64,000 nucleotides of DNA. It comes from Bradyrhizobiaceae bacterium (lineage in GTDB: Bacteria; Pseudomonadota; Alphaproteobacteria; Rhizobiales; Xanthobacteraceae). Position numbers and translations under genes: made by a program. Shown piece after piece: positions 1-64,000 of this stretch. The stretch's first letter is position 1. Every line of letters begins with the position of its first letter. Below the pieces are notes generated by a model. It did no database searches. It was not told the origin of the DNA and was given only the letters and a program-made list of their open reading frames with translations. Location of the stretch: contig CP078014.1 of the NCBI GenBank assembly GCA_020544565.1, positions 1,986,016 through 2,050,015 of the forward strand, written 5' to 3'.

Positions 1-292
1 CACCAGCCTGCTGCGTGCGGAAGTGGCCCACGGCAAAGCCTATGGCGCGCTGGCGCTGGGCATGGGGTCGCGCGCGATCTTCAAGCGCGCCGGCGAGCAG
101 CCCTATTTCGTCGATGCCATCAACACCATGGCGCGCGGCGCGCTGGTACCCGTGCCCGGCGGCGTTCTCATCAACGACACCAACGGCGCGCTGCTCGGCG
201 CCATCGGCATCAGCGGCGACACGTCCGATAACGACGAAGCCGCAGCGCTTGCCGGCATCGCAGCCGCCGGGCTGGTGGGCAACGCCGGCTGA
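1..292 (+). CDS. GlcG/HbpS-family heme-binding-like protein (5' truncated)
   Basis: This is the C-terminal part of a gene that begins before the window; the open frame runs in from base 2. The visible residues contain IFKRAGEQPYFVDAINTM, the glycine-rich VPVPGGVLIND and GAIGISGDTSDNDEAAA, which are characteristic of the GlcG/HbpS (DUF336) fold. Family members are small proteins that bind heme or corrinoids, or sit as accessory proteins beside oxidoreductase genes. It ends 18 bp before the CoA-transferase gene, so the two are probably co-transcribed. The N-terminus cannot be judged and no enzymatic role is claimed. Confidence 0.75.
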   Translation, partial: TSLLRAEVAHGKAYGALALGMGSRAIFKRAGEQPYFVDAINTMARGALVPVPGGVLINDTNGALLGAIGISGDTSDNDEAAALAGIAAAGLVGNAG

Positions 293-310
293 ACGCCACG
301 GAGCGATGCG

Positions 311-1495
311 ATGACGTTCCCGCGCGCCTCGTCGGCTCTGTCGCGCTTCACGGTGCTGGATCTGACCCGGATCAGGTCCGGGCCGACCGCAGTGCGGCAG
401 CTCGCCGACTGGGGCGCGAACGTCATCAAGATCGACGCGCCGACCGATCTCGCCGACAGCGAGCAGCCCGGTGGCCCGCGCCATGGCCCGGATTTCCAGA
501 ACCTGCATCGCAACAAGCGCGCGATGACGCTGAACCTGAAAGACCCGAAAGGGCTCGCTGTGTTCAAGCGTCTCGCCGCGCAGGCCGACGTCGTCGTCGA
601 GAACTTTCGCCCCGACGTAAAGGTCAAGCTCGGCATCGACTATGACAGCCTGCGCGCCATCAACCCGCGCCTCGTCTATGCCAGCATCTCCGGCTTCGGG
701 CAGGACGGCCCTTACGCCAGCCGGCCGGGCTTCGACCAGATCGCACAGGGCATGGGCGGCCTGATGTCGATCACCGGCGAACCCGGGCGCGGGCCGATGC
801 GCGCCGGCATTCCGGTGGCGGACCTCACCGCCGGGCTGTTCTGCGCGCTCGGCATCCTCACGGCACTTCTGGAGCGCGACGTCTCGGGCGAAGGCCAATG
901 GGTGCAGACATCCCTGCTGCAGGCGCAGATCTTCATGCTCGACTTTCAGGCCGCGCGCTGGCTGATGGATGGCGAGGTGCCAGGACAGGCGGGCAACAAT
1001 CACCCCACCAGCATCCCCACCGGCGTGTTCACCACGAAGGACGGGCGCATCAACATCGCCACCACCGGAGGGCGCATCTGGGAACGCTTCGCGGCCGCCA
1101 TCGAGGCTCCCGATCTGCTGAACAACCCCGCTTACGCCACCATCACGCTGCGCTCGCAGAACCGCGATGCGCTCAACGCCGAGATCGACCGCCATCTGGC
1201 AAAACGCACCACCGGAGAATGGGTCGAGATCCTCAACGACGCCGGCGTGCCGTGCGGGCCGATCTATTCCATCGATCAGGTGTTCGACGACCCGCAGGTG
1301 AAACACCTCGGCCTCGCCCAGTCGTTGCCGGATGGCGGCAACCGTCTCGTCGCCCAGCCGGTGACGTTGTCGCGCACGCCGAGCCGTTTCGCCGCCCGCC
1401 CGCCGCTCGCCGGCGAGCAGACCTTCGAGGTGCTGACCGAATTCGGCTTCACCGATCAGGACATCGCCGCGCTCCGCCAGGGCAAGGTAATCTAA
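311..1495 (+). CDS. CaiB/BaiF (class III) CoA-transferase
   Basis: 394 residues, the usual size of the formyl-CoA/crotonobetainyl-CoA transferase family. These enzymes move CoA between carboxylic acids through an aspartyl-CoA thioester. The N-terminal motif VLDLTRIRSGPTAVRQLADW (residues 15-34), RNKRAMTLNLKDPKG and VVVENFRPDV are family hallmarks. The aspartate in PVADLTAG (about residue 171) aligns with the catalytic Asp. It is followed after 17 bp by two crotonase genes on the same strand, which suggests activation of an organic acid followed by C=C chemistry on its CoA ester. The substrate cannot be told from sequence. Confidence 0.9.
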   Translation: MTFPRASSALSRFTVLDLTRIRSGPTAVRQLADWGANVIKIDAPTDLADSEQPGGPRHGPDFQNLHRNKRAMTLNLKDPKGLAVFKRLAAQADVVVENFRPDVKVKLGIDYDSLRAINPRLVYASISGFGQDGPYASRPGFDQIAQGMGGLMSITGEPGRGPMRAGIPVADLTAGLFCALGILTALLERDVSGEGQWVQTSLLQAQIFMLDFQAARWLMDGEVPGQAGNNHPTSIPTGVFTTKDGRINIATTGGRIWERFAAAIEAPDLLNNPAYATITLRSQNRDALNAEIDRHLAKRTTGEWVEILNDAGVPCGPIYSIDQVFDDPQVKHLGLAQSLPDGGNRLVAQPVTLSRTPSRFAARPPLAGEQTFEVLTEFGFTDQDIAALRQGKVI

Positions 1496-1512
1496 ACACA
1501 AGGACGATATCC

Positions 1513-2304
1513 ATGGTTTCGACCGACAAGATCATCTCCCGCAAGGACGACCAGGTCGGCTATGTGATCTTCAACAATCCAGAGCGCCGCAACGCCATGT
1601 CGCTGGAGATGTGGCAGGCTTGCACCGCGGCGATGACGGCCTTCGCCAGCGACGACGGCGTGCGCGTCGTGGTGCTGGCGGGCGCGGGCGACAAGGCGTT
1701 CGTCGCCGGCGCAGACATCTCGAAGTTCGGCGACGAGCGCGCCTCCGAGGCGGGGGTGAAGGCATACAACGAAGCCGTGGAGGACGCCTACGCCAGCGTG
1801 CACGAATGCCCCAAGCCCACCATCGCGCAGATTCGCGGCTTCTGCGTCGGCGGCGGCATGGGCATCGCCAGCTGCTGCGACCTGCGCATCGCTTCGGAAG
1901 ATGCGCGCTTCGCGGTGCCTGCCGCCAAGCTCGGCCTCGGTTACGGCTACCCCGGCGTGAAGCGGCTGATGGACGTGGTGGGCCCCTCGTTCACCAAGGA
2001 GATTTTCTTCACGGCGCGGCTGTTTGACGCGCACGAGGCGATGACCATGGGCCTCGTCAACCGCGTGGTCGGCAACGACGTGCTCGAGAGCTATGTCAGG
2101 GACTATGCCGCGACCATCGCCGCAAACGCGCCGATGACGGTGGATTCGATCAAGTTCATCGTCGGCGAAATCTGCAAGGACGAATCCGCGCGCGACCTTC
2201 AGCGCTGCGACGACATGGTGCAAGCCTGCTTCAAGAGCGCGGATTACGAGGAAGGCCGCACCGCCTTCATGGAAAAGCGCAAGCCTGTGTTCACCGGGCG
2301 ATAG
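1513..2304 (+). CDS. Crotonase-fold protein (enoyl-CoA hydratase/isomerase family), atypical active site
   Basis: 263 residues from the ATG at 1513. The crotonase fold is clear: GAGDKAFVAGADISKF forms the CoA-binding and oxyanion region, and GGGMGIASCCDLRIAS the second half. The two catalytic glutamates of classical hydratases (GGG-x-E and QPE-I) are replaced by Gly (GGGMG) and Ala (VPAAKLG). Simple syn-hydration by the two-Glu mechanism is therefore unlikely, and another crotonase reaction (isomerase, hydrolase or decarboxylase type) is possible. The neighbouring crotonase at 2415 keeps both Glu residues, so the pair is functionally divergent. Confidence 0.85.
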   Translation: MVSTDKIISRKDDQVGYVIFNNPERRNAMSLEMWQACTAAMTAFASDDGVRVVVLAGAGDKAFVAGADISKFGDERASEAGVKAYNEAVEDAYASVHECPKPTIAQIRGFCVGGGMGIASCCDLRIASEDARFAVPAAKLGLGYGYPGVKRLMDVVGPSFTKEIFFTARLFDAHEAMTMGLVNRVVGNDVLESYVRDYAATIAANAPMTVDSIKFIVGEICKDESARDLQRCDDMVQACFKSADYEEGRTAFMEKRKPVFTGR

Positions 2305-2414
2305 CAGCACAGGTGCTCGTCGGGCGCCCAATTGAGTTGTGAATGCCACGCCGTTCTGTCTATGTCCGTCACGGCGTCACGCGGACACCGCATCGCAACC
2401 GAAAGGACAGGTTC

Positions 2415-3194
2415 ATGGCTTACGAATTCGCAAAGGTCGCCCGCAACGGCCGCCTCACGATCATCACGCTCAATCGCCCCGAGGTGATGAACGCCCTGCA
2501 CTCGCCGGCGCATTTCGAACTGCACCGGGTGTTCGATGAATTCGCCAACGATCCAGAGCAATGGATCGCCATCGTCACCGGGGCCGGCGACAAGGCGTTT
2601 TGCGCCGGCAACGACCTGAAATGGCAGGCGGCCGGTGGCAAGCGCGGCTGGGACACCAGCGGCTTCGGCGGCCTCACGACGCGCTTCGATTGCGACAAGC
2701 CGATCATCGCGGCGGTGAACGGCGTCGCCATGGGCGGCGGTTTCGAGATCGCGCTCGCCTGCGACCTGATCATTGCCGCGGAGAACGCCACTTTCGCGCT
2801 GCCGGAGCCGCGCGTCGGCCTCGCCGCGCTCGCCGGCGGACTGCATCGCCTGCCGCGCCAGATCGGCCTCAAGCGCGCCATGGGCATGATCCTGACCGGG
2901 CGCCATGTTCCGGCGCGCGAAGGCTTCGAGCTTGGTTTCGTCAACGATGTGGTTGCGCCGGGCCAGGCGCTGGCCGGCGCAGAGCGCTGGGCCAATCTCA
3001 TTCTGCAGAACGGTCCGATGTCGATCCGCGCCTCGAAGCAGGCCATTCACCGCGGTCTCGGCGTATCGCTCGAACAGGCCATCGCCGAGCAGTTCGACTA
3101 TCCCGCCGTCCGCGCGCTGGCCGCATCGGAGGATTACATCGAAGGCCCCAAAGCCTTCGCGGAAAAGCGCCCGCCGCAGTGGAAGGGACGATAA
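2415..3194 (+). CDS. Enoyl-CoA hydratase (crotonase family, both catalytic Glu present)
   Basis: 259 residues. The ATG at 2415 is chosen because it follows GAAAGGACAGG at SD distance; the open frame extends upstream without similarity. GAGDKAFCAGNDLKWQ provides the CoA/oxyanion segment. GGGFEIALACD and ALPEPRVGLAA carry the two glutamates expected of a true hydratase, as in CaiD-like crotonobetainyl-CoA hydratases. Probably in one operon with the CoA-transferase and first crotonase. It ends 24 bp before the 3' end of the convergent glpD gene. Confidence 0.9.
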   Translation: MAYEFAKVARNGRLTIITLNRPEVMNALHSPAHFELHRVFDEFANDPEQWIAIVTGAGDKAFCAGNDLKWQAAGGKRGWDTSGFGGLTTRFDCDKPIIAAVNGVAMGGGFEIALACDLIIAAENATFALPEPRVGLAALAGGLHRLPRQIGLKRAMGMILTGRHVPAREGFELGFVNDVVAPGQALAGAERWANLILQNGPMSIRASKQAIHRGLGVSLEQAIAEQFDYPAVRALAASEDYIEGPKAFAEKRPPQWKGR

Positions 3195-3218
3195 AGCCGC
3201 AACGGCACCGCCTGACGC

Positions 3219-4763
3219 TCACGCGCGGCGTCCGGCCTCCTCCGACGGCCGGTCGGAGCCGCTGTGCTGGACCGCGATCCAGTCGTCGAGCGCCTTCACC
3301 TCGCTGGCGGACAGGCGCAGGCCCAGCTTGGAGCGCCGCCAGACGATGTCGTCGGCGGTGCGCGCGAATTCGTGGGCGATGAGGTAGCGAACCTCACGCT
3401 CGGTCAGCGTATCGCCGAAGCGCTGCCCGAGATCCGCCTCGGATGCCGCATCGCCTAGAACCTGACGAGCCCGCGTGCCGTAAGCATGGGCGAGGCGCAG
3501 CGCAAAGGCGCGCGACAGGAACGGATGATCGCGGATCAGTTCGTCAGCCAGCGCCGGGATCGCGCTAACGCCAAGATCACCGCCCGGCAGCGGCGTGGTC
3601 CCGGTCCAGCCCACAGGCTGTTGCGTGCCCGGCAGATGGTCGCGCAGCCGCTCCAGTGCTTCCTCGGCGAGGCGGCGGTAGGTGGTGATCTTGCCGCCGA
3701 AGACCGACAGCAACGGCAGGCCGTCCGGCGCATCGAATTCGAACACGTAGTCGCGCGTCGCGGCTTTCGCCTCGCTGGCGCCGTCGTCATAAAGCGGACG
3801 TACCCCGGCATAGGCCCACACCACATCCTCCGGCGTCACCTGTTTTGCCAGATAGTCGTTCACCGACGTGCAGAGATAGGCGATCTCATCCGCTGACGCC
3901 TGCACCTTGGATGGATCGCCATGGTAGTCGCGGTCAGTGGTGCCGATCAGCGTGAAATCGTCCTGAAACGGAATCGCGAACACGACGCGGCCATCGGCAT
4001 TCTGGAACGTATAAGCGCGATCGTGATCATAGAGGCGCGGCACCACGATGTGCGCGCCCTGCACCAGCCGCACCTTCGCCTTGGCATTGATGCCGGCGCG
4101 GCGAGTGAGCACGTCCTCCACCCAGGGCCCGCCGGCGTTCACCAGCGCGCGGGCCTGAATGCTGCTCCGCGCGCCGGTGATGGTGTCTTCCAGCATCACC
4201 TGCCAATAGCCGTCCTGCCGCCGCGCCTCGACGGCGCGGGTGCGGGTGCGGATGTCGGCGCCGCGATCGGCGGCATCGCGCGCGTTGAGCACCACGAGGC
4301 GGGCATCGTCCACCGCGCAGTCCGAATATTCGAACCCCGTGGTGAACCGCCCCGGCGTAAGAGGCAGCCCCACCGGATCATGCGCGAGATCGACGCTGCG
4401 GGTCGCGGGCAGCAGCCGCCGCCCGCCGAGATGATCGTACATGAACAGCCCGAGCCGCAGCAGCCACGCCGGCCGCAGCCCGGCATGATGGGGCAGCACG
4501 AAACGCAGCGGGCGGATAATGTGCGGCGCGATCCGCCACAGCACCTCGCGCTCCATCAGCGCCTCGCGCACCAGCCGGAACTCGTAATATTCGAGATAGC
4601 GCAGGCCGCCATGGATCAGCTTGCTCGACCACGACGAGGTGCCGCTGGCCAGATCGTTCATCTCGCACAGAAACACGGAATTGCCGCGGCCCGCGGCATC
4701 GCGGGCGATGCCGCAGCCGTTGATCCCTCCGCCAATGATCGCAAGGTCGAAAACCTGCCCCAC
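3219..4763 (-). CDS. glpD: FAD-dependent glycerol-3-phosphate dehydrogenase
   Basis: 514 residues, normal for aerobic membrane-associated GlpD, which oxidises sn-glycerol 3-phosphate to dihydroxyacetone phosphate and passes electrons to quinone. The dinucleotide-binding motif GGGINGCGIARDAAGRG lies at residues 11-27, followed by ASGTSSWSSKLIHGGLRYLE, the strongly conserved GlpD signature. GTTDRDYHGD and VWAYAGVRPLYDDG are further DAO-fold landmarks, and the C-terminal helical DAO_C domain is present. It stands alone with no glpF/glpK beside it. A dispersed repeat lies upstream (4880-5046). Confidence 0.93.
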   Translation of the reverse strand: MGQVFDLAIIGGGINGCGIARDAAGRGNSVFLCEMNDLASGTSSWSSKLIHGGLRYLEYYEFRLVREALMEREVLWRIAPHIIRPLRFVLPHHAGLRPAWLLRLGLFMYDHLGGRRLLPATRSVDLAHDPVGLPLTPGRFTTGFEYSDCAVDDARLVVLNARDAADRGADIRTRTRAVEARRQDGYWQVMLEDTITGARSSIQARALVNAGGPWVEDVLTRRAGINAKAKVRLVQGAHIVVPRLYDHDRAYTFQNADGRVVFAIPFQDDFTLIGTTDRDYHGDPSKVQASADEIAYLCTSVNDYLAKQVTPEDVVWAYAGVRPLYDDGASEAKAATRDYVFEFDAPDGLPLLSVFGGKITTYRRLAEEALERLRDHLPGTQQPVGWTGTTPLPGGDLGVSAIPALADELIRDHPFLSRAFALRLAHAYGTRARQVLGDAASEADLGQRFGDTLTEREVRYLIAHEFARTADDIVWRRSKLGLRLSASEVKALDDWIAVQHSGSDRPSEEAGRRA

Positions 4764-4879
4764 GGCCTCTCTCCACGCCCGCTTGGGCGAATCCGGCAGC
4801 TTCGCTTCAGGTGGGACTAAATCATAACCGGAGGCGAAGCCAAGAGGCGCGGCAAGTCTCGCCGTCCAGAACGGTTTTG

Positions 4880-5046
4880 TTGAGACAGAATCAACGAATC
4901 GTCATGCCCGGCTTTATGCCGGGCATCCACGTCTAGAACGTTTCAACAAAATAAGACGTGGGTGGCCGGGACATAAGCGGAGCGAAGCGACGCCGTTCTT
5001 CGAACGGCTATGGCCCGGCCATGACGGACGAGGCTGTTTCTATCAA
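4880..5046. repeat. Dispersed palindromic repeat, copy 1
   Basis: A 167-bp element between glpD and the acyl-CoA synthetase gene. It begins with TTGAGACAGAA and ends with GCTGTTTCTATCAA, forming imperfect terminal inverted repeats. Inside, CGTCATGCCCGGC pairs with GCCCGGCCATGACG, and CCACGTCT with AGACGTGG. A close second copy lies at 53022-53187. It has no open frame. The unit resembles intergenic palindromes common in Bradyrhizobiaceae, probably a non-autonomous element or REP-like sequence. In this position it can fold into a stem and may act as a terminator for the gene ending at 5060. Confidence 0.8.
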
Positions 5047-5059
5047 TACATGAAACACT

Positions 5060-6865
5060 CTAGAGATAGAGACCCTCGATCTCGTCGTGATACTTGCTGT
5101 GCACGTTGGCGCGGCGGACCTTCATCGTCGCCGTCACCTCGTCGTCGTCGTGATCGAGTTCCTTGGTAAGGAGATGAAAGCGCCGGATTTGCGAGACCTG
5201 CGCCAACTGGCGGTTGGCGGCGTCGATCTCCGACTGGATCAGATCGCGCAGGCCGGCGTTCTCCGTCAGGTTCCTGAAATTGGTGTAGGCGATGCCGTGC
5301 TCCTCCGCCCACTTCCCGGCGAGGTCATAGTCGATCTGGATCAGCGCCGAGACGTACTTACGCGCTTCGGCGATAACGATGCATTCCTTGATGAAGGGAC
5401 TGGCCTTGACGGTGTTCTCGATCTCGGACGGGCTGAGATTCTTGCCGCCCGCCGTGATCATGATGTCCTTCAGGCGATCGACGATGCGGAAATGGCCGTC
5501 CGCAAATTCCGCGACGTCGCCGGTGTGCAGCCAGCCGTCGCGGATCGCCGTCTTCGTCGCCTCGTCGTTGCGATAATAGCCGGCGAACACGGTGTCGCCT
5601 CGAATGAGCAACTCGTTCGACGAACCGAGCTTCACCTCCATGCGGGCGACGCCGCCGCCGACCGAGCCGACGCGCCTGTCGGCCAACACCTGCCCGAGCG
5701 CGATGCCCGACGATTCGGTTAGCCCGTAGACCTCCACCAGCGGCACGCCGATGGTGCGGAAGAAATGCACGATGGCTGGCGAAATGGGCGCGGCCCCGGT
5801 CATGGCGATGCGGGTCTTGCGCAGGCCGATGAAGTTCTGCAGCGCGCGGAAAATCAGCCAGTACGACAGCGCGAAGCTGATGCGCTCCGCGACCGTGCGG
5901 TCCGCCGGATTTTTCTCGGCAAATCCCTCGCAGGCGGCATAAGCGCGCGCGAACAGCGCACGGCGGATGGGTCCGGCCTCCATCAGCTTGATATGGATCG
6001 ACGAGTGCAGCTTCTCCCAGATCCGCGGCACGCCGAGGAACATGCTAGGCGCGACCTCGCGCAGGTCTTCCTGCACGGTGCGGATCGACTCGCCGAAATT
6101 CACCAGCAAGCCGAGATAGACCGGAACCATCACCGTGGTCATCTGCTCGGCGACATGGCACAGCGGCAGATAGGACAGCATGCTGTCCGATGGATCGAGG
6201 CCGAGCTTGTCGGTCGCCGCCATGGCCTGCGCACGAACGTTCCGGTAGCTCAGCATCGCGCCCTTCGGCTTGCCGGTCGAGCCGGAGGTGTAGATGATGA
6301 GCGCGATCTGCGAGAGCTGCTGGCGATCGATGATCCCGTCCACAAGGCCGGCATGGTCATGCGCATCCTTCGCGCCGAGCGCCTCCAGCGCCTCGAACGA
6401 CATCACCTGATCCGGCGGATAATCCCTGATGCCCTTGGTCTCGATCACGACGATGCGCCGCAGCTTCGGCAATTCGTCGCGCCGCTCCAGCACCTTGTCG
6501 ACCTGCTCCTGATCCTCGCAGACGATCACCTCCGATTCGGAGTGCGCCACCACATAGGCGACCTCGTTGGAGGGACTGGTGGGATAGACGCCGACCGCGA
6601 TGCCATCGACGATATTGGCGCCGAGCTGCGCCAGCACCCATTCGATGCGGTTTTCGGAGAGGATGGCGACGTGACCACCCGCGCTGAGCCCGAGCGCGCG
6701 AAAGCCGAGGCCGACGTCGCGGGCGCGCTCGAAATAGCCCCGCCAGGTGCAGGGATTCCAGATGCCGAATTCCTTCTGACGGATCGCCACCTGCTCCGGA
6801 TGACGGCGTGCATTGTCACGCAGCATCTGCGGTAACGTCGCCTCGGGAAAGCTGTCGGGGGTCAT
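5060..6865 (-). CDS. Long-chain-type acyl-CoA synthetase (AMP-forming)
   Basis: 601 residues, the size of FAA1/FadD15-like ligases that activate carboxylic acids with ATP and CoA. Visible motifs are the P-loop IIYTSGSTGKPKGAM (about residues 193-207), VEVYGLTESSG, and GWLHTGDVAEF...FRIVDRLKDIMITAGGKNLSPSEIE, which carries the hinge and substrate-binding loop. It is the last gene of the minus-strand operon that begins with the GntR gene near 13303, 17 bp behind livF. The context suggests it activates the acid imported by the adjacent ABC transporter. The chain length or aromatic nature of the substrate is not determinable. Confidence 0.9.
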   Translation of the reverse strand: MTPDSFPEATLPQMLRDNARRHPEQVAIRQKEFGIWNPCTWRGYFERARDVGLGFRALGLSAGGHVAILSENRIEWVLAQLGANIVDGIAVGVYPTSPSNEVAYVVAHSESEVIVCEDQEQVDKVLERRDELPKLRRIVVIETKGIRDYPPDQVMSFEALEALGAKDAHDHAGLVDGIIDRQQLSQIALIIYTSGSTGKPKGAMLSYRNVRAQAMAATDKLGLDPSDSMLSYLPLCHVAEQMTTVMVPVYLGLLVNFGESIRTVQEDLREVAPSMFLGVPRIWEKLHSSIHIKLMEAGPIRRALFARAYAACEGFAEKNPADRTVAERISFALSYWLIFRALQNFIGLRKTRIAMTGAAPISPAIVHFFRTIGVPLVEVYGLTESSGIALGQVLADRRVGSVGGGVARMEVKLGSSNELLIRGDTVFAGYYRNDEATKTAIRDGWLHTGDVAEFADGHFRIVDRLKDIMITAGGKNLSPSEIENTVKASPFIKECIVIAEARKYVSALIQIDYDLAGKWAEEHGIAYTNFRNLTENAGLRDLIQSEIDAANRQLAQVSQIRRFHLLTKELDHDDDEVTATMKVRRANVHSKYHDEIEGLYL

Positions 6866-6882
6866 GCCAGCCTCGTTAAAAC

Positions 6883-7695
6883 TCAGGACAGCCAGCGCTT
6901 GCGGCGCTTGTAATGCTTGATGCCGCGGAAGCCCTTGGCCTCGGCGCTGGCCGCGCCGACGCCGAGATAGAATTCGCGGACATCCTGATCGCGGATCAAT
7001 TGCTCGGTCGGCCCGTCGGTGACGATCTTGCCGGACTCCATGATGTAGCCATAGGTCGAGACCGCGAACGCCACCGCCGCGTTCTGCTCCACCAGCAGCA
7101 TGGATACCCCCTGCTCACGATTGATGCGCGCGATGATGGTGAAGATCTCCTCCACCAGCTTGGGCGACAGGCCGAGCGACGGCTCGTCCAGCAGCATCAG
7201 CTCCGGTTGCGCGATCAGCGCGCGGCCGATGGCAAGCATCTGCTGCTCACCACCGGAGAGATAGCCGGCGCGGCCGGTGCGGCGCTCGAACAGCCGCGGA
7301 AAATAGGTGTAGACCAGATCGAACGGGGTCTTGCCACCGGCACGCCCTGCCGTGGCATAGGTCGCGGCGGTGAGGTTCTCCTCCACCGTCAGGTCCTCGA
7401 AAATCCGCCGGCCTTCCATGACGTGGAAAAGCCCGCTCCGCACCAGGTGATGCGGAGCGAAGCGTGAGATCGCGGCGCCCTTGAACAGGATATCGCCCGC
7501 CGTCACCCGGCCATCCTCGAGTTCGAGGAGGTTGGAGACGGCCTTGAGGGTGGTCGATTTGCCGGCGCCGTTCGAGCCCAGCAACGCGACCACCGCTCCC
7601 TTTTCGACCGTCAACGACAGGCCGCGAAGCACCTGGACCGTCTTGTTATAGACGACCTCGATATTGTTCACGGAGAGGAGTGCTTCGGCGGCCAT
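6883..7695 (-). CDS. livF: Branched-chain amino acid-type ABC transporter ATPase (LivF)
   Basis: 270 residues. Walker A GSNGAGKST, signature LSGGEQQMLAIGRAL and Walker B LMLLDEPSLGLSPKL are all intact. The HGLxxV-type LivF details (HVMEGRRIFEDLTVEENL) place it in the LivF rather than the LivG group. The C-terminus is extended by about 25 mostly basic residues (RGIKHYKRRKRW), a tail often found in LivF proteins sitting beside acyl-CoA synthetases. It couples ATP hydrolysis to the permeases encoded upstream (livM, livH). The start lies 5 bp after the stop of the binding-protein gene. Confidence 0.9.
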   Translation of the reverse strand: MAAEALLSVNNIEVVYNKTVQVLRGLSLTVEKGAVVALLGSNGAGKSTTLKAVSNLLELEDGRVTAGDILFKGAAISRFAPHHLVRSGLFHVMEGRRIFEDLTVEENLTAATYATAGRAGGKTPFDLVYTYFPRLFERRTGRAGYLSGGEQQMLAIGRALIAQPELMLLDEPSLGLSPKLVEEIFTIIARINREQGVSMLLVEQNAAVAFAVSTYGYIMESGKIVTDGPTEQLIRDQDVREFYLGVGAASAEAKGFRGIKHYKRRKRWLS

Positions 7696-7700
7696 CGTCG

Positions 7701-8894
7701 TTACTTCGCGATCCGGATCCAGTCGGACACCGGCTTCATCAGCTTGCTCGCGCCGTCATATTGATAGACGCGGCCGACCGGAATGGTGTTGCCCGGAATC
7801 GAGATCGGCACGCCGATGATGCCGCCGGTGTCGAAATCCTTGATGGAGTTCAGCGCGGCCTTCATGTTGGCGGCGGTCAATTCCTTCTTGGCGTCGAGGG
7901 TGCGCTTGACCGCCTCGGTCATCAGCATCGCGGTGAGGAAGCCCTGGGTGTAGCCGGTGGACTGATAGTCCGGCCGCATCTGCCGGATCTTCTCCATCAT
8001 CGGCGACTTGCCTTCGGTGTCGAAGTAATAGCGATACGGCATCACGCCCATGAAGCCGTCGGCCACGTCCGCCGACTTCGCCCAGATGGCGTTGTCCATC
8101 GACCAGAACGTGCCCATGAAGCGGGTCTTGAGGCCGAGCTGCTTGGCCTGGGTCATGAACTCCGGCAGCGGCGCCAGAATGTAGCCGTGGAAGATGGTGA
8201 AATCCGGATCGGCCCGGCGCAGCTTCAGCACCTCGGTGGAAACGTCGACGCTGGTCGGCGGCGTGACGATCTTCTCCACGATCTTCAAGCCCAGTTCCGC
8301 CGCCCGCTTCTCGGTCGGCGCGATCGGGTCGCGGCCGAACTCGGTGTCGGAATTGACCAGCGCGATCTTCGCGCCCGGCTTCGCCTTGGCGATATATTCG
8401 AGCAGGATGCCGATCATTTCCGAATAATCCGGACCGGCGATGAACTGATACGGATAGTTCTTCGGGTCGTTCAGCTCGGAGGCGAACGACGCGCCGGCGA
8501 GCATGATGTCGCCGCGGCGATTCAATTCGGCGTTGATGGTCTTGGAGAACGCCGTGGAGTCCCCGTAATAGAGATTCACCTTCTCCTGGCTGGTGATGCG
8601 GTTGAACACCGCCACGGAGTTATCGACCTTGTAGCCGGTGTCCTCGGCAACGTATTTGAGCTTGCGGCCGTTGATGCCGCCGCCATCGTTGACGATCTTC
8701 ACATAGTCCTGAAAGGCGTTGTTGAGCGCGATGCCGGCGAAGGCGAACACGCCGGTCATCGGCATCGATGCGCCGATGACGATGTCATCGGCGGCGCGCG
8801 CGGGCGTCGACGAACCCACGCCGTGCAACCCCAGGGCAAGACCGCCCGCGGCCGCGAAAGACAGCACCTTGCGGCGCGTTGGCAACACTCTCAT
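7701..8894 (-). CDS. ABC transporter periplasmic substrate-binding protein (Liv/HAAT family)
   Basis: 397 residues from the ATG at 8894, which follows GGGAGAAAC at good SD spacing; the frame is open further upstream into livM without meaning. The N-terminus TRRKVLSFAAAGGLALG followed by ARA|ADD looks like a twin-arginine-type signal with a cleavage site. The mature part IVIGASMPMTGVFAF...VNDGGGINGRKLKYVAEDTGY is a classical type I periplasmic binding fold. In other organisms such proteins bind aliphatic or aromatic acids as often as branched-chain amino acids. The acyl-CoA synthetase in the same operon favours an acid. Confidence 0.88.
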   Translation of the reverse strand: MRVLPTRRKVLSFAAAGGLALGLHGVGSSTPARAADDIVIGASMPMTGVFAFAGIALNNAFQDYVKIVNDGGGINGRKLKYVAEDTGYKVDNSVAVFNRITSQEKVNLYYGDSTAFSKTINAELNRRGDIMLAGASFASELNDPKNYPYQFIAGPDYSEMIGILLEYIAKAKPGAKIALVNSDTEFGRDPIAPTEKRAAELGLKIVEKIVTPPTSVDVSTEVLKLRRADPDFTIFHGYILAPLPEFMTQAKQLGLKTRFMGTFWSMDNAIWAKSADVADGFMGVMPYRYYFDTEGKSPMMEKIRQMRPDYQSTGYTQGFLTAMLMTEAVKRTLDAKKELTAANMKAALNSIKDFDTGGIIGVPISIPGNTIPVGRVYQYDGASKLMKPVSDWIRIAK

Positions 8895-8914
8895 ATCGTT
8901 TCTCCCTGCATGTT

Positions 8915-9958
8915 TCATTTTCTGAACGGCCATAAATGGAAGAAGCGTCGCACGCGACGCCAGATTTCGGCGAGCCCCTGCGGCTCGAACAGCAGGAACC
9001 CGATGATGAGCGCGCCGAAAACGATGGTCCGAATCGGCGACAGTTGCGCTGTCGCGTTCGGAATGAAGGTCATGTAGGACACCGCGATCTTGAGGATCTC
9101 CGGCACCATGGTCATGAAAATCGCGCCGAGGATGCCGCCGAGGATGGTGCCCATGCCGCCGACGATGACCGCGGCAAGAAAGAACACCGAGTAGATCAGC
9201 GGAAAGCTTTCCGGCGTCACTACGCGGAAGAAATACGCCCACATGCCGCCGGCCACGCCGGCATAGAACGACGACAGCGCGAATGACAGCAACTTGTATT
9301 TCAGCAACGGAATGCCCAGCACCTCGGCGGAGATGTCGCGATCGCGGATGGCGATGAAGGCGCGCCCGATGCGGGTTCGGAACAGGTTGGCGGCCGCCAT
9401 CACCGACAGCACCGTCAGCGGCATGAACAGCCAGTAGAGCTGGAACGGGCGCGCCAGATCGTAACCGAACAGTCGCGCCGGCGGCATGCTCAGGCCCTGC
9501 GTTTTTCCAAGGAAGGCCGGGCCGTTAGCGAACAGGAAGTGCAGGATGAACGACGCGGCGATGGTGGCGATGGCGAGATAGAGCCCCTTCACCCGCAGGC
9601 TGGGCACGCCGACGACGAGACCCACCGCCGCCGACACCGCGCCCGCCACCATGAGATTGACGAGGAACGGCGTGCCGACGCGGATTTCCAGAATCGCGAC
9701 GGTGTAGGCGCCGACCGACATGAACGCCGCCTGTCCGAGACTGACGAGCCCGGTGTAGCCGGTGAGAATGTTCAGCCCGGTGGTGCTGACGATGTGGATC
9801 GCGACCAGACAGGCGAGATAGATCCAGTACTGGTCGGCGAAGAACGGAAACAGCACCAGCGCCGCGAACAGCGCGACCAGCATGGCGCGCTGGAAGCCGG
9901 TGTCGAACAGCGCTTCCGCCTGGGCATAGGTTTGATGGACGGCGCCGATCCGCATCAC
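8915..9958 (-). CDS. livM: ABC transporter permease LivM
   Basis: 347 residues with about nine hydrophobic segments. The sequence GLNILTGYTGLVSLGQAAFMSVGAYTVAIL is the signature of LivM permeases, as are RDRDISAEVLGIPLLKYKLLSF (EAA-like loop) and VVGGMGTILGGILGA. It forms the translocation pore with LivH. It overlaps livH by 4 bp (ATGA) and precedes the binding-protein gene by 20 bp, so it is translated as part of the operon. Confidence 0.9.
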   Translation of the reverse strand: MMRIGAVHQTYAQAEALFDTGFQRAMLVALFAALVLFPFFADQYWIYLACLVAIHIVSTTGLNILTGYTGLVSLGQAAFMSVGAYTVAILEIRVGTPFLVNLMVAGAVSAAVGLVVGVPSLRVKGLYLAIATIAASFILHFLFANGPAFLGKTQGLSMPPARLFGYDLARPFQLYWLFMPLTVLSVMAAANLFRTRIGRAFIAIRDRDISAEVLGIPLLKYKLLSFALSSFYAGVAGGMWAYFFRVVTPESFPLIYSVFFLAAVIVGGMGTILGGILGAIFMTMVPEILKIAVSYMTFIPNATAQLSPIRTIVFGALIIGFLLFEPQGLAEIWRRVRRFFHLWPFRK

Positions 9959-10830
9959 AGTCGCTCGATTTCAACGGTGCCGAACAATCCGTAGGGACGG
10001 ATCATCAGCGCCACCACAAGAAGGCTGAAGGTGATGAGCAGCTTGAACTCGCCGCCCAGATAGGTGCCGACCAGCGCCTCGATCAACCCGATGGCGAGGC
10101 CCGCTACCAGCGCGCCCGCGATCGAATCGAGGCCGCCGACGATGACCGCCACCAGCACCGACAGGCCGAACACGCCCATGGTGGGCGAGAGGCCGCCGAT
10201 CGCGCCGATCAGGATGCCCGCTCCCGCCGCCGCCATGCCGGCGACGATCCACGACACCGAAAACACCGCCGGCACGTTGATGCCGCAGGAGAACGCCGCG
10301 CCCTGATCGGTCGCGGTGGCGCGCAGCGCCACGCCACCGCGCCATGTGCGGAACACGATCAGGAAGGCTGCGATCAGCGCCGTGGCCACGGCGAAGGACA
10401 CCGCGATCTTCGGCGACACATAGGCGTTGCCGATGAAGATCGGCTTCGACGGCAGGAAATTCGGCAGGGTGACAGGATCGCTGCCCCAGGCGAACTCCAC
10501 GAAGCCGATGAGAACGGAGCTGAGCCCCACCGTGACCATGAACACCGAGATTGCGCTTTCGCCGAGCATCGGGCGGATCAGGATACGCTCGATGACGCCG
10601 CCGACGATGCCGCCCCCGATCACGGTGAGAATGATGGCGAGCCACAGCGGCAGCGCCAAAGTGGCGAGGCCGAAGAAGAAATAGGCCGACAGCATCAGCA
10701 TTTCGCCGACGGCGAGGTTGAGCACCCGGGTCGCCTTGTAGATCAGTACGAAGGCAATGCCGGTCAGCGCCAGCAGCGCGCCGGAGCCGAGCCCCGACAG
10801 CACGATCTCGAACAGGAACAGCCAATCCAT
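9955..10830 (-). CDS. livH: ABC transporter permease LivH
   Basis: 291 residues from the ATG at 10830, which shares its A with the livG stop codon (TGATG) and is preceded by GAAAGGGCGG; the longer open frame upstream is the livG shadow. It begins MDWLFLFEIVLSGLGSGALLALTGIAFVLIYKATRVLNLAVGEMLML, typical of LivH, and contains VGGLDSIAGALVAGLAIGLIEAL near the C-terminus. Eight or so membrane segments are visible. Partner of livM in the same operon. Confidence 0.9.
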   Translation of the reverse strand: MDWLFLFEIVLSGLGSGALLALTGIAFVLIYKATRVLNLAVGEMLMLSAYFFFGLATLALPLWLAIILTVIGGGIVGGVIERILIRPMLGESAISVFMVTVGLSSVLIGFVEFAWGSDPVTLPNFLPSKPIFIGNAYVSPKIAVSFAVATALIAAFLIVFRTWRGGVALRATATDQGAAFSCGINVPAVFSVSWIVAGMAAAGAGILIGAIGGLSPTMGVFGLSVLVAVIVGGLDSIAGALVAGLAIGLIEALVGTYLGGEFKLLITFSLLVVALMIRPYGLFGTVEIERL

Positions 10831-11660
10831 CACGCCGCCCTTTCGCCCGCGATCCGCCGCGACAGGTCGCCGACGTCGCCGGAGCCGAGATAGGCGGTGA
10901 CGACCTCGGGGTTGGTCTGGATGTCCGCGGGCTGGCCCGCCGCGATCACCTGCCCGAAATTCAGCACCACCACATGGTCGGAGATATCCATCACCAGTCC
11001 CATGTCGTGCTCGACCATCAGGATGGTGACGCCCCATTCCTCCTTCACGTCGAGGATGAAACGCGCCATGTCCTCGGTTTCCTCGCGGTTCATGCCCGCC
11101 ACCGGCTCATCGAGCATCAGGATGCGCGGTTTCATGGCGAGCGCGCGTGCCAGTTCGACGCGCTTGCGAAGGCCGTAGGATAGCGAGGCCACCGGCTGGT
11201 CGCGGATGTGCTCCATTTCCAGAAAATCGAGCACGCGGCGCTCCACCTCGGCGCGCAGCTCGATCTCCTCGCGCTTGGCGCGACCGAAGTACCACAGCGC
11301 ATCGAACACGTTGGTGCGCATGTGGGCGTGACGTCCGAGCTTGATGTTGTCGAGCACGGTCATGCCGCGAAACAGCGCGATGTTCTGAAACGTGCGCGCG
11401 AGGCCGATCCTGGCCCGTTCCGGCGGATGCAGCCTGCTGATGTCCTCGCCGCCGCATTCGATCACGCCGGTGGAAGGGCGATAGAACCCGGAAATACAGT
11501 TGAACAGCGAGGTCTTGCCGGCGCCGTTCGGCCCGATCACCGCGGTGATCGATCCCGGCGCGACCGAGAACGACACGTCCGTCAGCGCCTTGAGGCCGCC
11601 GAACGACAGCGACAGATGGCTGACGTTCAATCCGACGGCGGATGAAGCCTGATCCTGCAT
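10830..11660 (-). CDS. livG: ABC transporter ATPase LivG
   Basis: 276 residues. Walker A GPNGAGKTSLFN, LivG-type Q-loop/helical region ARTFQNIALFRGMTVLDNIKLGRH, signature LSYGLRKRVELARAL and Walker B ILMLDEPVAGMN are present. The C-terminal segment GQVIAAGQPADIQTNPEVVTAYLG is the LivG family tail. It starts 2 bp after the stop of the upstream crotonase gene and overlaps livH by one base, so expression is coupled. Confidence 0.9.
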   Translation of the reverse strand: MQDQASSAVGLNVSHLSLSFGGLKALTDVSFSVAPGSITAVIGPNGAGKTSLFNCISGFYRPSTGVIECGGEDISRLHPPERARIGLARTFQNIALFRGMTVLDNIKLGRHAHMRTNVFDALWYFGRAKREEIELRAEVERRVLDFLEMEHIRDQPVASLSYGLRKRVELARALAMKPRILMLDEPVAGMNREETEDMARFILDVKEEWGVTILMVEHDMGLVMDISDHVVVLNFGQVIAAGQPADIQTNPEVVTAYLGSGDVGDLSRRIAGERAA

Positions 11661-11662
11661 GA

Positions 11663-12457
11663 TCAGGTTCCGCCGAATTTCGCCGGGCGCTTACTGAGAA
11701 ACGCATTCACGCCCTCGGCGAAATCCGCCGTGCCGATGCAGGCATCGAACCCTTTTGCTTCCAGCGCGAGCTGATCGTGCAGCGAATGGTCGAGCGAGCC
11801 GCGCAGCAGCGCCTTCATTCGGCCGTAGGCGAAGGTCGGCCCCTCGGCGAGACGGTGCGCCAGTCTGTCGGTCTCGGCGGCGAGATCGGCCGCCGGCACC
11901 ACGCGATTGACGAGACCGAGCCGCAGGGCCTCATTGGCATCATAGACGTCCGACAACAGCGCGATCTCCATCGCCTTGCGCAGACCGACGAGACGCGGCA
12001 GCGTCCATGACGACGAACCGTCCGGGCTGGTGCCGAGCTTGGCATAGGCGAGCGTGAAGATGGTGTTGTCGGCGGCGATGGCGAGGTCGGTGGCGAGCGC
12101 GAGGCTCATGCCCCCGCCGGCCACCGCGCCGTGCAGACTGGCGATCACCGGCTGCGGCAGCGCCGCGAGAATCTCGAGAGCCTCGTGAAACGGCTCCATG
12201 ATCATGGGCACGCGCTTGCGCACCTCGTCCGCCGGCCCCTGAAACGCCGAGACGTCGCCGCCCGCCACGAAGGCCCGGCCCTCGCCCGAGATGACGACGA
12301 CGCGCGTTGCGGAATTGGCAGCGATGCTTTTGCAGGCCGCGAGAAACCCCTCGGCGGCGGCCACGCTCAGCGCGTTCAAGACCTTCGGTCGATTGAAGAC
12401 GATGCGCGCAATCGGCCCATCGGCTTTCAGGATCACCGGATCATCCACTCCAGACAC
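11663..12457 (-). CDS. Enoyl-CoA hydratase/isomerase family protein (PaaG-like)
   Basis: 264 residues with a GTG start at 12457 following a strong SD (AAGGGGGGAAG). The CoA-binding region reads GEGRAFVAGGDVSAF and the second half GGGMSLALATDLAIAADN. The two hydratase Glu positions are Ser and Tyr. TSPDGSSSWTLPRLVG keeps an Asp at the place used by isomerases such as PaaG and enoyl-CoA isomerases, so a C=C shifting reaction is more likely than hydration. It lies between the GntR regulator and livG in one operon. Confidence 0.85.
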   Translation of the reverse strand: MSGVDDPVILKADGPIARIVFNRPKVLNALSVAAAEGFLAACKSIAANSATRVVVISGEGRAFVAGGDVSAFQGPADEVRKRVPMIMEPFHEALEILAALPQPVIASLHGAVAGGGMSLALATDLAIAADNTIFTLAYAKLGTSPDGSSSWTLPRLVGLRKAMEIALLSDVYDANEALRLGLVNRVVPAADLAAETDRLAHRLAEGPTFAYGRMKALLRGSLDHSLHDQLALEAKGFDACIGTADFAEGVNAFLSKRPAKFGGT

Positions 12458-12529
12458 TGACTTCCCCCCTTGTGACGTGCCGGCGCTTTGCGCGCTCTTG
12501 CCATCGTATTATTAGAAAACTCCCGTATC

Positions 12530-13303
12530 TTATCGCTTCCGCGTCAGCAGCGCGTGCTCCGTGTACATCCGCTCCACCGGCCGATCGAGCGAGTTTCCGG
12601 CGCGCTCGAAACCGCGTCGCCAGTCCTCGACATGCCGCCGCATCCACAGCTTGCCAGCTTCTTTATCCCGCTTGCGGATGGCGTCGAGCAGATGATGATG
12701 CGCGGCAATTAGACGCGGCATACCTTCGGCGACATCGCGCACCACCATCTCGGTGGTGGGAAAGAACAGCAGGCCCGCCGGCTCCCGCGCCAATTGCAGC
12801 ACACGGTTGTGCGACGCCCTGGCGATCAGACTGTGAAAATCGGCGTCGAGTTCGGCGAACGCCGCCGGATTGGACACCGACTGTTCGGTTGTGGCGATAT
12901 TGGCGGCGATCTCGGCGATATCGTCGTCGGTGGCGTGATCGACGGCATATTCGATGGCGGCGATTTCGAGAACGATGGCGGTCTCGAACAGCTCGCGGAA
13001 GGTGACCTCGTGCAGCACCAGCGCGCGGCTGAAGCGGCTCGCCAGCTTGTTGTAGCGCGGCAGGCAGGCATAGAGGCGGCGGCTGGAATCGCGGCGGATC
13101 AGACCGCTCTCCTCCAGCACCCGGATTCCCTCGCGCACCGTGGAGCGGTTGACGCCGAATTGCTGAACAAGTTGGGACTCGGTGCCGATGGGATCATCCG
13201 GCTTGATGCGGCCGTTGACGATCTCGCGCTCAATGGCGTCGGCGACCTTCTGATAGGCCGGCGCCACTTCGATACGCTGGAAGCTCGGCGAAACGGACGA
13301 CAT
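12530..13303 (-). CDS. GntR-family (FadR/FCD) transcriptional regulator
   Basis: 257 residues from the ATG at 13303; a TTG nine codons upstream is possible but lies inside the probable operator. The N-terminal winged helix contains GTESQLVQQFGVNRSTVREGIRVLEESGLIRRDS, a textbook GntR recognition region. The FCD ligand domain follows, with the expected metal-binding Asp/His pattern (DADFHSLIA, AAHHHLLDAI, MRRHVEDW). It is the first gene of the operon crotonase-livGHM-SBP-livF-ligase, 72 bp upstream of the crotonase. It probably represses its own operon and releases on binding the acid or acyl-CoA. Confidence 0.9.
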   Translation of the reverse strand: MSSVSPSFQRIEVAPAYQKVADAIEREIVNGRIKPDDPIGTESQLVQQFGVNRSTVREGIRVLEESGLIRRDSSRRLYACLPRYNKLASRFSRALVLHEVTFRELFETAIVLEIAAIEYAVDHATDDDIAEIAANIATTEQSVSNPAAFAELDADFHSLIARASHNRVLQLAREPAGLLFFPTTEMVVRDVAEGMPRLIAAHHHLLDAIRKRDKEAGKLWMRRHVEDWRRGFERAGNSLDRPVERMYTEHALLTRKR

Positions 13304-13319
13304 GCAAGCCCGATGTTGT

Positions 13320-13330
13320 TTGTCGGACAA
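13320..13330. promoter_or_regulatory. Probable GntR operator (proximal)
   Basis: TTGTCGGACAA, an 11-bp palindrome matching the general FadR-subfamily pattern T-N-G-T-N3-A-C-N-A. It lies 16 bp upstream of the ATG of the GntR gene and covers a possible alternative TTG start. Confidence 0.65.
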
Positions 13331-13418
13331 TTGCTAGGGGGTGAAAATACTGGCGTCAATAGCCGATAAAACCGCACGATCTATGTTGCATCGCGCAATT
13401 TCACGATTCGGAGTGACA

Positions 13419-13429
13419 TTGTCCGACAA
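13419..13429. promoter_or_regulatory. Probable GntR operator (distal)
   Basis: TTGTCCGACAA, the same palindrome as at 13320-13330 apart from the central base. The centres are 99 bp apart, which would permit DNA looping or cooperative repression of the regulator promoter between them. Confidence 0.65.
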
Positions 13430-13530
13430 AGGTAGGATGGCGCGACAAGGGCGGGACGCCGGGACCGCACCTTTCGCACGCAAGGCGCGGCCGCGTTACA
13501 GCCGGTCTTGCGACAGGCAGCGAATATCGC

Positions 13531-15207
13531 TCAAAGCCCGATCGAGATCATGCGCCGGATCATGCGTTCCACATTGTATCCGTGCCGGCGATGGCTGGTG
13601 CGCGCCCTGCCCGACCGGTCGCTGGAAGCGCTGGTGCTCAGTCCCGGATTCAATCCCGGCCCGATGGCCTCGAACTGGGCTTTCTGCTCGTCGGTCAGTT
13701 GGCCGTAGAAGTCCGTCAGCGCGGCATGCACCGTCTTCACAGCCTCGTCCAGCGTTTCCAGCCGGGTGCCGATCGCGGCCAGTCGCGCCGGCGGCGTCAG
13801 GTCGCCGGACGGCGCGCACGAGGCTTTGAGCATGTCCGCAGCCTTCGCCGTCGCATCCTGCAACGCGGTGAGGCTGGCGCGTTGTGCCTCAGTCGGGTTC
13901 AGCGTCTTCTCGATCTGCTCGGCCGGCCATTGCAACGGCGTGCCCGAGCCGCAATCGGCGACATCTCCGGGCGCTCCGCGCCGGCCGCCGACGATGGCGT
14001 TGATCCGCGCCTTCTGCTCGTCGTCGAGCAGACCATAGAACTTGTCCAGCGGCGGCTGAATGGCATGCACCGCCGCGATCATTGCCTCGATCCGCGTCTG
14101 CATCGCCGCCAGCCGGTTCGGCGCGGTCAGCGCGACCTCGGTCGGACAGGCCGCGCGCAGCTTCTGCGCAGCGTCCGTTGAGGCATTGGCGAGTTCGTCC
14201 AGCGCGGCGCGCTGCGCATCGTTGGGCTGGATCGCCTGCTGAATGCGGTCGATCGGCAGTCCGGCGATGGTGCGCGCATCCTCGCCGCACATCAGCGCCA
14301 GCTGATTGTCGCTGTCCGGCGCAGAAGACGATGTCTGCGGGGCCTGTGCGCCCGCAGCGGGGGCTGAACCACCACCTCCGCCGCCGCGACGTGACGGCAG
14401 ATAGCCACTGAGATCGTCATAACCGTAGGGCGCGAACAGGCCGGCATAGATGTCGTCGTAGCCGTAATCCCAGAACGCGGGATCGTAGCCGTCGCCCCAG
14501 AAGGTGTAGCCGTAGATGTCGTAGAAGGCGAACGGCCAGAACAACGGACCGACCCAGCCGTATCCGCCGTGACGATGCCGCCACCAGCCTCGCCGGTCGC
14601 CATGGTGCCAGCCCGCGAGCGCAGCCGCGGCGGCGACGTGCGCGCGCGCGTTGGGATTGCGCAACGCGCCAGGTTTGCGCATGGCGCCCGCGACGGCGCG
14701 TGAATTCAGCCGATTGTGCACAGCACGGGATTCGACGTTGCCGGCGCGACCGTGACGCATAGCAGCGGCACGATTCGCCTGCCCATTGAAAGCAGCGGCG
14801 CGATTGGCCCGCCCGTTGCGATTGGCGTATCGCCCGGACCCGCCGCGCCCGGCATAATAGCCGTTTCTGCTGCCACCACGCCGCGTGTAGGAGTGCGACA
14901 TAATCGGCCGGCTGCCGCTGAAGGCGCGCCCGCCGCCGAAATGAGTCCCGCCGAAGCGAGGCCCACCGATATGGCCACCGCCAAACCGCGCGCCACCGCC
15001 ACCGAAATGAGGTCCACCGCCCCCAAAACGGGGACCGCCGCCACCGAAATGCGCGCCGCCGCCGCCGCCGCGGAATCCGCCACCGCCAAAGCCGCCACCA
15101 CCACCACCACCACCATGCCCGCCGCCGCGTCCGGCCGCATAGGGCGCAACCGGCAGCGCGAGCATCAAGGCTGCGACAATGGCTCCGATTTTGAAAAGTC
15201 TGGACAT
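13531..15207 (-). CDS. Secreted Gly-rich protein with two LTxxQ (Spy/CpxP-like) modules
   Basis: 558 residues from the ATG at 15207, which has GGAG at proper spacing; an ATG two codons earlier is also possible. A signal peptide (IGAIVAALMLALPVAPYAA) is followed by a low-complexity stretch of GGGG-xx-FGGGG repeats (roughly residues 25-85), then an Arg/Asn/Ala-rich part and a Trp/Tyr/Gly-rich segment (WHHGDRRGWWRHRHGG). The C-terminal half holds two homologous helical modules. Each starts with an IQPNDAQR or LNPTEAQR motif, carries a Cys, and ends in LLDDEQKAR or LTDEQKAQF. The modules resemble periplasmic LTxxQ/Spy-type proteins. The exact role is unknown. Confidence 0.75.
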   Translation of the reverse strand: MSRLFKIGAIVAALMLALPVAPYAAGRGGGHGGGGGGGGFGGGGFRGGGGGAHFGGGGPRFGGGGPHFGGGGARFGGGHIGGPRFGGTHFGGGRAFSGSRPIMSHSYTRRGGSRNGYYAGRGGSGRYANRNGRANRAAAFNGQANRAAAMRHGRAGNVESRAVHNRLNSRAVAGAMRKPGALRNPNARAHVAAAAALAGWHHGDRRGWWRHRHGGYGWVGPLFWPFAFYDIYGYTFWGDGYDPAFWDYGYDDIYAGLFAPYGYDDLSGYLPSRRGGGGGGSAPAAGAQAPQTSSSAPDSDNQLALMCGEDARTIAGLPIDRIQQAIQPNDAQRAALDELANASTDAAQKLRAACPTEVALTAPNRLAAMQTRIEAMIAAVHAIQPPLDKFYGLLDDEQKARINAIVGGRRGAPGDVADCGSGTPLQWPAEQIEKTLNPTEAQRASLTALQDATAKAADMLKASCAPSGDLTPPARLAAIGTRLETLDEAVKTVHAALTDFYGQLTDEQKAQFEAIGPGLNPGLSTSASSDRSGRARTSHRRHGYNVERMIRRMISIGL

Positions 15208-15428
15208 GGACATCTCCGGCGATGTGATCTCCGGTCGCGTCATTCCCGTGGTCGTCGCGCCGCAACGCGCCGACGCAACCGCGCATCCAATTTCGGTCAA
15301 CGGCGCATCCTGCGAATTGTTCCGGCTTCACGCCGCCCGCGGACCGCGCGAGGAAACGCCATCCGCAAATGCAGGCGGAGCCGTTCGATGAAACGGCCCC
15401 GGCCCTGAACCAGAGCTGAACGAAATTG

Positions 15429-16556
15429 CTACAGCGCCGCGCGCAGCAGCGCCTCGAATTCCTCCGCCGATGCGCGGCGCGGGGTGGTGGCGTTGGAATG
15501 GTCTGCCAGCGCCCGGGTTACCGTTTCGGGAATGTGCCGGGCCTCGAATCCCATCGCGCCCAGCGTCACCGGCAATCCCAGCGACCTGACCAGTGCAGAC
15601 ACCGCGTCGGCGAGATCAGCATCCGGCGCGAGACCGAACAGCTCGCGCAGCCGCTGATACTTGCTCCCGACATGATCCGCATTGAACCGCAGGACATGCG
15701 GCAGGAACACGCCGTTCAGCATGCCGTGATGCAGCGTCGGCGCGCGCAATGCGCCCGCAGCATGAGACAGCGAATGCACTGCCCCGAGCCCTTTCTGGAA
15801 CGTCAGGCCGCCCTCCAGCGCCGCCATCATCATCTCCCAGCGCGCCGCGCGATCCGCACCGTTGTCCGTGGCGGTGCGGATGTTGCGCCAGGCACGCTGC
15901 GCGCCGTCGAGCGCGATCGCTTCGGCCGGGGGATTGACCAGCGGCGACAGGAACGTCTCGATGCAATGGGTCAGCGCGTCGATGCCGGTCGCCGCCGTCA
16001 GCAGCGGCGGAAGCCCGAGAGTCAATTCCGGATCGCAGATCGCGCGCCTGGGAATAAGATGCGGACTGATAAGCGCGAGCTTCGATCCGTTGCTGAGATT
16101 GATCAGCGCGCCCCTGCCGACCTCGCTGCCGGTGCCCGCCGTGGTCGGAATGGCGATCACCGGCGCGACGGCCGAGGTGATCCGGCCGACGCCATTGCGG
16201 ATCGCCGCATAGGTCTCCAGCGGCCCCTCATGGGTGGCCGCAAGCGCCACCCCCTTGGCGAGATCGATCGGCGAGCCGCCGCCGAGCGCGATGACGCCAT
16301 CGCAATCGGCGTCGCGATACGCCTTGACGCCGTCGAGCACCGCTTCCTCGGTCGGGTTGGGCGGCGTCCTGGCAAACACCGGGACATTGGCGCGATCGAG
16401 TTGGCCGAGGACCGTGTCGACAATGCCGGCGGCTTCCACGCCGGCGTCGGTGACCAGAAGCGGCCTGCGGATGCCAAGCGCCTCCAACTCAGCCTTCAGG
16501 GTTTTGATCGCACCGAAATCGAAATTCACTGTCGTCAGATAGCCGATCGTCGCCAT
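15429..16556 (-). CDS. Iron-containing alcohol dehydrogenase (maleylacetate reductase-like)
   Basis: 375 residues from the ATG at 16556 (MATIGYLTTVNFDFGAIKTL). The NAD-binding motif GGGSPIDLAKGVAL and the metal-binding segments ATGIDALTHCIETFLSP and APTLHHGMLNGVFLPHVLRFN identify a group III Fe-dependent alcohol dehydrogenase. The family reduces or oxidises simple alcohols, aldehydes or maleylacetate. It is transcribed away from the GntR-cupin-SDR-ABC operon, with a 29-bp inverted repeat between them, so it probably belongs to the same regulon. Confidence 0.88.
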   Translation of the reverse strand: MATIGYLTTVNFDFGAIKTLKAELEALGIRRPLLVTDAGVEAAGIVDTVLGQLDRANVPVFARTPPNPTEEAVLDGVKAYRDADCDGVIALGGGSPIDLAKGVALAATHEGPLETYAAIRNGVGRITSAVAPVIAIPTTAGTGSEVGRGALINLSNGSKLALISPHLIPRRAICDPELTLGLPPLLTAATGIDALTHCIETFLSPLVNPPAEAIALDGAQRAWRNIRTATDNGADRAARWEMMMAALEGGLTFQKGLGAVHSLSHAAGALRAPTLHHGMLNGVFLPHVLRFNADHVGSKYQRLRELFGLAPDADLADAVSALVRSLGLPVTLGAMGFEARHIPETVTRALADHSNATTPRRASAEEFEALLRAAL

Positions 16557-16726
16557 GGTCGCGCTGCCTCGCCATTGTTCGCCGCGATTGTCGCAGCCTT
16601 GTTGCACCCTTGCCGGACTGAATTTCTGCTCCGATATCGCCGCTGCCGCATCTGAAGCGCGCGTCGCTCCCGCGTGCGTTGGTGTGCGCCGCGGCAAGCC
16701 GCGGCCTTCGCACCGCAACCAGATCT

Positions 16727-16755
16727 AATCATCTGATGTTTAACATCGGATGATT
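16727..16755. promoter_or_regulatory. 29-bp inverted repeat, probable GntR operator
   Basis: Arms AATCATCTGATG and CATCGGATGATT around TTTAA, with one mismatch in 12 pairs. The core ATGTTTAACAT fits the FadR-type TGT-N3-ACA pattern. It sits between the divergent Fe-ADH gene and the GntR gene, as expected for control of both. Confidence 0.7.
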
Positions 16756-16827
16756 GCAAGAACAATCCATCGCGTGCTAGCATCCAGTCACGCCGCACAA
16801 GACGGCGAATTCGGGGAAGCGAAACCG

Positions 16828-17622
16828 TTGGCGCAGGCGCGATCAAAACCACACGCAAGACTGGTGAAGCCGGGCCGCATTCATGCGGTGCTGGCGACGC
16901 TCGGCAGCGAGATCGCGCGGGACATCATTCCGGCCGGCGCGGCGCTGCCGCCGGAACACGATCTCGAACTGCGTTTCGGCGTCGGTCGGGGCGTGGTGCG
17001 CGAAGCGGTGCGAACGCTGGCCGCCAAGGGCCTCGTCAGCGTGCGCCCGCGCCACGGCACGCATGTGCGTCCGCGCTGCGACTGGAGCCTGCTCGATCGC
17101 GAGGTGCTGGGCTGGCTCGTCGGCGATGACGAGCCCGATCACGACCTGCTGGGATGGATTCAGGAAGTGCGCGCGATCATCGAGCCGGCCGCGGCGGCCA
17201 TGGCGGCGGAACGGGCGACGGCGGACGATCGCCGCCGCATCAACAAGGCGCTGGCGGCCATGCAAAGCGCGCCCGATCACGACAGCGCTTTCGCCGCCGA
17301 CAAGGCGTTTCATCTCGCCATCCTCGACGCCACCCACAATCCGGTGCTGCAGGGCTTTCGCGGCGCCATCGACACCATCCTGAGCGCGGTGTTTTCCATC
17401 GCAATCGGCCGCACCGGCTGGTTCGAGGACAATGTGGCGAACCACGCCGCCGCCGCGCACGCCATCGCCGCGGGCAATGCCGGCGAAGCCAGCACCGCGA
17501 TGAAACAGGTGGTCGGCTACACCGGCCTCAAGCTGACCGAACGCAAGGCGGCGGCGCGGCCCCGATCCGCCCCGCGACGGGCAACCAGCGGCAAGCTCAA
17601 AAGGACATCTCATGTATCGTGA
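16828..17622 (+). CDS. GntR-family (FCD) transcriptional regulator
   Basis: 264 residues from a TTG at 16828 preceded by GGGGAAGCG. The longer ATG start at 16750 is less likely because that ATG lies inside the inverted repeat at 16727-16755. The winged-helix part reads LPPEHDLELRFGVGRGVVREAVRTLAAKGLVSVRPRHGTHV, and the FCD domain keeps ADKAFHLAILDATHNPVL and NHAAAAHAIAAGN. Similar regulators (DgoR type) control sugar-acid or aromatic catabolism. The end overlaps the cupin gene by 11 bp, so regulator and structural genes form one transcript. Confidence 0.85.
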   Translation: MAQARSKPHARLVKPGRIHAVLATLGSEIARDIIPAGAALPPEHDLELRFGVGRGVVREAVRTLAAKGLVSVRPRHGTHVRPRCDWSLLDREVLGWLVGDDEPDHDLLGWIQEVRAIIEPAAAAMAAERATADDRRRINKALAAMQSAPDHDSAFAADKAFHLAILDATHNPVLQGFRGAIDTILSAVFSIAIGRTGWFEDNVANHAAAAHAIAAGNAGEASTAMKQVVGYTGLKLTERKAAARPRSAPRRATSGKLKRTSHVS

Positions 17623-18109
17623 TATGAAGGGATCGACCCACGTTCTGGCGTCACCGGAGATCGCCGTCGTCGCGATCCCGCAGGACGAGCGCGTGTGGGT
17701 GCCGCAGGCGCCCGACGTCTGGTTCAGGCCGCTGATGCTCAACACGCGGCAGGGCCAGTGGTGCAACCTGCTGCGCGTGCGCCGCGCCGGCGTGCTGTCG
17801 CGGCACCTGCATCCCAACCCGGTTCACGGCTTCGTGCTGAAGGGCAAGTGGTTCTATCGCGAGCACGAATGGGTCGCCACCGAAGGTTCCTACGTGTTCG
17901 AGCCGCCGGGCGAGATCCACACCCTAGTGGTGCCGGAGGACACCAGCGAAATGATCACCTTCTTCAACATCCAGGGATCGATGGTGTATCTCGACGAGCA
18001 GAACAACCACGTCGGCTACGAGGACGTCTTCACCAAGATCGACATGTGCCGCGCGCATTACGAGGCCAGCGGCCTCGGCCGCGATTACGTCGATCAGTTC
18101 GTGCGCTGA
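17612..18109 (+). CDS. Cupin protein, 2,4'-dihydroxyacetophenone dioxygenase-like
   Basis: 165 residues. It starts at the ATG after AAAAGGACATCTC, inside the 3' end of the GntR gene. The cupin core is visible as RHLHPNPVHGFVLKGKW (His65, His67, His72) and EPPGEIHTLVV (His103), enough to bind a metal. The overall sequence resembles the 2,4'-dihydroxyacetophenone dioxygenase/ChrR-like cupin group, which includes C-C-cleaving dioxygenases. The gene overlaps the following SDR gene through TGATG. A dioxygenase or isomerase step on an imported organic molecule is plausible, but the substrate is not shown. Confidence 0.75.
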   Translation: MYRDMKGSTHVLASPEIAVVAIPQDERVWVPQAPDVWFRPLMLNTRQGQWCNLLRVRRAGVLSRHLHPNPVHGFVLKGKWFYREHEWVATEGSYVFEPPGEIHTLVVPEDTSEMITFFNIQGSMVYLDEQNNHVGYEDVFTKIDMCRAHYEASGLGRDYVDQFVR

Positions 18110-18885
18110 TGGCGGACGGACCGACCATGACGCAGAACGCCGCGTCCGCAACCTGGGCGTCGATCTGGTACGCGGGCAAGCGCGTGCTGGTCACCGGCGG
18201 CACCTCGGGAATCGGCGCGGGGATTGCGCGCGGCTTCGTCGAGGCCGGCGCCGATGTCACCATCGCCGGCATCGGCGCGGCGGAAATCGCCGCTGCGGCT
18301 TCCGATCCGCTCCTGAGCAGGGCTCGCGCCCACCAGCTCGATGTACGCGACAGCGGCGCGGTGACGGCGCTGGTCGGCTCCCTCGCCGGCCTCGACGTGG
18401 TGGTCAATTGCGCCGGCGTGATCCGGCGCGGCGAGGAACTCGATCCGGAGGTGTTCGGCGCGGTAGTCGACATCAACCTCAATGGCACCATGCGGGTGTG
18501 CGCGGCCGCGCGGCCGCTGCTGGCGCGATCGAACGGCGCCATCGTCAATCTCGCCTCGATGCTGTCGTTCTTCGGCGGCGGCCTCGTGCCGGGCTACGCC
18601 GCGAGCAAGGGCGGCATCGCGCAACTGACGAAATCGCTGGCCATCGCCTATGCGGGCGACGGCATCCGCGTCAACGCCATCGCGCCGGGGTGGATCGCGA
18701 CGCCGCTGACCTCCGCCTTGCAGAGCGATACCGAACGCAGCCAGGCGATTCTCGATCGCACGCCGCTCAAACGCTGGGGCACGCCATCCGACCTGCTCGG
18801 CGGCGTTCTATATCTGTGTTCGCCGATCGCGTCTTTCGTCACCGGCACGGTTCTCATCATCGACGGAGGCTACGCCATCACCTGA
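18109..18885 (+). CDS. Short-chain dehydrogenase/reductase
   Basis: 258 residues from the ATG overlapping the cupin stop codon (TGATG); an internal ATG six codons on is possible. The Rossmann motif TGGTSGIGAGIA, VVNCAGVI, the catalytic Ser (NLASMLSFF), the canonical YAASK and the C-terminal GTVLIIDGGYAIT are all present. It is therefore an active NAD(P)-dependent oxidoreductase. It probably acts with the cupin on the substrate of the ABC transporter encoded next. Confidence 0.88.
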   Translation: MADGPTMTQNAASATWASIWYAGKRVLVTGGTSGIGAGIARGFVEAGADVTIAGIGAAEIAAAASDPLLSRARAHQLDVRDSGAVTALVGSLAGLDVVVNCAGVIRRGEELDPEVFGAVVDINLNGTMRVCAAARPLLARSNGAIVNLASMLSFFGGGLVPGYAASKGGIAQLTKSLAIAYAGDGIRVNAIAPGWIATPLTSALQSDTERSQAILDRTPLKRWGTPSDLLGGVLYLCSPIASFVTGTVLIIDGGYAIT

Positions 18886-18984
18886 AGTCGCGCCTCGTGC
18901 GCATTCGATTGCATCGGTTCGAACGCCGCCGGAGCGCGGCGGCAGACAAAGATCAGGCAAGGCTGATCGCAGGGAGGAGGTTAC

Positions 18985-19806
18985 GTGCTGGTTGCACCCG
19001 GTCGGAAGGTTCAGCCCAGATGGGTGATGCGAGGGATGAATTCCCTCGTGGGCGCGGCCATGTTCGTCGCTCCCCTGCTCGCGCTCGTCGTGATATGGGC
19101 CGTCGTGGTGCCGCTGTTCCAGGTCAACCCGCGCGTCTTCCCCTCGGTCGGTGCGGTCGGCGACGCCGCCCTCGAGTCCATCCGCGACGGCACCCTTCTC
19201 CATCATGTCGGCGCGAGCCTGCTGCGCGTCGGGATCGGCACCGTGATCGGCGTCGTCACCGCCGTGCCGCTCGGCATCGCCATGGGCGTCAGCCCGGCGA
19301 TCTCCGCATTGCTGACGCCGCTATTCCGTTTCTTCTCGGTGCTGGCCGGCATCGCCTGGATCCCGATCGCCACGCTGTGGTTCGGTTACGGCTTCGGCGC
19401 GATCATTTTCGTGATCTTCAACGCCGTGTTCTTCGTGGTGGCCTACAACACCCTGCTCGGGGTTTCGACCATTCCGCACACCCTGCGCAACGCCGCCGCC
19501 TCGCTCGGCGCGGGAAAATGGGCGCTGCTGACGGAGGTGCTGCTGCCCGGCGCGCTGCCGAACATCGTGACCGGCATCCGCACCGGCCTCGGCTTCGCCT
19601 GGCGCGGCCTGATCGCCGCGGAGATGATCGCCACCAATGTCGGCCTCGGCTACATGCTGTTCGTGGCGCGCGATTTCTACCGCACCGAGGTCATCGTGCT
19701 CGGCATGATCGTCATCGGGGTGCTGTGGCTGTTGATCGACCGCCTGCTGCTGGCGCCGCTGGAGCGCGCCACCATCGAGCGCTGGGGCATGGTGAGGCGC
19801 GCATGA
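18985..19806 (+). CDS. ABC transporter permease (SsuC/TauC type)
   Basis: 273 residues from a GTG at 18985 directed by a strong SD (GGGAGGAGG). About six membrane segments are visible. The inner-membrane signature region is NAAASLGAGKWALLTEVLLPGALPNIVTGIRTGLGFAWRGLIAAEM, typical of the nitrate/sulfonate/taurine permease family. It forms a pair with the next permease (about half the positions look alike), so the transporter is probably a heterodimeric pore. A small hairpin (18925-18943) separates it from the SDR gene. Confidence 0.88.
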   Translation: MLVAPGRKVQPRWVMRGMNSLVGAAMFVAPLLALVVIWAVVVPLFQVNPRVFPSVGAVGDAALESIRDGTLLHHVGASLLRVGIGTVIGVVTAVPLGIAMGVSPAISALLTPLFRFFSVLAGIAWIPIATLWFGYGFGAIIFVIFNAVFFVVAYNTLLGVSTIPHTLRNAAASLGAGKWALLTEVLLPGALPNIVTGIRTGLGFAWRGLIAAEMIATNVGLGYMLFVARDFYRTEVIVLGMIVIGVLWLLIDRLLLAPLERATIERWGMVRRA

Positions 19807-20609
19807 ATCCGTTTCTGAAAACCTGGAGCGCCTATACGCGGGCAACCACGCGCTGGCCGGCGATCGCCGCCATCGTGCCGTTCATTCCCGTGGTGCTGCT
19901 ATGGACGCTCATCGCGGAATCCGGAATGTTTCCGCGCGCGTTCTTCCCCGGCCCCGGCGACGTGGTGCAATCGTTCATCACGCTGACCTACAAGGGCATC
20001 CTGCCGGACTATCTGCAGGACAGCCTGATCCGACTCGTCACCGGCGCGGCGGTCGGCATGGCGCTCGGCATCCCGCTCGGCATCCTGATCGGCAACAGCC
20101 GCCGGGCGCACCGCGTGTTCTGGCCGATCCTGCTGTTCTTCCAGGCCATCGGCGACATCGCCTGGCTGCCGATCCTCCTGATCTGGTTCGGATTCGGCCT
20201 CACCACCATGACCTTCGTGATCGTCTATACCGTGCTGTTTCCGGTGGTGCTCAACACCGTGCTCGGCGTGGAATCGGTGCCGCGCGACCTCGCCCGCGCC
20301 GCGCGCAGCCTCGGCGCCTCGCCGGCCCGCATCCTGTGGGAGGTGACGCTGCCCGGCGCCCTGCCCAACATCATCACCGGCCTGCGCAACGGTCTCGGCT
20401 ACGGCTGGCGCGCGCTGATCGCGGTGGAGATGATCGTCGGCACCAGCGGCATCGGCTTCATGATGTTCGATGCGCGCCGCGCCGGCTCCACCGTCGAGAT
20501 CGTTCTCGGCATGATCATTCTTGGACTGCTTTGGTACATCGTGGACGCCTGGATCCTCGCGCCGATCGAGCGCGCGACGGGCCAGCGCTGGGGATTGGTA
20601 ACCTCATGA
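19803..20609 (+). CDS. ABC transporter permease (SsuC/TauC type), second subunit
   Basis: 268 residues. The ATG at 19803 overlaps the previous stop (ATGA). It begins with a short cytoplasmic segment then PAIAAIVPFIPVVLLWTLIAESG, and contains RAARSLGASPARILWEVTLPGALPNIITGLRNGLGYGWRALIAVEM, the EAA loop that docks on the ATPase. It overlaps the ATPase gene by 4 bp. Two non-identical permeases are unusual for Ssu/Tau-type systems, where a homodimer is more common. Confidence 0.88.
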   Translation: MNPFLKTWSAYTRATTRWPAIAAIVPFIPVVLLWTLIAESGMFPRAFFPGPGDVVQSFITLTYKGILPDYLQDSLIRLVTGAAVGMALGIPLGILIGNSRRAHRVFWPILLFFQAIGDIAWLPILLIWFGFGLTTMTFVIVYTVLFPVVLNTVLGVESVPRDLARAARSLGASPARILWEVTLPGALPNIITGLRNGLGYGWRALIAVEMIVGTSGIGFMMFDARRAGSTVEIVLGMIILGLLWYIVDAWILAPIERATGQRWGLVTS

Positions 20610-21364
20610 GCACACTTTCGATCCGCAATCTGGCGAAGACCTATTTCGATCCCTATGCCGGCTCCCACGTCACCGCCGTGCACGACGTCTCGCTGGACGT
20701 CGACCAGGGCGAGTTCGTCTCCGTTGTCGGGCCATCCGGCTGCGGCAAGACCACCATCCTCAACATGATCGCGGGCTTCATCCCGCATTCCGGCGGCGAG
20801 ATCCTGCTGAACGGCAAGCCGATCGACGGTCCGGGGCCGGAGCGCGGCGTGGTGTTCCAGTCGTTCGCACTATTTCCGTGGAAGACCGTGCTCGACAATG
20901 TCGGCTTCGGCCCCAAGATGCGCGGCGTGCCGAAAGCCGAGCGCGACAAGATCGCTCACGAATATCTGGCGCTCGCGGGCCTCACCCACGCCGCCACCCG
21001 ATATCCGAACGAGCTGTCCGGCGGCATGCAGCAGCGCGTCGGCGTGGTGCGCGCGCTGGCCAACAATCCCGCCGTGTTGCTGATGGACGAGCCGTTCGCC
21101 AGCGTCGATGCGCAGACCCGCATGACGCTGCAGGAGGAGCTAACGCGGATCTGGCAGGAGCGCCGCCCGACCGTGATCTTCATCACCCACGACGTGCCGG
21201 AAGCGGTGTTTCTGGCCAACCGTGTCGTCGTCCTCTCCAAGGGCCGCGTGCTCGACCAGATCAAGGTCGACCTGCCGCGCCCGCGCATCTGGGACGATCT
21301 GATCGAGGACGACACCTTCAAGCGGCTGTCGTCGCAGGTCCTGCAAATGGTGCGCTCCGCATGA
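20606..21364 (+). CDS. ABC transporter ATPase (SsuB/TauB type)
   Basis: 252 residues. Walker A GPSGCGKTTIL, Q-loop VVFQSFALFPWKTVLDNV, signature LSGGMQQRVGVVRAL and Walker B LLMDEPFASVD are intact. Placed in the nitrate/sulfonate/taurine group by sequence and by its permease partners. It overlaps both neighbours by 4 bp. Confidence 0.9.
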   Translation: MSTLSIRNLAKTYFDPYAGSHVTAVHDVSLDVDQGEFVSVVGPSGCGKTTILNMIAGFIPHSGGEILLNGKPIDGPGPERGVVFQSFALFPWKTVLDNVGFGPKMRGVPKAERDKIAHEYLALAGLTHAATRYPNELSGGMQQRVGVVRALANNPAVLLMDEPFASVDAQTRMTLQEELTRIWQERRPTVIFITHDVPEAVFLANRVVVLSKGRVLDQIKVDLPRPRIWDDLIEDDTFKRLSSQVLQMVRSA

Positions 21365-21693
21365 GCCTTTTGTCCGAAGCGCTGCGCTCGACCAAAGGCC
21401 GCATCGTGCTCGGCGTGGTCGTGGTGTGGGCCGCGTTCCAGATCTGGCTGACGCTCGCCGCGCCGGGCAAGGTGTCGCCGCAGCTCGCGGGCGCCTCGGA
21501 GAAAGTCAACGTCCAGGTCGAACTGCCATTCACGCCGGAGCGCTTTCACGTTCAGTCGCTCCAGCAATACGGACGGGTCGCCGGCGCGGACGACAATTCG
21601 GTCGCCCTGCGTGGCGTCAAGCGAACGGACCTCAACGCACTCGCCCGGCCTTACTGGGTGAAAGGCGTTGGGCCGATCAAGGAGGGAGGATAG
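21361..21693 (+). CDS. Small membrane-anchored protein in ABC operon, function unknown
   Basis: 110 residues, with its ATG overlapping the ATPase stop (ATGA). A single hydrophobic helix (IVLGVVVVWAAFQIWLTLAA, about residues 15-34) follows a short basic N-terminus, so the rest probably faces the periplasm. I do not recognise the family. The soluble part contains PFTPERFHVQSLQQYGRVAG and ALARPYWVKGVGPI. It sits between the ATPase and the binding protein (3 bp before the latter), which suggests an accessory or docking role in this transporter. Confidence 0.7.
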   Translation: MSLLSEALRSTKGRIVLGVVVVWAAFQIWLTLAAPGKVSPQLAGASEKVNVQVELPFTPERFHVQSLQQYGRVAGADDNSVALRGVKRTDLNALARPYWVKGVGPIKEGG

Positions 21694-21696
21694 ACG

Positions 21697-22752
21697 ATGA
21701 AAAGACTATTGATGATAGGAGCGACACTGATGCTGGCGTGCGTGCCGGCACAGTCCCAGACGATGACCAAAGTCAAAGCCGGCATGGTCACCGGCATCGA
21801 CCAGATCGGGCTTCCGATCGCGCTGGAACGCGGCTTTTTCGAGAAGAACGGTCTCGATGTCACCATTGCCCGCCCCTATGCGACCGGCGTCGATGCGCTC
21901 AATGCGCTGCAGGCGGGCGAAAGCGAGATCGTGCAGGTCGGCGTGCCGATGATCGGCGCGGTGCTGCGCGGCATGGACCTCATCGCGCTCGGCAACTACA
22001 GCGGCAACGCCACCAAGGCCGGCTCCGACGCCACCATGGCCATGGTCGCCCGCGACGGTGCAGGCATCATCAAGGGCGATCTGAAAAGCCTGAAGGGCAA
22101 GAAGATCGCCGCTTCCTTCGGCACCATCAACCATCTCTATGCGCTGGCGGTGCTGGAGAAGGCCGGGCTCACGCCCGCGGACGTCACGCTGGTCAACACG
22201 CCGCCACCGGACATGACGGTCGCGCTGCTGGCCAAGGGCATTGACGCCTTCTCGGCATGGGATCCGTGGCCGATCGTGGCCGGCAAGGACATTCCCGGCG
22301 CCTTCGAACTGATCCGCGGCGGCGAAGTGATTTCCTATCTCGGCTTCAACGTCGCCCTGCGTCCGTGGGTCGAGAAGAACGGCGAGACCATCGAGAAATT
22401 CCTCGCCGCCGTGGCCGAGGCCGATCAGTGGATGCGCAAGAATCCGAAGCAGGCCGCGCAGGTCGCGACCCGCTGGATTCCGGGCCTGAAGCCCGAGATC
22501 GCCGAAGCCGCCATGCAGTTCAACATCCAGCAGGCGGACCGCCGCCTGTCGGCCAACAACTACCGCGCCCTGTGGAGCGCGCAGGACCGGCTGCAACGGC
22601 TCGGCATCCTCAAGACGGTGTTCGACGTCAACAAGCACATCGAGCCGAAGCCGATCCTCAACGTCATGAAGAAGCATCCCGAACTGTTCGCCGACCTGCC
22701 GCCGATCCCGGCGGACGTGGCGATCGGCCCGGGCTTCGTCTTCAAGCCCTGA
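21697..22752 (+). CDS. ABC transporter substrate-binding protein (SsuA/NMT1-like)
   Basis: 351 residues with a Sec signal peptide (LLMIGATLMLACVPAQS). The mature part opens VKAGMVTGIDQIGLPIALERGFFEKNGLDVTIARPYATGVDALNALQAGESEIVQVG, the typical beginning of NMT1/SsuA-like periplasmic proteins, and ends with a helical C-terminal lobe. It is the last gene of the cupin-SDR-ABC operon and should define the substrate. Sulfonates, pyrimidines and aromatic acids are all known for the family. A strong hairpin (22759-22790) follows. Confidence 0.88.
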   Translation: MKRLLMIGATLMLACVPAQSQTMTKVKAGMVTGIDQIGLPIALERGFFEKNGLDVTIARPYATGVDALNALQAGESEIVQVGVPMIGAVLRGMDLIALGNYSGNATKAGSDATMAMVARDGAGIIKGDLKSLKGKKIAASFGTINHLYALAVLEKAGLTPADVTLVNTPPPDMTVALLAKGIDAFSAWDPWPIVAGKDIPGAFELIRGGEVISYLGFNVALRPWVEKNGETIEKFLAAVAEADQWMRKNPKQAAQVATRWIPGLKPEIAEAAMQFNIQQADRRLSANNYRALWSAQDRLQRLGILKTVFDVNKHIEPKPILNVMKKHPELFADLPPIPADVAIGPGFVFKP

Positions 22753-22758
22753 GCGCGT

Positions 22759-22790
22759 AGCGGCGGGCAGAGAAACATCTGCCCGCCGCT
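22759..22790. terminator. Bidirectional hairpin between convergent genes
   Basis: Perfect 13-bp stem AGCGGCGGGCAGA / TCTGCCCGCCGCT with a 6-base loop. It lies between the stop of the plus-strand binding protein and the stop of the minus-strand aldehyde dehydrogenase. The T-tract is weak on both sides, so termination may be partial. Confidence 0.65.
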
Positions 22791-22820
22791 ATCAAACCCT
22801 TTCTGCGGACGGAAGTGCGG

Positions 22821-24293
22821 TCAGATCCCGCCCATGCAGAGGTACTTGATTTCGAGGTAGTCCTCGATGCCGTATTTGGAGCCCTCGCGGCCGTTGCCGC
22901 TCTCCTTGACGCCGCCGAACGGCGCCACCTCGGTGGAGATGATGCCCTCGTTGATGCCGACCATGCCGTATTCCAGCGCCTCGGCGACGCGCCACACCCG
23001 GCCGATGTCGCGGCCGTAAAAATAAGCCGCCAGCCCGAACTCGGTGTCATTGGCGAGCTTGATGACTTCGTCCTCCGTCGTGAAGCGGAACACCGGCGCC
23101 ACCGGGCCGAACGTCTCCTCGCGGAAGATCAGCATGTCCGGCGTGGTGTCGGTCAGGATCGTCGGCTCGAAGAAGGTGCGGCCGAGCGCGTGGCGATGGC
23201 CGCCGGCCGCGACCTTGGCGCCCTTCGCAGTCGCATCAGCGATGTGCTCCTCCACCTTCTCCACCGCCGCCATGTTGATCAGCGGTCCGATGGCGACGCC
23301 GTCGCCGAAACCGTCGCCGACCTTCAGGCCGCGCACCGCCTCCGCCAGCTTGGCGACGAAGGCGTCGTAGACCTTGTCCTGCGCGAAGATGCGGTTGACG
23401 CAGACGCAGGTCTGGCCGGCGTTGCGATACTTCGAAGCCATCGCCCCCTTCACCGCCGCATCGAGATCGGCGTCGTCGAACACGATGAACGGCGCGTTGC
23501 CGCCAAGCTCCATCGAGGTGCGCTTCACCGTCGCCGCGCACTGCGCCATCAGCGTCTTGCCGATCTCGGTCGAGCCGGTGAACGTCACCTTGCGCACGAT
23601 CGGGTTCGACGTCATCTCACCGCCGATCGCGGAGGCCGAACCGGTCACCACCGAGAACACGCCCTTGGGGACGCCGGCGCGCTCCGCCAGCACCGCCAGC
23701 GCCAGCGCCGACAGCGGCGTCTGGCTCGCGGGCTTGACCACCATGGTGCAGCCGGCGGCGAGCGCCGGGCCCGCCTTGCGGGTGATCATCGCCGAGGGGA
23801 AATTCCACGGCGTGATCGCCGCGCACACGCCGATCGGCTGCTTCAGCACCACGATGCGGCGGTCGGCTGAGAACGGCGGAATGGTGTCGCCATAGACCCG
23901 CTTGCCTTCCTCCGCGAACCACTCGATGAAGCTCGCGGCATAGGCGATCTCGCCGCGGCTCTCGGCCAGCGGCTTGCCCTGCTCCGCGGTCATGAGGGCA
24001 GCCAGATCCTCCTGGTTGGCCATCATCAGTTCGAACCATTTGCGCAAAATGGCCGAGCGCTCCTTCGCGGTCCTGGCCCGCCATGCCGGCAGCGCGGCGT
24101 TGGCCAGATCGATGGCGCGCCGCGTCTCCGCCGCGCCCATGTTCGGCACGCGGCCGACAACCGCACCCGTCGCCGGATTGTCGACCGTGATCGTGCCGCC
24201 ACCCTCCGCCGCAACCCATTCGCCGCCGACAAAACAGGCATCACGCAGCAGCGAGGGGTCTTTGAGAGCGAGTTTTGAAGCCTTGTCCGGCAT
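22821..24293 (-). CDS. gabD: NAD(P)-dependent succinate-semialdehyde dehydrogenase
   Basis: 490 residues. The aldehyde dehydrogenase active site is complete: Glu262 in MELGGNAPF, Cys296 in NAGQTCVCVNR, and TPWNFPSAMITRKAGPALAAGC in the cofactor site. The CVCVNR variant and the length match the SSADH/glutarate-semialdehyde class. It oxidises succinic semialdehyde (or a close homologue) to succinate. It is the last gene of the minus-strand operon starting with the Fe-alcohol dehydrogenase at 29895, directly behind the acyl-CoA synthetase. With the lactonase and Fe-ADH it recalls the blcA-blcB-blcC set for gamma-butyrolactone. Confidence 0.88.
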   Translation of the reverse strand: MPDKASKLALKDPSLLRDACFVGGEWVAAEGGGTITVDNPATGAVVGRVPNMGAAETRRAIDLANAALPAWRARTAKERSAILRKWFELMMANQEDLAALMTAEQGKPLAESRGEIAYAASFIEWFAEEGKRVYGDTIPPFSADRRIVVLKQPIGVCAAITPWNFPSAMITRKAGPALAAGCTMVVKPASQTPLSALALAVLAERAGVPKGVFSVVTGSASAIGGEMTSNPIVRKVTFTGSTEIGKTLMAQCAATVKRTSMELGGNAPFIVFDDADLDAAVKGAMASKYRNAGQTCVCVNRIFAQDKVYDAFVAKLAEAVRGLKVGDGFGDGVAIGPLINMAAVEKVEEHIADATAKGAKVAAGGHRHALGRTFFEPTILTDTTPDMLIFREETFGPVAPVFRFTTEDEVIKLANDTEFGLAAYFYGRDIGRVWRVAEALEYGMVGINEGIISTEVAPFGGVKESGNGREGSKYGIEDYLEIKYLCMGGI

Positions 24294-24294
24294 A

Positions 24295-25860
24295 TCAGGG
24301 AGCCTTGTTGTCTGGCGCGACCAGCGTCTCGCGCAATTTGAAGCGAATGATTTTGCCCGATCCCGTCCGCGGAATCTCTGTCACGAAATGCACCGAGAAC
24401 GGCACCTTGTAGGACGAGAGGCGGCCCCGGCAATGATCCAGAATTTGTTCCGCCGCGAGGGCCGATCCCTCGCGCGCTACAACGAACAAAGCAGGCACCT
24501 CGCCCAGATGTGCATGCGGAACGCCCACGACCGCGTTGTCAACGACATCGTCCAGGATATTGACCGCCTCCTCGATCTCCGCCGGGGCAATGTTCTGTCC
24601 GCCACGGATAATGAGTTCTTTCAGCCGCCCGGTGATCGTCAGATAGCCGTCGCGGTCGCTGCGCGCCAGATCGCCGGTGTGATACCAGCCCTTGCGCAGC
24701 GCCGACGCCGTTTCCTCCGGCTTGTTGTGATAGCCGCTCATCAGATTCGGACCGCGGACGATCAACTCGCCCTCTTCGCCGAACGGCACGTCCTCGCCCG
24801 TTGCCGGTGAAATGATCCGAACGGCAAGGCCCGGCAACGGCAGCCCGCAGGATCCCATGACGCGTGCGCCCACCGGCCAGTTCATCGTCACCATGGTGGA
24901 CGTTTCGGTGATGCCGTAACCGTCCAGCAGCTTGATGCCGAAGCGCCCCTCGAACTCACGATTGAGTGTCGCCGGCATGATGGCCCCGGCCGACATGCTG
25001 AGCCTCAGATTTGGCAACACCAGACCGGGCTCATCCTTGGTCGCTTCAAGAAAATAATGGAACATGGTCGGAACGCCGGGAAAGACCGTGAATTCGCCGC
25101 TTTTGAGCAGGCGCACCGCCTCGCTCGTCGAGTACTTCTCCATGATGTACTCGCTCGCCCCCGTCGCCAGAATTCCGAGCACCGAGAGATTGAGCGCGTA
25201 GGAATGGAAAAGCGGCAGCGGCGACAGAACGCTATCATTTTCGGACAGGCCCGAGATCGGCGCCCAGCAGGCCGCCACGACCCAGAGCATGCTGTGCACC
25301 GAGAGCAGCACGCCCTTTGCGCGTCCCGTCGTGCCCGACGTGTAGATGATGAAAGACGGCGCCTGGATATCGAGCGAATCCGGCGGGACGGATTTCACCG
25401 GTGTGGCGGCGAGCTCGGAATATCGCAGGCCCTCCCCGCGTCGCGCGCCGCGATCCGCCAGCACGATCAGCCTGAGCGACGGCGCCTCCCGACGCAGCTT
25501 TGCGATCATCTCCGATCGCTCGTCCGTGGTGATCACGGCCGTGCAGTCGGCATCCTGCAGGCGATAGAGAACCTCGGCCTCGGTGGCGTCATAGCTGATG
25601 GGAACGCTGACGGCATCGGCCCGGTTGATGGCGAAACAGCTCTCGACCCAGGCCACCGAATTGGGCAGGAAGATCGCCACTTTCTCGCCCGGCCTCACGC
25701 CATGATCGGCAAGATGGCCGGCAAGACGTGCGGTTCGCGCCACGAGTTCACGGTAGGTGACGGCCGTCGAAGCGTCGCGAAACGCGACCTTTGAGCCACG
25801 TGCGTCGGCGTGGCGGCGAAGAAGCGTCGGAATCGGCGCGATGAGATCCGTCTGGAGCAT
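24295..25860 (-). CDS. Acyl-CoA synthetase (AMP-forming, class I adenylate-forming)
   Basis: 521 residues. Motifs: FIIYTSGTTGRAKGVLL (P-loop), DGYGITETSTM, GWYHTGDLARSDRDGYLTITGRLKELIIRGGQNIAPAEIEEA, and the catalytic Lys region PRTGSGKIIRFKLRE near the C-terminus. It activates a carboxylic acid to its CoA ester. The neighbouring crotonase and thioesterase imply that part of the pathway runs at the CoA level. One base separates its stop from the SSADH start. Confidence 0.88.
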   Translation of the reverse strand: MLQTDLIAPIPTLLRRHADARGSKVAFRDASTAVTYRELVARTARLAGHLADHGVRPGEKVAIFLPNSVAWVESCFAINRADAVSVPISYDATEAEVLYRLQDADCTAVITTDERSEMIAKLRREAPSLRLIVLADRGARRGEGLRYSELAATPVKSVPPDSLDIQAPSFIIYTSGTTGRAKGVLLSVHSMLWVVAACWAPISGLSENDSVLSPLPLFHSYALNLSVLGILATGASEYIMEKYSTSEAVRLLKSGEFTVFPGVPTMFHYFLEATKDEPGLVLPNLRLSMSAGAIMPATLNREFEGRFGIKLLDGYGITETSTMVTMNWPVGARVMGSCGLPLPGLAVRIISPATGEDVPFGEEGELIVRGPNLMSGYHNKPEETASALRKGWYHTGDLARSDRDGYLTITGRLKELIIRGGQNIAPAEIEEAVNILDDVVDNAVVGVPHAHLGEVPALFVVAREGSALAAEQILDHCRGRLSSYKVPFSVHFVTEIPRTGSGKIIRFKLRETLVAPDNKAP

Positions 25861-25881
25861 ATCTCCCCCCTCGACTATCCG

Positions 25882-26634
25882 TTAAACCATGCTGAAGCCG
25901 CCGCTGATGCTGATCGTCTGGCCGGTGATCCATCCGCCGTGCCGGGATGCCAGCAACGTCACCATCGGCGCGACATCGGAGGGGAAACCCAGCCGACGGA
26001 GCGGATAAAGCTTCGTCAGCTTGTCGCGATTGGCATTGACCCAGGCGAGGTCGTGCGGCGTTTCGACCAGACCGAGGGAAATCGCATTGGCCGTGGTTCC
26101 GGAACGGCCAAGCTCGCGCGCCAGCGATTTCATCAAAGCGATGACGCCGCTGCGCGCGGCGGCCACGATCGCCAGACCGGATTCGCCGACACGGGACGAA
26201 TCACCCACCACAGCGATAATCCGTCCGTCTCCGGCCTTCTCCAGATGCGGCGCGGCGGCCTTGGACACATGGATTGCGCCGTAGAGACAGATATCGATCT
26301 GCTTCTTCCATTCCTCCGGCGTCGTATCCACGAAACGATTGCGCAGCGCCACGCCGGCATTGTTGACGACGATATTAAGCCCGCCGAAATCTGACACGAT
26401 CCTGGCGACCATGGCGTTCACTTCGTCAAAGTTGGCGACGTCCGCGTTATAGGCTTTCGCCTTGCCGCCGGCTTTCTCAATCTCGGCAACCACCGCCTCG
26501 GCCTTGTCGCGCGATCCATTGTAGTTGACCGCGACCGCGGCCCCCTCCGCAGCGAGGTTGAGCGCGATTTCCCTGCCAACATCGCGGCCCGCGCCGGTGA
26601 CCAGTGCAACCTTGCCGTTGAGACCCATATCCAT
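25882..26634 (-). CDS. SDR-family protein lacking the catalytic Tyr and Lys
   Basis: 250 residues. The nucleotide-binding part is normal (LVTGAGRDVGREIA, VVNNAGVALRNRF) and the C-terminus ends SISGGF, as in 3-oxoacyl-ACP reductase-like SDRs. The expected Y-x-x-x-K is V-A-A-A-R (Val157, Arg161, in the segment IVAAARSGVIALMKSLA), so ordinary dehydrogenase chemistry is doubtful. SDRs without this pair exist as regulators, lyases or scaffolds. It lies between the lactonase and the acyl-CoA synthetase in the putative lactone operon. Confidence 0.82.
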   Translation of the reverse strand: MDMGLNGKVALVTGAGRDVGREIALNLAAEGAAVAVNYNGSRDKAEAVVAEIEKAGGKAKAYNADVANFDEVNAMVARIVSDFGGLNIVVNNAGVALRNRFVDTTPEEWKKQIDICLYGAIHVSKAAAPHLEKAGDGRIIAVVGDSSRVGESGLAIVAAARSGVIALMKSLARELGRSGTTANAISLGLVETPHDLAWVNANRDKLTKLYPLRRLGFPSDVAPMVTLLASRHGGWITGQTISISGGFSMV

Positions 26635-26704
26635 TTTGTTGTCCTCGCTATTGAATCTTCATTGTTGTCGACCAAGACCGCCGCGGCGGCTGTGATCGGT
26701 CGCC

Positions 26705-27466
26705 TTATTCGTAAGCGTCCGCACCCTTTCGGAGAGCATCCCACTGCGCGCTGTCATGGCTGCAAATCACCGTCGCCCCGCCCTTCTCGATCCGTCGCAC
26801 TTCGGCAAACGACTGCAGGCATTGATCGGCATTCCATGTGTTCTTGGGAACGACGTCGCCATCAAGATTGGCGCGAACGCTGACGGCATCCGAGGTCAGC
26901 AGGAATTCGCCGCTGCGATCGAGGCGAACCAGCGCGCCGATCGTACCCGGCGTATGACCGGGCAAAGGCAGCAGCACGATCCGACCATCGCCGAACAGAT
27001 CGGTCTGCCGCTCGATTACTTTCATGGGAATGGGATGGTCCCAGTCCGCCGGGAAATAGCCGCCGTTGACGGCATCGGGCGCCTTGGCGGCTTCAAGCTC
27101 GCGGGCGTGAACGACGATCGTCGATTTCTTGAAAAACTCGTTGCAGCCGCAATGATCGGTGTGGAGGTGCGAGCACACGACGACATCGATATCGTCAGGA
27201 CCGAGGGCCAGCGCTTTCAGACCATTCAGCACATGCTCTCCGGGCGGCATGATCGGCGTCATGAACTTCGCCAAGCCGCCCCAACGCGGCTCCGGGTTCT
27301 CGGAAATCGTCGGATGGCACCCCGTATCGAACAGCACGTTGCCCTGCTTGTGGCGCATCAGAATGCAGGACACCGGAAGCTCGATGGTTTCACTGCGATC
27401 GGCATCGGGGAAATAGATGCTCTTCCGCATCCGAAGCCGGCCGCCCGACAAAACGTGCATCTTCAT
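26705..27466 (-). CDS. Metallo-beta-lactamase-fold lactonase (AttM/AiiA-like)
   Basis: 253 residues. The zinc-binding motif HLHTDH (His100, His102, Asp104, His105) is intact, and later ligands are seen in LPGHTPGTIG, LLTSDAV and VICSHD. The sequence and length fit the N-acyl-homoserine/gamma-butyrolactone lactonase group that includes AttM (BlcC). It hydrolyses a lactone ring to a hydroxy acid. A neighbouring Fe-alcohol dehydrogenase and SSADH could continue 4-hydroxybutyrate to succinic semialdehyde and succinate. Quorum-signal degradation is an alternative. Confidence 0.82.
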   Translation of the reverse strand: MKMHVLSGGRLRMRKSIYFPDADRSETIELPVSCILMRHKQGNVLFDTGCHPTISENPEPRWGGLAKFMTPIMPPGEHVLNGLKALALGPDDIDVVVCSHLHTDHCGCNEFFKKSTIVVHARELEAAKAPDAVNGGYFPADWDHPIPMKVIERQTDLFGDGRIVLLPLPGHTPGTIGALVRLDRSGEFLLTSDAVSVRANLDGDVVPKNTWNADQCLQSFAEVRRIEKGGATVICSHDSAQWDALRKGADAYE

Positions 27467-27477
27467 GACGGATTCCC

Positions 27478-28251
27478 TTATCTTCCCAGAAAAGCCGGCG
27501 GGCGCTTCTCGGCAAACGCCTGGCGACCTTCCCTGTAATCGTTGCTATCGGATGCATGATCGATGACGGCATCAGCCGCCGCGAGATCGAGCACGCCGGG
27601 CCCCATCGACAACCCGGTCAGGATCTGCTTGGCGCCGGCGACCGACAATGGGGCAAGTTCGGCAACCTGTTTGGCGAAGGCTTTCGCGGCGGCCAACGGA
27701 TCATCGGAGACGTGATCCACGAGTCCCATGCGGGTCGCGCTGTCCGCATCGAACCGCTCCGCAGCGTACAAAATCCGCTTCGCGTTGGTCAGCCCGACCA
27801 GAGCCAGCAACCGCTGGGTACTGCGCACCCCATAGACGATCGACAGTTTCGCCGCCGGAATCCCGATGGCGGTGGCGCTGTGGGCGTAACGGAAATCGCA
27901 CGCCATCGACAGATGGCATCCGCCACCCAGGCAATAACCTTCCAGAACCGCGATCACGACTTTCGGCGTATTCGCGATGGCCTCCGACGATGCATCAACC
28001 GCCACCTCATAGGCTTTGCTCTCCGCGATGTCGGAGCGCACCTTGCCGAATTCGGAAACGTCCGCGCCGACGCTGAAGTTCTTGCCGGCTCCGGTCAGAA
28101 TGATTCCACGAACCTGCGGATCGTTGCCGAGCCGTGTGAAGATCTCGGCTGTATCGCGCCACATCGCGAGCGTCATGGCGTTGCGCTCTGTGGGCCTGTT
28201 GAGCGTGACGATGGCGAGCCGATCTTCGATGGCGACATCAATATCAGGCAA
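27478..28251 (-). CDS. Crotonase-fold protein (enoyl-CoA hydratase/isomerase family), atypical
   Basis: 257 residues from a TTG at 28251 preceded by GGGAAGGA. The frame is open further upstream but that part overlaps the thioesterase gene and has no family similarity. GAGKNFSVGADVSEF and GGGCHLSMACDFRYAH are the crotonase segments. The two hydratase glutamates are replaced (His in GGGCH, Ala in IPAAKLSIVYG), as in the crotonase at 1513. The reaction is therefore uncertain. It overlaps the upstream thioesterase by 8 bp. Confidence 0.82.
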   Translation of the reverse strand: MPDIDVAIEDRLAIVTLNRPTERNAMTLAMWRDTAEIFTRLGNDPQVRGIILTGAGKNFSVGADVSEFGKVRSDIAESKAYEVAVDASSEAIANTPKVVIAVLEGYCLGGGCHLSMACDFRYAHSATAIGIPAAKLSIVYGVRSTQRLLALVGLTNAKRILYAAERFDADSATRMGLVDHVSDDPLAAAKAFAKQVAELAPLSVAGAKQILTGLSMGPGVLDLAAADAVIDHASDSNDYREGRQAFAEKRPPAFLGR

Positions 28252-28735
28252 TGGCTCGTCCTTCCCGTGGCCGTGATTGCAGTTCTGTCGTGGCAGGCCG
28301 CGGCATGAGCCGCGTCGCAACACTCCTCAATTCATCCGGCATGGCTGTCGGCCGCCCACTGTCGCGCTCGACATAGACATGGACGAAATGCCCCTGCGCC
28401 GACGCAACGTCTTCATCGTCCTTGAAGAGGCCGATCTCGTATCGAATGCTGGTGCTACCGATATGACCGACTCTCAATCCGACATTGATTTTCGAGGGAA
28501 AACCTATCGATCGGAAATAACGGCACGTGGTCTCCGCCACGAGACCGATGATCGGACTGTTTGCGACATCGAGAACGCCATGCTCGATCAGATACTGGTT
28601 CACGATCGTGTCGAAGAACGAGTAGTAGGTCGTATTGTTCATGTGACGGTAGGAGTCGTTATCCATCCAGCGCGTGGTCATCACCTGAAAATACAGGTAG
28701 GACTGGCGCGAATCGGCGGTGGGGCGCCCGTTCAC
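28244..28735 (-). CDS. Acyl-CoA thioesterase (4HBT hot-dog fold)
   Basis: 163 residues. The segment TRWMDNDSYRHMNNTTYYSFFDTIVNQYL is the hallmark of 4-hydroxybenzoyl-CoA thioesterase/FadM-like proteins, with the catalytic Asp in MDNDSYRHMNN. It hydrolyses an acyl-CoA, which could release the end product of the crotonase/ligase branch or rescue CoA. It overlaps the Fe-ADH gene by 4 bp and the crotonase gene by 8 bp, which indicates tight translational coupling. Confidence 0.85.
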   Translation of the reverse strand: MNGRPTADSRQSYLYFQVMTTRWMDNDSYRHMNNTTYYSFFDTIVNQYLIEHGVLDVANSPIIGLVAETTCRYFRSIGFPSKINVGLRVGHIGSTSIRYEIGLFKDDEDVASAQGHFVHVYVERDSGRPTAMPDELRSVATRLMPRPATTELQSRPREGRAIA

Positions 28736-29895
28736 AGCGACGCCTCGTAGATCGCGAATGCATCGTCCCGCACGACCTCACGCGGATTGTTGACCAGAAG
28801 CCGGGTCTGCTTCATGGCATCGTCCGCCAGCATGCCGAGATCCTTTGCTGCGATACCGACATCCCGCAAGCGCGTCGGCAAGCCCAGTTCGGTCGGAAGA
28901 GCTGACAGCATCTCAACCAGCGCCTTGGTGCGGTCAGCGCTCCCGCCTTTGGCGCTTGGAACAAGAATTTCGGCAAGCTCGCCGTAGTGATGTTCGGCCG
29001 CCGGCGCATTGAAGCGGATCACCTGAGGGAGAACCAGCGAGTTCGACAATCCATGCGGGACGTGGAAGCGGGCTCCCACCGGGTAAGCCAGCGCGTGAAC
29101 CGCCGCAACCGGCGCATTCGCGAACGCCATCCCGGCCAGCATCGAGCCGAGCAACATGTTGTGACGCGCCTCGCGATTACCGCCGTTGCGGCAAACCTCG
29201 TGGATGTTGCCCCCCAGCAGCCGCAGCGCATCGCGCGCCAGCGCATCCGACAGCGGATTCTTCAACCGCTTGCTGGTGTAAGCCTCGATGGCATGGACCA
29301 TCGCATCGATCCCGGTCGCGGCCGTGACCGCCGCGGGAAGCCCCAATGTCAACTCCGCATCGAGTACGGCCCAGTCCGGCAACAGAACGGGCGAGACCAC
29401 GCCTTTCTTCTCGCCCTCCCCCGTCGTCACGATCGAGATCGGGGTGACCTCCGAGCCGGTGCCGGCGGTCGTCGGAGCCAGAACCAGCGGTAGACGCGGT
29501 CCCTTCGCCATCCCGACACCGTAAATGTCATCGAGCTTCTCCTTGCCGACAGCAAGAAGGGCGACGAGTTTTGCGACGTCCATCGAACTGCCGCCGCCGA
29601 TGGAGACGACACCATCGACATTGGCATCCTTCGCCAGCTTGACCGCCGCATCGATCACATGAACCGGCGGGTCCGCCTCGACATCCGTGAACAGCGTGAC
29701 GGCGACACCGCTCTGCTGCAGTCCGTTCAAACCCGCCTTAAGAAGGCCCGCACCCTTCACGCCGGGATCGGTCACCATCAGGACGGACTTGCAGCCAAGC
29801 GCCTTGACCAACTCTCCAATTCGGGACGAGGAGCCGGGCTCCACCAGAATTGATTTCGTCGATTGGAAGACAAATCCCTGCACTGCGAACTCCAT
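28732..29895 (-). CDS. Iron-containing alcohol dehydrogenase
   Basis: 387 residues. The NAD-binding GGGSSMDVAKLVAL, APTTAGTGSEVTPISIV, ATGIDAMVHAIEAYTSK and VPHGLSNSLVLPQVIRFN (metal ligands) define the Fe-ADH superfamily. The closest functional parallel in context is the 4-hydroxybutyrate dehydrogenase BlcB/AttL, which works with a lactonase and an SSADH. It is the first gene of a seven-gene minus-strand operon and has a TTGACA-N17-TCTACT promoter overlapping the shared motif at 29992-30010. Confidence 0.88.
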   Translation of the reverse strand: MEFAVQGFVFQSTKSILVEPGSSSRIGELVKALGCKSVLMVTDPGVKGAGLLKAGLNGLQQSGVAVTLFTDVEADPPVHVIDAAVKLAKDANVDGVVSIGGGSSMDVAKLVALLAVGKEKLDDIYGVGMAKGPRLPLVLAPTTAGTGSEVTPISIVTTGEGEKKGVVSPVLLPDWAVLDAELTLGLPAAVTAATGIDAMVHAIEAYTSKRLKNPLSDALARDALRLLGGNIHEVCRNGGNREARHNMLLGSMLAGMAFANAPVAAVHALAYPVGARFHVPHGLSNSLVLPQVIRFNAPAAEHHYGELAEILVPSAKGGSADRTKALVEMLSALPTELGLPTRLRDVGIAAKDLGMLADDAMKQTRLLVNNPREVVRDDAFAIYEASL

Positions 29896-29991
29896 TCAAG
29901 CATGAAGTGATCAAACACGCTCGCGCGACCACCCGGATTGTTGTTCAGGAACGTGACTGAACCGTTGGCTCATCCCAGCCGAAATTCATAA

Positions 29992-30028
29992 CTTGCATAA
30001 GTAGACTAATTTGACGGCGCGATGTCAA
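29992..30028 (-). promoter_or_regulatory. Promoter with shared regulon motif, site A (lactonase operon)
   Basis: On the minus strand the motif ATTAGTCTACTTATGCAAG occupies 30010-29992. TTGACA (30028-30023) and TCTACT (30005-30000) are spaced 17 bp, giving a plausible sigma70 promoter about 100 bp before the Fe-ADH start. The motif differs by one base from site B and overlaps the livM stop codon. Confidence 0.7.
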
Positions 30029-31043
30029 CTCGCTTCGAGGCTTTCCCGTCATGCGATAACAGCGTGCGCCGCGCCCGCGCAGCCTGAAAGGCGGCGGCGA
30101 CTTCACCGACGATGCCCCGGCGAAACAGCAGCACGCATGTCATGAAGATAAGCCCGATGATGATCGGAACCTTGGTGGACAGGTCGACCGACAGCGTCCC
30201 CAGTTGAATGACGCCAACGCCGGAGAGTTTGCTCTCCAGCGTCACCACCAGGATCGCGCCGATGATCGGCCCGAGCGGCGTGCCCAGTCCGCCGAGCAGA
30301 CACATCAAAATGACATTGCCGGATTGCGTCCAGTGCGCGTCCGGGAGGCCGGCGAAGCCGAGCGTCAGCGCCTTGACGCCTCCGGCAACACCCGCCGCCG
30401 CAGCCGACATGGAGAACGCCGAGAGCTTATAGGCCTGGACATCGTACCCGAGCGAAACAGCGCGCGGCTCATTGTCACGAATGGCGAGAAGAACCTGGCC
30501 GAACGGCGCTTCCATCAGGCGCTGGAACGCCCAGACGACGGCCACCATGACCGCGAGCACAAAGATGTACATCACGCGATCATCCGAAAGATCGATGATC
30601 CCGAACAGCGCCCGCCGCGGAATACGCTGAAGTCCGTCTTCGGCGCCGGTGAACGGCGCCTGCACGCAGAAGAAATAGACCATCTGGGCCAGCGCCAGCG
30701 TGATCATGGCGAAATAGATTCCCTGGCGGCGGATCGCCATGCCTCCCATCACCACGCCGAGGACCAGGCCGACGACAAGGCTGACGCCAAGGGCGAGTTC
30801 GGGCGTCGCCCCCCACTCCTTCGTGACATAGCCGGCGACGTAAGCGCCCATCCCGAAGAAGGCCGCATGGCCGATCGACAGCAGCCCGACGTTTCCCGTG
30901 AAGAAGTTGAACGCGACGGCGAACAGCGCCAGCGCCACACACTTCATCAGAAACTGGGCATAGAGCCCGGTGTACGGCGCGACGAAGCCGACCGCGAACA
31001 GGCCGAGCAGCAGAACCGTCGACGTTCTCACGGATTTTGTCAT
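30006..31043 (-). CDS. livM: ABC transporter permease LivM
   Basis: 345 residues from the ATG at 31043, which overlaps the livH end by 4 bp; the long upstream frame is the livH shadow. ALFAVAFNFFTGNVGLLSIGHAAFFGMGAYVAGYV is the LivM signature, with IRDNEPRAVSLGYDVQAYKLSAFSMSAAAAG as the ATPase-contacting loop and LGGLGTPLGPIIGA near the end. The C-terminal tail of about 40 residues is hydrophilic and basic. The last codons and stop lie in the promoter of the next operon. Confidence 0.9.
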   Translation of the reverse strand: MTKSVRTSTVLLLGLFAVGFVAPYTGLYAQFLMKCVALALFAVAFNFFTGNVGLLSIGHAAFFGMGAYVAGYVTKEWGATPELALGVSLVVGLVLGVVMGGMAIRRQGIYFAMITLALAQMVYFFCVQAPFTGAEDGLQRIPRRALFGIIDLSDDRVMYIFVLAVMVAVVWAFQRLMEAPFGQVLLAIRDNEPRAVSLGYDVQAYKLSAFSMSAAAAGVAGGVKALTLGFAGLPDAHWTQSGNVILMCLLGGLGTPLGPIIGAILVVTLESKLSGVGVIQLGTLSVDLSTKVPIIIGLIFMTCVLLFRRGIVGEVAAAFQAARARRTLLSHDGKASKRVDIAPSN

Positions 31044-31918
31044 GCTTCGCGCCCAAACAGACCGGCAGGGCGGATCAGAAGAATGATCGCCATGACGATG
31101 AAAACGATGGTCGATGAAATCTCGGGATAGAACACCTTGGACAGCCCCTCGATCACGCCGAGAGCGAGTCCTGTGGCGATCGCGCCGGCGGTGGAGCCGA
31201 GCCCACCAATGACGACGACGGCAAAGGTGATGATCAGGATATTGGAGCCCATCAGCGGCTGAACCTGATAGATCGGCGCCGCCAGCACCCCGGCAAATGC
31301 GGCGAGCGCGGCACCGAGCGCATAAACCAGGGTCACCATCAGCGGCACATTGATGCCCAGCGCCTGCACGATCCGCGCATTCTCGGTGCCGGCGCGCAGA
31401 TAAGAGCCGAGACGGGTCCGCTCGATCAGGAACCAGGTCACGATGCACACCAGCAGCGACATACCGACGATCCATACGCGATAGATCGGAAGCCTCATGA
31501 AGCCCAGATCGATCAACCCGCGCAGCAATGGAGGGGGCGGATACGACAGCCCCGCCGAGCCGTAGATATCGCGGAAGATGCCTTCCAGCACGAGGGCAAG
31601 CCCGAACGTGAACAGCAGCCCATACAGGTGATCGAGCCCGGACAGGCGGCGCAGCAGAAGGCGCTCGATCAACGCTCCGAACGCCCCGACGACGATCGGG
31701 ACGAGGATCAGCGACCACCAGTAGTTCACGCCAAACTTATGCATGGCGAGATAAACGCCGAACGCGCCCAGCATATAGAGCGCGCCATGCGCGAAGTTGA
31801 TGACGTTGAGAAGGCCGAAGATCAGCGCAAGGCCAAGGCTGAGAATGGCATAGAAAGACCCGTTGACGAGACCGATCGTGACCTGACCCAGCAACACCTG
31901 CAGAGGAATATCGAACAT
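31040..31918 (-). CDS. livH: ABC transporter permease LivH
   Basis: 292 residues from the ATG at 31918, preceded by GAGAGGCGAT; a TTG four codons upstream overlaps the livF stop and is less likely. NGSFYAILSLGLALIFGLLNVINFAHGALYMLGAF is a typical LivH N-terminus and VVIGGLGSTAGAIATGLALGVIEGL the conserved C-terminal loop. Works with livM, livF and livG of this cluster. Confidence 0.9.
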   Translation of the reverse strand: MFDIPLQVLLGQVTIGLVNGSFYAILSLGLALIFGLLNVINFAHGALYMLGAFGVYLAMHKFGVNYWWSLILVPIVVGAFGALIERLLLRRLSGLDHLYGLLFTFGLALVLEGIFRDIYGSAGLSYPPPPLLRGLIDLGFMRLPIYRVWIVGMSLLVCIVTWFLIERTRLGSYLRAGTENARIVQALGINVPLMVTLVYALGAALAAFAGVLAAPIYQVQPLMGSNILIITFAVVVIGGLGSTAGAIATGLALGVIEGLSKVFYPEISSTIVFIVMAIILLIRPAGLFGREA

Positions 31919-31926
31919 ATCGCCTC

Positions 31927-32657
<731 letters not shown>

Positions 32658-32661
<4 letters not shown>

Positions 32662-33449
32662 TGTTTCTTCTCCGCGCGCGACCGCGAACCGAGATAGGAC
32701 TCGATGACCTGCGGATCGCGCGACACGTCGTCATACGTCCCTTCGGCGATGATCTCCCCTCGCCGCAGCACACTGATGCGATCCGCGATGCGCGCCACCA
32801 TCTTCATATTGTGCTCGACCATCACGACAGTCCGGCCGATCGCCGCCTGCTTGATCAGCGACGTCACGCGATCGACGTCTTCGTGGCCCAATCCCTGTGT
32901 CGGCTCGTCGAGCAGCATCACCTTGGGCTCGGCGGCCAGTGTCGTCGCCAGTTCCAGCGCGCGCTTGCGCCCATAGGGCAGATCCCCCGCGAGCGTGTTC
33001 GCGAATGCGACCAGATCGACCTGGTTCAACAACTCATCGATCCGTGCCGAGACATCGCCAAGCCGCTTCCGCCCGCGCCAGAACGCCACCGGCGAAACGC
33101 ACGCGCGCTGAAGTGCCACCACGATGTTGTCGCTCACGCTCAGGCGCGGAAACACCGCTGAAATCTGGAAGGAACGCACCAATCCGCGACGGGCCAGCGC
33201 AGCCGGCCTTTCGTCCGTGACATCGATACCTTCAAGCAGGATCTGCCCCGACGACGGCACAAGAAACTTCGTGAGCAGGTTGAAGACCGTGGTCTTCCCC
33301 GCGCCATTGGGCCCGATCAAGGCATGGATCTCGCCGCGATGGACATCGAGATCGACACCGCCGACGGCCGTGTAGCCGCGAAACTCTTTTCGCAGCCCCC
33401 GCGCCTGGAGGACGACCTCTGTCGCCGGATGATGCGTCGCTGCAGGCAT
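32658..33449 (-). CDS. livG: ABC transporter ATPase LivG
   Basis: 263 residues from the ATG at 33449 directed by GGGAGGG; a start 12 codons earlier is open but lacks an SD. Walker A GPNGAGKTTVFN, LVRSFQISAVFPRLSVSDNI, the signature-equivalent LPYGRKRALELATTL and Walker B VMLLDEPTQGLGHED are intact. First gene of the minus-strand livGFHM transcript, divergent from the binding-protein gene at 33609. Confidence 0.9.
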
Positions 33450-33509
33450 CCCGTTTCCCTCCCATCGTCCCTTTTTGCGCCGCACCTGAATGAGTTTCGA
33501 GCAACCCTG

Positions 33510-33546
33510 TTGACAGCGTCATACCAAATTAGTCTAGTTATGCAAG
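33510..33546 (+). promoter_or_regulatory. Promoter with shared regulon motif, site B (binding protein)
   Basis: TTGACA (33510-33515) and TCTAGT (33533-33538) with a 17-bp spacer, followed by the SBP gene at 33609. ATTAGTCTAGTTATGCAAG (33528-33546) overlaps the -10 region and is nearly identical to sites A and C. It may also control the divergent livG. Confidence 0.7.
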
Positions 33547-33608
33547 CCTATATGCTGCGTCGGAACGACCAGCGACAGGTTTTTTTCGGAAGTGGACAGG
33601 AGGAACCA

Positions 33609-34820
33609 ATGAAAAGGACTGCAATTGCGCTTGCTACGACGGTCGCACTCGCGAGCCCTGCTTTTGCTCAAGTGAAGATTTCCGACGACGTGGTGCGGAT
33701 CGGGGTCATGACGGACATGTCCGGACAATTCTCCCACGAGGCGGGAGAGGGTTCGGTAACCGCGGTCAAAATGGCCGTCGAGGACTTCGGTGGAACGGTC
33801 CTCGGCAAACCGATCGAGGTCATCATCGCCGATCATCAGAACCGGAATGAAGTCGCCATCGCAAAAGCCAAGGAATGGTATGACATCGGCAAGGTCGACA
33901 TGATCGCCAACCTGATCAACTCCTCGATTGCGCTGGCTGTCACCAACGTCGCCCAGGAAAAGAACCGCATCGCCATTGTGAACGGCTCGGGATCGTCGCG
34001 GTTGACCGGCGACTCCTGCACGCCGAACAGCATCCACTACGCCTACGACACTTACGCTCTCGCCCAGGGCACCGGAAAGGCGCTGATCAAGGAAGGCCTA
34101 AATTCCTGGTACTTTCTGACCGCCGACTACGCATTCGGTCACGCCCTTGAAGGCGATACCGCCAATGTCGTGAAAGCCAACGGCGGCAAGGTGGCCGGAG
34201 CGATCCGCTACCCGATCGACACGCCGGACCACTCGTCGTTCCTGCTGCAAGCGCAGGCATCAAAAGCCAAGGTGGTCGCCGTGGCCGGTTCCGGCACCAC
34301 CTTCATCAACGCCGTCAAGTCCGCCAAGGACTTCGGCCTCACCGACGGCGGCAAGCAAAGCATTGCCGGCCTTCTGGTGTGGATCACCGATATCGATTCC
34401 ATGGGCCTCAATACGGCCCAGGGCCTGGTCCTGACCAACGGCTTCTACTGGGATCGCGACGACGAGACGCGCGCCTTTTCCAAGCGTTTCTTTGAACGCA
34501 TGAAGCGCATGCCGCATATGGGCGACGCCGGCGACTATTCGTCGACGATGCATTATCTCAACGCCATCAAGGCTGCCGGCACCGACGACGCCAAGACGGT
34601 GATGGCCAAGATGCGTGAGATGCCGGTGAACGACTTCTTCGCCAAGAACGGCCGTGTCCGCGAGGACGGCCGTTTCGTCCACGATATGTACGTCTACGAA
34701 GTCAAGAAGCCGTCCGAGTCGAAATATGCGTGGGACTATTACAAGCTGCGCGCTGTCATTCCGGGTGACGAGGCCTATCGCCCCCTCTCCGAAAGCAAGT
34801 GTCCGCTTGTAAAGAAGTAA
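33609..34820 (+). CDS. ABC transporter substrate-binding protein (Liv/HAAT family)
   Basis: 403 residues from the ATG at 33609 (SD GGAGGAACC). Signal peptide MKRTAIALATTVALASPAFA, then VRIGVMTDMSGQFSHEAGEGSVTAVKMAVEDFGGTVLGKPIEVIIADHQN, a type I periplasmic binding fold. The variant with MTDMSG and HQNR is common among binding proteins for aromatic or other organic compounds rather than leucine. It provides substrate recognition for the divergent livGFHM genes and belongs to the regulon marked by site B. Confidence 0.88.
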   Translation: MKRTAIALATTVALASPAFAQVKISDDVVRIGVMTDMSGQFSHEAGEGSVTAVKMAVEDFGGTVLGKPIEVIIADHQNRNEVAIAKAKEWYDIGKVDMIANLINSSIALAVTNVAQEKNRIAIVNGSGSSRLTGDSCTPNSIHYAYDTYALAQGTGKALIKEGLNSWYFLTADYAFGHALEGDTANVVKANGGKVAGAIRYPIDTPDHSSFLLQAQASKAKVVAVAGSGTTFINAVKSAKDFGLTDGGKQSIAGLLVWITDIDSMGLNTAQGLVLTNGFYWDRDDETRAFSKRFFERMKRMPHMGDAGDYSSTMHYLNAIKAAGTDDAKTVMAKMREMPVNDFFAKNGRVREDGRFVHDMYVYEVKKPSESKYAWDYYKLRAVIPGDEAYRPLSESKCPLVKK

Positions 34821-34847
34821 GTCGTTCTCCGGCTTTGAGAACTCCTT

Positions 34848-34902
34848 CGAATCCGAAGTTCGCTAGCAAGCATGCTTGCAAATGATGCGAGCTTCGGATT
34901 CG
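34848..34902. terminator. Nested palindrome between convergent genes
   Basis: Outer arms CGAATCCGAAG / CTTCGGATTCG (11 bp, perfect) enclose a second perfect palindrome GCAAGCATGCTTGC (34866-34879). It lies between the end of the binding-protein gene and the end of the HxlR gene, so a bidirectional terminator is likely. No strong T-tract is present. Confidence 0.6.
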
Positions 34903-34907
34903 CGACA

Positions 34908-35963
34908 CTAGACGCGGCCGGGCACCGCCCGGCTGCTTTTGCGCCCGCCGAATTGATCGGGATCGTAACGCATCCGATATTTCATGGCGAAGGCGTGGAT
35001 CGGCTTGCCACACCGGTCGCAAATGACCGTCGGGGTGAAAACCCGGCCACAGGCAGCGTGCTTCAACAGCATCGGCGGCTCGCCATTCGAGCGCCACCGG
35101 TCGCCCCACGCCATCATCATCATGAGCGGTCCGTGGAGATCAGCTCCCATCGGCGTCAGCACATATTCGAATCGCTCGGGAGCCGATTGATACTTTCGCT
35201 TCTTGAAGACACCACGCTCGACCAGACGGGCCAGCCGATCGGTCAGAATATTGGAGGCAATCCTCAATTCATTCTGGAACTGGTCAAATCGCGTGGCCCC
35301 GAAAAAAGCTTCGCGGATCATCAGAAAGCTCCAGCGATCCCCGATCACCTCGAGCGCGCGCGAAACCGAACTTGGACGGCCCCGCATGAAGTCATCGGCC
35401 GTGCGGCGTGTTCGGCGCGCAGCCGCCTCCCCCCGGATCACACCCGCGCCCGGCCCTTCAAGATAAGTGACCTCGCGGGCCGAAGTCTTCTTATGGCAAC
35501 ACGAGCAGGCAACAATAGGCTTGCTGACGCAATTGCAGTCTTCGTGAATGAGTTGCAACGGCCCCCGCGTGGGATCAAGCCAGCGATCACCGAACTGCAT
35601 CAGCGCCATGAATGTCGGATAGAGATCGATGCCCGATTTTGTGAGCTTGTACTCCACCCGGCTCGACGTATCCGAATAGCTGACCTGGCGCAGGATCTGC
35701 TCCTGCGTCAACCGCCGCAACCGATCCGTCAGCGTCGCACGGGAGATTTCGAGACCCGAGCGGTATTCCTCGAACCGCTTTGCTCCGAAGAACGCTTCGC
35801 GAATAACCAGAAAGGCCCACGCATCGGAAAGGATGCCGACGGTGCTTGCAATCGAGCACCTGCGCTCAAACTGACTTGAGGACTTGCTGTCAGCGTCGAC
35901 CGATACATCTGACTTTGAAGATCTGGCCGGCTTCTTTGGTTTTGTTACTGCCGCAGGCCGCAT
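34908..35963 (-). CDS. Tandem HxlR-type transcriptional regulator (two fused HTH modules)
   Basis: 351 residues from the ATG at 35963; in-frame GTG and TTG starts upstream cannot be excluded. Two homologous HxlR winged-helix modules are visible: residues about 35-135 (ILSDAWAFLVIREAFFGAKRFEEY) and about 197-297 (VIGDRWSFLMIREAFFGATRFDQF). Each is followed by a Cys-rich tail (Cys143, 145, 153, 155, 156; Cys305, 315, 318) that could bind a metal. Normal HxlR proteins are about 110-150 residues and act as dimers, so this is a covalent dimer. It sits between the transporter and the hydroxylase genes and is the best candidate regulator for the shared motif. Confidence 0.85.
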   Translation of the reverse strand: MRPAAVTKPKKPARSSKSDVSVDADSKSSSQFERRCSIASTVGILSDAWAFLVIREAFFGAKRFEEYRSGLEISRATLTDRLRRLTQEQILRQVSYSDTSSRVEYKLTKSGIDLYPTFMALMQFGDRWLDPTRGPLQLIHEDCNCVSKPIVACSCCHKKTSAREVTYLEGPGAGVIRGEAAARRTRRTADDFMRGRPSSVSRALEVIGDRWSFLMIREAFFGATRFDQFQNELRIASNILTDRLARLVERGVFKKRKYQSAPERFEYVLTPMGADLHGPLMMMMAWGDRWRSNGEPPMLLKHAACGRVFTPTVICDRCGKPIHAFAMKYRMRYDPDQFGGRKSSRAVPGRV

Positions 35964-36098
35964 GCTCCGACTCTGATCAATTGCCCTATCAGCCACTCCG
36001 AGGCTACATCCGCAGGGTCTCAAAACGATATTGAGCCATGTATACCAGTTGTTCAATCCCGAACAAGCGCATCAAACCATAAGCTCAGATCGCCCAGA

Positions 36099-38489
36099 TC
36101 ACCCGTTGTCTTTTTGAGTCCGCGCGGCTTCAACCAGCCGGAAGATCCGTTCCGGGGTCGCCGGCAACGTATCGATCTCGATTCCCAGCGGCGACAAGGC
36201 GTCCGAAACAGCGTTGGCGACAGCCGCCGGCGCACCGATCGTGCCGCCCTCGCCCATGCCGCGGAAGCCGCCGATCGTGTTGGGCAAATCCGCCTCGATA
36301 TGAACGATTCCGATGGATGGGATATTGGTGGCGACTGGAACGAGGTAGTCCGCGAGGCTGGCCGTCACGCACTGGCCCTGATCGTCATGGACGACCTCCT
36401 CAAGCAACGCCGCGCCAATGCCCTGCGCGACCGCGCCCTGAACCTGGCCATCGACGATCATCGGATTGATGATTCGTCCGCAATCCTCCGCCACAACGTA
36501 GCGCTTGACCGTGACGCCGTAGGTATCCGGGTCGATTTCCACCATGGCGAGATGGGTGGATGAGCAGGCCGTTCCAAGATAGGGGTCGTATGTTTCCGAC
36601 GCGACCAGATCCTCGCGCTGATCGTGCGGGATTGCGCCCATCTGGGAATAGACCGCGTTCGCGACCTCCTTGAACGTCATCGACACGTTGGAATTGCGCG
36701 CGCGAATGATGCCCCCCGCGGCTTCCAGCTCGTCGACGGGCTGTTGCATCAGATATGCGGCGGCCTTGAGAACCTTGGCCTTGACCACGTGCGATGCCTT
36801 GGTCGCGGCTCCTCCCCCCAGCACAGCGGACCGGCTGGCGTATGTTCCCGTGCTCATCGGCACCAGCGCGCTGTCGCCGTGCTGCACCTCGACATCTTCC
36901 ATCCTGCAGCCGAGTTCGTCCGCGATGATTTGCGCGAGCGTTGTCTCCAGTCCCTGACCATGAGACGAAATACCGAACGCGGCGGTAATGGCGCCCGTCG
37001 CGTCGATCCGGATCGTCGACGTTTCAGTGCCTGTATTGATCGGCATGCCCGGCGCCACGGAGATGCGCGAGCCGATCCCGGTCAGTTCGGCGTAGCTCGA
37101 CAGGCCGATGCCGACCCAGCGACCTTCGCTGCGCGCCTGATCCCGCTCGCGCACAAGATCCGGGTAGTTGACATAGTTGCACGCGCCTTCAAGGCACTCC
37201 AGGAATGCCGACTTGTCCCAGATGATGCCCGACGCGGTCCGGTAAGGAAACTCCTCGGAGCGGACCAGATTCCGGCGGCGCATTTCAGCGGGGTCGAGTC
37301 CGATCTTGCGCGCCGCCATGTCAATGAGGCGCTCCATCGCAAACGTCGATGACGGCCGGCCGACGCCGCGATAGGGGCCTGTCGGCGGCTTTGGCGTCAA
37401 CACGCCGCGAATGCGGCCGCGATAATGCTCCATCCGATACGGCCCCGGCAGGAAGCTGACGACCTGAACGGGTTCGAGCGCGCCGGTCCAGGGATAGATC
37501 GAGTAGGCGCCGATATCGCCGATCACGTCGGCGCGGAGCCCAAGCAGCCTGCCTTCCCGATCGACCGCAAGCTCCGCATCGATCAGTTCATCGAAGGCCT
37601 GACTGGTTGCCGACAAATCCTCGAGCCGATCGGACACATACTTGACCGGCCGCCCGAGTTTGCGGGCCAACACACAAACCAGCATTTCCTCGTGATAGAG
37701 CGATCCCTTGCCGCCGAAACTGCCGCCGACATCCGGGGCCACGACCCGAAGCCGGCTGCCCGGCAAATCCAGACATCCTGACAGCACATCGCGAATGACG
37801 CCGGGAATATTCGTCGACGAATGCAATGTCAGCGCCAGGCGGCGCCGATCCCATTCGGCCAGGTACGAGCGGTTCTCCATCGCCACGGCCGTCTTGCGCG
37901 TCATGCGAAGGACCGCTTTGACCGTCACCGGCGCTTCGGCGATGACCCTGTCGATGTCACCGCGCGCAAACTCGCGCGAGATGATGACATTCGTTCCGGC
38001 TTCTTCGTGAAGCAGCGGCGCATCATCGGCCACCGCATCCACCTGCCGGATTGCAACCGGCAACGGCTCATACGCGATGGAAATATGTTCGAGTGCATCC
38101 TCCGCCGCATAACGACTTTCCGCGAGCACGGCGACGACCGGCTCGCCGACGTAACGCACCTTGCCCCGGGCGAGCGGCCAGATCGGCGTCGCGTAGTAAT
38201 TTTTCATCTTCGACGTCGGCACCGCCGGCTTGACGTCGCCGTCGATATCCGTTGCGTCGAAAATCGCGACGACCCCCGGCACCGAAAACGCGTCGCCGAC
38301 ATCGATACTGCAAATGCGCGCATGCGGCTGATCGCTGCGTCGCAGCGCAACGTGGAGCGTTCCGGGCGGCGTCATGTCGTCGACATAGCGGCCGGTTCCG
38401 GTCAGAAGCCGCGGATCTTCCGTTCGCTTGATGCGCTGCCCCACCAGCTTGGGCCGCAGTTCAACCGCTGCGTTTTCAAACGTCTTCAT
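36099..38489 (-). CDS. Xanthine dehydrogenase-family molybdenum hydroxylase, large subunit (CoxL-like)
   Basis: 796 residues from the ATG at 38489, preceded by GGAGGCG. It carries the molybdopterin-cytosine-dinucleotide-type domains: PRLLTGTGRYVDDM...ALRRSDQPHARI at the N-terminus, DVGGSFGGKGSLYHEE, PTGPYRGVGRPSSTFAMER, and the catalytic Glu747 in GMGEGGTIGAP. The CO-dehydrogenase signature AYxCSFR is absent (GPYRGVGRP instead), so this is not a true CO dehydrogenase. Related enzymes hydroxylate N-heterocycles, aldehydes or caffeine. It forms a three-subunit enzyme with the two genes just upstream. Confidence 0.88.
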   Translation of the reverse strand: MKTFENAAVELRPKLVGQRIKRTEDPRLLTGTGRYVDDMTPPGTLHVALRRSDQPHARICSIDVGDAFSVPGVVAIFDATDIDGDVKPAVPTSKMKNYYATPIWPLARGKVRYVGEPVVAVLAESRYAAEDALEHISIAYEPLPVAIRQVDAVADDAPLLHEEAGTNVIISREFARGDIDRVIAEAPVTVKAVLRMTRKTAVAMENRSYLAEWDRRRLALTLHSSTNIPGVIRDVLSGCLDLPGSRLRVVAPDVGGSFGGKGSLYHEEMLVCVLARKLGRPVKYVSDRLEDLSATSQAFDELIDAELAVDREGRLLGLRADVIGDIGAYSIYPWTGALEPVQVVSFLPGPYRMEHYRGRIRGVLTPKPPTGPYRGVGRPSSTFAMERLIDMAARKIGLDPAEMRRRNLVRSEEFPYRTASGIIWDKSAFLECLEGACNYVNYPDLVRERDQARSEGRWVGIGLSSYAELTGIGSRISVAPGMPINTGTETSTIRIDATGAITAAFGISSHGQGLETTLAQIIADELGCRMEDVEVQHGDSALVPMSTGTYASRSAVLGGGAATKASHVVKAKVLKAAAYLMQQPVDELEAAGGIIRARNSNVSMTFKEVANAVYSQMGAIPHDQREDLVASETYDPYLGTACSSTHLAMVEIDPDTYGVTVKRYVVAEDCGRIINPMIVDGQVQGAVAQGIGAALLEEVVHDDQGQCVTASLADYLVPVATNIPSIGIVHIEADLPNTIGGFRGMGEGGTIGAPAAVANAVSDALSPLGIEIDTLPATPERIFRLVEAARTQKDNG

Positions 38490-38532
38490 CCGCGACACGC
38501 CTCCGCAAGGCAGCCCTTCAGCCAATGATACC

Positions 38533-39015
38533 TCACCGCAGCGGCCCTCTTTCGCGCGCCAGTTCACGCACCGCGTTGACGATGTGCTCGTAGCCGGTGC
38601 AACGACAGATATTTCCGGAAAGAGCTTCCCGAATTTCGTCATCGGTCTCGAGGCTGTGATGACGCAGCATATCGGTGATGGTCATGATGAACCCCGGTGT
38701 GCAGAAACCGCACTGAAGACCGTGATGATCGCGGAAAGCGCGCTGGATCCGCCCCAGGTCTTCGACGCTGCCCTGCCCTTCGACCGTTTCGATATCCGCT
38801 CCGTTGGTCTGGACCGCGAGCGTCAGGCACGAGCGCGCGCTGCGTCCATCCAGCAGCACCGTGCACGCGCCGCACACACCGTGCTCGCATCCGACATGCG
38901 TTCCGGTCAGGCCGATCTCGTGACGGAGAAAATCCGACAGCAGCATGCGCGGCTCGACGCGGCGCGTATAGGACAGGCCGTTGATCGTCACCGTGATGTC
39001 AACCTGTTTGTCCAT
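38533..39015 (-). CDS. Molybdenum hydroxylase iron-sulfur subunit (CoxS-like)
   Basis: 160 residues from the ATG at 39015, overlapping the stop of the FAD subunit (TGATG). Two [2Fe-2S] clusters are evident: a plant-type site Cys43, 48, 51, 63 (CEHGVCGACTVLLDG...SC) and a helical-bundle site Cys102, 105, 137, 139 (CGFCTPGFIM...GNICRCTGY). It shuttles electrons from the Mo centre to FAD. Gene order FAD-FeS-Mo on the minus strand is the common Cox M-S-L order. Confidence 0.92.
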   Translation of the reverse strand: MDKQVDITVTINGLSYTRRVEPRMLLSDFLRHEIGLTGTHVGCEHGVCGACTVLLDGRSARSCLTLAVQTNGADIETVEGQGSVEDLGRIQRAFRDHHGLQCGFCTPGFIMTITDMLRHHSLETDDEIREALSGNICRCTGYEHIVNAVRELARERGPLR

Positions 39016-39890
39016 CAGGCTGCCCTCGCATCCGCACGCGACCATGCATCCGACAATGCGCGACGAGACAGAGCGCCAGCCAGATGGCGCCGATAGTCCG
39101 CCGATCCATTGAGATCCGAATTCGGCGTGATCTGCGCACGCAACGCTTCGACCACCTCGTTGATCAGCGCATCGGACAATTCCCGACCATCGATCATCGC
39201 CTCCAGCTCCGGCATCCGCATCGGCATCTCCCCGACCCCCATGAGAGCAATCCGGGTGTCCGATGCGACGCCATCCCGTCGCGCCATGGTCACCGCCACC
39301 GCAGCGAGAGCATAGTCCCCGTGGCGCCTGGCGAATTCTTCAAAGGCCCAACCCGTCCCGATCGGGAGCGCATCGACCTCGATCTCCGTGACCATCTCGT
39401 CCGGTTCAAGAGACGTCACCAGCGAAGTCACAAAGAAATCCCGCGCTGCCACCACGCGCGCGCCTCTCTCAGAACTGACATGGACAAGCCCGTTCAGCAA
39501 CAACGTCATCATGGGCATCTCCGCCGCCGGATCGGCGTGACAGACGCTGCCGCAAAACGTCCCCCGGTTTCGAACCGTCAGATGCGCCACATGCTTCATC
39601 GCGTGGTGGAGGACGGGAATCCGGTCGGCAATCACGGCGTCCGTGGCCGTGACGCGATGGCGGACCAAAGCTCCCAATGCAAGCCGATCACCGCGCGGCT
39701 CGATGCGATCGAGGCCAGGAATCCGATTGATATCGACCAGGACGGATGGCTTCACCAGCCGGAAGTTCATCATCGGCATCAGACTCTGACCGCCGGCAAT
39801 GATCTTCCCGTCGCCACCGGCCTGAGCCAGCATCCGCACGGCGTGTTCGATGCTCTCCGCACGAACGTAGTCAAACGAGGCTGGCTTCAT
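39015..39890 (-). CDS. Molybdenum hydroxylase FAD-binding subunit (CoxM-like)
   Basis: 291 residues from the ATG at 39890; a TTG ten codons upstream is possible. KPASFDYVRAESIEHAVRMLAQ and the FAD motifs IIAGGQSLMPMMNFRL (AGGxS) and GTFCGSVCHADPAAEMP are typical, followed by the CO_deh_flav_C domain (DYALAAVAVTMARRDG). It passes electrons from the FeS subunit to an acceptor. First gene of the hydroxylase operon; the promoter region contains motif site C. Confidence 0.9.
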   Translation of the reverse strand: MKPASFDYVRAESIEHAVRMLAQAGGDGKIIAGGQSLMPMMNFRLVKPSVLVDINRIPGLDRIEPRGDRLALGALVRHRVTATDAVIADRIPVLHHAMKHVAHLTVRNRGTFCGSVCHADPAAEMPMMTLLLNGLVHVSSERGARVVAARDFFVTSLVTSLEPDEMVTEIEVDALPIGTGWAFEEFARRHGDYALAAVAVTMARRDGVASDTRIALMGVGEMPMRMPELEAMIDGRELSDALINEVVEALRAQITPNSDLNGSADYRRHLAGALSRRALSDAWSRADARAA

Positions 39891-39995
39891 AGCGACGCCC
39901 GATCCTGACTCACTCGTCAATGTGCAGTTCGCCGAGCTTCACAGTGCCCGACGCCATACCATCACAGAATGAGCCTCTATCATCAAGGATAGTGA

Positions 39996-40028
39996 CTTGC
40001 ATTACTGTACTAATATATGCGATGTCAA
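39996..40028 (-). promoter_or_regulatory. Shared regulon motif, site C (hydroxylase operon)
   Basis: On the minus strand ATTAGTACAGTAATGCAAG (40014-39996) has 3 mismatches in 19 to site B. TTGACATCGC (40028-40019) upstream is also shared with site A, but at a spacing shorter by 4 bases, so the exact -10 element is unclear. It lies about 105 bp upstream of coxM and on the other side upstream of the coxG-like gene. Confidence 0.6.
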
Positions 40029-40139
40029 GGTGCGCGCGCAAGCGCCATCACCCGCGAACCGGTTCCAGCTATCGCGTGATGTGCGTGAAACTACGTGCGC
40101 AAACCACGCGGCGATCGTGGCAGGCAGAGGAGAACCGAT

Positions 40140-40916
40140 ATGAAAATGACGGGACAACAGCAAATTCCGGCGAGTCGTGATGTCGTCTGGAAGGCTCTCA
40201 ACGATCCGGCGGTTCTTCAAGCCTGCATTCCCGGCTGTCAGGAGCTCGTCAAGCTCTCCGACACGCAGATGAACGCAACCGCGGTGATCAAGGTCGGCCC
40301 GGTCAGCGCGAAGTTTCAGGGCGCGGTCACCCTGTCCGATCTCGATCCGCCGAACGGCTATCGCATTGCAGGCGAAGGTCAGGGCGGTGTCGCCGGATTC
40401 GCCAAGGGCAACGCCGTCGTCCGGCTCGAAGCCGACGGCAACGCCACCCTCCTCCACTACGACGTGTCCGCGGAGATCGGCGGCAAGCTCTCGCAGCTCG
40501 GCGGCCGATTGATCGACGCGACGGCCCGGCAGATGTCGGCCGCGTTCTTCAAGCGCTTTGCGGAAGAAATCGCAAATCAGTCCGGCAACGGCCGCAACCC
40601 GCAGCCGCGGCCGGTGGCGGATCAAACGGCAGGACAAACGCCGCCAGCGGCAAACCCGCAACCGGCACGCCAAGGGCGTTCACCCGAGCCTGCCGCTGCC
40701 ACGTCCGGTCTGTTTGGAGGCAACGGCCTTGCCGGCCTGATCCTCCTTGCGCTCGTCATCGGCATCGGCTGGTACTTCCTGGGAGCCAACCTTCCCAAGC
40801 TCGTTCCAGTCGGCGGCAACCAAACGGTCTCTCCGGATTTCTTCAGTGCGGTTCTGCTCCTGATCGTCGCCGCGATCGGTTACCTGTTCGGCCGGCAACA
40901 AACCACCCGGCACTGA
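40140..40916 (+). CDS. CoxG-like SRPBCC protein with C-terminal membrane segments
   Basis: 258 residues from the ATG at 40140 (SD AGAGGAGA). The first 150 residues form a CoxG/SRPBCC domain (MTGQQQIPASRDVVWKALNDPAVLQACIPGCQEL). A Pro/Gln/Ala-rich linker follows, then two hydrophobic stretches (GLAGLILLALVIGIGWYFLGA and FFSAVLLLIVAAIGYLFG). CoxG-type proteins are associated with maturation or membrane anchoring of molybdenum hydroxylases, which fits its divergent position beside the hydroxylase operon. Confidence 0.85.
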   Translation: MKMTGQQQIPASRDVVWKALNDPAVLQACIPGCQELVKLSDTQMNATAVIKVGPVSAKFQGAVTLSDLDPPNGYRIAGEGQGGVAGFAKGNAVVRLEADGNATLLHYDVSAEIGGKLSQLGGRLIDATARQMSAAFFKRFAEEIANQSGNGRNPQPRPVADQTAGQTPPAANPQPARQGRSPEPAAATSGLFGGNGLAGLILLALVIGIGWYFLGANLPKLVPVGGNQTVSPDFFSAVLLLIVAAIGYLFGRQQTTRH

Positions 40917-41073
40917 ATGCCTTTGAAAACGAAAAGGCCGTGCAGGAACGGTCGCGCAACCGTCGCACGCATGCGTCCCTTTGACCGGTAACGGGCGCAG
41001 AACAACACTAATCTGTCGAATGATTTGTCGAACAGATGTCGAATGTTCTCTTTTGTTCTTCTCGCTGGAAATG

Positions 41074-41096
41074 AAAAAACCGCTGTTTTCCAGCGG
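41074..41096 (-). terminator. Rho-independent terminator of tRNA-Lys
   Basis: Read on the minus strand: stem CCGCTG / CAGCGG with loop GAAAA, followed by TTTTTT. It lies 9 bp downstream of the tRNA 3' end. Confidence 0.85.
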
Positions 41097-41104
41097 CTTG
41101 CGGG

Positions 41105-41180
<76 letters not shown>

Positions 41181-41301
41181 GGATCCAACCGGAATTCCCT
41201 CACGGGACGGCGTCGTTTAGCAAAGCGGACCACGCATGTCCAGCAATGTGACGACATTTTTCCGCAGGGGAAACGAAATGAATTCGCGCCCCCGGAAAAG
41301 C

Positions 41302-41329
41302 GAAAACCGCCGGAAAGCCGGCGGTTTTC
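41302..41329 (-). terminator. Perfect hairpin downstream of the Spy-like gene
   Basis: GAAAACCGCCGG / CCGGCGGTTTTC with a 4-base loop; a TTTTC tail is available in either direction. It lies about 60 bp beyond the stop codon of the gene ending at 41388 and separates it from the tRNA. Confidence 0.75.
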
Positions 41330-41387
41330 TTGGATGAACCGATGATCTGCGGGCGCCTGAGGCGCCCGGCTTCCCTCATGCGCCTTG

Positions 41388-41966
41388 TCAGCCGCGCCCG
41401 CCGCGCCAGCCGCGGTGATGCCGACCGTGATTCCTGTCGCCATCCCGGCCGCGCTCGAAGCCGCGTCCGAACCAATCGCCACTGCCGCCCAGCCGGGTCA
41501 GAACCGAGAAACGGCGCTTCTGGCCCTCATCGAGAGTCTTGTAGAGCGGCTCGGCGGCATCCGCGATCTTCTTCAGCCCCGCCGCGGTCGCCGTCATGCT
41601 GTCAACCTGCGAGCGCACGCGCGCCACCGGATCGGGCGGCGTGCGGTTGGCCGGCTGCGCGTTATCGCCCGCGCCCTGCTGCCGCCGCTCTGCCCGGCGG
41701 GCATCGCGCTCGCTGATGCGGGCATCCCGCTCCGCGGCACGCTGCTTGGCGAAATCGCGCAGCGCTGTTTCGACCGGCGGCCACAGCTTTTCCTGATCCG
41801 CCGTCAGTTGCAGCCCGGCCTTGATCGAAGCCATCCGCGCATCCAGGAACGCTGCCCGGTCTTCGGTGCTCACCCGGGGAGGCTGAGGCGAGCGATTCTG
41901 TGCGTAAACCGCCTGGGAGCCGAGGATCGTGACCGCCGCGACGGCGGCGAGGACTGCTTTTTTCAT
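41388..41966 (-). CDS. Periplasmic Spy/CpxP-like LTxxQ protein
   Basis: 192 residues with a clear signal peptide (MKKAVLAAVAAVTILGSQAVYA) and SD GGAGATACGAC. The LTADQEKLWPPVETALRDFAKQRAAERDARISERDARRAERR segment carries the LTxxQ motif and a long charged helix, as in Spy/CpxP chaperone-like proteins. The motif YKTLDEGQKRRF repeats it near the C-terminus. The last 35 residues are Gly/Arg/His-rich. Probably a periplasmic stress or metal-responsive protein; smaller cousin of the protein at 13531. Confidence 0.8.
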   Translation of the reverse strand: MKKAVLAAVAAVTILGSQAVYAQNRSPQPPRVSTEDRAAFLDARMASIKAGLQLTADQEKLWPPVETALRDFAKQRAAERDARISERDARRAERRQQGAGDNAQPANRTPPDPVARVRSQVDSMTATAAGLKKIADAAEPLYKTLDEGQKRRFSVLTRLGGSGDWFGRGFERGRDGDRNHGRHHRGWRGGRG

Positions 41967-41985
41967 GTCGTATCTCCAAAGTAGA

Positions 41986-42013
41986 AGTGCCCGGAGGATG
42001 ACACCCGGGCACT
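41986..42013. terminator. Hairpin between dctM and the Spy-like gene
   Basis: AGTGCCCGG / CCGGGCACT, 9-bp perfect stem. It is 41 bp downstream of the dctM stop and 20 bp upstream of the Spy-like start. It could terminate dctM or affect the leader of the next gene; the T-rich side is on the plus strand. Confidence 0.5.
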
Positions 42014-42053
42014 CTTTTACAACTTAAGCTTTGGATACGTTGGTGAACGCCCG

Positions 42054-43382
42054 TTAATACAGCATGCCGAGCGCACGCGGCAGCCACAATGAAATCTCCG
42101 GGATGAAGGTGACGACGCCGAGGAACATCAGCATCGTCAGCAGCCACGGCCACACCGCGACCGTCAACTCCGTGATGCCCATCTTGGCGATGCCCGAGGC
42201 CACATACAGATTGAGGCCGACCGGCGGGTGGCACATGCCGACCTCCATGTTCACCACCATCAGGATGCCGAGATGCACCGGGTGGATGCCGAGCTTGACC
42301 GCGATCGGGAACAGAATCGGCGCGGTGATCAGCACGATGGAACTTGCCTCCATCACGTTGCCGGCAATGAGCAGCAGGACGTTGACGAAGATCAGGAACG
42401 TCACCCAGTTGACGCCCTTATCCAGCATCCACGCGGTCAACTGCTGCGGAATCTGCTCGCTGGTCATCAGGAACGAGAACAGCACCGCATTGGTGATGAT
42501 GTAGAGGATCATCGCGCTCATGTTCGCCGAGCCGAGCAGCACGCGCGGAATGTCCGTCAGCTTCAGGTCCTTGTAGACGAAGACCGCGATGAAGAACGCA
42601 TACACGGCGCTGACGGCCGCGGCCTCAGTCGGGGTGAACAGGCCGGCGTAAATGCCGCCAAGCACCAGCACGATCAGCGACAGTCCCCAGATGCACTCGC
42701 GGAACGCCTTGAAACGCTCCCCCCAGCTCGCGCGCGGGAGGCGCGGGTAGTCGAACTTCCAGGCGCGGTAGACGGTGGTGAGGCCGAGCAATGTCGCCAG
42801 CATCAGGCCGGGCACCACGCCCGCCATGAACAGCTGGCCGACCGACGCCGACGTCACCCGTTCGCCGCCCGGGCCGAACGCCACGCTGCCGCCGGTCGCC
42901 ACCGCATAGATCACCATCACGATGGACGGCGGGATCAGGATGCCGAGCGCGCCCGACGTGGTGATGACGCCGGCGCCGAACTGCTTGGGAAATCCCTGTT
43001 TCACCATCGCCGGCAGCATGATCGAGCCGATGGCGATGACGGTGGCCGGCGACGATCCGGAAATGGCCGCGAACAGCGCGCACGCCATGACGCCGGCGAG
43101 GCCGAGACCGCCATGCCAGTGCCCCACCATGGAGGTGGCGAAATTGATCATGCGCCGCGCGACGCCGCCATGGGTCAGGAAGTTTCCGGCAAGGATGAAG
43201 AACGGGATCGCCATGATCTCGAAATTCTCGATGCCGGTGAACAGCTTCAGCGCCACCGCCTCGATCGGCACGTTGGTGAGCAGAAACAGGAAGGTCAGCA
43301 CCGTCAGGCCGAGCGCGATCGAGATCGGCATGCCGGTGAGCATGAGCGCGATGAGAAGGACGAAGATGAATAAGGTGGTCAT
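42054..43382 (-). CDS. dctM: TRAP transporter large permease (DctM)
   Basis: 442 residues with about 12 hydrophobic segments. TGMPISIALGLTVLTFLFL, ENFEIMAIPFFILAGNFLTHGGVARRMINFA, AISGSSPATVIAIGSIMLPAMVKQGFPKQFGAGVITTSGALGILIPPSI and the C-terminal EVGMCHPPVGLNLYVASGI are DctM hallmarks. It forms the Na+-driven channel of a tripartite ATP-independent transporter for a C4-dicarboxylate or similar acid. It overlaps dctQ by 4 bp. Confidence 0.93.
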   Translation of the reverse strand: MTTLFIFVLLIALMLTGMPISIALGLTVLTFLFLLTNVPIEAVALKLFTGIENFEIMAIPFFILAGNFLTHGGVARRMINFATSMVGHWHGGLGLAGVMACALFAAISGSSPATVIAIGSIMLPAMVKQGFPKQFGAGVITTSGALGILIPPSIVMVIYAVATGGSVAFGPGGERVTSASVGQLFMAGVVPGLMLATLLGLTTVYRAWKFDYPRLPRASWGERFKAFRECIWGLSLIVLVLGGIYAGLFTPTEAAAVSAVYAFFIAVFVYKDLKLTDIPRVLLGSANMSAMILYIITNAVLFSFLMTSEQIPQQLTAWMLDKGVNWVTFLIFVNVLLLIAGNVMEASSIVLITAPILFPIAVKLGIHPVHLGILMVVNMEVGMCHPPVGLNLYVASGIAKMGITELTVAVWPWLLTMLMFLGVVTFIPEISLWLPRALGMLY

Positions 43383-44032
43383 CGCGCACCCTCGGGCGTC
43401 GGGCCGACGGAGTCATCCACCTCGATGCCCTCGACTTGCGTATGATCGTGGTGCGGCAGCTCACCCGTCTTCCAGTATTGCCAAGCGACCTGGAGAAAAC
43501 GGAAGCACATCAAATAGGAGCCGAGCGGAATGCACAAATAGACGATCCAGCTCGGCCATTCGAGATCGGGGGTGGTCTGGTCAGTAAATGACAGGCCGAT
43601 CACGAACTTCGCGCCCATGGTGCCGATGATGCCGGTGAACAGCGCCCCGCACAGCAGGCCGAACAGCAGCACCATCTTGCGCCGCTCCGGCTTCAGCGCC
43701 AGGACGAGAACATCGACGCCGACGTGGATGCCGGTGCGAACGCCATAGGCCGCGCCGAACTTGGCCATCCACACGAACATGTAGATGCACAGCTCCTGCG
43801 CCCACGACAGATGAATGCCGCTGAGAAACCGATAGATCGCCATCGCGCCCGGCCAGGTGCGGTGGGCGACGACGAAATCCGTCGTGTAACGGTGCGCGAC
43901 GGCGACGAAGATCACCAGCGTTGCCGCTGCGATCAGCGTTGCGATCAGGGTTTCCTCAAGACGATCGAGGATCCGCAACAATAATTTCAAGGCTGGCCCC
44001 CGCTGTCCCCACCCAGTCTTCCCCCGAATCAT
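43379..44032 (-). CDS. dctQ: TRAP transporter small permease (DctQ)
   Basis: 217 residues from the ATG at 44032; the longer frame upstream is unsupported. Four membrane helices are visible (LIATLIAAATLVIFVAVAH, LCIYMFVWMAKFGAAYGVRTGIHVGVDVLVL, MVLLFGLLCGALFTGIIGTM, WIVYLCIPLGSYLMCFRFL). The WAQELCIYMFVWMAKFGAAYGVRTGIH region is conserved in DctQ. The C-terminal 25 residues are acidic and cytoplasmic. The insert between helices 1 and 2 (HRYTTDFVVAHRTWPGAMAIYRFLSGIHL) is longer than in short DctQ proteins. Confidence 0.88.
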   Translation of the reverse strand: MIRGKTGWGQRGPALKLLLRILDRLEETLIATLIAAATLVIFVAVAHRYTTDFVVAHRTWPGAMAIYRFLSGIHLSWAQELCIYMFVWMAKFGAAYGVRTGIHVGVDVLVLALKPERRKMVLLFGLLCGALFTGIIGTMGAKFVIGLSFTDQTTPDLEWPSWIVYLCIPLGSYLMCFRFLQVAWQYWKTGELPHHDHTQVEGIEVDDSVGPTPEGAR

Positions 44033-44165
44033 CCGCGCGGCCGCGCGTTCGATTCCCTGCCAGCACCCGGCTCGTCCCTGCGAGCGGGATGTGGCCCTGA
44101 CAGGCCGGGCCACATCCCTCTCTTACAGATGACCGCCGATCGGCTGGTCTTCTTGATTGGACGCC

Positions 44166-45167
44166 TCAGTTCGATTTGGCGCCGGCTTCCTTCTTGAACG
44201 CCGCGATCAGGTCCTTGCCGACGCGCGACGCCATTTCCTGTGTGACCGGTTCGAGCGCCTTCATCCACTCGGCCTTCTCCGCCGCCGTCTGCTCGTGGAA
44301 GGTGGTGGTGCCGGCCTTCTTCATGGCCACGATGGCGTCGTCGTTTTCCTTCTGCGAGATGCCGTTGGCGAACTCGGTGGCTTCCGCCATGGCCTTGTCA
44401 ACCTGCGTGCGCACGTCGGGCGGCAGGCCGTCCCAGAACTTCTTGTTCACGATCACCGCATAGCCGATATAGCCGTGGTTCGAGATCGTCATGTACTTCT
44501 GCACTTCGTGCATTTTCTGGGTGTAGACGTTCGACGGCGTGTTCTCGTTGCCGTCGACGACGCCGGTCTGCATCGCCTGATAGACTTCGGAGAACGCCAG
44601 CACCTGCGGGATCGCGCCCAGCGCGCGGAACTGGGCGTCCAGCACCTTCGACGACTGGATGCGCATCTTCAGGCCCTGGAAATCCTGCACATGGATCAGC
44701 GGCCGGTTGGCGGTCATGATCTTGAAGCCGTTGTCCCAGTAAGCGAGGCCGGTGATGCCCTTGGGCTCCAGCTTGGCCAGCAGGCCCTTGCCGATCGGTC
44801 CCTTGGTGATGCGCGCCAGCGCCGCCTTGTCCGGCAGGATGTACGGCAGGTCGAACACCTCGAATTCCTTGACGCCGAGCGGGCCGAATTTGGCCAGCGA
44901 CGGCGCCAGCATCTGCACCGCGCCGAGCTGCAGCGCCTCGACCTCTTCCTTGTCCTTGTAGAGCTGCGAGTTGGGATAGACCTCAACCTTCACCTTGCCG
45001 TTGGTGTATTTCTCGGCAAGCTCCTTGAACTTCTCCGCGCCCTGCCCCTTGGGCGTGTTCGGCGCCACCACGTGGCTGAACTTGATGATGATCGGGGACT
45101 GGGCCGCGGCCGGTCCGATGAGGGCGAGCGTCGCGACCGACGCCGCGATGGCGATGAGTTTTTTCAT
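44166..45167 (-). CDS. dctP: TRAP transporter substrate-binding protein (DctP)
   Basis: 333 residues from the ATG at 45167 with SD GGGAGGAAAA. Signal peptide KKLIAIAASVATLALIGPAAA, then IIIKFSHVVAPNTPKGQGAEKFKELAEKYTNGKVKVEVYPNSQLYKDKEEVEALQLGAVQM, the standard DctP opening. The Arg in MRIQSSKVLDAQFRALGA is the carboxylate-binding position expected in family members that bind organic acids. First gene of dctPQM. Confidence 0.92.
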   Translation of the reverse strand: MKKLIAIAASVATLALIGPAAAQSPIIIKFSHVVAPNTPKGQGAEKFKELAEKYTNGKVKVEVYPNSQLYKDKEEVEALQLGAVQMLAPSLAKFGPLGVKEFEVFDLPYILPDKAALARITKGPIGKGLLAKLEPKGITGLAYWDNGFKIMTANRPLIHVQDFQGLKMRIQSSKVLDAQFRALGAIPQVLAFSEVYQAMQTGVVDGNENTPSNVYTQKMHEVQKYMTISNHGYIGYAVIVNKKFWDGLPPDVRTQVDKAMAEATEFANGISQKENDDAIVAMKKAGTTTFHEQTAAEKAEWMKALEPVTQEMASRVGKDLIAAFKKEAGAKSN

Positions 45168-45188
45168 TTTTCCTCCCGAGACAATCTT

Positions 45189-45216
45189 GGGAGTCCCCGG
45201 CAAGACCGGGGCTCCC
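45189..45216 (-). promoter_or_regulatory. Hairpin in the dctP 5' leader
   Basis: Near-perfect stem GGGAGTCCCCGG / CCGGGGCTCCC with loop CAAGA, 22 bp upstream of the dctP start. On the transcript the CTCCC of this stem could also pair with the SD GGGAGG, so the fold might influence translation. Confidence 0.45.
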
Positions 45217-45303
45217 TGATTTCAGACGAACCGGATCATCGCAGGACGAAACGGTCAAGACCATTGCCCGTTAGAAGGGGGTATTATTTGGAATACCGCA
45301 ACG

Positions 45304-45336
45304 CAAAACGCGGCGCCCCGATCGGGACGCCGCGTT
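45304..45336 (-). terminator. Rho-independent terminator of leuA
   Basis: Minus strand: AACGCGGCGTCCC / GGGGCGCCGCGTT, 13 pairs with one mismatch, loop GATC, followed by TTTGC. It lies 28 bp after the leuA stop. Confidence 0.8.
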
Positions 45337-45363
45337 CATATGGATTTCAGACAGAAGGTCCCG

Positions 45364-46929
45364 TCAATGTCCGGCGGCGACAGCAGCCGGCATATCGCGC
45401 TGTTTCTTCATGACGATCTTGTTCAACGCACCGAGATAGGCCTTCGCCGAAGCCACCAGCGTATCGGGATCGGCCGCCTTCGATGTCATGGACCGGCCTT
45501 CATGGGCGAGTCGCACCGACACCTCAGCCTGCGCGTCGGTACCCTCGGTCACGGCATGGACCTGATAAAGCTCCAGCTTGGCCTCGTGCGGCACCAGCGC
45601 CTTGATGCAATTGAAGACCGCATCCACCGGGCCGTTGCCCTCGGCCTCCTCTATTCTGGTCTGGCCGTCGATATCGAGTTTCATGGTGGCGCGCTGCGGG
45701 CCGTGCGTCCCGGCGATCACCGTCAGCGACGTCAGCTTGATCCGATCGTGAGCAACGGCCATCTCCTCATCGACCAGCGCCTCGATATCTTCGTCATAGA
45801 TATCCTTCTTGCGGTCGGCGAGCGCCTTCATGCGAACGAAAGCGTCCTCGAGCTGATTGGCGGAGAGCCTGTAGCCCATTTCCTCCAGCTTGTGGATGAA
45901 GGCGTGTCGTCCCGAATGCTTGCCCAGCACCAGGGACGACTGCTTCAGGCCCACCGAGGCCGGGGTCATGATTTCGTAGGTCTGCGCATTCTTCAGCACG
46001 CCGTCCTGATGGATGCCGCTCTCGTGCGCGAAGGCATTCCGGCCGACGATGGCCTTGTTGTACTGCACCGGAAACGAGGTCGCCGCCGAGACCAGCTTCG
46101 ACGCACGGGTCAGCATCGTGGTGTCGATCCTGTTCCAGTACGGAAACTTGTCCTTGCGGACATTGATGGCCATCACGACCTCTTCCAGCGCGGCATTGCC
46201 TGCCCGCTCGCCGATGCCGTTGATGGTGCACTCGATCTGGCGTGCGCCGCCCGTCAGGCCGGCCAGCGAATTCGCGACCGCCATGCCGAGATCATTATGA
46301 CAATGCACCGAGAACACCGCCTTGTCCGAGTTCGGCACGCGCTCGATCAGGGTGCGCATGAAGTGGGTATATTCCTCGGGCACGGTATAGCCGACCGTGT
46401 CCGGGATGTTCACCGTGGTCGCGCCGGCCTTGATGACCGCCTCGACGATGCGGCACAGGAAATCCATCTCGCTGCGGGTGCCGTCTTCCGCCGACCACTC
46501 GACGTCGTCAATCTGGTTGCGGGCGCGGGAGACGTTGGCGATCGAGGTTTCGATCACCTGTTCCGGCGTCATGTTCAGCTTGACCTTCATGTGCAGCGGC
46601 GAGGTCGCGATGACGGTGTGGACACGGCCGCGTTTGGCGAACTTCACAGCCTCCGCGCACCGGTCGATATCCTTGGGATGGACACGCGACAGTCCCGCGA
46701 TGACCGCGTTCTTGGACCGGCGGGCGATTTCGCTCACGGCCTGGAAGTCGCCTTCCGACGTGATCGGGAAACCGGCCTCGATGACGTCGACGCCCATGTC
46801 GTCCAGCATCTCGGCGACTTCGAGCTTCTCCTCGAAGGTCATGGTGGCGCCGGGGCATTGCTCGCCGTCGCGCAAAGTGGTGTCGAAAATAACGACGCGG
46901 TCCTTGTCGGACTGGGCTTGGGTGGTCAT
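45364..46929 (-). CDS. leuA: 2-isopropylmalate synthase
   Basis: 521 residues from the ATG at 46929; an ATG three codons earlier overlaps the AAGG that serves as SD for this one. FDTTLRDGEQCPGATMTFEEKLEVAEML is the HMGL/LeuA catalytic signature, with VHCHNDLGMAVANSLAG (metal-binding His) and AGNAALEEVVMAI. The C-terminal LeuA dimer domain, from about residue 390, gives leucine feedback inhibition. It condenses acetyl-CoA with 2-oxoisovalerate, the first step of leucine synthesis. A Leu-rich leader peptide lies upstream (47031-47165). Confidence 0.95.
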   Translation of the reverse strand: MTTQAQSDKDRVVIFDTTLRDGEQCPGATMTFEEKLEVAEMLDDMGVDVIEAGFPITSEGDFQAVSEIARRSKNAVIAGLSRVHPKDIDRCAEAVKFAKRGRVHTVIATSPLHMKVKLNMTPEQVIETSIANVSRARNQIDDVEWSAEDGTRSEMDFLCRIVEAVIKAGATTVNIPDTVGYTVPEEYTHFMRTLIERVPNSDKAVFSVHCHNDLGMAVANSLAGLTGGARQIECTINGIGERAGNAALEEVVMAINVRKDKFPYWNRIDTTMLTRASKLVSAATSFPVQYNKAIVGRNAFAHESGIHQDGVLKNAQTYEIMTPASVGLKQSSLVLGKHSGRHAFIHKLEEMGYRLSANQLEDAFVRMKALADRKKDIYDEDIEALVDEEMAVAHDRIKLTSLTVIAGTHGPQRATMKLDIDGQTRIEEAEGNGPVDAVFNCIKALVPHEAKLELYQVHAVTEGTDAQAEVSVRLAHEGRSMTSKAADPDTLVASAKAYLGALNKIVMKKQRDMPAAVAAGH

Positions 46930-46994
46930 CGGGGTCATCCTTCGGTCAAATGCGCCGCTGCGGGGCGCTCGGGTTTCGCTGCTGTCGTCTCAAA

Positions 46995-47037
46995 CCCCTG
47001 AGTGCCCAGGCACACATGCCCAGACGGCCCTCAGGGG
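46995..47037 (-). promoter_or_regulatory. leuA leader stem-loop
   Basis: CCCCTGAG / CTCAGGGG (8 bp, perfect) enclosing a second stem GGCA-TGTG-TGCC. The 5' arm begins directly after the Leu codons of the leader peptide and contains its stop codon. Only TTT follows, so it resembles an attenuator element but not a strong terminator. Confidence 0.55.
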
Positions 47038-47165
47038 CAGCTAAGAAGCAGGAGCCCGCCGGGAAGGAATGAGCGCAGGGACGCCGCCGGCGCGGCCGGA
47101 ATCGCAATGAAACCGGCAGCGTGCGCCGCCGTCTCCTGCTGTCCCTGAATGCCGCCGCGAATCAT
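47031..47165 (-). CDS. leuL: Putative leu leader peptide
   Basis: 44 residues, ending in PGGLLLLSCP with four consecutive Leu codons (47043-47054) 3 codons before the stop. The ATG at 47165 has GGGGAATGGAA upstream. The position (about 100 bp before leuA) and the run of Leu codons beside a stem-loop are what is expected of a leucine attenuator. The 44-residue length is long for a leader peptide; a shorter internal start cannot be excluded. The rest of the 366-bp gap before leuA has no other gene. Confidence 0.55.
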   Translation of the reverse strand: MIRGGIQGQQETAAHAAGFIAIPAAPAASLRSFLPGGLLLLSCP

Positions 47166-47295
47166 CGTTCCATTCCCCGAACAACGCATGATCGGCCCGA
47201 TCCGTTGACGGATGGTTGCCGAAGCGTCTCGTAAAGCCCTTCTAGACGAGAAAGCGCGGATACCGCAACGCCAAAGATTGGTCAGTAAGGCTGCC

Positions 47296-48393
47296 TCATT
47301 TCGCGTCGGCACTTTGCGGCGGATCGGTCAGCCTGGGCAAGAACCGCCCGAAGCCGGGGAAAACCGGTACGCTTCCCCCGAACATCCGGGTAATCATCAT
47401 GGTGCCGATGGCGGGCTTGAAATGGCCGGTATCGATCCAGAGATCAGGCCGGTCGCTCACCAACCCTGGCGTGGCGAAATCCCACAGGTCGGTAATCCGG
47501 TTGAGTCGCTCCCTCACCGCCTCGAGGTCGCCATGGGTGAAGCTATCCAGCTTCGAGCGCTCGATGGGATTCGTGGCCACAGTGAGCTGGACACCATGTT
47601 CGGCGCAAAGCCGCACGAATTTCTCAAGCAGCGCGAAATGGGCGTCGAGGTTAGGGCGACGCGTCACCCAGTGACTGCGCACGCGCGCAGCGGCGTCGGA
47701 GGGCTCCAGAGGCGATGGAGAAAACTGCCGCAGCTTCGATTCCGCCGCCGCATGGCCGCTCGCGGTCGCCACGACCTCGGCCGCGTCCGCGACCACATCC
47801 AGCCCCGGCGGAGGCACGTAGGGATTGGGTGGATTGTCCTGCCCGGCGATGAACCGCCGCGTCGCCGAACGCCAGTTCGCCACCTTTACGGCGGTCAGAT
47901 AACGCCACCAGAAATTCACCCGGGATGCCCCGGTGACCGCAGGCGGAAGCAGGCAGTTGATCGCAATGCCTGTGCAGGGATATCCGCCGATCGCATCGAG
48001 ATCCACCAGCAGCAGGACCTTCCTGATCTTGCGCCCGGACGTCTCCTGATGGCGCAGGACATATGACAGGATCGGCAGGTGATCGGTGATCGCGCCGCCC
48101 GGAACGATCTGGCTGTTCAGCCCTTGCACGCCCATGCGTTCGGCGAGATATTTTTCATCGAGGGCATAGCCGTGAGACGAGCCGAACAGCAGGGCGTCCA
48201 CCGAAGCCCTGTCCCGCCGCAACTCTTCAAAGACGACAAAACGCTGATTGGCATTCGCCGGCGGAAAGATTTTCGTCCCGAACACGGCGTGGGGATCGAT
48301 CACCACATTGGCGACAACCGTTGCCGCGAATAGCGCACCACCCGCGATAATCAACCCGATAGCGAATTGGCGTGGTGTCATCACTCCCCGCAT
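47296..48393 (-). CDS. SGNH/AlgX-DltD-like accessory protein of an acyltransferase
   Basis: 365 residues. The ATG at 48393 overlaps the MBOAT stop (TGATG); a second ATG four codons on has GGGGAG close by. One N-terminal helix (IGLIIAGGALFAATVVANVVI) anchors the protein. GSSHGYALDEKYL looks like the nucleophile motif (Ser after Gly-Ser) and DTGHFKPAIG like the Asp-x-x-His block of SGNH-type acetyltransferases/esterases. With the adjacent MBOAT it probably transfers or removes acyl groups on a cell-surface polysaccharide in the periplasm. Target unknown. Confidence 0.78.
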   Translation of the reverse strand: MRGVMTPRQFAIGLIIAGGALFAATVVANVVIDPHAVFGTKIFPPANANQRFVVFEELRRDRASVDALLFGSSHGYALDEKYLAERMGVQGLNSQIVPGGAITDHLPILSYVLRHQETSGRKIRKVLLLVDLDAIGGYPCTGIAINCLLPPAVTGASRVNFWWRYLTAVKVANWRSATRRFIAGQDNPPNPYVPPPGLDVVADAAEVVATASGHAAAESKLRQFSPSPLEPSDAAARVRSHWVTRRPNLDAHFALLEKFVRLCAEHGVQLTVATNPIERSKLDSFTHGDLEAVRERLNRITDLWDFATPGLVSDRPDLWIDTGHFKPAIGTMMITRMFGGSVPVFPGFGRFLPRLTDPPQSADAK

Positions 48394-49910
48394 CAGAACT
48401 GGAAATAGAGAAATTCGCTGAACGTATTGATGTTGGCGAACACCAGGGCAAACAGCGCGACGATCAGCGCCAGGCGGGGAACGCTCGGTTGCCAGGCAAA
48501 AATCCATGCCGAACGCCGCCAGTTGGAATGAGGCTCGTCTTCACGGTAGTCCACCATCTCCATCGTGTCGGGCACGAACAGGGCGATTGCGAGGGCCGCC
48601 GCGGTCACAAGCGAGGCCAGGACCGTCCAGTGCGCTCCGAGCCAGGTGCGGACAAATACGTCCGACACATAGCCCTTGGCGATCAGCCACCCGTCGTGAT
48701 TGGCAATGCGCAGTTCCGCGACCGACGCATGACCGAAACCGGCCATCGCCGTCACCATGTGCCAGGCGGTCTCGATGTTCGGCGCGCGAAAGAACGTCAT
48801 GCCTACCGCAAAAGCGCCGAAAGTGAGCACCCAGCCAACCATCCTGCCGCCGAGCGACACCCTGCCCGGCCCCCGCCACGACCGCCATGCGTGATTGATC
48901 GTCAGCAATACGCCCTGCAGGGCGCCCCACACGATGAAGGTCCAGTTCGCGCCATGCCATAGGCCGCCGAGCACCATCGTGATCAGCAGGTTGAGCGAAC
49001 GGCGCGCCGGTCCCCCGGCGTTGCCGCCGAGCGGCACATAAACAAAATCGCGCAGGAAGCGGGACAGGGTGATGTGCCAGCGCCGCCACAGATCGACAAT
49101 GCTGGTGGCGCGAAACGGTGCGGCGAAATTCAACGGCAGGCGCAGGTTGAACAGCAGGCCAAGCCCGATCGCCATATCGGAATAGCCCGAGAAGTCAAAA
49201 TAGAGCTGCAGCGAATAGGCGATCGACGCGCCCCAGGCGGCGACGCCGGTCACCGGCACGCCTGCGGCGGCGGCATCGAAGACCAGGCCGACAAAGGGCG
49301 AGAGGTTGTCGGCGATCAATACCTTCTTTGCGAGGCCGAGACAGAAAATCGTCAGCCCGAGCGCGATGTTGGTCCAGTTGACCCGATAGCGGACCGCCTC
49401 ACCCAGCTGCGGCCCGAGCTCATTCCAGCGCACGATCGGCCCGGCAATGAGATGCGGAAAGAACGATACGAACATCGCATAGCCCGGGAAACGGATCGGA
49501 GCCGGATGGCGCGACGCCTCGACCAGAAACGCAATCTGGACAAAGGTGGTGAACGATAGTGCCAGTGGCACGTCCGGCACGCCGGGGCTGCGCCCCTCAA
49601 AGATCGACAATAGAAAATCCGCATACTTGAAGTAGCACAGCACCAGGAGATTGGCGGTGATGCCCGCAACAAGAAGCGGCCGCGCCATGGCTGGGGCCGC
49701 TTCCTGGATTCTCCGCGCCAGCAGATAGTTCAGCACGATCGAAAGGATCGGCAGCACAATGAAAGGCGGCTTCCACCACGCATAGAACAGCAGCGAGGTG
49801 ATCGCCGTGGTGGCGAGGGCAGCGGTCGGACTCCAGCGCGCGGCGAGGAAATGAAGCCCAACGGCGAGCGGCAGAAAAACGAAGATGAATTCGGTGGAGT
49901 TAAAAAGCAT
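48393..49910 (-). CDS. MBOAT-family O-acyltransferase (AlgI/DltB-like)
   Basis: 505 residues with about 11-12 membrane segments. It starts MLFNSTEFIFVFLPLAVGLHFLAARW, typical of AlgI-like proteins. It contains SYSLQLYFDFSGYSDMAIGLGLLF, RWHITLSRFLRDFVYVPLGGN and GGLWHGANWTFIVWG, which holds the invariant catalytic His. Such proteins pass acetyl groups from the cytoplasm across the membrane to a partner that acylates a polysaccharide. The partner is encoded directly downstream with overlapping codons. Confidence 0.92.
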   Translation of the reverse strand: MLFNSTEFIFVFLPLAVGLHFLAARWSPTAALATTAITSLLFYAWWKPPFIVLPILSIVLNYLLARRIQEAAPAMARPLLVAGITANLLVLCYFKYADFLLSIFEGRSPGVPDVPLALSFTTFVQIAFLVEASRHPAPIRFPGYAMFVSFFPHLIAGPIVRWNELGPQLGEAVRYRVNWTNIALGLTIFCLGLAKKVLIADNLSPFVGLVFDAAAAGVPVTGVAAWGASIAYSLQLYFDFSGYSDMAIGLGLLFNLRLPLNFAAPFRATSIVDLWRRWHITLSRFLRDFVYVPLGGNAGGPARRSLNLLITMVLGGLWHGANWTFIVWGALQGVLLTINHAWRSWRGPGRVSLGGRMVGWVLTFGAFAVGMTFFRAPNIETAWHMVTAMAGFGHASVAELRIANHDGWLIAKGYVSDVFVRTWLGAHWTVLASLVTAAALAIALFVPDTMEMVDYREDEPHSNWRRSAWIFAWQPSVPRLALIVALFALVFANINTFSEFLYFQF

Positions 49911-50014
49911 CAGGGCGGATCAGGGAAACCGGAAATCGTCAGGCGCAAGGCTGCGGAAGCTGGAGACAGCGGCTCTTATCACATCGCAGGGACAGTTGAA
50001 CATCACCCGGCACC

Positions 50015-50977
50015 TTATTCCTTCTGGCGTGATCCCCTGGCCTCGGCCTCAAGGGCCGCGCGCGCTTTTTTCAGATTGCCCGCCTCGCTCTTGTCGACCT
50101 CGGGAAAACGCAGGTCCAGTTTGTCCATGGCGCCGACGATGGCGGAACTGATGACCACCCGCGCGAACCATTTCTGATCCGCCGGCACCACATGCCATGG
50201 CGCATGTTCCGCCGAGGTGTGGCGGATCAGGTCCTGATAGGCGGCCTGATACTTGTCCCACACCTTGCGCTCGGCGATATCGCCCATGGAGAATTTCCAG
50301 TTCTTGGCCGGATCATCGAGGCGGGCGAGAAAGCGCTTGCGCTGTTCGTCCTTCGACACGTTGAGGAAGAATTTCAGGATCAGGGTTCCGTTGCGCGCCA
50401 TATAGCGCTCGAACGCCGAGATATCCTCGAAGCGCTCCTGCCAGATGTTCTTGGTGACAAGCTCCGGCGGAATCTTCTCCTGCGCCAGCACCTCCGGATG
50501 CACGCGCACGATCAGCAGTTCTTCGTAGTACGACCGGTTGAAGATGCCGATCCGCCCCCGCTCCGGCAGACAGATCAGCGAGCGCCACATGAAATCGTGA
50601 TCGAGCTCCTTCGATGTCGGTTGCTTGAACGAGAACACCTGGCAACCCTGCGGATTGATGCCGGACATGACGTGCTCGACGGCGCTGTCCTTGCCCGCCG
50701 CATCCATGCCCTGGAAGATCAGCAGCACCGACCAGCGATCGTGCGCATAGAGCTTTTCCTGCAATTCCCGCAGCCGCTGGCGATTGGCGTCGATGATCGC
50801 GAGCGCGCTGTCCTTGTCGAGATCGCCCTTCTCGCCGGGCTTGTGCGATTTGAGATGGAACTCGCCGGAGCCGTCGAACCGGAACGGATCGACATAGGCT
50901 TTCAACTGCTTGGCGCTGAGCGGCGCAGCGCTGCCGGTCTTGCCGTTTTTGTCGGCCTTGTCGTCGGTTTTGGCCAT
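50015..50977 (-). CDS. ppk2: Polyphosphate kinase 2 family protein
   Basis: 320 residues from the ATG at 50977. Walker A LIFQGMDAAGKDSAV (Gly90-Lys96), SFKQPTSKELDHDFMWR and FNRSYYEELLIVRVHPEVL (Walker B-like and lid region) are characteristic of PPK2. It uses polyphosphate to phosphorylate nucleoside mono- or diphosphates (ADP/GDP/AMP classes). The single-domain length fits class I or III; subclass is not assigned. It follows the LTA-synthase-like gene by 73 bp on the same strand. Confidence 0.9.
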   Translation of the reverse strand: MAKTDDKADKNGKTGSAAPLSAKQLKAYVDPFRFDGSGEFHLKSHKPGEKGDLDKDSALAIIDANRQRLRELQEKLYAHDRWSVLLIFQGMDAAGKDSAVEHVMSGINPQGCQVFSFKQPTSKELDHDFMWRSLICLPERGRIGIFNRSYYEELLIVRVHPEVLAQEKIPPELVTKNIWQERFEDISAFERYMARNGTLILKFFLNVSKDEQRKRFLARLDDPAKNWKFSMGDIAERKVWDKYQAAYQDLIRHTSAEHAPWHVVPADQKWFARVVISSAIVGAMDKLDLRFPEVDKSEAGNLKKARAALEAEARGSRQKE

Positions 50978-51050
50978 GCGATGCCCTGCTCCGGTTGATC
51001 GCAATCACGCTATACGGCGATGGCCTGCTCCGCCAGAGAGCGCCGCAGCG

Positions 51051-52781
51051 TTACAGACCCTTGATGAAACCGGCGTCGATGAGCAGTCGATTGAACCGCC
51101 GCGCCTCTGCGCCGCCCTTGCAGCCGTAGAACACCCCGTTGCAGCGGAGCATGATCTTCTTCTGCTCGACGAACGACGGATCGAGCGGCACGCCCGCCGC
51201 CTCCTGCACCACCAGCGGCAGATAGGCACCGTCCAGCGTCTCCAGCGCCGACGTCAGGTTCGGCCGGTAGTTGAGCGCGTCGAAGGCGTAGTAGGTCTTG
51301 TAGTAGCGTGGGTCGTGCCGCATCAGGCGGTCGGCGAGGCGCGGCTGCGGCAGGTCCGGCGCGATCAGCTTCTGCGCGATCGCCGGCTGGTGATCGCCGA
51401 AGCGCACCAGCAGGAACGGCTCGCCGGGATGCTCGGCCTTCAGCCGCGCGACGAAATCCGCATAATCCGCCGCCGTCATGCTCTGGCGGCGGATGTATTC
51501 GTCGATCTCCGGCGCGTTGCCCGGCGCGCGCCACCCGGCCGGGGTCAGGTCCGTCCGGTAGGTGGAGGTCCAGGGAAAGTGGTTGGCGGTGAGATACACC
51601 AGCACGAACAGCGGCGCATCGGCCTGCCGCTCGCGCGCGATCAGCTTCAGCGCCTGATCGAAATAGAACCGATCCGGCTGCATGTCCTCATTGACGCCCA
51701 TCTCGGCCATATCGATGAAGCGCTCGATGCCGGCGCCGGTCTGGAAATGGCGCGCCGAGAGAAAATCGCCATAAGTCGGGTAGAGCGAGAAGGTGCGGTA
51801 GCCGCAGCGCTGCAGCGCCTGCGGCAGGCCGCGCGTCACCTTCCCGGCCGCGATCCGCGTGACATAGAACTTGAGCTGGCCGAAGGAGCGTGCCGACAGG
51901 CCGGTCAGCACGTTGAACTCGGTGTACCAGGTCGGGCCGCCGCTCGATTCCGCCACGAACCCGCGCTGCCGGCCGTCGGCGGAGCGGAAATAGTCGCGGT
52001 AATGCTCCGGCACCTTGATGCCGGGTGCGGCGCTGATGTCGAAGCTCGATTCATCGAGCACCATGACGATGTTCGGCCGCCGCGTGCCCGGCTGGCATTC
52101 GCCTAGCGGCGCGGCCTGCGCGCTGCCGACGAGGGATTTGGGATCGGCCTCGATCCACCCGGTCGCGGTCAGATGCGACACCGCAACCACTCCCGAACGC
52201 GCCAGATTGGAGATGTGATTGACGCCCTGGAACGGCTCCCACGGCTGCTCGGGATACACCACCGACAGCCCGGTAATGCCGATGGCGCTGACGAGTGCGC
52301 CGGCGACCGCCGCCCGGCGGCGGACGCGGAACGGATCGGCGTACCAGATCGCCCACAGCACCGGCACGGCGACGAGCGCGAGCACGACGAGTTGCCCGCG
52401 CAGTTGCGGAAACACCGACTGCAGGAACGACAGGGTGTCGCGGTCGATGATCAGGAAATCGAGAAACGTCAGGGTGAGCTGGGTGATGCCGAATTTGAAC
52501 TGCGACAGGGTGATCAGGGCCACGACCAGCGCCAGCGCCAGCGCCGCGCTGACGCCGGGCCGGCGGAAGACGATCAGGAGCGCGAAATTCAACAGCCCCC
52601 AGGTCAACAGCGCCAGGGTGTTGGCGAACGGCCCGTATTCGACCGACGCCAGACAATAGACCGCGGCGAGATGGAGGGCGGCGATCGCCGCGACGCCCGC
52701 GGCCCACAGCCAACGGCCGCGCGCCGCGGGGGCAGCGCCGCCGGCTCCTTCAGGCAACTCGGATGGCGACAGCGGCACCAT
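51051..52781 (-). CDS. LTA synthase-like membrane sulfatase-fold protein
   Basis: 576 residues from the ATG at 52781, chosen as the first start preceding the membrane segments; no clear SD. Five N-terminal helices are followed by an extracytoplasmic alkaline-phosphatase/sulfatase domain. It holds PNIVMVLDESSFDISAAPG (metal ligands), SSGGPTWYTEFNVLTGLSARSFG (catalytic Thr) and LVRFGDHQP (metal ligands). Gram-negative relatives (OpgB/MdoB, or enzymes that modify membrane lipids or glucans) transfer phosphoglycerol or phosphoethanolamine. A probable Pho box lies about 85 bp upstream. Confidence 0.82.
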   Translation of the reverse strand: MVPLSPSELPEGAGGAAPAARGRWLWAAGVAAIAALHLAAVYCLASVEYGPFANTLALLTWGLLNFALLIVFRRPGVSAALALALVVALITLSQFKFGITQLTLTFLDFLIIDRDTLSFLQSVFPQLRGQLVVLALVAVPVLWAIWYADPFRVRRRAAVAGALVSAIGITGLSVVYPEQPWEPFQGVNHISNLARSGVVAVSHLTATGWIEADPKSLVGSAQAAPLGECQPGTRRPNIVMVLDESSFDISAAPGIKVPEHYRDYFRSADGRQRGFVAESSGGPTWYTEFNVLTGLSARSFGQLKFYVTRIAAGKVTRGLPQALQRCGYRTFSLYPTYGDFLSARHFQTGAGIERFIDMAEMGVNEDMQPDRFYFDQALKLIARERQADAPLFVLVYLTANHFPWTSTYRTDLTPAGWRAPGNAPEIDEYIRRQSMTAADYADFVARLKAEHPGEPFLLVRFGDHQPAIAQKLIAPDLPQPRLADRLMRHDPRYYKTYYAFDALNYRPNLTSALETLDGAYLPLVVQEAAGVPLDPSFVEQKKIMLRCNGVFYGCKGGAEARRFNRLLIDAGFIKGL

Positions 52782-52865
52782 GACGTTCGACGCAACCCAC
52801 ACGCCGGCCGCTCCCCTGCCCGGCCGTTTGCGGCCGGACAGCACGCCGCGGACCGGCAGCCCGGC

Positions 52866-52898
52866 GTGTCACAAAAGCGTAATGGAACCGTCATGGCG
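52866..52898. promoter_or_regulatory. Possible Pho box (three 11-bp direct repeats)
   Basis: GTGTCACAAAA, GCGTAATGGAA and CCGTCATGGCG follow one another without gap; each has a TGTCA/CGTMA-like start plus a four-base spacer. The 11-bp period is that of PhoB half-sites. The repeats point rightward on the plus strand while the nearest promoterless gene (LTA-synthase-like) reads leftward, so the assignment is tentative. The remaining bases 52782-53021 carry no gene that I can recognise. Confidence 0.45.
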
Positions 52899-53021
52899 CC
52901 GCAAGCAACGTGCCCTGCGGCATTCCCGACATGGTGAAGGAGCGAGTGCCCTCACGGCTCAATGCAAAACGACCGCCCGAGGGCGGCCGCTGCAACACGC
53001 GATGAAAGGCTGCACCTTTGA

Positions 53022-53187
53022 TTGAGACAGAAATAACCTTCGTCATGCCCGGCTTTATGCCGGGCATCCACGTCTTGATCGTTCAACGAGGCCAGACGTG
53101 GATGGCCGGGACCATAGGCGAGCGAAAGCGACGCCGTTCTTCGAACGGCTATGGCCCGGCCATGACGGACCACCCTGTTTCCGTCAA
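53022..53187. repeat. Dispersed palindromic repeat, copy 2
   Basis: 166 bp, closely similar to 4880-5046: TTGAGACAGAA start, CGTCATGCCCGGC...GCCCGGCCATGACG inverted arms, the same GCGACGCCGTTCTTCGAACG block, and a CTGTTTCCGTCAA end. It lies between the end of ilvC and the LTA-synthase-like gene and ends 11 bp from the ilvC stop, so it probably folds at the 3' end of the ilvC message. Confidence 0.8.
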
Positions 53188-53198
53188 AAAATGAACTG

Positions 53199-54221
<1,023 letters not shown>

Positions 54222-54371
54222 TCATTCCTCTTGAGTGGCGGCCACAGTCGGCCAAACCGGGGATTTGCGGGGAGACGGGCCGAGCCGGACCCGGATGAAT
54301 TGCCGCCGTGGTGTAAGGCGGCTCGGGGCGCGAGACAAGCCCATGGACCCCATTTCTGCAATGCAGCGAAG

Positions 54372-54977
54372 TCACGGCTCCCTCAGCACGGGGTAGAGCG
54401 AGGCCAGCAGCAGCACGGCCATGACGATGTTGAAGATCCGGACTGCCCGCGGCGACTTCACCAGCCCCTGCAGCGAGGTGCCGAGCGCCACCCAGGTCAG
54501 CGACGACCCCAGCCCGATCACGAACAGCAGCACCGACAGCGCCGCGATGTTCAGCGGATAGGCGGCGATGGCGGCGTAGGCGGTGATCGCGCCGATGGCG
54601 ATCACCCAGCCCTTGACGTTGACCCACTGGAACAGGGCGGCGCCAAGGAACGTCATCGGCCGCCCCGCCTCCGTGCGGCCGGTCTCCGCCGGGCCGGACC
54701 GGGCGATCATCGCCGCGAGGTAAACCAGATAGGCTGTGCCGATATATTTCAGGATGGTGTGCAGCACCGGGAAAGCCGCGAACACGGCACCGAGGCCAAG
54801 ACCGATCACCGCCACCAGAAACGAGAAGCCGATGGTGACGCCGGCGATATGCGGCAACGTCCGCCGGAATCCGTAATTCAGCCCCGACGCCATCAGCATG
54901 ATGTTGTTCGGCCCCGGGGTGAACAGCATCGCTGCGGCGAAGACGATGAAGGCGGCGGTGAGTTGCTGGGAGATCAT
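54372..54977 (-). CDS. LysE/RhtB-family amino acid exporter
   Basis: 201 residues with six hydrophobic segments. AAMLFTPGPNNIMLMASGLNYGFRRTLPHIAGVTIGFSFLVAVIGLGLG is the family signature (PGPN motif). It exports amino acids or related compounds. It starts 4 bp after the upstream EamA-type gene, between ilvH and ilvC, which suggests a role in branched-chain amino acid or intermediate export. Confidence 0.88.
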   Translation of the reverse strand: MISQQLTAAFIVFAAAMLFTPGPNNIMLMASGLNYGFRRTLPHIAGVTIGFSFLVAVIGLGLGAVFAAFPVLHTILKYIGTAYLVYLAAMIARSGPAETGRTEAGRPMTFLGAALFQWVNVKGWVIAIGAITAYAAIAAYPLNIAALSVLLFVIGLGSSLTWVALGTSLQGLVKSPRAVRIFNIVMAVLLLASLYPVLREP

Positions 54978-54981
54978 GGCG

Positions 54982-55854
54982 TCAAGCCACCTCCACCAGA
55001 GTCGGAGGCTTGCGCGATAGCAGCATCACAGCGATACCGAGGACGACCACGATCATTCCGGCAAGCCGCAACGTCCCGAACTGCTCGTTGAACACGATGC
55101 TGGAAGCGCCCGCGCCGAAGAACGGGATCAGCAGTGCGAAAGGCACCACCTGCGCCGCAGAATAATTCTGCAACAGACGCCCCCATATCCAGTAGCCGAG
55201 CGTGGTGCCGAGAAGCGCCAGCGCCAGCACGCAGGCCACCACGCCCGCCGAAAGGTGGGTGAGAGAGTGCCACGTCACGGCCACGCCATCGACCCAGAGC
55301 AAAAAGGATACGAGCGGCACCAGCGCAAAGAGACTGATCCATGCGAACAGATTCAACATCGGCACATTCTGCGCCCGACGGAAAAGCAGGTTCGACAGTG
55401 CGAAGCTGATCGGCGCCGTCATCGACAGCGCAAACGCATGGACGGTGAAATCGTATCCGACCGTAAAGCAGATCAGGAGCAGCCCGCACATCGCGATCGC
55501 GATCCCAAGGAGTTGCCGTCGCGTCGGAAATTCCTTGAGAAACAGAGCGGCAAAAGCGACCGTGAACAGCGCCTGACTCTGCACGATCACGGCGGTCAGT
55601 CCGGGCGGCACGCCGTAGGCCATGCCGTAGGTCTGCGCCAGAAACTGAGCCACCAGCAGCCAGCTCGTGGCCGCGATCAGGGTCCACGACAACCGGGGCG
55701 GCGGCAACAGCAGGCATGGCAACGCCGTGATGGCGAAGCGCAGCGTCGTCATCAGCGTCGCCGACATCTCGTCGATCGCGAACCGGGTCAGCACAAAGCC
55801 CAGTCCCCAGATCACGGCGACGGCGAGAGCCAGCGCGACATCGATCGGCTTCAT
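54982..55854 (-). CDS. EamA-family (DMT) transporter
   Basis: 290 residues from the ATG at 55854; the upstream extension of the frame is the ilvH shadow. Ten hydrophobic segments in two EamA halves are visible (VIWGLGFVLTRFAIDEMSATLMTTLRFAITALPCLL; LLGTTLGYWIWGRLLQNYSAAQVVPFALLIPFFGAGASSIVFNEQFG). RhtA-type members export amino acids. It lies 19 bp behind ilvH in the same direction, hence probably transcribed with ilvIH. Confidence 0.88.
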   Translation of the reverse strand: MKPIDVALALAVAVIWGLGFVLTRFAIDEMSATLMTTLRFAITALPCLLLPPPRLSWTLIAATSWLLVAQFLAQTYGMAYGVPPGLTAVIVQSQALFTVAFAALFLKEFPTRRQLLGIAIAMCGLLLICFTVGYDFTVHAFALSMTAPISFALSNLLFRRAQNVPMLNLFAWISLFALVPLVSFLLWVDGVAVTWHSLTHLSAGVVACVLALALLGTTLGYWIWGRLLQNYSAAQVVPFALLIPFFGAGASSIVFNEQFGTLRLAGMIVVVLGIAVMLLSRKPPTLVEVA

Positions 55855-55873
55855 GGCACTGGGCGAGATGCGG

Positions 55874-56416
55874 TCACATCCCTTCCGGCCCGCGCGAGAT
55901 GGCGGCCACCCCGGTGCGCGACACTTCGACGAGCCCGAGCGGCACCATGAGATTGACGAACTGATCGATCTTCGAGGTGCCGCCGGTGATCTCGAACACG
56001 AAGCTCTCATTGGTGGCGTCGATCACGCGCGCCCGGAACGCTTCGGCGAGCCGCATCGCCTCGATGCGCTGGTCGCCGGTGCTCCTGACCTTGACCATCG
56101 CCAGCTCGCGCTCGATGGCGCGGCCGGTGAGCGACATGTCCACCACGCGATACACCGGGATCATGCGATCGAGCTGGTGCTTGATCTGCTGGATCACCAT
56201 CGGCGTGCCGGTGGTGACGATAGTGATGCGCGACATGTGCTTGGCGTGTTCGGTTTCCGACACCGTGAGACTGTCGATGTTGTAACCGCGGCCGGAGAAC
56301 AGGCCGATCACGCGCGCCAGCACGCCGGGCTCGTTCTGCACCAGCACTGCGAGCGTATGCGTCTCGTTCGGATCGTGACGCTCTTCCATGAAGTAGGCGG
56401 AAGCGGGTTGTTCCAT
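55874..56416 (-). CDS. ilvH: Acetolactate synthase regulatory (small) subunit
   Basis: 180 residues from the ATG at 56416; an ATG ten codons upstream overlaps the small gene at 56436. The ACT domain is seen in HTLAVLVQNEPGVLARVIGLFSGRGYNIDSLTVSETE, which forms the valine-binding site, followed by the ALS_ss_C domain (KIDQFVNLMVPLGLVEVSRTGVAAISRG). It activates the catalytic subunit IlvI and confers valine feedback. The gene is separated from ilvI by an unusual small ORF instead of lying directly behind it. Confidence 0.94.
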   Translation of the reverse strand: MEQPASAYFMEERHDPNETHTLAVLVQNEPGVLARVIGLFSGRGYNIDSLTVSETEHAKHMSRITIVTTGTPMVIQQIKHQLDRMIPVYRVVDMSLTGRAIERELAMVKVRSTGDQRIEAMRLAEAFRARVIDATNESFVFEITGGTSKIDQFVNLMVPLGLVEVSRTGVAAISRGPEGM

Positions 56417-56435
56417 TGCAGTATCTTTCAATTTG

Positions 56436-56717
56436 TCACAGACCATGATGTTTCAATGCATTTAAGCTTAACGCCATGCCGCGATCATCAACGGCGTTGT
56501 GACCCTCCAACAACGCAAGAACAAAATCCTTTGCGAGGTTAAGCGCCTGTTTTTCATCTACTCCGTAAATTTCACGATCCTTGTTCAAGATCGGATATGT
56601 ACGCACAACACAAAAGCTATCTTCACCTTTCGTCACAGGACTGAAAATTTGAATATGCAGTGGTTGCGACGAACTCCCGTCCTTCAAAAAACCACGCAAC
56701 TCATAGACTATAGACAT
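56436..56717 (-). CDS. Small protein inserted between ilvI and ilvH, function unknown
   Basis: 93 residues; the ATG at 56717 overlaps the ilvI stop (TGATG), so it is translationally coupled. I do not recognise the family. The sequence MSIVYELRGFLKDGSSSQPLHI...FCVVRTYPILNKDREIYGVDEKQALNLAKDFVLALLEGH looks like a compact alpha/beta fold. The base composition is visibly AT-richer than both neighbours (long A/T runs, codons such as TTA, AAA and ATA). It appears to be a foreign insertion. Confidence 0.75.
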   Translation of the reverse strand: MSIVYELRGFLKDGSSSQPLHIQIFSPVTKGEDSFCVVRTYPILNKDREIYGVDEKQALNLAKDFVLALLEGHNAVDDRGMALSLNALKHHGL

Positions 56718-58495
56718 CACACTAATGCCTTGCCGCCAGCGAACGCCGCCGCGGTCGTCTCATCATTGGCTTCCGCGGGCAGAAGCATCTCGTTATGCGC
56801 CTTGCCCGACGGGATCATCGGGAAGCAGTTCTCCAGCGCGGCGACGCAACAGTCGAACAGCACCGGCTTCTTCACCCGGATCATCTCCTCGATCGCGGCG
56901 TCGAGATCGCCCGGCTTGCTCGCCCGCATGCCGACGCATCCATAGGCGTCCGCGAGCTTGACGAAATCCGGCAGCGCCTCGGAATAGGAATGCGACAGCC
57001 GGTTGCCGTGCAGCAGTTGTTGCCACTGGCGCACCATGCCCATGTAATGGTTGTTGAGGATGAAGATCTTGATCGGCAGCTCGTACTGCACTGCCGTTGA
57101 CATTTCCTGGATCGTCATCTGCACCGAGGCGTCGCCGGCGATGTCGATGACGAGGCTGTCGCGATGCGCCACCTGCACGCCGAGCGCCGCCGGCAGGCCA
57201 TAGCCCATGGTGCCGAGCCCGCCGGACGTCATCCAGTGATGCGGCTGCTCGAAACCGAAGAACTGCGCCGCCCACATCTGGTGCTGGCCGACCTCGGTGG
57301 TGATGTAGGTGTCCTTGCCCCGGGTCAGGTCGAACAGCCGCTGGATCGCATATTGCGGCATGATGACGTCGTCGTTCTTCCGGTAGGCCAGCGAATTGCG
57401 CGCGCGCCAGCGCCCGATCTCGAACCACCACGGATCGATCTTGGGTTTTTTCGGTTCCGCCTTGAACGCCGCCAGCAGGTCCGTGAGCACATGGGCGACG
57501 TCGCCGATGATCGGCACGTCGACGCGGATGTTCTTGTTGATCGACGAGGGATCGATATCGATATGGATCTTCTTCGAGTTCGGCGAGAACGCGTCGGTGC
57601 GCCCGGTGATGCGGTCGTCAAAGCGCGCGCCGATGCACAGCATGACGTCGCAATCATGCATCGCCATGTTGGCCTCGTAGGTGCCGTGCATGCCGAGCAT
57701 GCCGAGCCAGTTCTTGCCCGAGGCCGGATAGGCGCCGAGCCCCATCAGCGTCGAGGTGATGGGAAAGCCGGTCGCTTCCACCAGCTCGCGCAGCAGCTTC
57801 GAAGCTTCCGGCCCCGAATTGATGACGCCGCCGCCGCTATAGATGACGGGGCGCTTGGCCGACGCCATCAGCGCCACCGCCTTGCGGATCTGGGCGGCGT
57901 CGCCCTTCACCCGCGGGGCGTAGGAGATATGCACGTCCGACTTGCGCGGCGGATGATAGGTGCCGGTGGCGAACTGCACGTCTTTCGGCACGTCGACGAC
58001 GACCGGGCCGGGACGGCCTGTGGTCGCGACATAGAACGCCTCGTGCAGCACCTTGGCGAGATCGTTGACGTCGCGCACCAGCCAGTTGTGCTTGGTGCAT
58101 GGCCGGGTGATGCCGACGGTGTCGCATTCCTGGAACGCATCGTTGCCAATCAGGTGGGTCGGCACCTGACCGGTGATGCACACCAGCGGAATGGAATCCA
58201 TCAGCGCGTCGGTCAGCGGCGTCACCATGTTGGTGGCGCCCGGCCCCGAGGTCACCAGCACGACGCCCGGCTTGCCGGTGGAGCGCGCATAGCCTTCCGC
58301 CGCATGGCCCGCGCCCTGCTCGTGCCGCACCAGAATGTGCTCGATGTCGCTCTGCTGGAAAATCTCGTCATAGATCGGAAGCACCGCGCCACCCGGATAA
58401 CCGAAGAGGTGCTCGACCCCGTGATCCTTGAGCGCGCGCACGATCATCGCCGCGCCGGTCATCTGATTGGGATCGTGTTTCTCTGTCTCGCTCAT
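56717..58495 (-). CDS. ilvI: Acetolactate synthase large (catalytic) subunit
   Basis: 592 residues. TPP-dependent carboligase with the conserved FGYPGGAVLPIYDEI, Glu59 in VRHEQGAGHAAEGYAR, VTSGPGATNMVTPL, and the TPP/Mg2+ motif IAGDASVQMTIQEMSTAV...FILNNHYMGMVRQWQ. It makes acetolactate and acetohydroxybutyrate, the first common step of branched-chain amino acid synthesis. It is controlled by the leader peptide and terminator directly upstream. Confidence 0.96.
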   Translation of the reverse strand: MSETEKHDPNQMTGAAMIVRALKDHGVEHLFGYPGGAVLPIYDEIFQQSDIEHILVRHEQGAGHAAEGYARSTGKPGVVLVTSGPGATNMVTPLTDALMDSIPLVCITGQVPTHLIGNDAFQECDTVGITRPCTKHNWLVRDVNDLAKVLHEAFYVATTGRPGPVVVDVPKDVQFATGTYHPPRKSDVHISYAPRVKGDAAQIRKAVALMASAKRPVIYSGGGVINSGPEASKLLRELVEATGFPITSTLMGLGAYPASGKNWLGMLGMHGTYEANMAMHDCDVMLCIGARFDDRITGRTDAFSPNSKKIHIDIDPSSINKNIRVDVPIIGDVAHVLTDLLAAFKAEPKKPKIDPWWFEIGRWRARNSLAYRKNDDVIMPQYAIQRLFDLTRGKDTYITTEVGQHQMWAAQFFGFEQPHHWMTSGGLGTMGYGLPAALGVQVAHRDSLVIDIAGDASVQMTIQEMSTAVQYELPIKIFILNNHYMGMVRQWQQLLHGNRLSHSYSEALPDFVKLADAYGCVGMRASKPGDLDAAIEEMIRVKKPVLFDCCVAALENCFPMIPSGKAHNEMLLPAEANDETTAAAFAGGKALV

Positions 58496-58552
58496 GGTTC
58501 GCTCCGGAGCGCCCTGCCGTGGGCGCGGCTTCTGGTATCTGGTTCGGACAAT

Positions 58553-58575
58553 AAAAAAGGGCCCGAAAGGACCCT
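58553..58575 (-). terminator. Attenuator terminator of the ilv operon
   Basis: Minus strand stem AGGGTCC / GGGCCCT with loop TTTC, followed by TTTTTTAT. It lies between the leader peptide stop and the ilvI start. It is preceded by a hairpin (GCACACCGC / GCGGTGTGC) that could serve as pause or antiterminator structure. Confidence 0.88.
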
Positions 58576-58603
58576 CCGCACACCGCCTTGTCGTGGGTAG
58601 CCG

Positions 58604-58669
58604 TCAGCCACCCCCAGCGGTGTGCCGGGTTACGACGACAATAAGAAGATTAGTAACTTTATTGCGCAT
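58604..58669 (-). CDS. ilvL: ilv leader peptide (attenuator)
   Basis: 21 residues starting MRNKVTNLLIVVVTRH and ending AGGG: two Leu, one Ile and three Val codons in a row (residues 8-13). This is the composition expected of an ilv leader that senses charged tRNA for all three branched-chain amino acids. A promoter (58701-58728) lies just upstream and a Rho-independent terminator just downstream. Confidence 0.85.
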   Translation of the reverse strand: MRNKVTNLLIVVVTRHTAGGG

Positions 58670-58700
58670 GATCGTCGCACTTTTTCCAAAGGTTGCGCGG

Positions 58701-58728
58701 GTTATACGAGCCCTTCTGGGAATGTCAA
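58701..58728 (-). promoter_or_regulatory. Promoter of the ilvI operon
   Basis: Minus strand -35 TTGACA (58728-58723) and -10 TATAAC (58706-58701) with a 16-bp spacer. The leader peptide ATG lies 32 bp downstream of the -10 element. Confidence 0.8.
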
Positions 58729-58794
58729 CCCCGCGCGGGCTGCAAACATACGCGCCTCACAGCGTTTGGCGAGGGGGGAAAGTGCATGCCTCAC

Positions 58795-58917
58795 CGTCAT
58801 TGCGAGCCAACGGGTCCGGCTTCGCCGGCCCGATGACAGGCTCCACGAAGCAATCCAGTGCCTTAAGACCCGGGAGAAGACGGGATTGCTTCGGAGCTCA
58901 CGCTCCTCGCAATGACG
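58795..58917. repeat. Dispersed CGTCATTGCGAG...CTCGCAATGACG element
   Basis: Terminal inverted repeats CGTCATTGCGAG / CTCGCAATGACG flank an internal segment with AAGCAATCCAG...GGGATTGCTTCGG. I recognise the phrase as a common intergenic repeat in Bradyrhizobium-related genomes. It overlaps the 3' end of miaA, so the last residues PSLRGA and the stop of miaA come from the element. Confidence 0.75.
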
Positions 58918-59854
58918 GCTGCGTTCGGGACTGAATCCGGGCCCACGCGTCCTCCGGCGCGACCCACGCGAATTCCGGCAATTGATGCCGAAACCAGGTG
59001 AACTGCCGCTTGGCGTAGTGACGGGTATCGATCTGGCCGATCTCGACCGCCTGCTCCAGCGTGATCTCGCCTTTGAGGTAGCGCATCAGCGCCGGCACGC
59101 CGTGGGCCTTCATCGCGGGCAACAGCGGATCGAGCCGGCGCGCCGCCAAGGCCGCGACCTCATCCAGCGCGCCGTGCGCGACCATCGTCTCGAAACGCGC
59201 ATTGATGCGGGCATAAAGTTCCTTGCGATCGGGCGCGAGGAAGACGGCCGTCACCCCCTCTGGATCGAGCAACGGCGGCAGCGCCTCGTTGTGCCAGTCC
59301 GGCAGCGCACGGCCCGTGGCCTCGATTACTTCCAGCGCCCGCGCCACGCGCGCGCTGTCGCGCGGTTTCAGCTTCGCGCCGGACACAGGATCGCGCAACA
59401 TCAACTGGGCATGAAGCGCCTCGACACCCTCGCGCTCCATTCGCGCCCGGACATCGTCACGCACCTCAGCAGGAATCGGCGGCACCGCCGAGAGCCCGCG
59501 CGTCAGCGCCTTGAAGTAGAGCCCCGTGCCGCCGATGAAGATCGGCAGTTGCCCCGCCGCTCTTGCTTCGGCCAGCGCCATCGCCGCATCCGCGACCCAG
59601 GCGCCGGCCGAACAGTTCACCGCCGCGTCGCAGGTTCCATACAGCCGGTGCGGAACGCGCGCCTCTTCCTCCACGGTCGGTCGCGCCGTCAGCACACGCA
59701 GATCGCGATAGACCTGCATGGAATCGGTATTGATGACGATGCCGCCGGTCGCCTCGGCAACAGCGAGCGCCAGCGCCGACTTGCCGCTGGCCGTCGGCCC
59801 TGCGATAAGCACGGCCTTGGTCAACCGCCCCTCCCTCACGCCATCCTCACCCAT
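58898..59854 (-). CDS. miaA: tRNA dimethylallyltransferase
   Basis: 318 residues. P-loop [12 protein letters not shown] (residues 19-30), [20 protein letters not shown] and [14 protein letters not shown] are the MiaA signatures. It transfers the dimethylallyl group to A37 of tRNAs that read UNN codons. The ATG at 59854 leaves only 9 bp to the divergent serB start; a TTG at 59824 with SD GAGGGGCGG is an alternative. The C-terminal SLRGA tail comes from the dispersed repeat. Confidence 0.94.
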
Positions 59855-59863
59855 TAGGCCGTC

Positions 59864-60757
59864 ATGTCACTCGTCGCCACGCTGATCTGCAATCCCGCCG
59901 AGCCCGAACTCGACCAGACCGCCATCGAGGCTGCCCGCGCCGTGCTGCCGTCGCCGGAGCAGGCCGACTGGCTGTTCGAGGGCGTCGCCGCCGACATCTG
60001 CTTTAGCAGCAGCGACGACATTCGCACAATTTCCGACACGCTACGCGCGGCGCTCAGCGACTTGCGCGTGGACGTGGTGGTGCAGCCGGTGCTCGACCGG
60101 CGCAAGAAACTGCTGCTGGCCGACATGGACTCCACCATGATTGGCCAGGAGTGCATCGACGAGCTGGCGGATTTCGCCGGCCTCAAGGCCCATGTCGCCG
60201 CCATCACCGAGCGCGCCATGCGCGGCGAGATTGCGTTCGAACCGGCGCTGCGCGAGCGCGTGGCGCTGTTGAAGGACCTGCCGGTCACGGTGGTGGACGA
60301 GGTTCTGAAAGACCGCATCACGCTGACGCCGGGCGGCGTCGAACTGGTCCGCACCATGCGCGCCAACGGCGCCTATACCTGCCTGGTGTCCGGCGGCTTC
60401 ACTCTGTTCACGCGACAGGTGGCCGAATGGATCGGCTTTCAGGAAAACCGCGCCAACACCTTGCTGACAAACGACGGCAAGCTGACGGGCGCCGTCGCGG
60501 AGCCCATTCTGGGGCGCGACGCCAAGCTCGCGACGCTGGTCGACCTGCGCGAGTCGTTCGACCTCGACAATCTCGACACAATGGTGGTCGGCGACGGCGC
60601 CAACGACCTCGCCATGATCGAGCAGGCCGGCCTCGGCGTCGCCTATCACGCCAAGCCGGCGGTCGCCGCCGCCGCCGGCGCGCGGATCGATCACGGCGAT
60701 CTCACCGCGCTGCTTTACGCACAGGGTTACAAGCGCAGCGAGTTCGTGAGCGAGTAG
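59864..60757 (+). CDS. serB: Phosphoserine phosphatase
   Basis: 297 residues. HAD motifs: Asp87 and Asp89 in [34 protein letters not shown], and [24 protein letters not shown]. The N-terminal 75 residues resemble an ACT-like regulatory domain found in many SerB proteins. It hydrolyses phosphoserine to serine in the last step of serine synthesis. Divergent from miaA. Confidence 0.95.
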
Positions 60758-60783
60758 CGAATAGAAAAAATCTTCCTATTCGC
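60757..60783. terminator. Hairpin between convergent serB and degP
   Basis: GCGAATAG / CTATTCGC with an A/T-rich loop (60765-60775), flanked by further GAGTAGCGA / TCGCTACTC pairing. A-rich and T-rich sides favour termination in both directions. The unit also resembles a small dispersed repeat. Confidence 0.6.
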
Positions 60784-60797
60784 CACTCGCTACTCGC

Positions 60798-62312
60798 CTA
60801 CTTCAGCGACAGCGCGACGAACCGCACCTCGCCGTCGCCGTTCGAGACCAGCAGCAGCACGGACTTCTTGCCGTCCTTCTTCAACTGCTCGATGCGCTTC
60901 TTGACGTCGGCGGCGTTGGTGACGGATTCCTGCGCCACCTCGACGATGACGTCGCCCGGTCCGAGGCGCTTCTCGGCCGCGTCCGACCCCGGCTCGACGC
61001 CGGTGACGACCACGCCCTTGACGCTGTCCTTGATCTTGAAGCGCGCGCGCTGATCCTTGCCGAGGCCGGCGAGATCGAGGCCGAGGACCCTCTGCACCGC
61101 CGGCTTCTCGGCTTCCACCGGAGCCGTGCTCTTGTTGGATGCCTCAACCACCTTCTCGCCGTCATCGAGACGGCCGAGGGTGACCTTGCGGGTCTCCTCC
61201 TTGCCCTTGCGGATGATGACCACGTCCACCGCCTTGCCGACCGGGGAGTCGGCGACGGCGCGCGGCAGATCCTTCATCTCCTTGATGTCCTTGCCGTCGA
61301 AGCGGATCACCACGTCGCCAGGCTCGATCCCGGCCGGCTTGGCCGGTCCCTTGTCGTCGACGCCGGCCACCAGCGCACCGCGCGCGGGCTTGATGTTGAG
61401 GCTTTCGGCGATCTCGTCCGTCACCTGCTGGATGCGGACACCAAGCCAGCCGCGGCGCACTTCCTTGAACTGGCGCAACTGATCGACCACCGCCACCACG
61501 GTCTTGGACGGCACGGCGAAACCGATGCCGATCGAGCCGCCGGACGGCGAGATGATCGCGGTGTTGACGCCGATCACTTCGCCGTCGAGGTTGAACAGCG
61601 GGCCGCCGGAATTGCCGCGATTGATGGCGGCGTCGGTCTGGATGTAGTTGTCATACGGCCCCGAATTGATGTCGCGGTTGCGCGCCGAGACGATGCCCGC
61701 CGTCACCGTGCCGCCGAGGCTGAACGGATTGCCGATGGCGATCACCCACTCGCCGAGCCGCAGACTGTCGGAGTTGCCGAATTTCACCGCCGTCAGCTTC
61801 TTCTCCGGCGGCGTGAACTTGAGAACGGCGAGATCGCTCTTCTTGTCGCGGCCGACCAGGGTGGCCTTGATCTTGGTGCCGTCGTTGAGGATGACGTTGA
61901 TCTCGTCGGCATCGGCGATGACGTGATTGTTGGTCACCACGGTGCCGTCGGTGTCGATGATGAAACCGGAGCCGAGCGAGTTCACCTTGCGCGGCGCGTT
62001 GTTGCCAAGGCCGCCGCGGCGGTTCTTGAAGAACTCCTCGAAGAACTCGTTGAACGGCGAATCCGGCGGCAGTTGCGGCGTCGCACCGCGCCTGCCGTTC
62101 TTGCCGCCGCTGTCGGCGTCGCCGTCGATGCCGCCCTTGGCCTCCACGGTCTGCGACGTCGAGATGTTCACCACCGCATCGATCACCTTTTCGGCGACGT
62201 CGGCGATGCCGTCGGGGCCGCGGGCGAAGGCGGGCGTGGCAGCGATCGCGAGGCCCACCGCGGCAGCCAGCGGCAGGATGCGGCGGCTCAATGCTTGAAG
62301 CGCATCGGACAT
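60798..62312 (-). CDS. degP: Periplasmic serine protease DegP/HtrA (Do)
   Basis: 504 residues from the ATG at 62312 with SD AGGAGAC. Signal peptide LPLAAAVGLAIAATPAFA. Catalytic triad His130 (VTNNHVIADA), Asp160 (KKSDLAVLKF) and Ser235 (INRGNSGGPLF) are present, followed by two PDZ domains (about 290-380 and 410-500). A low-complexity loop (residues 57-108) precedes the protease core. It degrades or refolds misfolded envelope proteins. Located behind hflK-hflC-DUF2065, as in many alphaproteobacteria. Confidence 0.95.
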   Translation of the reverse strand: MSDALQALSRRILPLAAAVGLAIAATPAFARGPDGIADVAEKVIDAVVNISTSQTVEAKGGIDGDADSGGKNGRRGATPQLPPDSPFNEFFEEFFKNRRGGLGNNAPRKVNSLGSGFIIDTDGTVVTNNHVIADADEINVILNDGTKIKATLVGRDKKSDLAVLKFTPPEKKLTAVKFGNSDSLRLGEWVIAIGNPFSLGGTVTAGIVSARNRDINSGPYDNYIQTDAAINRGNSGGPLFNLDGEVIGVNTAIISPSGGSIGIGFAVPSKTVVAVVDQLRQFKEVRRGWLGVRIQQVTDEIAESLNIKPARGALVAGVDDKGPAKPAGIEPGDVVIRFDGKDIKEMKDLPRAVADSPVGKAVDVVIIRKGKEETRKVTLGRLDDGEKVVEASNKSTAPVEAEKPAVQRVLGLDLAGLGKDQRARFKIKDSVKGVVVTGVEPGSDAAEKRLGPGDVIVEVAQESVTNAADVKKRIEQLKKDGKKSVLLLVSNGDGEVRFVALSLK

Positions 62313-62479
62313 GGTCGAAAAGTCTCCTGAAAGGAAGCGGATCATCTGTTCTCAATGTGCGCCCGAACAGGACGGACGCGCAAGCACGGACAACCGGCCG
62401 GATGGCCGGCGATCATCGCGCCGATTGCGGCGAAAAGCCGGCTTTTGCCCCGTATGGATCGCGCGCCGGCTCGGGTTAT

Positions 62480-62574
62480 TTCCGTTCCGATCAAATCGGA
62501 ACGGGGCTCTCGCTCGTTGTTTTGACGCGTTTTCCTGACGCGAACCGGTAACCACTTCGCTCGGAAACGCTCTA
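62480..62574. repeat. Dispersed repeat with CCGTTCCGAT stem
   Basis: CCGTTCCGAT / ATCGGAACGG with a 3-base loop (62482-62504), followed by a block containing GACGCGTTTTCCTGACGCG and ACCGGTAACCACTTCGCTCGG. Both blocks recur together in intergenic regions of Bradyrhizobiaceae as far as I remember. It ends at the stop of the DUF2065 gene and separates it from degP. Upstream bases also hold the palindrome AAAAGCCGGCTTTT (62433-62446). Confidence 0.65.
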
Positions 62575-62772
62575 ATGGCGCACCAGCCAGATCAGGATCA
62601 GGCCGGCGATCGCCGAGACGAGGCCGACCACGCGCAGGATATTGTCCGGCGATTCCAGCGCACTTTTCATGGCGGAGCGCATCCAGTGAGGGCTCGCCGT
62701 AAACAGCAGTCCTTCCAGGACCAGCACCATTCCGAGCCCGACGAGGAAATCGCCGAATCCAACTGACCTCAT
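62572..62772 (-). CDS. DUF2065 family membrane protein (YjeT-like)
   Basis: 66 residues with two hydrophobic helices (FLVGLGMVLVLEGLLFTASP and ILRVVGLVSAIAGLILIWLV). Small proteins of this family are commonly found next to hflC, as here (39 bp behind it). The function is not known; association with the HflKC complex is suggested by position only. Confidence 0.85.
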   Translation of the reverse strand: MRSVGFGDFLVGLGMVLVLEGLLFTASPHWMRSAMKSALESPDNILRVVGLVSAIAGLILIWLVRH

Positions 62773-62811
62773 CAGACGCTCCCCCCTGCCCGACCGCTTG
62801 CGTCCCTTATA

Positions 62812-63729
62812 TCAACGCTGGGACGCCGCCGCACCGGGCGCCGGCGCGGGCGCCGCCGCCTTGCCGTTGGGGTTGTCGAAGAAGCGGAAGAACTCCGAGT
62901 CCGGACGCAGCAGATAACGCGTTTCGTTATGCTTGAGACTGTTTTCGTAGGCAGCCATCGAGCGATAGAACGCGAAGAAATCCGGATCCTTGCCATAGGC
63001 TTCCGCGAACAGGCGGTTGCGCTCGGCGTCGCCCTCGCCGCGGATCTTGTCCGACGACGAATTGGCTTCGGCGACGATGACGGTGGCCTCGCGATCGGCC
63101 CGCGAGCGGATCTCCTGCGCCCGTTCGCCGCCGCGGGCGCGGAACTCGGCGGCCTCGCGCTGACGCTCGGTCTGCATGCGCTGATAGACCGCCTGGCTGT
63201 TCTGCTCGGGCAGATCGGCGCGGCGGATGCGCACGTCGATCACCGCGATGCCGTAGCTCGCCGCTTCCCGGTCGAGCTGTTCGCGAATCCGGGCCATCAG
63301 CACGTCGCGTTCGTCGCGCACCACCTGGATGAAGGTGACCTCGCCGAGCACGCGGCGCAGCGCCGCGTTGAGCAGCGTGGTGAGCTGGATGTTGGCCGCC
63401 TGGATCGAACCGAGGGTCTGATAGAACCGCAGCGGATCGGTGATACGATAGCGCGCGAACGCATCGACCACGAGGCGCTTCTGATCGGAGGCGATGACTT
63501 CCTGCGCCGGATTCTCGAGATCGAGGATCCGCTTGTCGATGCTGATGACCGTGTCGATGAACGGCACCTTGAAGTTCAGGCCGGGCTGCTGCACGGCGCG
63601 CACCGGATCGCCGAGTCGCACCACCAGCGCCTGCTCGGTCTGGCTCACGGTGAACACCGAGCTGTAGCCGACGATGGCGACGATCAGCACGACGAAGAGA
63701 GTAACGATACCTGCGATGCCGGATTTCAT
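62812..63729 (-). CDS. hflC: Protease modulator HflC (SPFH/band 7)
   Basis: 305 residues. An N-terminal membrane anchor (IAGIVTLFVVLIVAIVGYSSVFTVSQTEQALVVRLGDPV) is followed by the SPFH domain and a helical region rich in Glu/Arg/Ala (QTERQREAAEFRARGGERAQEIRSRADREA), which forms coiled coils. The C-terminus is Ala/Pro-rich. With HflK it forms a membrane cage that modulates FtsH. The start overlaps the hflK stop (ATGA). Confidence 0.94.
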   Translation of the reverse strand: MKSGIAGIVTLFVVLIVAIVGYSSVFTVSQTEQALVVRLGDPVRAVQQPGLNFKVPFIDTVISIDKRILDLENPAQEVIASDQKRLVVDAFARYRITDPLRFYQTLGSIQAANIQLTTLLNAALRRVLGEVTFIQVVRDERDVLMARIREQLDREAASYGIAVIDVRIRRADLPEQNSQAVYQRMQTERQREAAEFRARGGERAQEIRSRADREATVIVAEANSSSDKIRGEGDAERNRLFAEAYGKDPDFFAFYRSMAAYENSLKHNETRYLLRPDSEFFRFFDNPNGKAAAPAPAPGAAASQR

Positions 63730-64000
63730 CGGGTGGTCCCGCCCTGTTGCGGCGCAGCCGGGGGCGTGCGACGGTTGAGCTCAGTAAGCGGCAGGTACGG
63801 CACCACGCCGGGTGACGTCGCCGTTGCGCCCTGATCGAGCACGAGCTTGTCGGCTCCGCCCAGAACCTTTTCCATGGTTTCGAGGAAGATACGCTCGCGC
63901 GTCACACCTGGCGCCTTCTTGTATTCGTCATAGACGCTGAGGAAGCGCGCGCTCTGGCCTCGCGCGTCGGCGATGGCCTGCTCGCGATAGCCTTCGGCGG
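63726..64000 (-). CDS. hflK: Protease modulator HflK (C-terminal part; gene continues beyond the window)
   Basis: The last 91 codons are visible. ADARGQSARFLSVYDEYKKAP, TRERIFLETMEKVLGGADKLVLD and the Pro-rich end fit the C-terminus of HflK. It overlaps hflC by 4 bp, and the pair act together with FtsH. Confidence 0.9.
   Translation of the reverse strand, partial: AEGYREQAIADARGQSARFLSVYDEYKKAPGVTRERIFLETMEKVLGGADKLVLDQGATATSPGVVPYLPLTELNRRTPPAAPQQGGTTR

What the first reader, a model, noticed from the sequence alone, without database searches (positions are those of the whole stretch)
29992..40028. One 19-bp promoter motif shared by three transcription units of the lactone/hydroxylase cluster
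ATTAGTCTACTTATGCAAG (30010-29992, minus), ATTAGTCTAGTTATGCAAG (33528-33546, plus) and ATTAGTACAGTAATGCAAG (40014-39996, minus) differ by 1-4 bases. At sites A and B the motif overlaps the -10 box of a TTGACA-N17 promoter, and at site C TTGACATCGC is also conserved. In each case it points to the start of a gene set: Fe-ADH operon, binding protein, hydroxylase operon. This defines a regulon with a likely operator. The unusual double HxlR protein encoded within the cluster is the obvious candidate regulator.
Basis: partly seen in the sequence, partly recalled or inferred. Interest (0 to 1): 0.75.

Follow-up and report, generated by a model that had tools for sequence, protein, structure and literature searches.

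The report
Operator read by double-headed HxlR regulator
Three near-identical DNA sites probably switch a lactone-catabolism gene cluster, and comparison with related bacteria indicates that they are the lopsided docking site of one regulator built from two different DNA-reading heads fused in a single protein.

Summary
In detail: three 19-mers at the stated places, and no other copy (2 mismatches allowed) in the 4.13 Mb genome. In 391 family genomes the motif tracks the tandem-HxlR gene: 28 of 40 genomes with it, 6 of 351 without (one of the six carries a fragment of the gene); in the genus 16 of 16 against 0 of 13. A weight matrix finds sites in 42 of 44 cluster stretches despite rearranged gene order, and none in 17 lactonase loci lacking the regulator. 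The 19-mer sits at two distances from the -35 box and base 12 changes with the distance, so it is an operator, not merely a promoter. It reads AGTCTA-N5-GCAAGT. The right half matches a palindrome near a single-domain HxlR whose helix resembles domain 2. Tandem HxlRs with the same helix twice have palindromes (AGTTKC-N5-GMAACT) before their own gene. Likely mechanism: a one-chain, heterodimer-like repressor occluding three promoters. The cluster probably degrades gamma-butyrolactone or 4-hydroxybutyrate-type compounds. HxlR regulators are known; the tandem, asymmetric-operator version and its apparent helix-to-half-site code look new.

The parts
29992..30010 (-). Operator A (19-mer); core AGTCTA-N5-GCAAGT at 30007-29991; upstream of Fe-ADH operon, overlaps the end of livM
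30023..30028 (-). TTGACA (-35) of promoter A, 12 bases upstream of the motif; -10 TCTACT inside the motif
33528..33546 (+). Operator B; core 33531-33547 (right hexamer GCAAGC here); between divergent livG and binding-protein genes
33510..33515 (+). TTGACA (-35) of promoter B, 12 bases upstream of the motif; -10 TCTAGT inside the motif
39996..40014 (-). Operator C; core AGTACA-N5-GCAAGT at 40011-39995; upstream of coxM-S-L-hxlR operon, divergent from coxG-like gene
40023..40028 (-). TTGACA (-35) of promoter C, only 8 bases upstream of the motif; -10 AGTAAT inside the motif
34908..35963 (-). Tandem HxlR regulator, 351 aa; two HxlR domains, each followed by a Cys-containing segment; recognition helices (assigned by comparison) EISRATLTDRLRRL and RIASNILTDRLARL
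   Evidence: Pfam PF01638 in two stretches
36099..38495 (-). CoxL-like molybdenum hydroxylase large subunit
38533..39015 (-). CoxS-like 2Fe-2S subunit
39015..39890 (-). CoxM-like FAD subunit; first gene downstream of operator C
40140..40916 (+). CoxG-like protein, divergent from coxM
33609..34820 (+). Periplasmic binding protein downstream of operator B (weak matches to urea-type binding proteins only)
30006..33449 (-). livG, livF, livH, livM branched-chain-type ABC transporter genes, divergent from the binding protein (named from the translations; not run against family libraries)
28732..29895 (-). Fe-containing alcohol dehydrogenase (4-hydroxybutyrate-dehydrogenase-like, below curated cut-off); first gene after operator A
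28244..28735 (-). 4HBT-type thioesterase
27478..28323 (-). Enoyl-CoA hydratase/isomerase family
26705..27466 (-). Metallo-beta-lactamase-fold lactonase, closest to AttM model (147 bits, cut-off 390)
25882..26634 (-). Short-chain dehydrogenase (no model above its cut-off)
24295..25860 (-). AMP-forming acyl-CoA ligase
22821..24293 (-). NADP-dependent succinate-semialdehyde dehydrogenase, likely last gene of the operator-A operon
   Evidence: 847.7 bits against equivalog cut-off 828

Best explanation
The 19-mer is the operator of the tandem HxlR protein encoded in the same cluster. The protein carries two diverged HxlR winged-helix domains in one chain and acts as a built-in heterodimer. Domain 2 (helix IAsNIL) reads GCAAGT, domain 1 (helix sRATL) reads AGTCTA from the other strand, and 5 bp lie between the two hexamers. 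The site is therefore asymmetric. Because each operator contains the -10 element and begins 8-13 bp after TTGACA, bound protein should exclude RNA polymerase: it is most likely a repressor of three promoters (Fe-ADH...SSADH operon; binding protein, probably with the divergent liv genes; cox-hxlR operon, hence self-repression), lifted by a lactone, hydroxy acid or CoA-ester intermediate. Shown: site occurrence, genome specificity, co-occurrence, positional rules, half-site correspondences. Inferred: binding, which domain reads which half, repression, inducer.
For: (1) Only three copies in the genome, all in this cluster. (2) 391 family genomes: the motif at up to 1 mismatch is in 28 of 40 genomes with a tandem HxlR (E<=1e-80, limit set after seeing the list) and 6 of 351 without; Fisher p=1.3e-27; genus 16 of 16 against 0 of 13 (one of the 16, G282, a fragmentary genome, is counted through a 45%-identical tandem paralog). 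One of the six (G164) carries a truncated tandem gene on the same contig. The reversed-pattern control hit 4 genomes. (3) Weight-matrix sites >=20 bits in 42 of 44 cluster stretches, before FeADH, binding protein, coxM, ECH, 4HBT, SDR, livG or 4HbD-like genes. (4) Best score 12.0 bits or less in 17 fetched lactonase loci without a tandem HxlR; two of them (L140, L143) keep the same cox-lactonase-SDR core with upstream DNA. (5) Base 12 is A in 20 of 21 sites whose strong -35 box fixes the distance when that is 7-8 bp (the 21st: A at 12 bp), and T in 48 of 49 at 10-13 bp (the 49th: T at 6 bp): the operator is kept in two promoter registers. (6) The right half equals the half-site of the palindrome ACTTGC-N5-GCAAGT, found 2.4-4.6 kb from an orthologous single-domain HxlR with domain-2-like helix IAPNIL (read in one of them) in 5 of 6 genomes. 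(7) Tandem HxlRs with IARN[IV]L in both domains have AGTTKC-N5-GMAACT (>=11 of 12) before their own gene in 5 of 5 loci, the fifth found after the rule was set. (8) Out-of-family tandem HxlRs with R[AQ]TL/NIL helices: predicted sites in 4 of 5 loci. (9) The DNA in the B. subtilis HxlR crystal has ACT at the same distance from the dyad (my reading of the oligo given in PMC7835342, passages).
Against: No binding, footprint or expression data. Many compared loci are orthologous, so counts overstate independent events; the five single-HxlR palindromes are one orthologous event. In L179 and L180 the coxM-proximal site points away from coxM, so fixed orientation is not absolute. L184 (4.3 kb contig) has no site of 11 of 12 or better; L177 sites match only 10 of 12, a level met 14 times in 558 kb of control. 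The AGTTCA form used for L179 and L180 also occurs once at 12 of 12 in 267 kb of control, inside L139. The structure model of the tandem protein is poor (mean pLDDT 58), so the pseudo-dimer geometry is not shown. Paralogous tandem HxlRs of the MPR[SG]TL/IA[ST]NIL type lie beside the cluster in some relatives and might share the sites there.
Confidence: 0.85

Rival explanations
1. The tandem HxlR binds these sites but activates transcription, as B. subtilis HxlR does.
For: B. subtilis HxlR is described as a positive regulator (passages of PMC7835342).
Against: The sites contain the -10 element and lie downstream of a good TTGACA. Duplicated sites 22-23 bp apart extend towards the start region before the binding protein in ten distant clusters (the second copy in L101 scores only 16.6 bits). 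Both fit occlusion better.
Confidence: 0.12
2. The operator is read by a different regulator that travels with the cluster, and the tandem HxlR is incidental.
For: Association is by co-occurrence and half-site grammar; binding was not measured.
Against: No other regulator was recognised among the cluster genes assigned in the window. The right half matches a palindrome near a single-domain HxlR, and operator symmetry follows the recognition helices of tandem HxlRs.
Confidence: 0.07
3. The motif is only an unusual promoter of this cluster, kept by descent, with no specific regulator.
For: It overlaps the -10 and follows TTGACA.
Against: The same 19-mer occurs in two registers relative to -35, is absent from the rest of the genome, and is absent from lactonase loci without the tandem HxlR.
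Confidence: 0.02

Closest known systems
HxlR/DUF24 family regulators (B. subtilis HxlR, YodB, HypR)
   Same: Pfam HxlR domain met in two stretches; solved relatives found by sequence; the B. subtilis HxlR crystal DNA has ACT 6.5-8.5 bp from the dyad, as A[CG]T at 6-8 bp here (distances are my own count).
   Different: Family members are described as binding DNA as dimers (PMC7835342 passages); here two diverged copies are fused in one chain and the operator is asymmetric. The sensing chemistry is unknown.
BlcR (AttJ) control of blcABC/attKLM in Agrobacterium (family and role recalled; search listing only)
   Same: A local regulator of lactonase, Fe-ADH and succinate-semialdehyde dehydrogenase genes.
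   Different: BlcR is of the IclR family (recalled); this cluster also has a Cox-type hydroxylase, acyl-CoA ligase and Liv transporter.
MarA/SoxS/Rob of the AraC family (recalled, no call)
   Same: One polypeptide with two DNA-reading motifs on an asymmetric, oriented site.
   Different: Unrelated fold and monomeric activators; here two winged-helix domains and a likely repressor.

Membership tests
HxlR family regulator | HxlR winged-helix domain above the curated cut-off | tested here: met
   PF01638, 144 bits against 20.8, two stretches
HxlR family regulator | Single domain acting as homodimer | tested here: not met
   Two domains in one 351-aa chain; oligomeric state not testable here
HxlR family regulator | Operator with half-sites in the HxlR register | tested here: met
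   Hexamer-N5-hexamer; A[CG]T 6-8 bp from the dyad, against 6.5-8.5 in the B. subtilis crystal oligo
HxlR family regulator | Direct binding to the operator | not testable with these tools
   Needs gel shift or footprint
attKLM/blcABC-type lactone catabolic operon | AttM-type lactonase | tested here: inconclusive
   Best NCBIfam model AttM, 147 bits, below the cut-off of 390
attKLM/blcABC-type lactone catabolic operon | 4-hydroxybutyrate dehydrogenase (Fe-ADH) | tested here: inconclusive
   Fe-ADH family certain; 4-hydroxybutyrate dehydrogenase model 257 of 500 bits; two other Fe-ADH models score higher
attKLM/blcABC-type lactone catabolic operon | Succinate-semialdehyde dehydrogenase | tested here: met
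   847.7 bits against 828
attKLM/blcABC-type lactone catabolic operon | IclR-type regulator | tested here: not met
   No IclR-type gene recognised among the cluster genes assigned; the regulator present is HxlR

The most novel reading that the evidence does not exclude
Tandem HxlR proteins form a class of single-chain, heterodimer-like repressors with a readable code. Each domain's recognition-helix motif sets one hexamer (IARNIL gives GMAACT, IA[SPT]NIL gives GCAAGT, xRATL gives TAGACT or TGAACT), always 5 bp apart, so a protein with equal domains has palindromic operators and one with unequal domains has asymmetric operators.
Probability: 0.6. Interest if true: 0.65.

Novelty: new variant of a known kind. 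Interest (0 to 1): 0.58.

Why it matters
HxlR-type proteins turned up in most genomes searched (352 of 391 had a match, mostly single-domain), and few have known operators (from general knowledge). If the correspondence holds, the operator of a tandem, and perhaps a single-domain, HxlR could be predicted from its recognition helices, and domain swaps would test it directly. It also shows how gene fusion can free a repressor from palindromic DNA. The regulon points to its own enzymes: sites not explained at first precede 4-hydroxybutyryl-CoA dehydratase-like genes, which hints at the cluster's chemistry.

Tried and rejected
Promoter-only reading: rejected because of the two -35 registers and absence without the regulator. 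Chance: rejected. The fourth window match (37809, 3 mismatches, inside coxL) was set aside. The five remaining motif genomes without a tandem HxlR (G045, G169, G292, G297, G357; one 1-mismatch hit each) are at the level of the reversed-pattern control (4 genomes) and were taken as chance; their surroundings were not read.

Structure prediction gave a poor model (mean pLDDT 58) and Foldseek found only weak matches to single HxlR domains (best E 1.1e-3); neither is used as evidence. A candidate operator for the own genome's second tandem HxlR (GGTTCA-N5-GGAAGT twice, about 6 kb away) is suggestive only. The MPR[SG]TL/IA[ST]NIL paralogs gave no operator of their own. For paralogs L120, L123, L127, L130, L132 and L133 I accepted no operator. 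Lactonase hits in G364, G383, G389, G266:C187 and G168:C13 were not fetched. Papers: searches returned none; one search listed 20 of 657, 25 of 84, 10 of 104, 15 of 94, 12 of 1,357, and no listed title or abstract opening describes a tandem HxlR; only passages of PMC7835342 were read. The library holds open-licence PMC papers only, so absence from print is not shown.
Full report
What is there. The three 19-mers are real and on the stated strands. They differ by 1, 3 and 4 bases. The shared pattern at up to 2 mismatches occurs nowhere else in the 4,127,363-base genome. The closest named relatives of the regulator come from Afipia. A and B have TTGACA 12 bases upstream, C has it 8 bases upstream.

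Who is nearby. B lies between the binding protein and divergent livGFHM. C precedes coxM-S-L, with the tandem HxlR gene 135 bases behind coxL on the same strand. No other regulator was recognised among the cluster genes assigned.

Does the motif follow the regulator? Of 391 family genomes, 34 have the motif at up to 1 mismatch and 40 have a tandem HxlR at E<=1e-80 (limit chosen after seeing the list); 28 have both. Fisher p is 1.3e-27. In the genus it is 16 of 16 against 0 of 13; one of the 16 (G282, a fragmentary genome) is counted through a 45%-identical tandem paralog. The reversed-pattern control hit 4 genomes. Of the 6 motif genomes without a counted tandem HxlR, G164 has a truncated one on the same short contig. 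The 12 tandem genomes without a 1-mismatch hit all show a site of 27 bits or more in the fetched cluster stretch by weight matrix. The matrix was trained on 57 distinct sites of up to 2 mismatches in the same loci, so part of this is circular; seven loci that added no training site (L016, L098, L100, L104, L105, L117, L118) still score 22-37 bits.

Clusters differ, motif persists. In 44 stretches (window; L079-L118, that is 40 stretches from 38 genomes; L016, L018, L019) gene order varies widely, yet 42 carry at least one site of 20 bits or more, 82 in all. The two without are L018 (different recognition helices) and L019 (partial match to the regulator). Best reversed-matrix scores ran from -8.0 to 8.9 bits. 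Downstream genes include FeADH, binding protein, coxM, ECH, 4HBT, SDR and livG. Seventeen lactonase loci without a tandem HxlR in the fetched stretch score 12.0 bits at best. Some of these are only distantly similar clusters, four are in genomes that have a tandem HxlR elsewhere (L138, L139, L154, L155), and a few further lactonase hits were not fetched. L140 and L143 keep the same cox-lactonase-SDR core and its upstream DNA and are the cleanest comparison.

Operator, not promoter. Of 82 sites, 70 have a TTGACA-like box (5 of 6 or better) upstream in the same orientation. Base 12 is A in 20 sites at 7-8 bases distance and one at 12; it is T in 48 sites at 10-13 bases and one at 6. The -10 is then TCTAnT (positions 6-11) or AnTAAT (positions 9-14); -10 assignments are mine. 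The whole 19-mer is kept in both registers, so promoter function alone cannot explain it. These sites are partly orthologous, so the p value (2.7e-15) overstates independence.

Anatomy. The site is AGTCTA-N5-GCAAGT, with a dyad at position 12 and matching outer bases T2 and A22. The genus palindrome ACTTGC-N5-GCAAGT (6 of 29 genomes) lies 2.4-4.6 kb from an orthologous single-domain HxlR in 5 of 6; the sixth contig is 8.6 kb and shows none. These five are one orthologous event. That HxlR's helix, read in the G243 copy (IAPNIL), resembles domain 2 (IASNIL), not domain 1 (SRATL). Tandem HxlRs with IARN[IV]L in both domains (L018, L124, L128, L129, and L185 found later) have AGTTKC-N5-GMAACT at 11 or 12 of 12 bases before their own gene in 5 of 5 (in L128 the site ends 8 bases before the likely start codon); a control of 267,208 bases has none at 11 or more, another of 717,460 bases has 8, both strands counted. 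Half-sites lie in one common register, and the DNA in B. subtilis HxlR's crystal (passages of PMC7835342) has ACT at the same distance by my count.

Test outside the family. Order and class searches (387 and 385 genomes) gave new tandem HxlRs. Those with R[AQ]TL/NIL helices had predicted sites in 4 of 5 loci: L177 (two at 10 of 12 near ECH, plus one inside SDR taken as chance), L178 (12 of 12), L179 and L180 (AGTTCA form, 12 and 11 of 12); L184, a 4.3 kb contig, had nothing better than 10 of 12. Controls: the AGTCTA form has 14 matches at 10 of 12 and none at 11 or more in 558,352 bases; the AGTTCA form has one at 12 of 12 in 267,208 bases. In L179 and L180 the site near coxM points away from it. 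L186 has a mixed site, AGTCTC-N5-GCAAGT, before its own gene; its helices were read afterwards.

Mechanism. The operator contains the -10, and ten distant clusters have two sites 22-23 bases apart before the binding-protein gene (the second copy in L101 scores 16.6 bits). I therefore read the protein as a repressor of its own and the other operons, lifted by a pathway intermediate. Binding, repression and inducer are inferred.

Chemistry. Sites precede a 4-hydroxybutyryl-CoA dehydratase/vinylacetyl-CoA isomerase-like gene in L083, L092 and L151, and seven further stretches carry such a gene (L094, L098, L103, L111, L112, L114, L115). L083 and L151 show no FeADH in the stretch fetched, L092 has both; against a simple exchange, L089 and L090 show no FeADH and their genomes G188 and G205 no such dehydratase either. 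With lactonase, Fe-ADH and SSADH this points to gamma-butyrolactone or 4-hydroxybutyrate-type substrates.

Verdict. The finding is right and stronger than stated; the kind (HxlR control) is known, while the one-chain asymmetric version was not found in the searches made.

Noticed in passing
L119 (own genome C1:3637532-3638482) with sites at L119 16311 and 16558: A second tandem HxlR (36% identical) in the same genome; the 17-mer GGTTCATTTATGGAAGT occurs twice, divergently, about 6 kb away and may be its operator.
   Followed up: partly
L083 3512-5011, L092 7473-8945, L151 10234-11754: 4-hydroxybutyryl-CoA dehydratase-like genes carry the same operator; L083 and L151 show no Fe-ADH in the stretch fetched, L092 has both: possibly two 4-hydroxybutyrate routes under one regulator (G188 and G205 seem to have neither).
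   Followed up: partly
L122 about 7177 (minus): A motif copy (AGTTCA form) lies at the start of a methyl-accepting chemotaxis protein gene, perhaps chemotaxis towards the substrate.
   Followed up: no
L163 9920, L164 9964, L166 9919, L167 9934, L168 10374: Palindrome ACTTGC-N5-GCAAGT close to enoyl-CoA-hydratase-family genes, 2.4-4.6 kb from a single-domain HxlR: a likely separate HxlR regulon.
   Followed up: partly
L098, L100, L103, L104, L110, L111, L112, L114, L115: Two operators in tandem, 22-23 bp apart, before the binding-protein gene, with GCATGT or GCTAGT in place of GCAAGT.
   Followed up: partly
window 41105-41180: tRNA-Lys gene just beyond the coxG-like end of the cluster; the tandem HxlR is absent from 13 of 29 genus genomes, so a mobile origin is possible.
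   Followed up: no
L179 15462, L180 11167: Operator beside coxM points the opposite way, an exception to the usual orientation.
   Followed up: no
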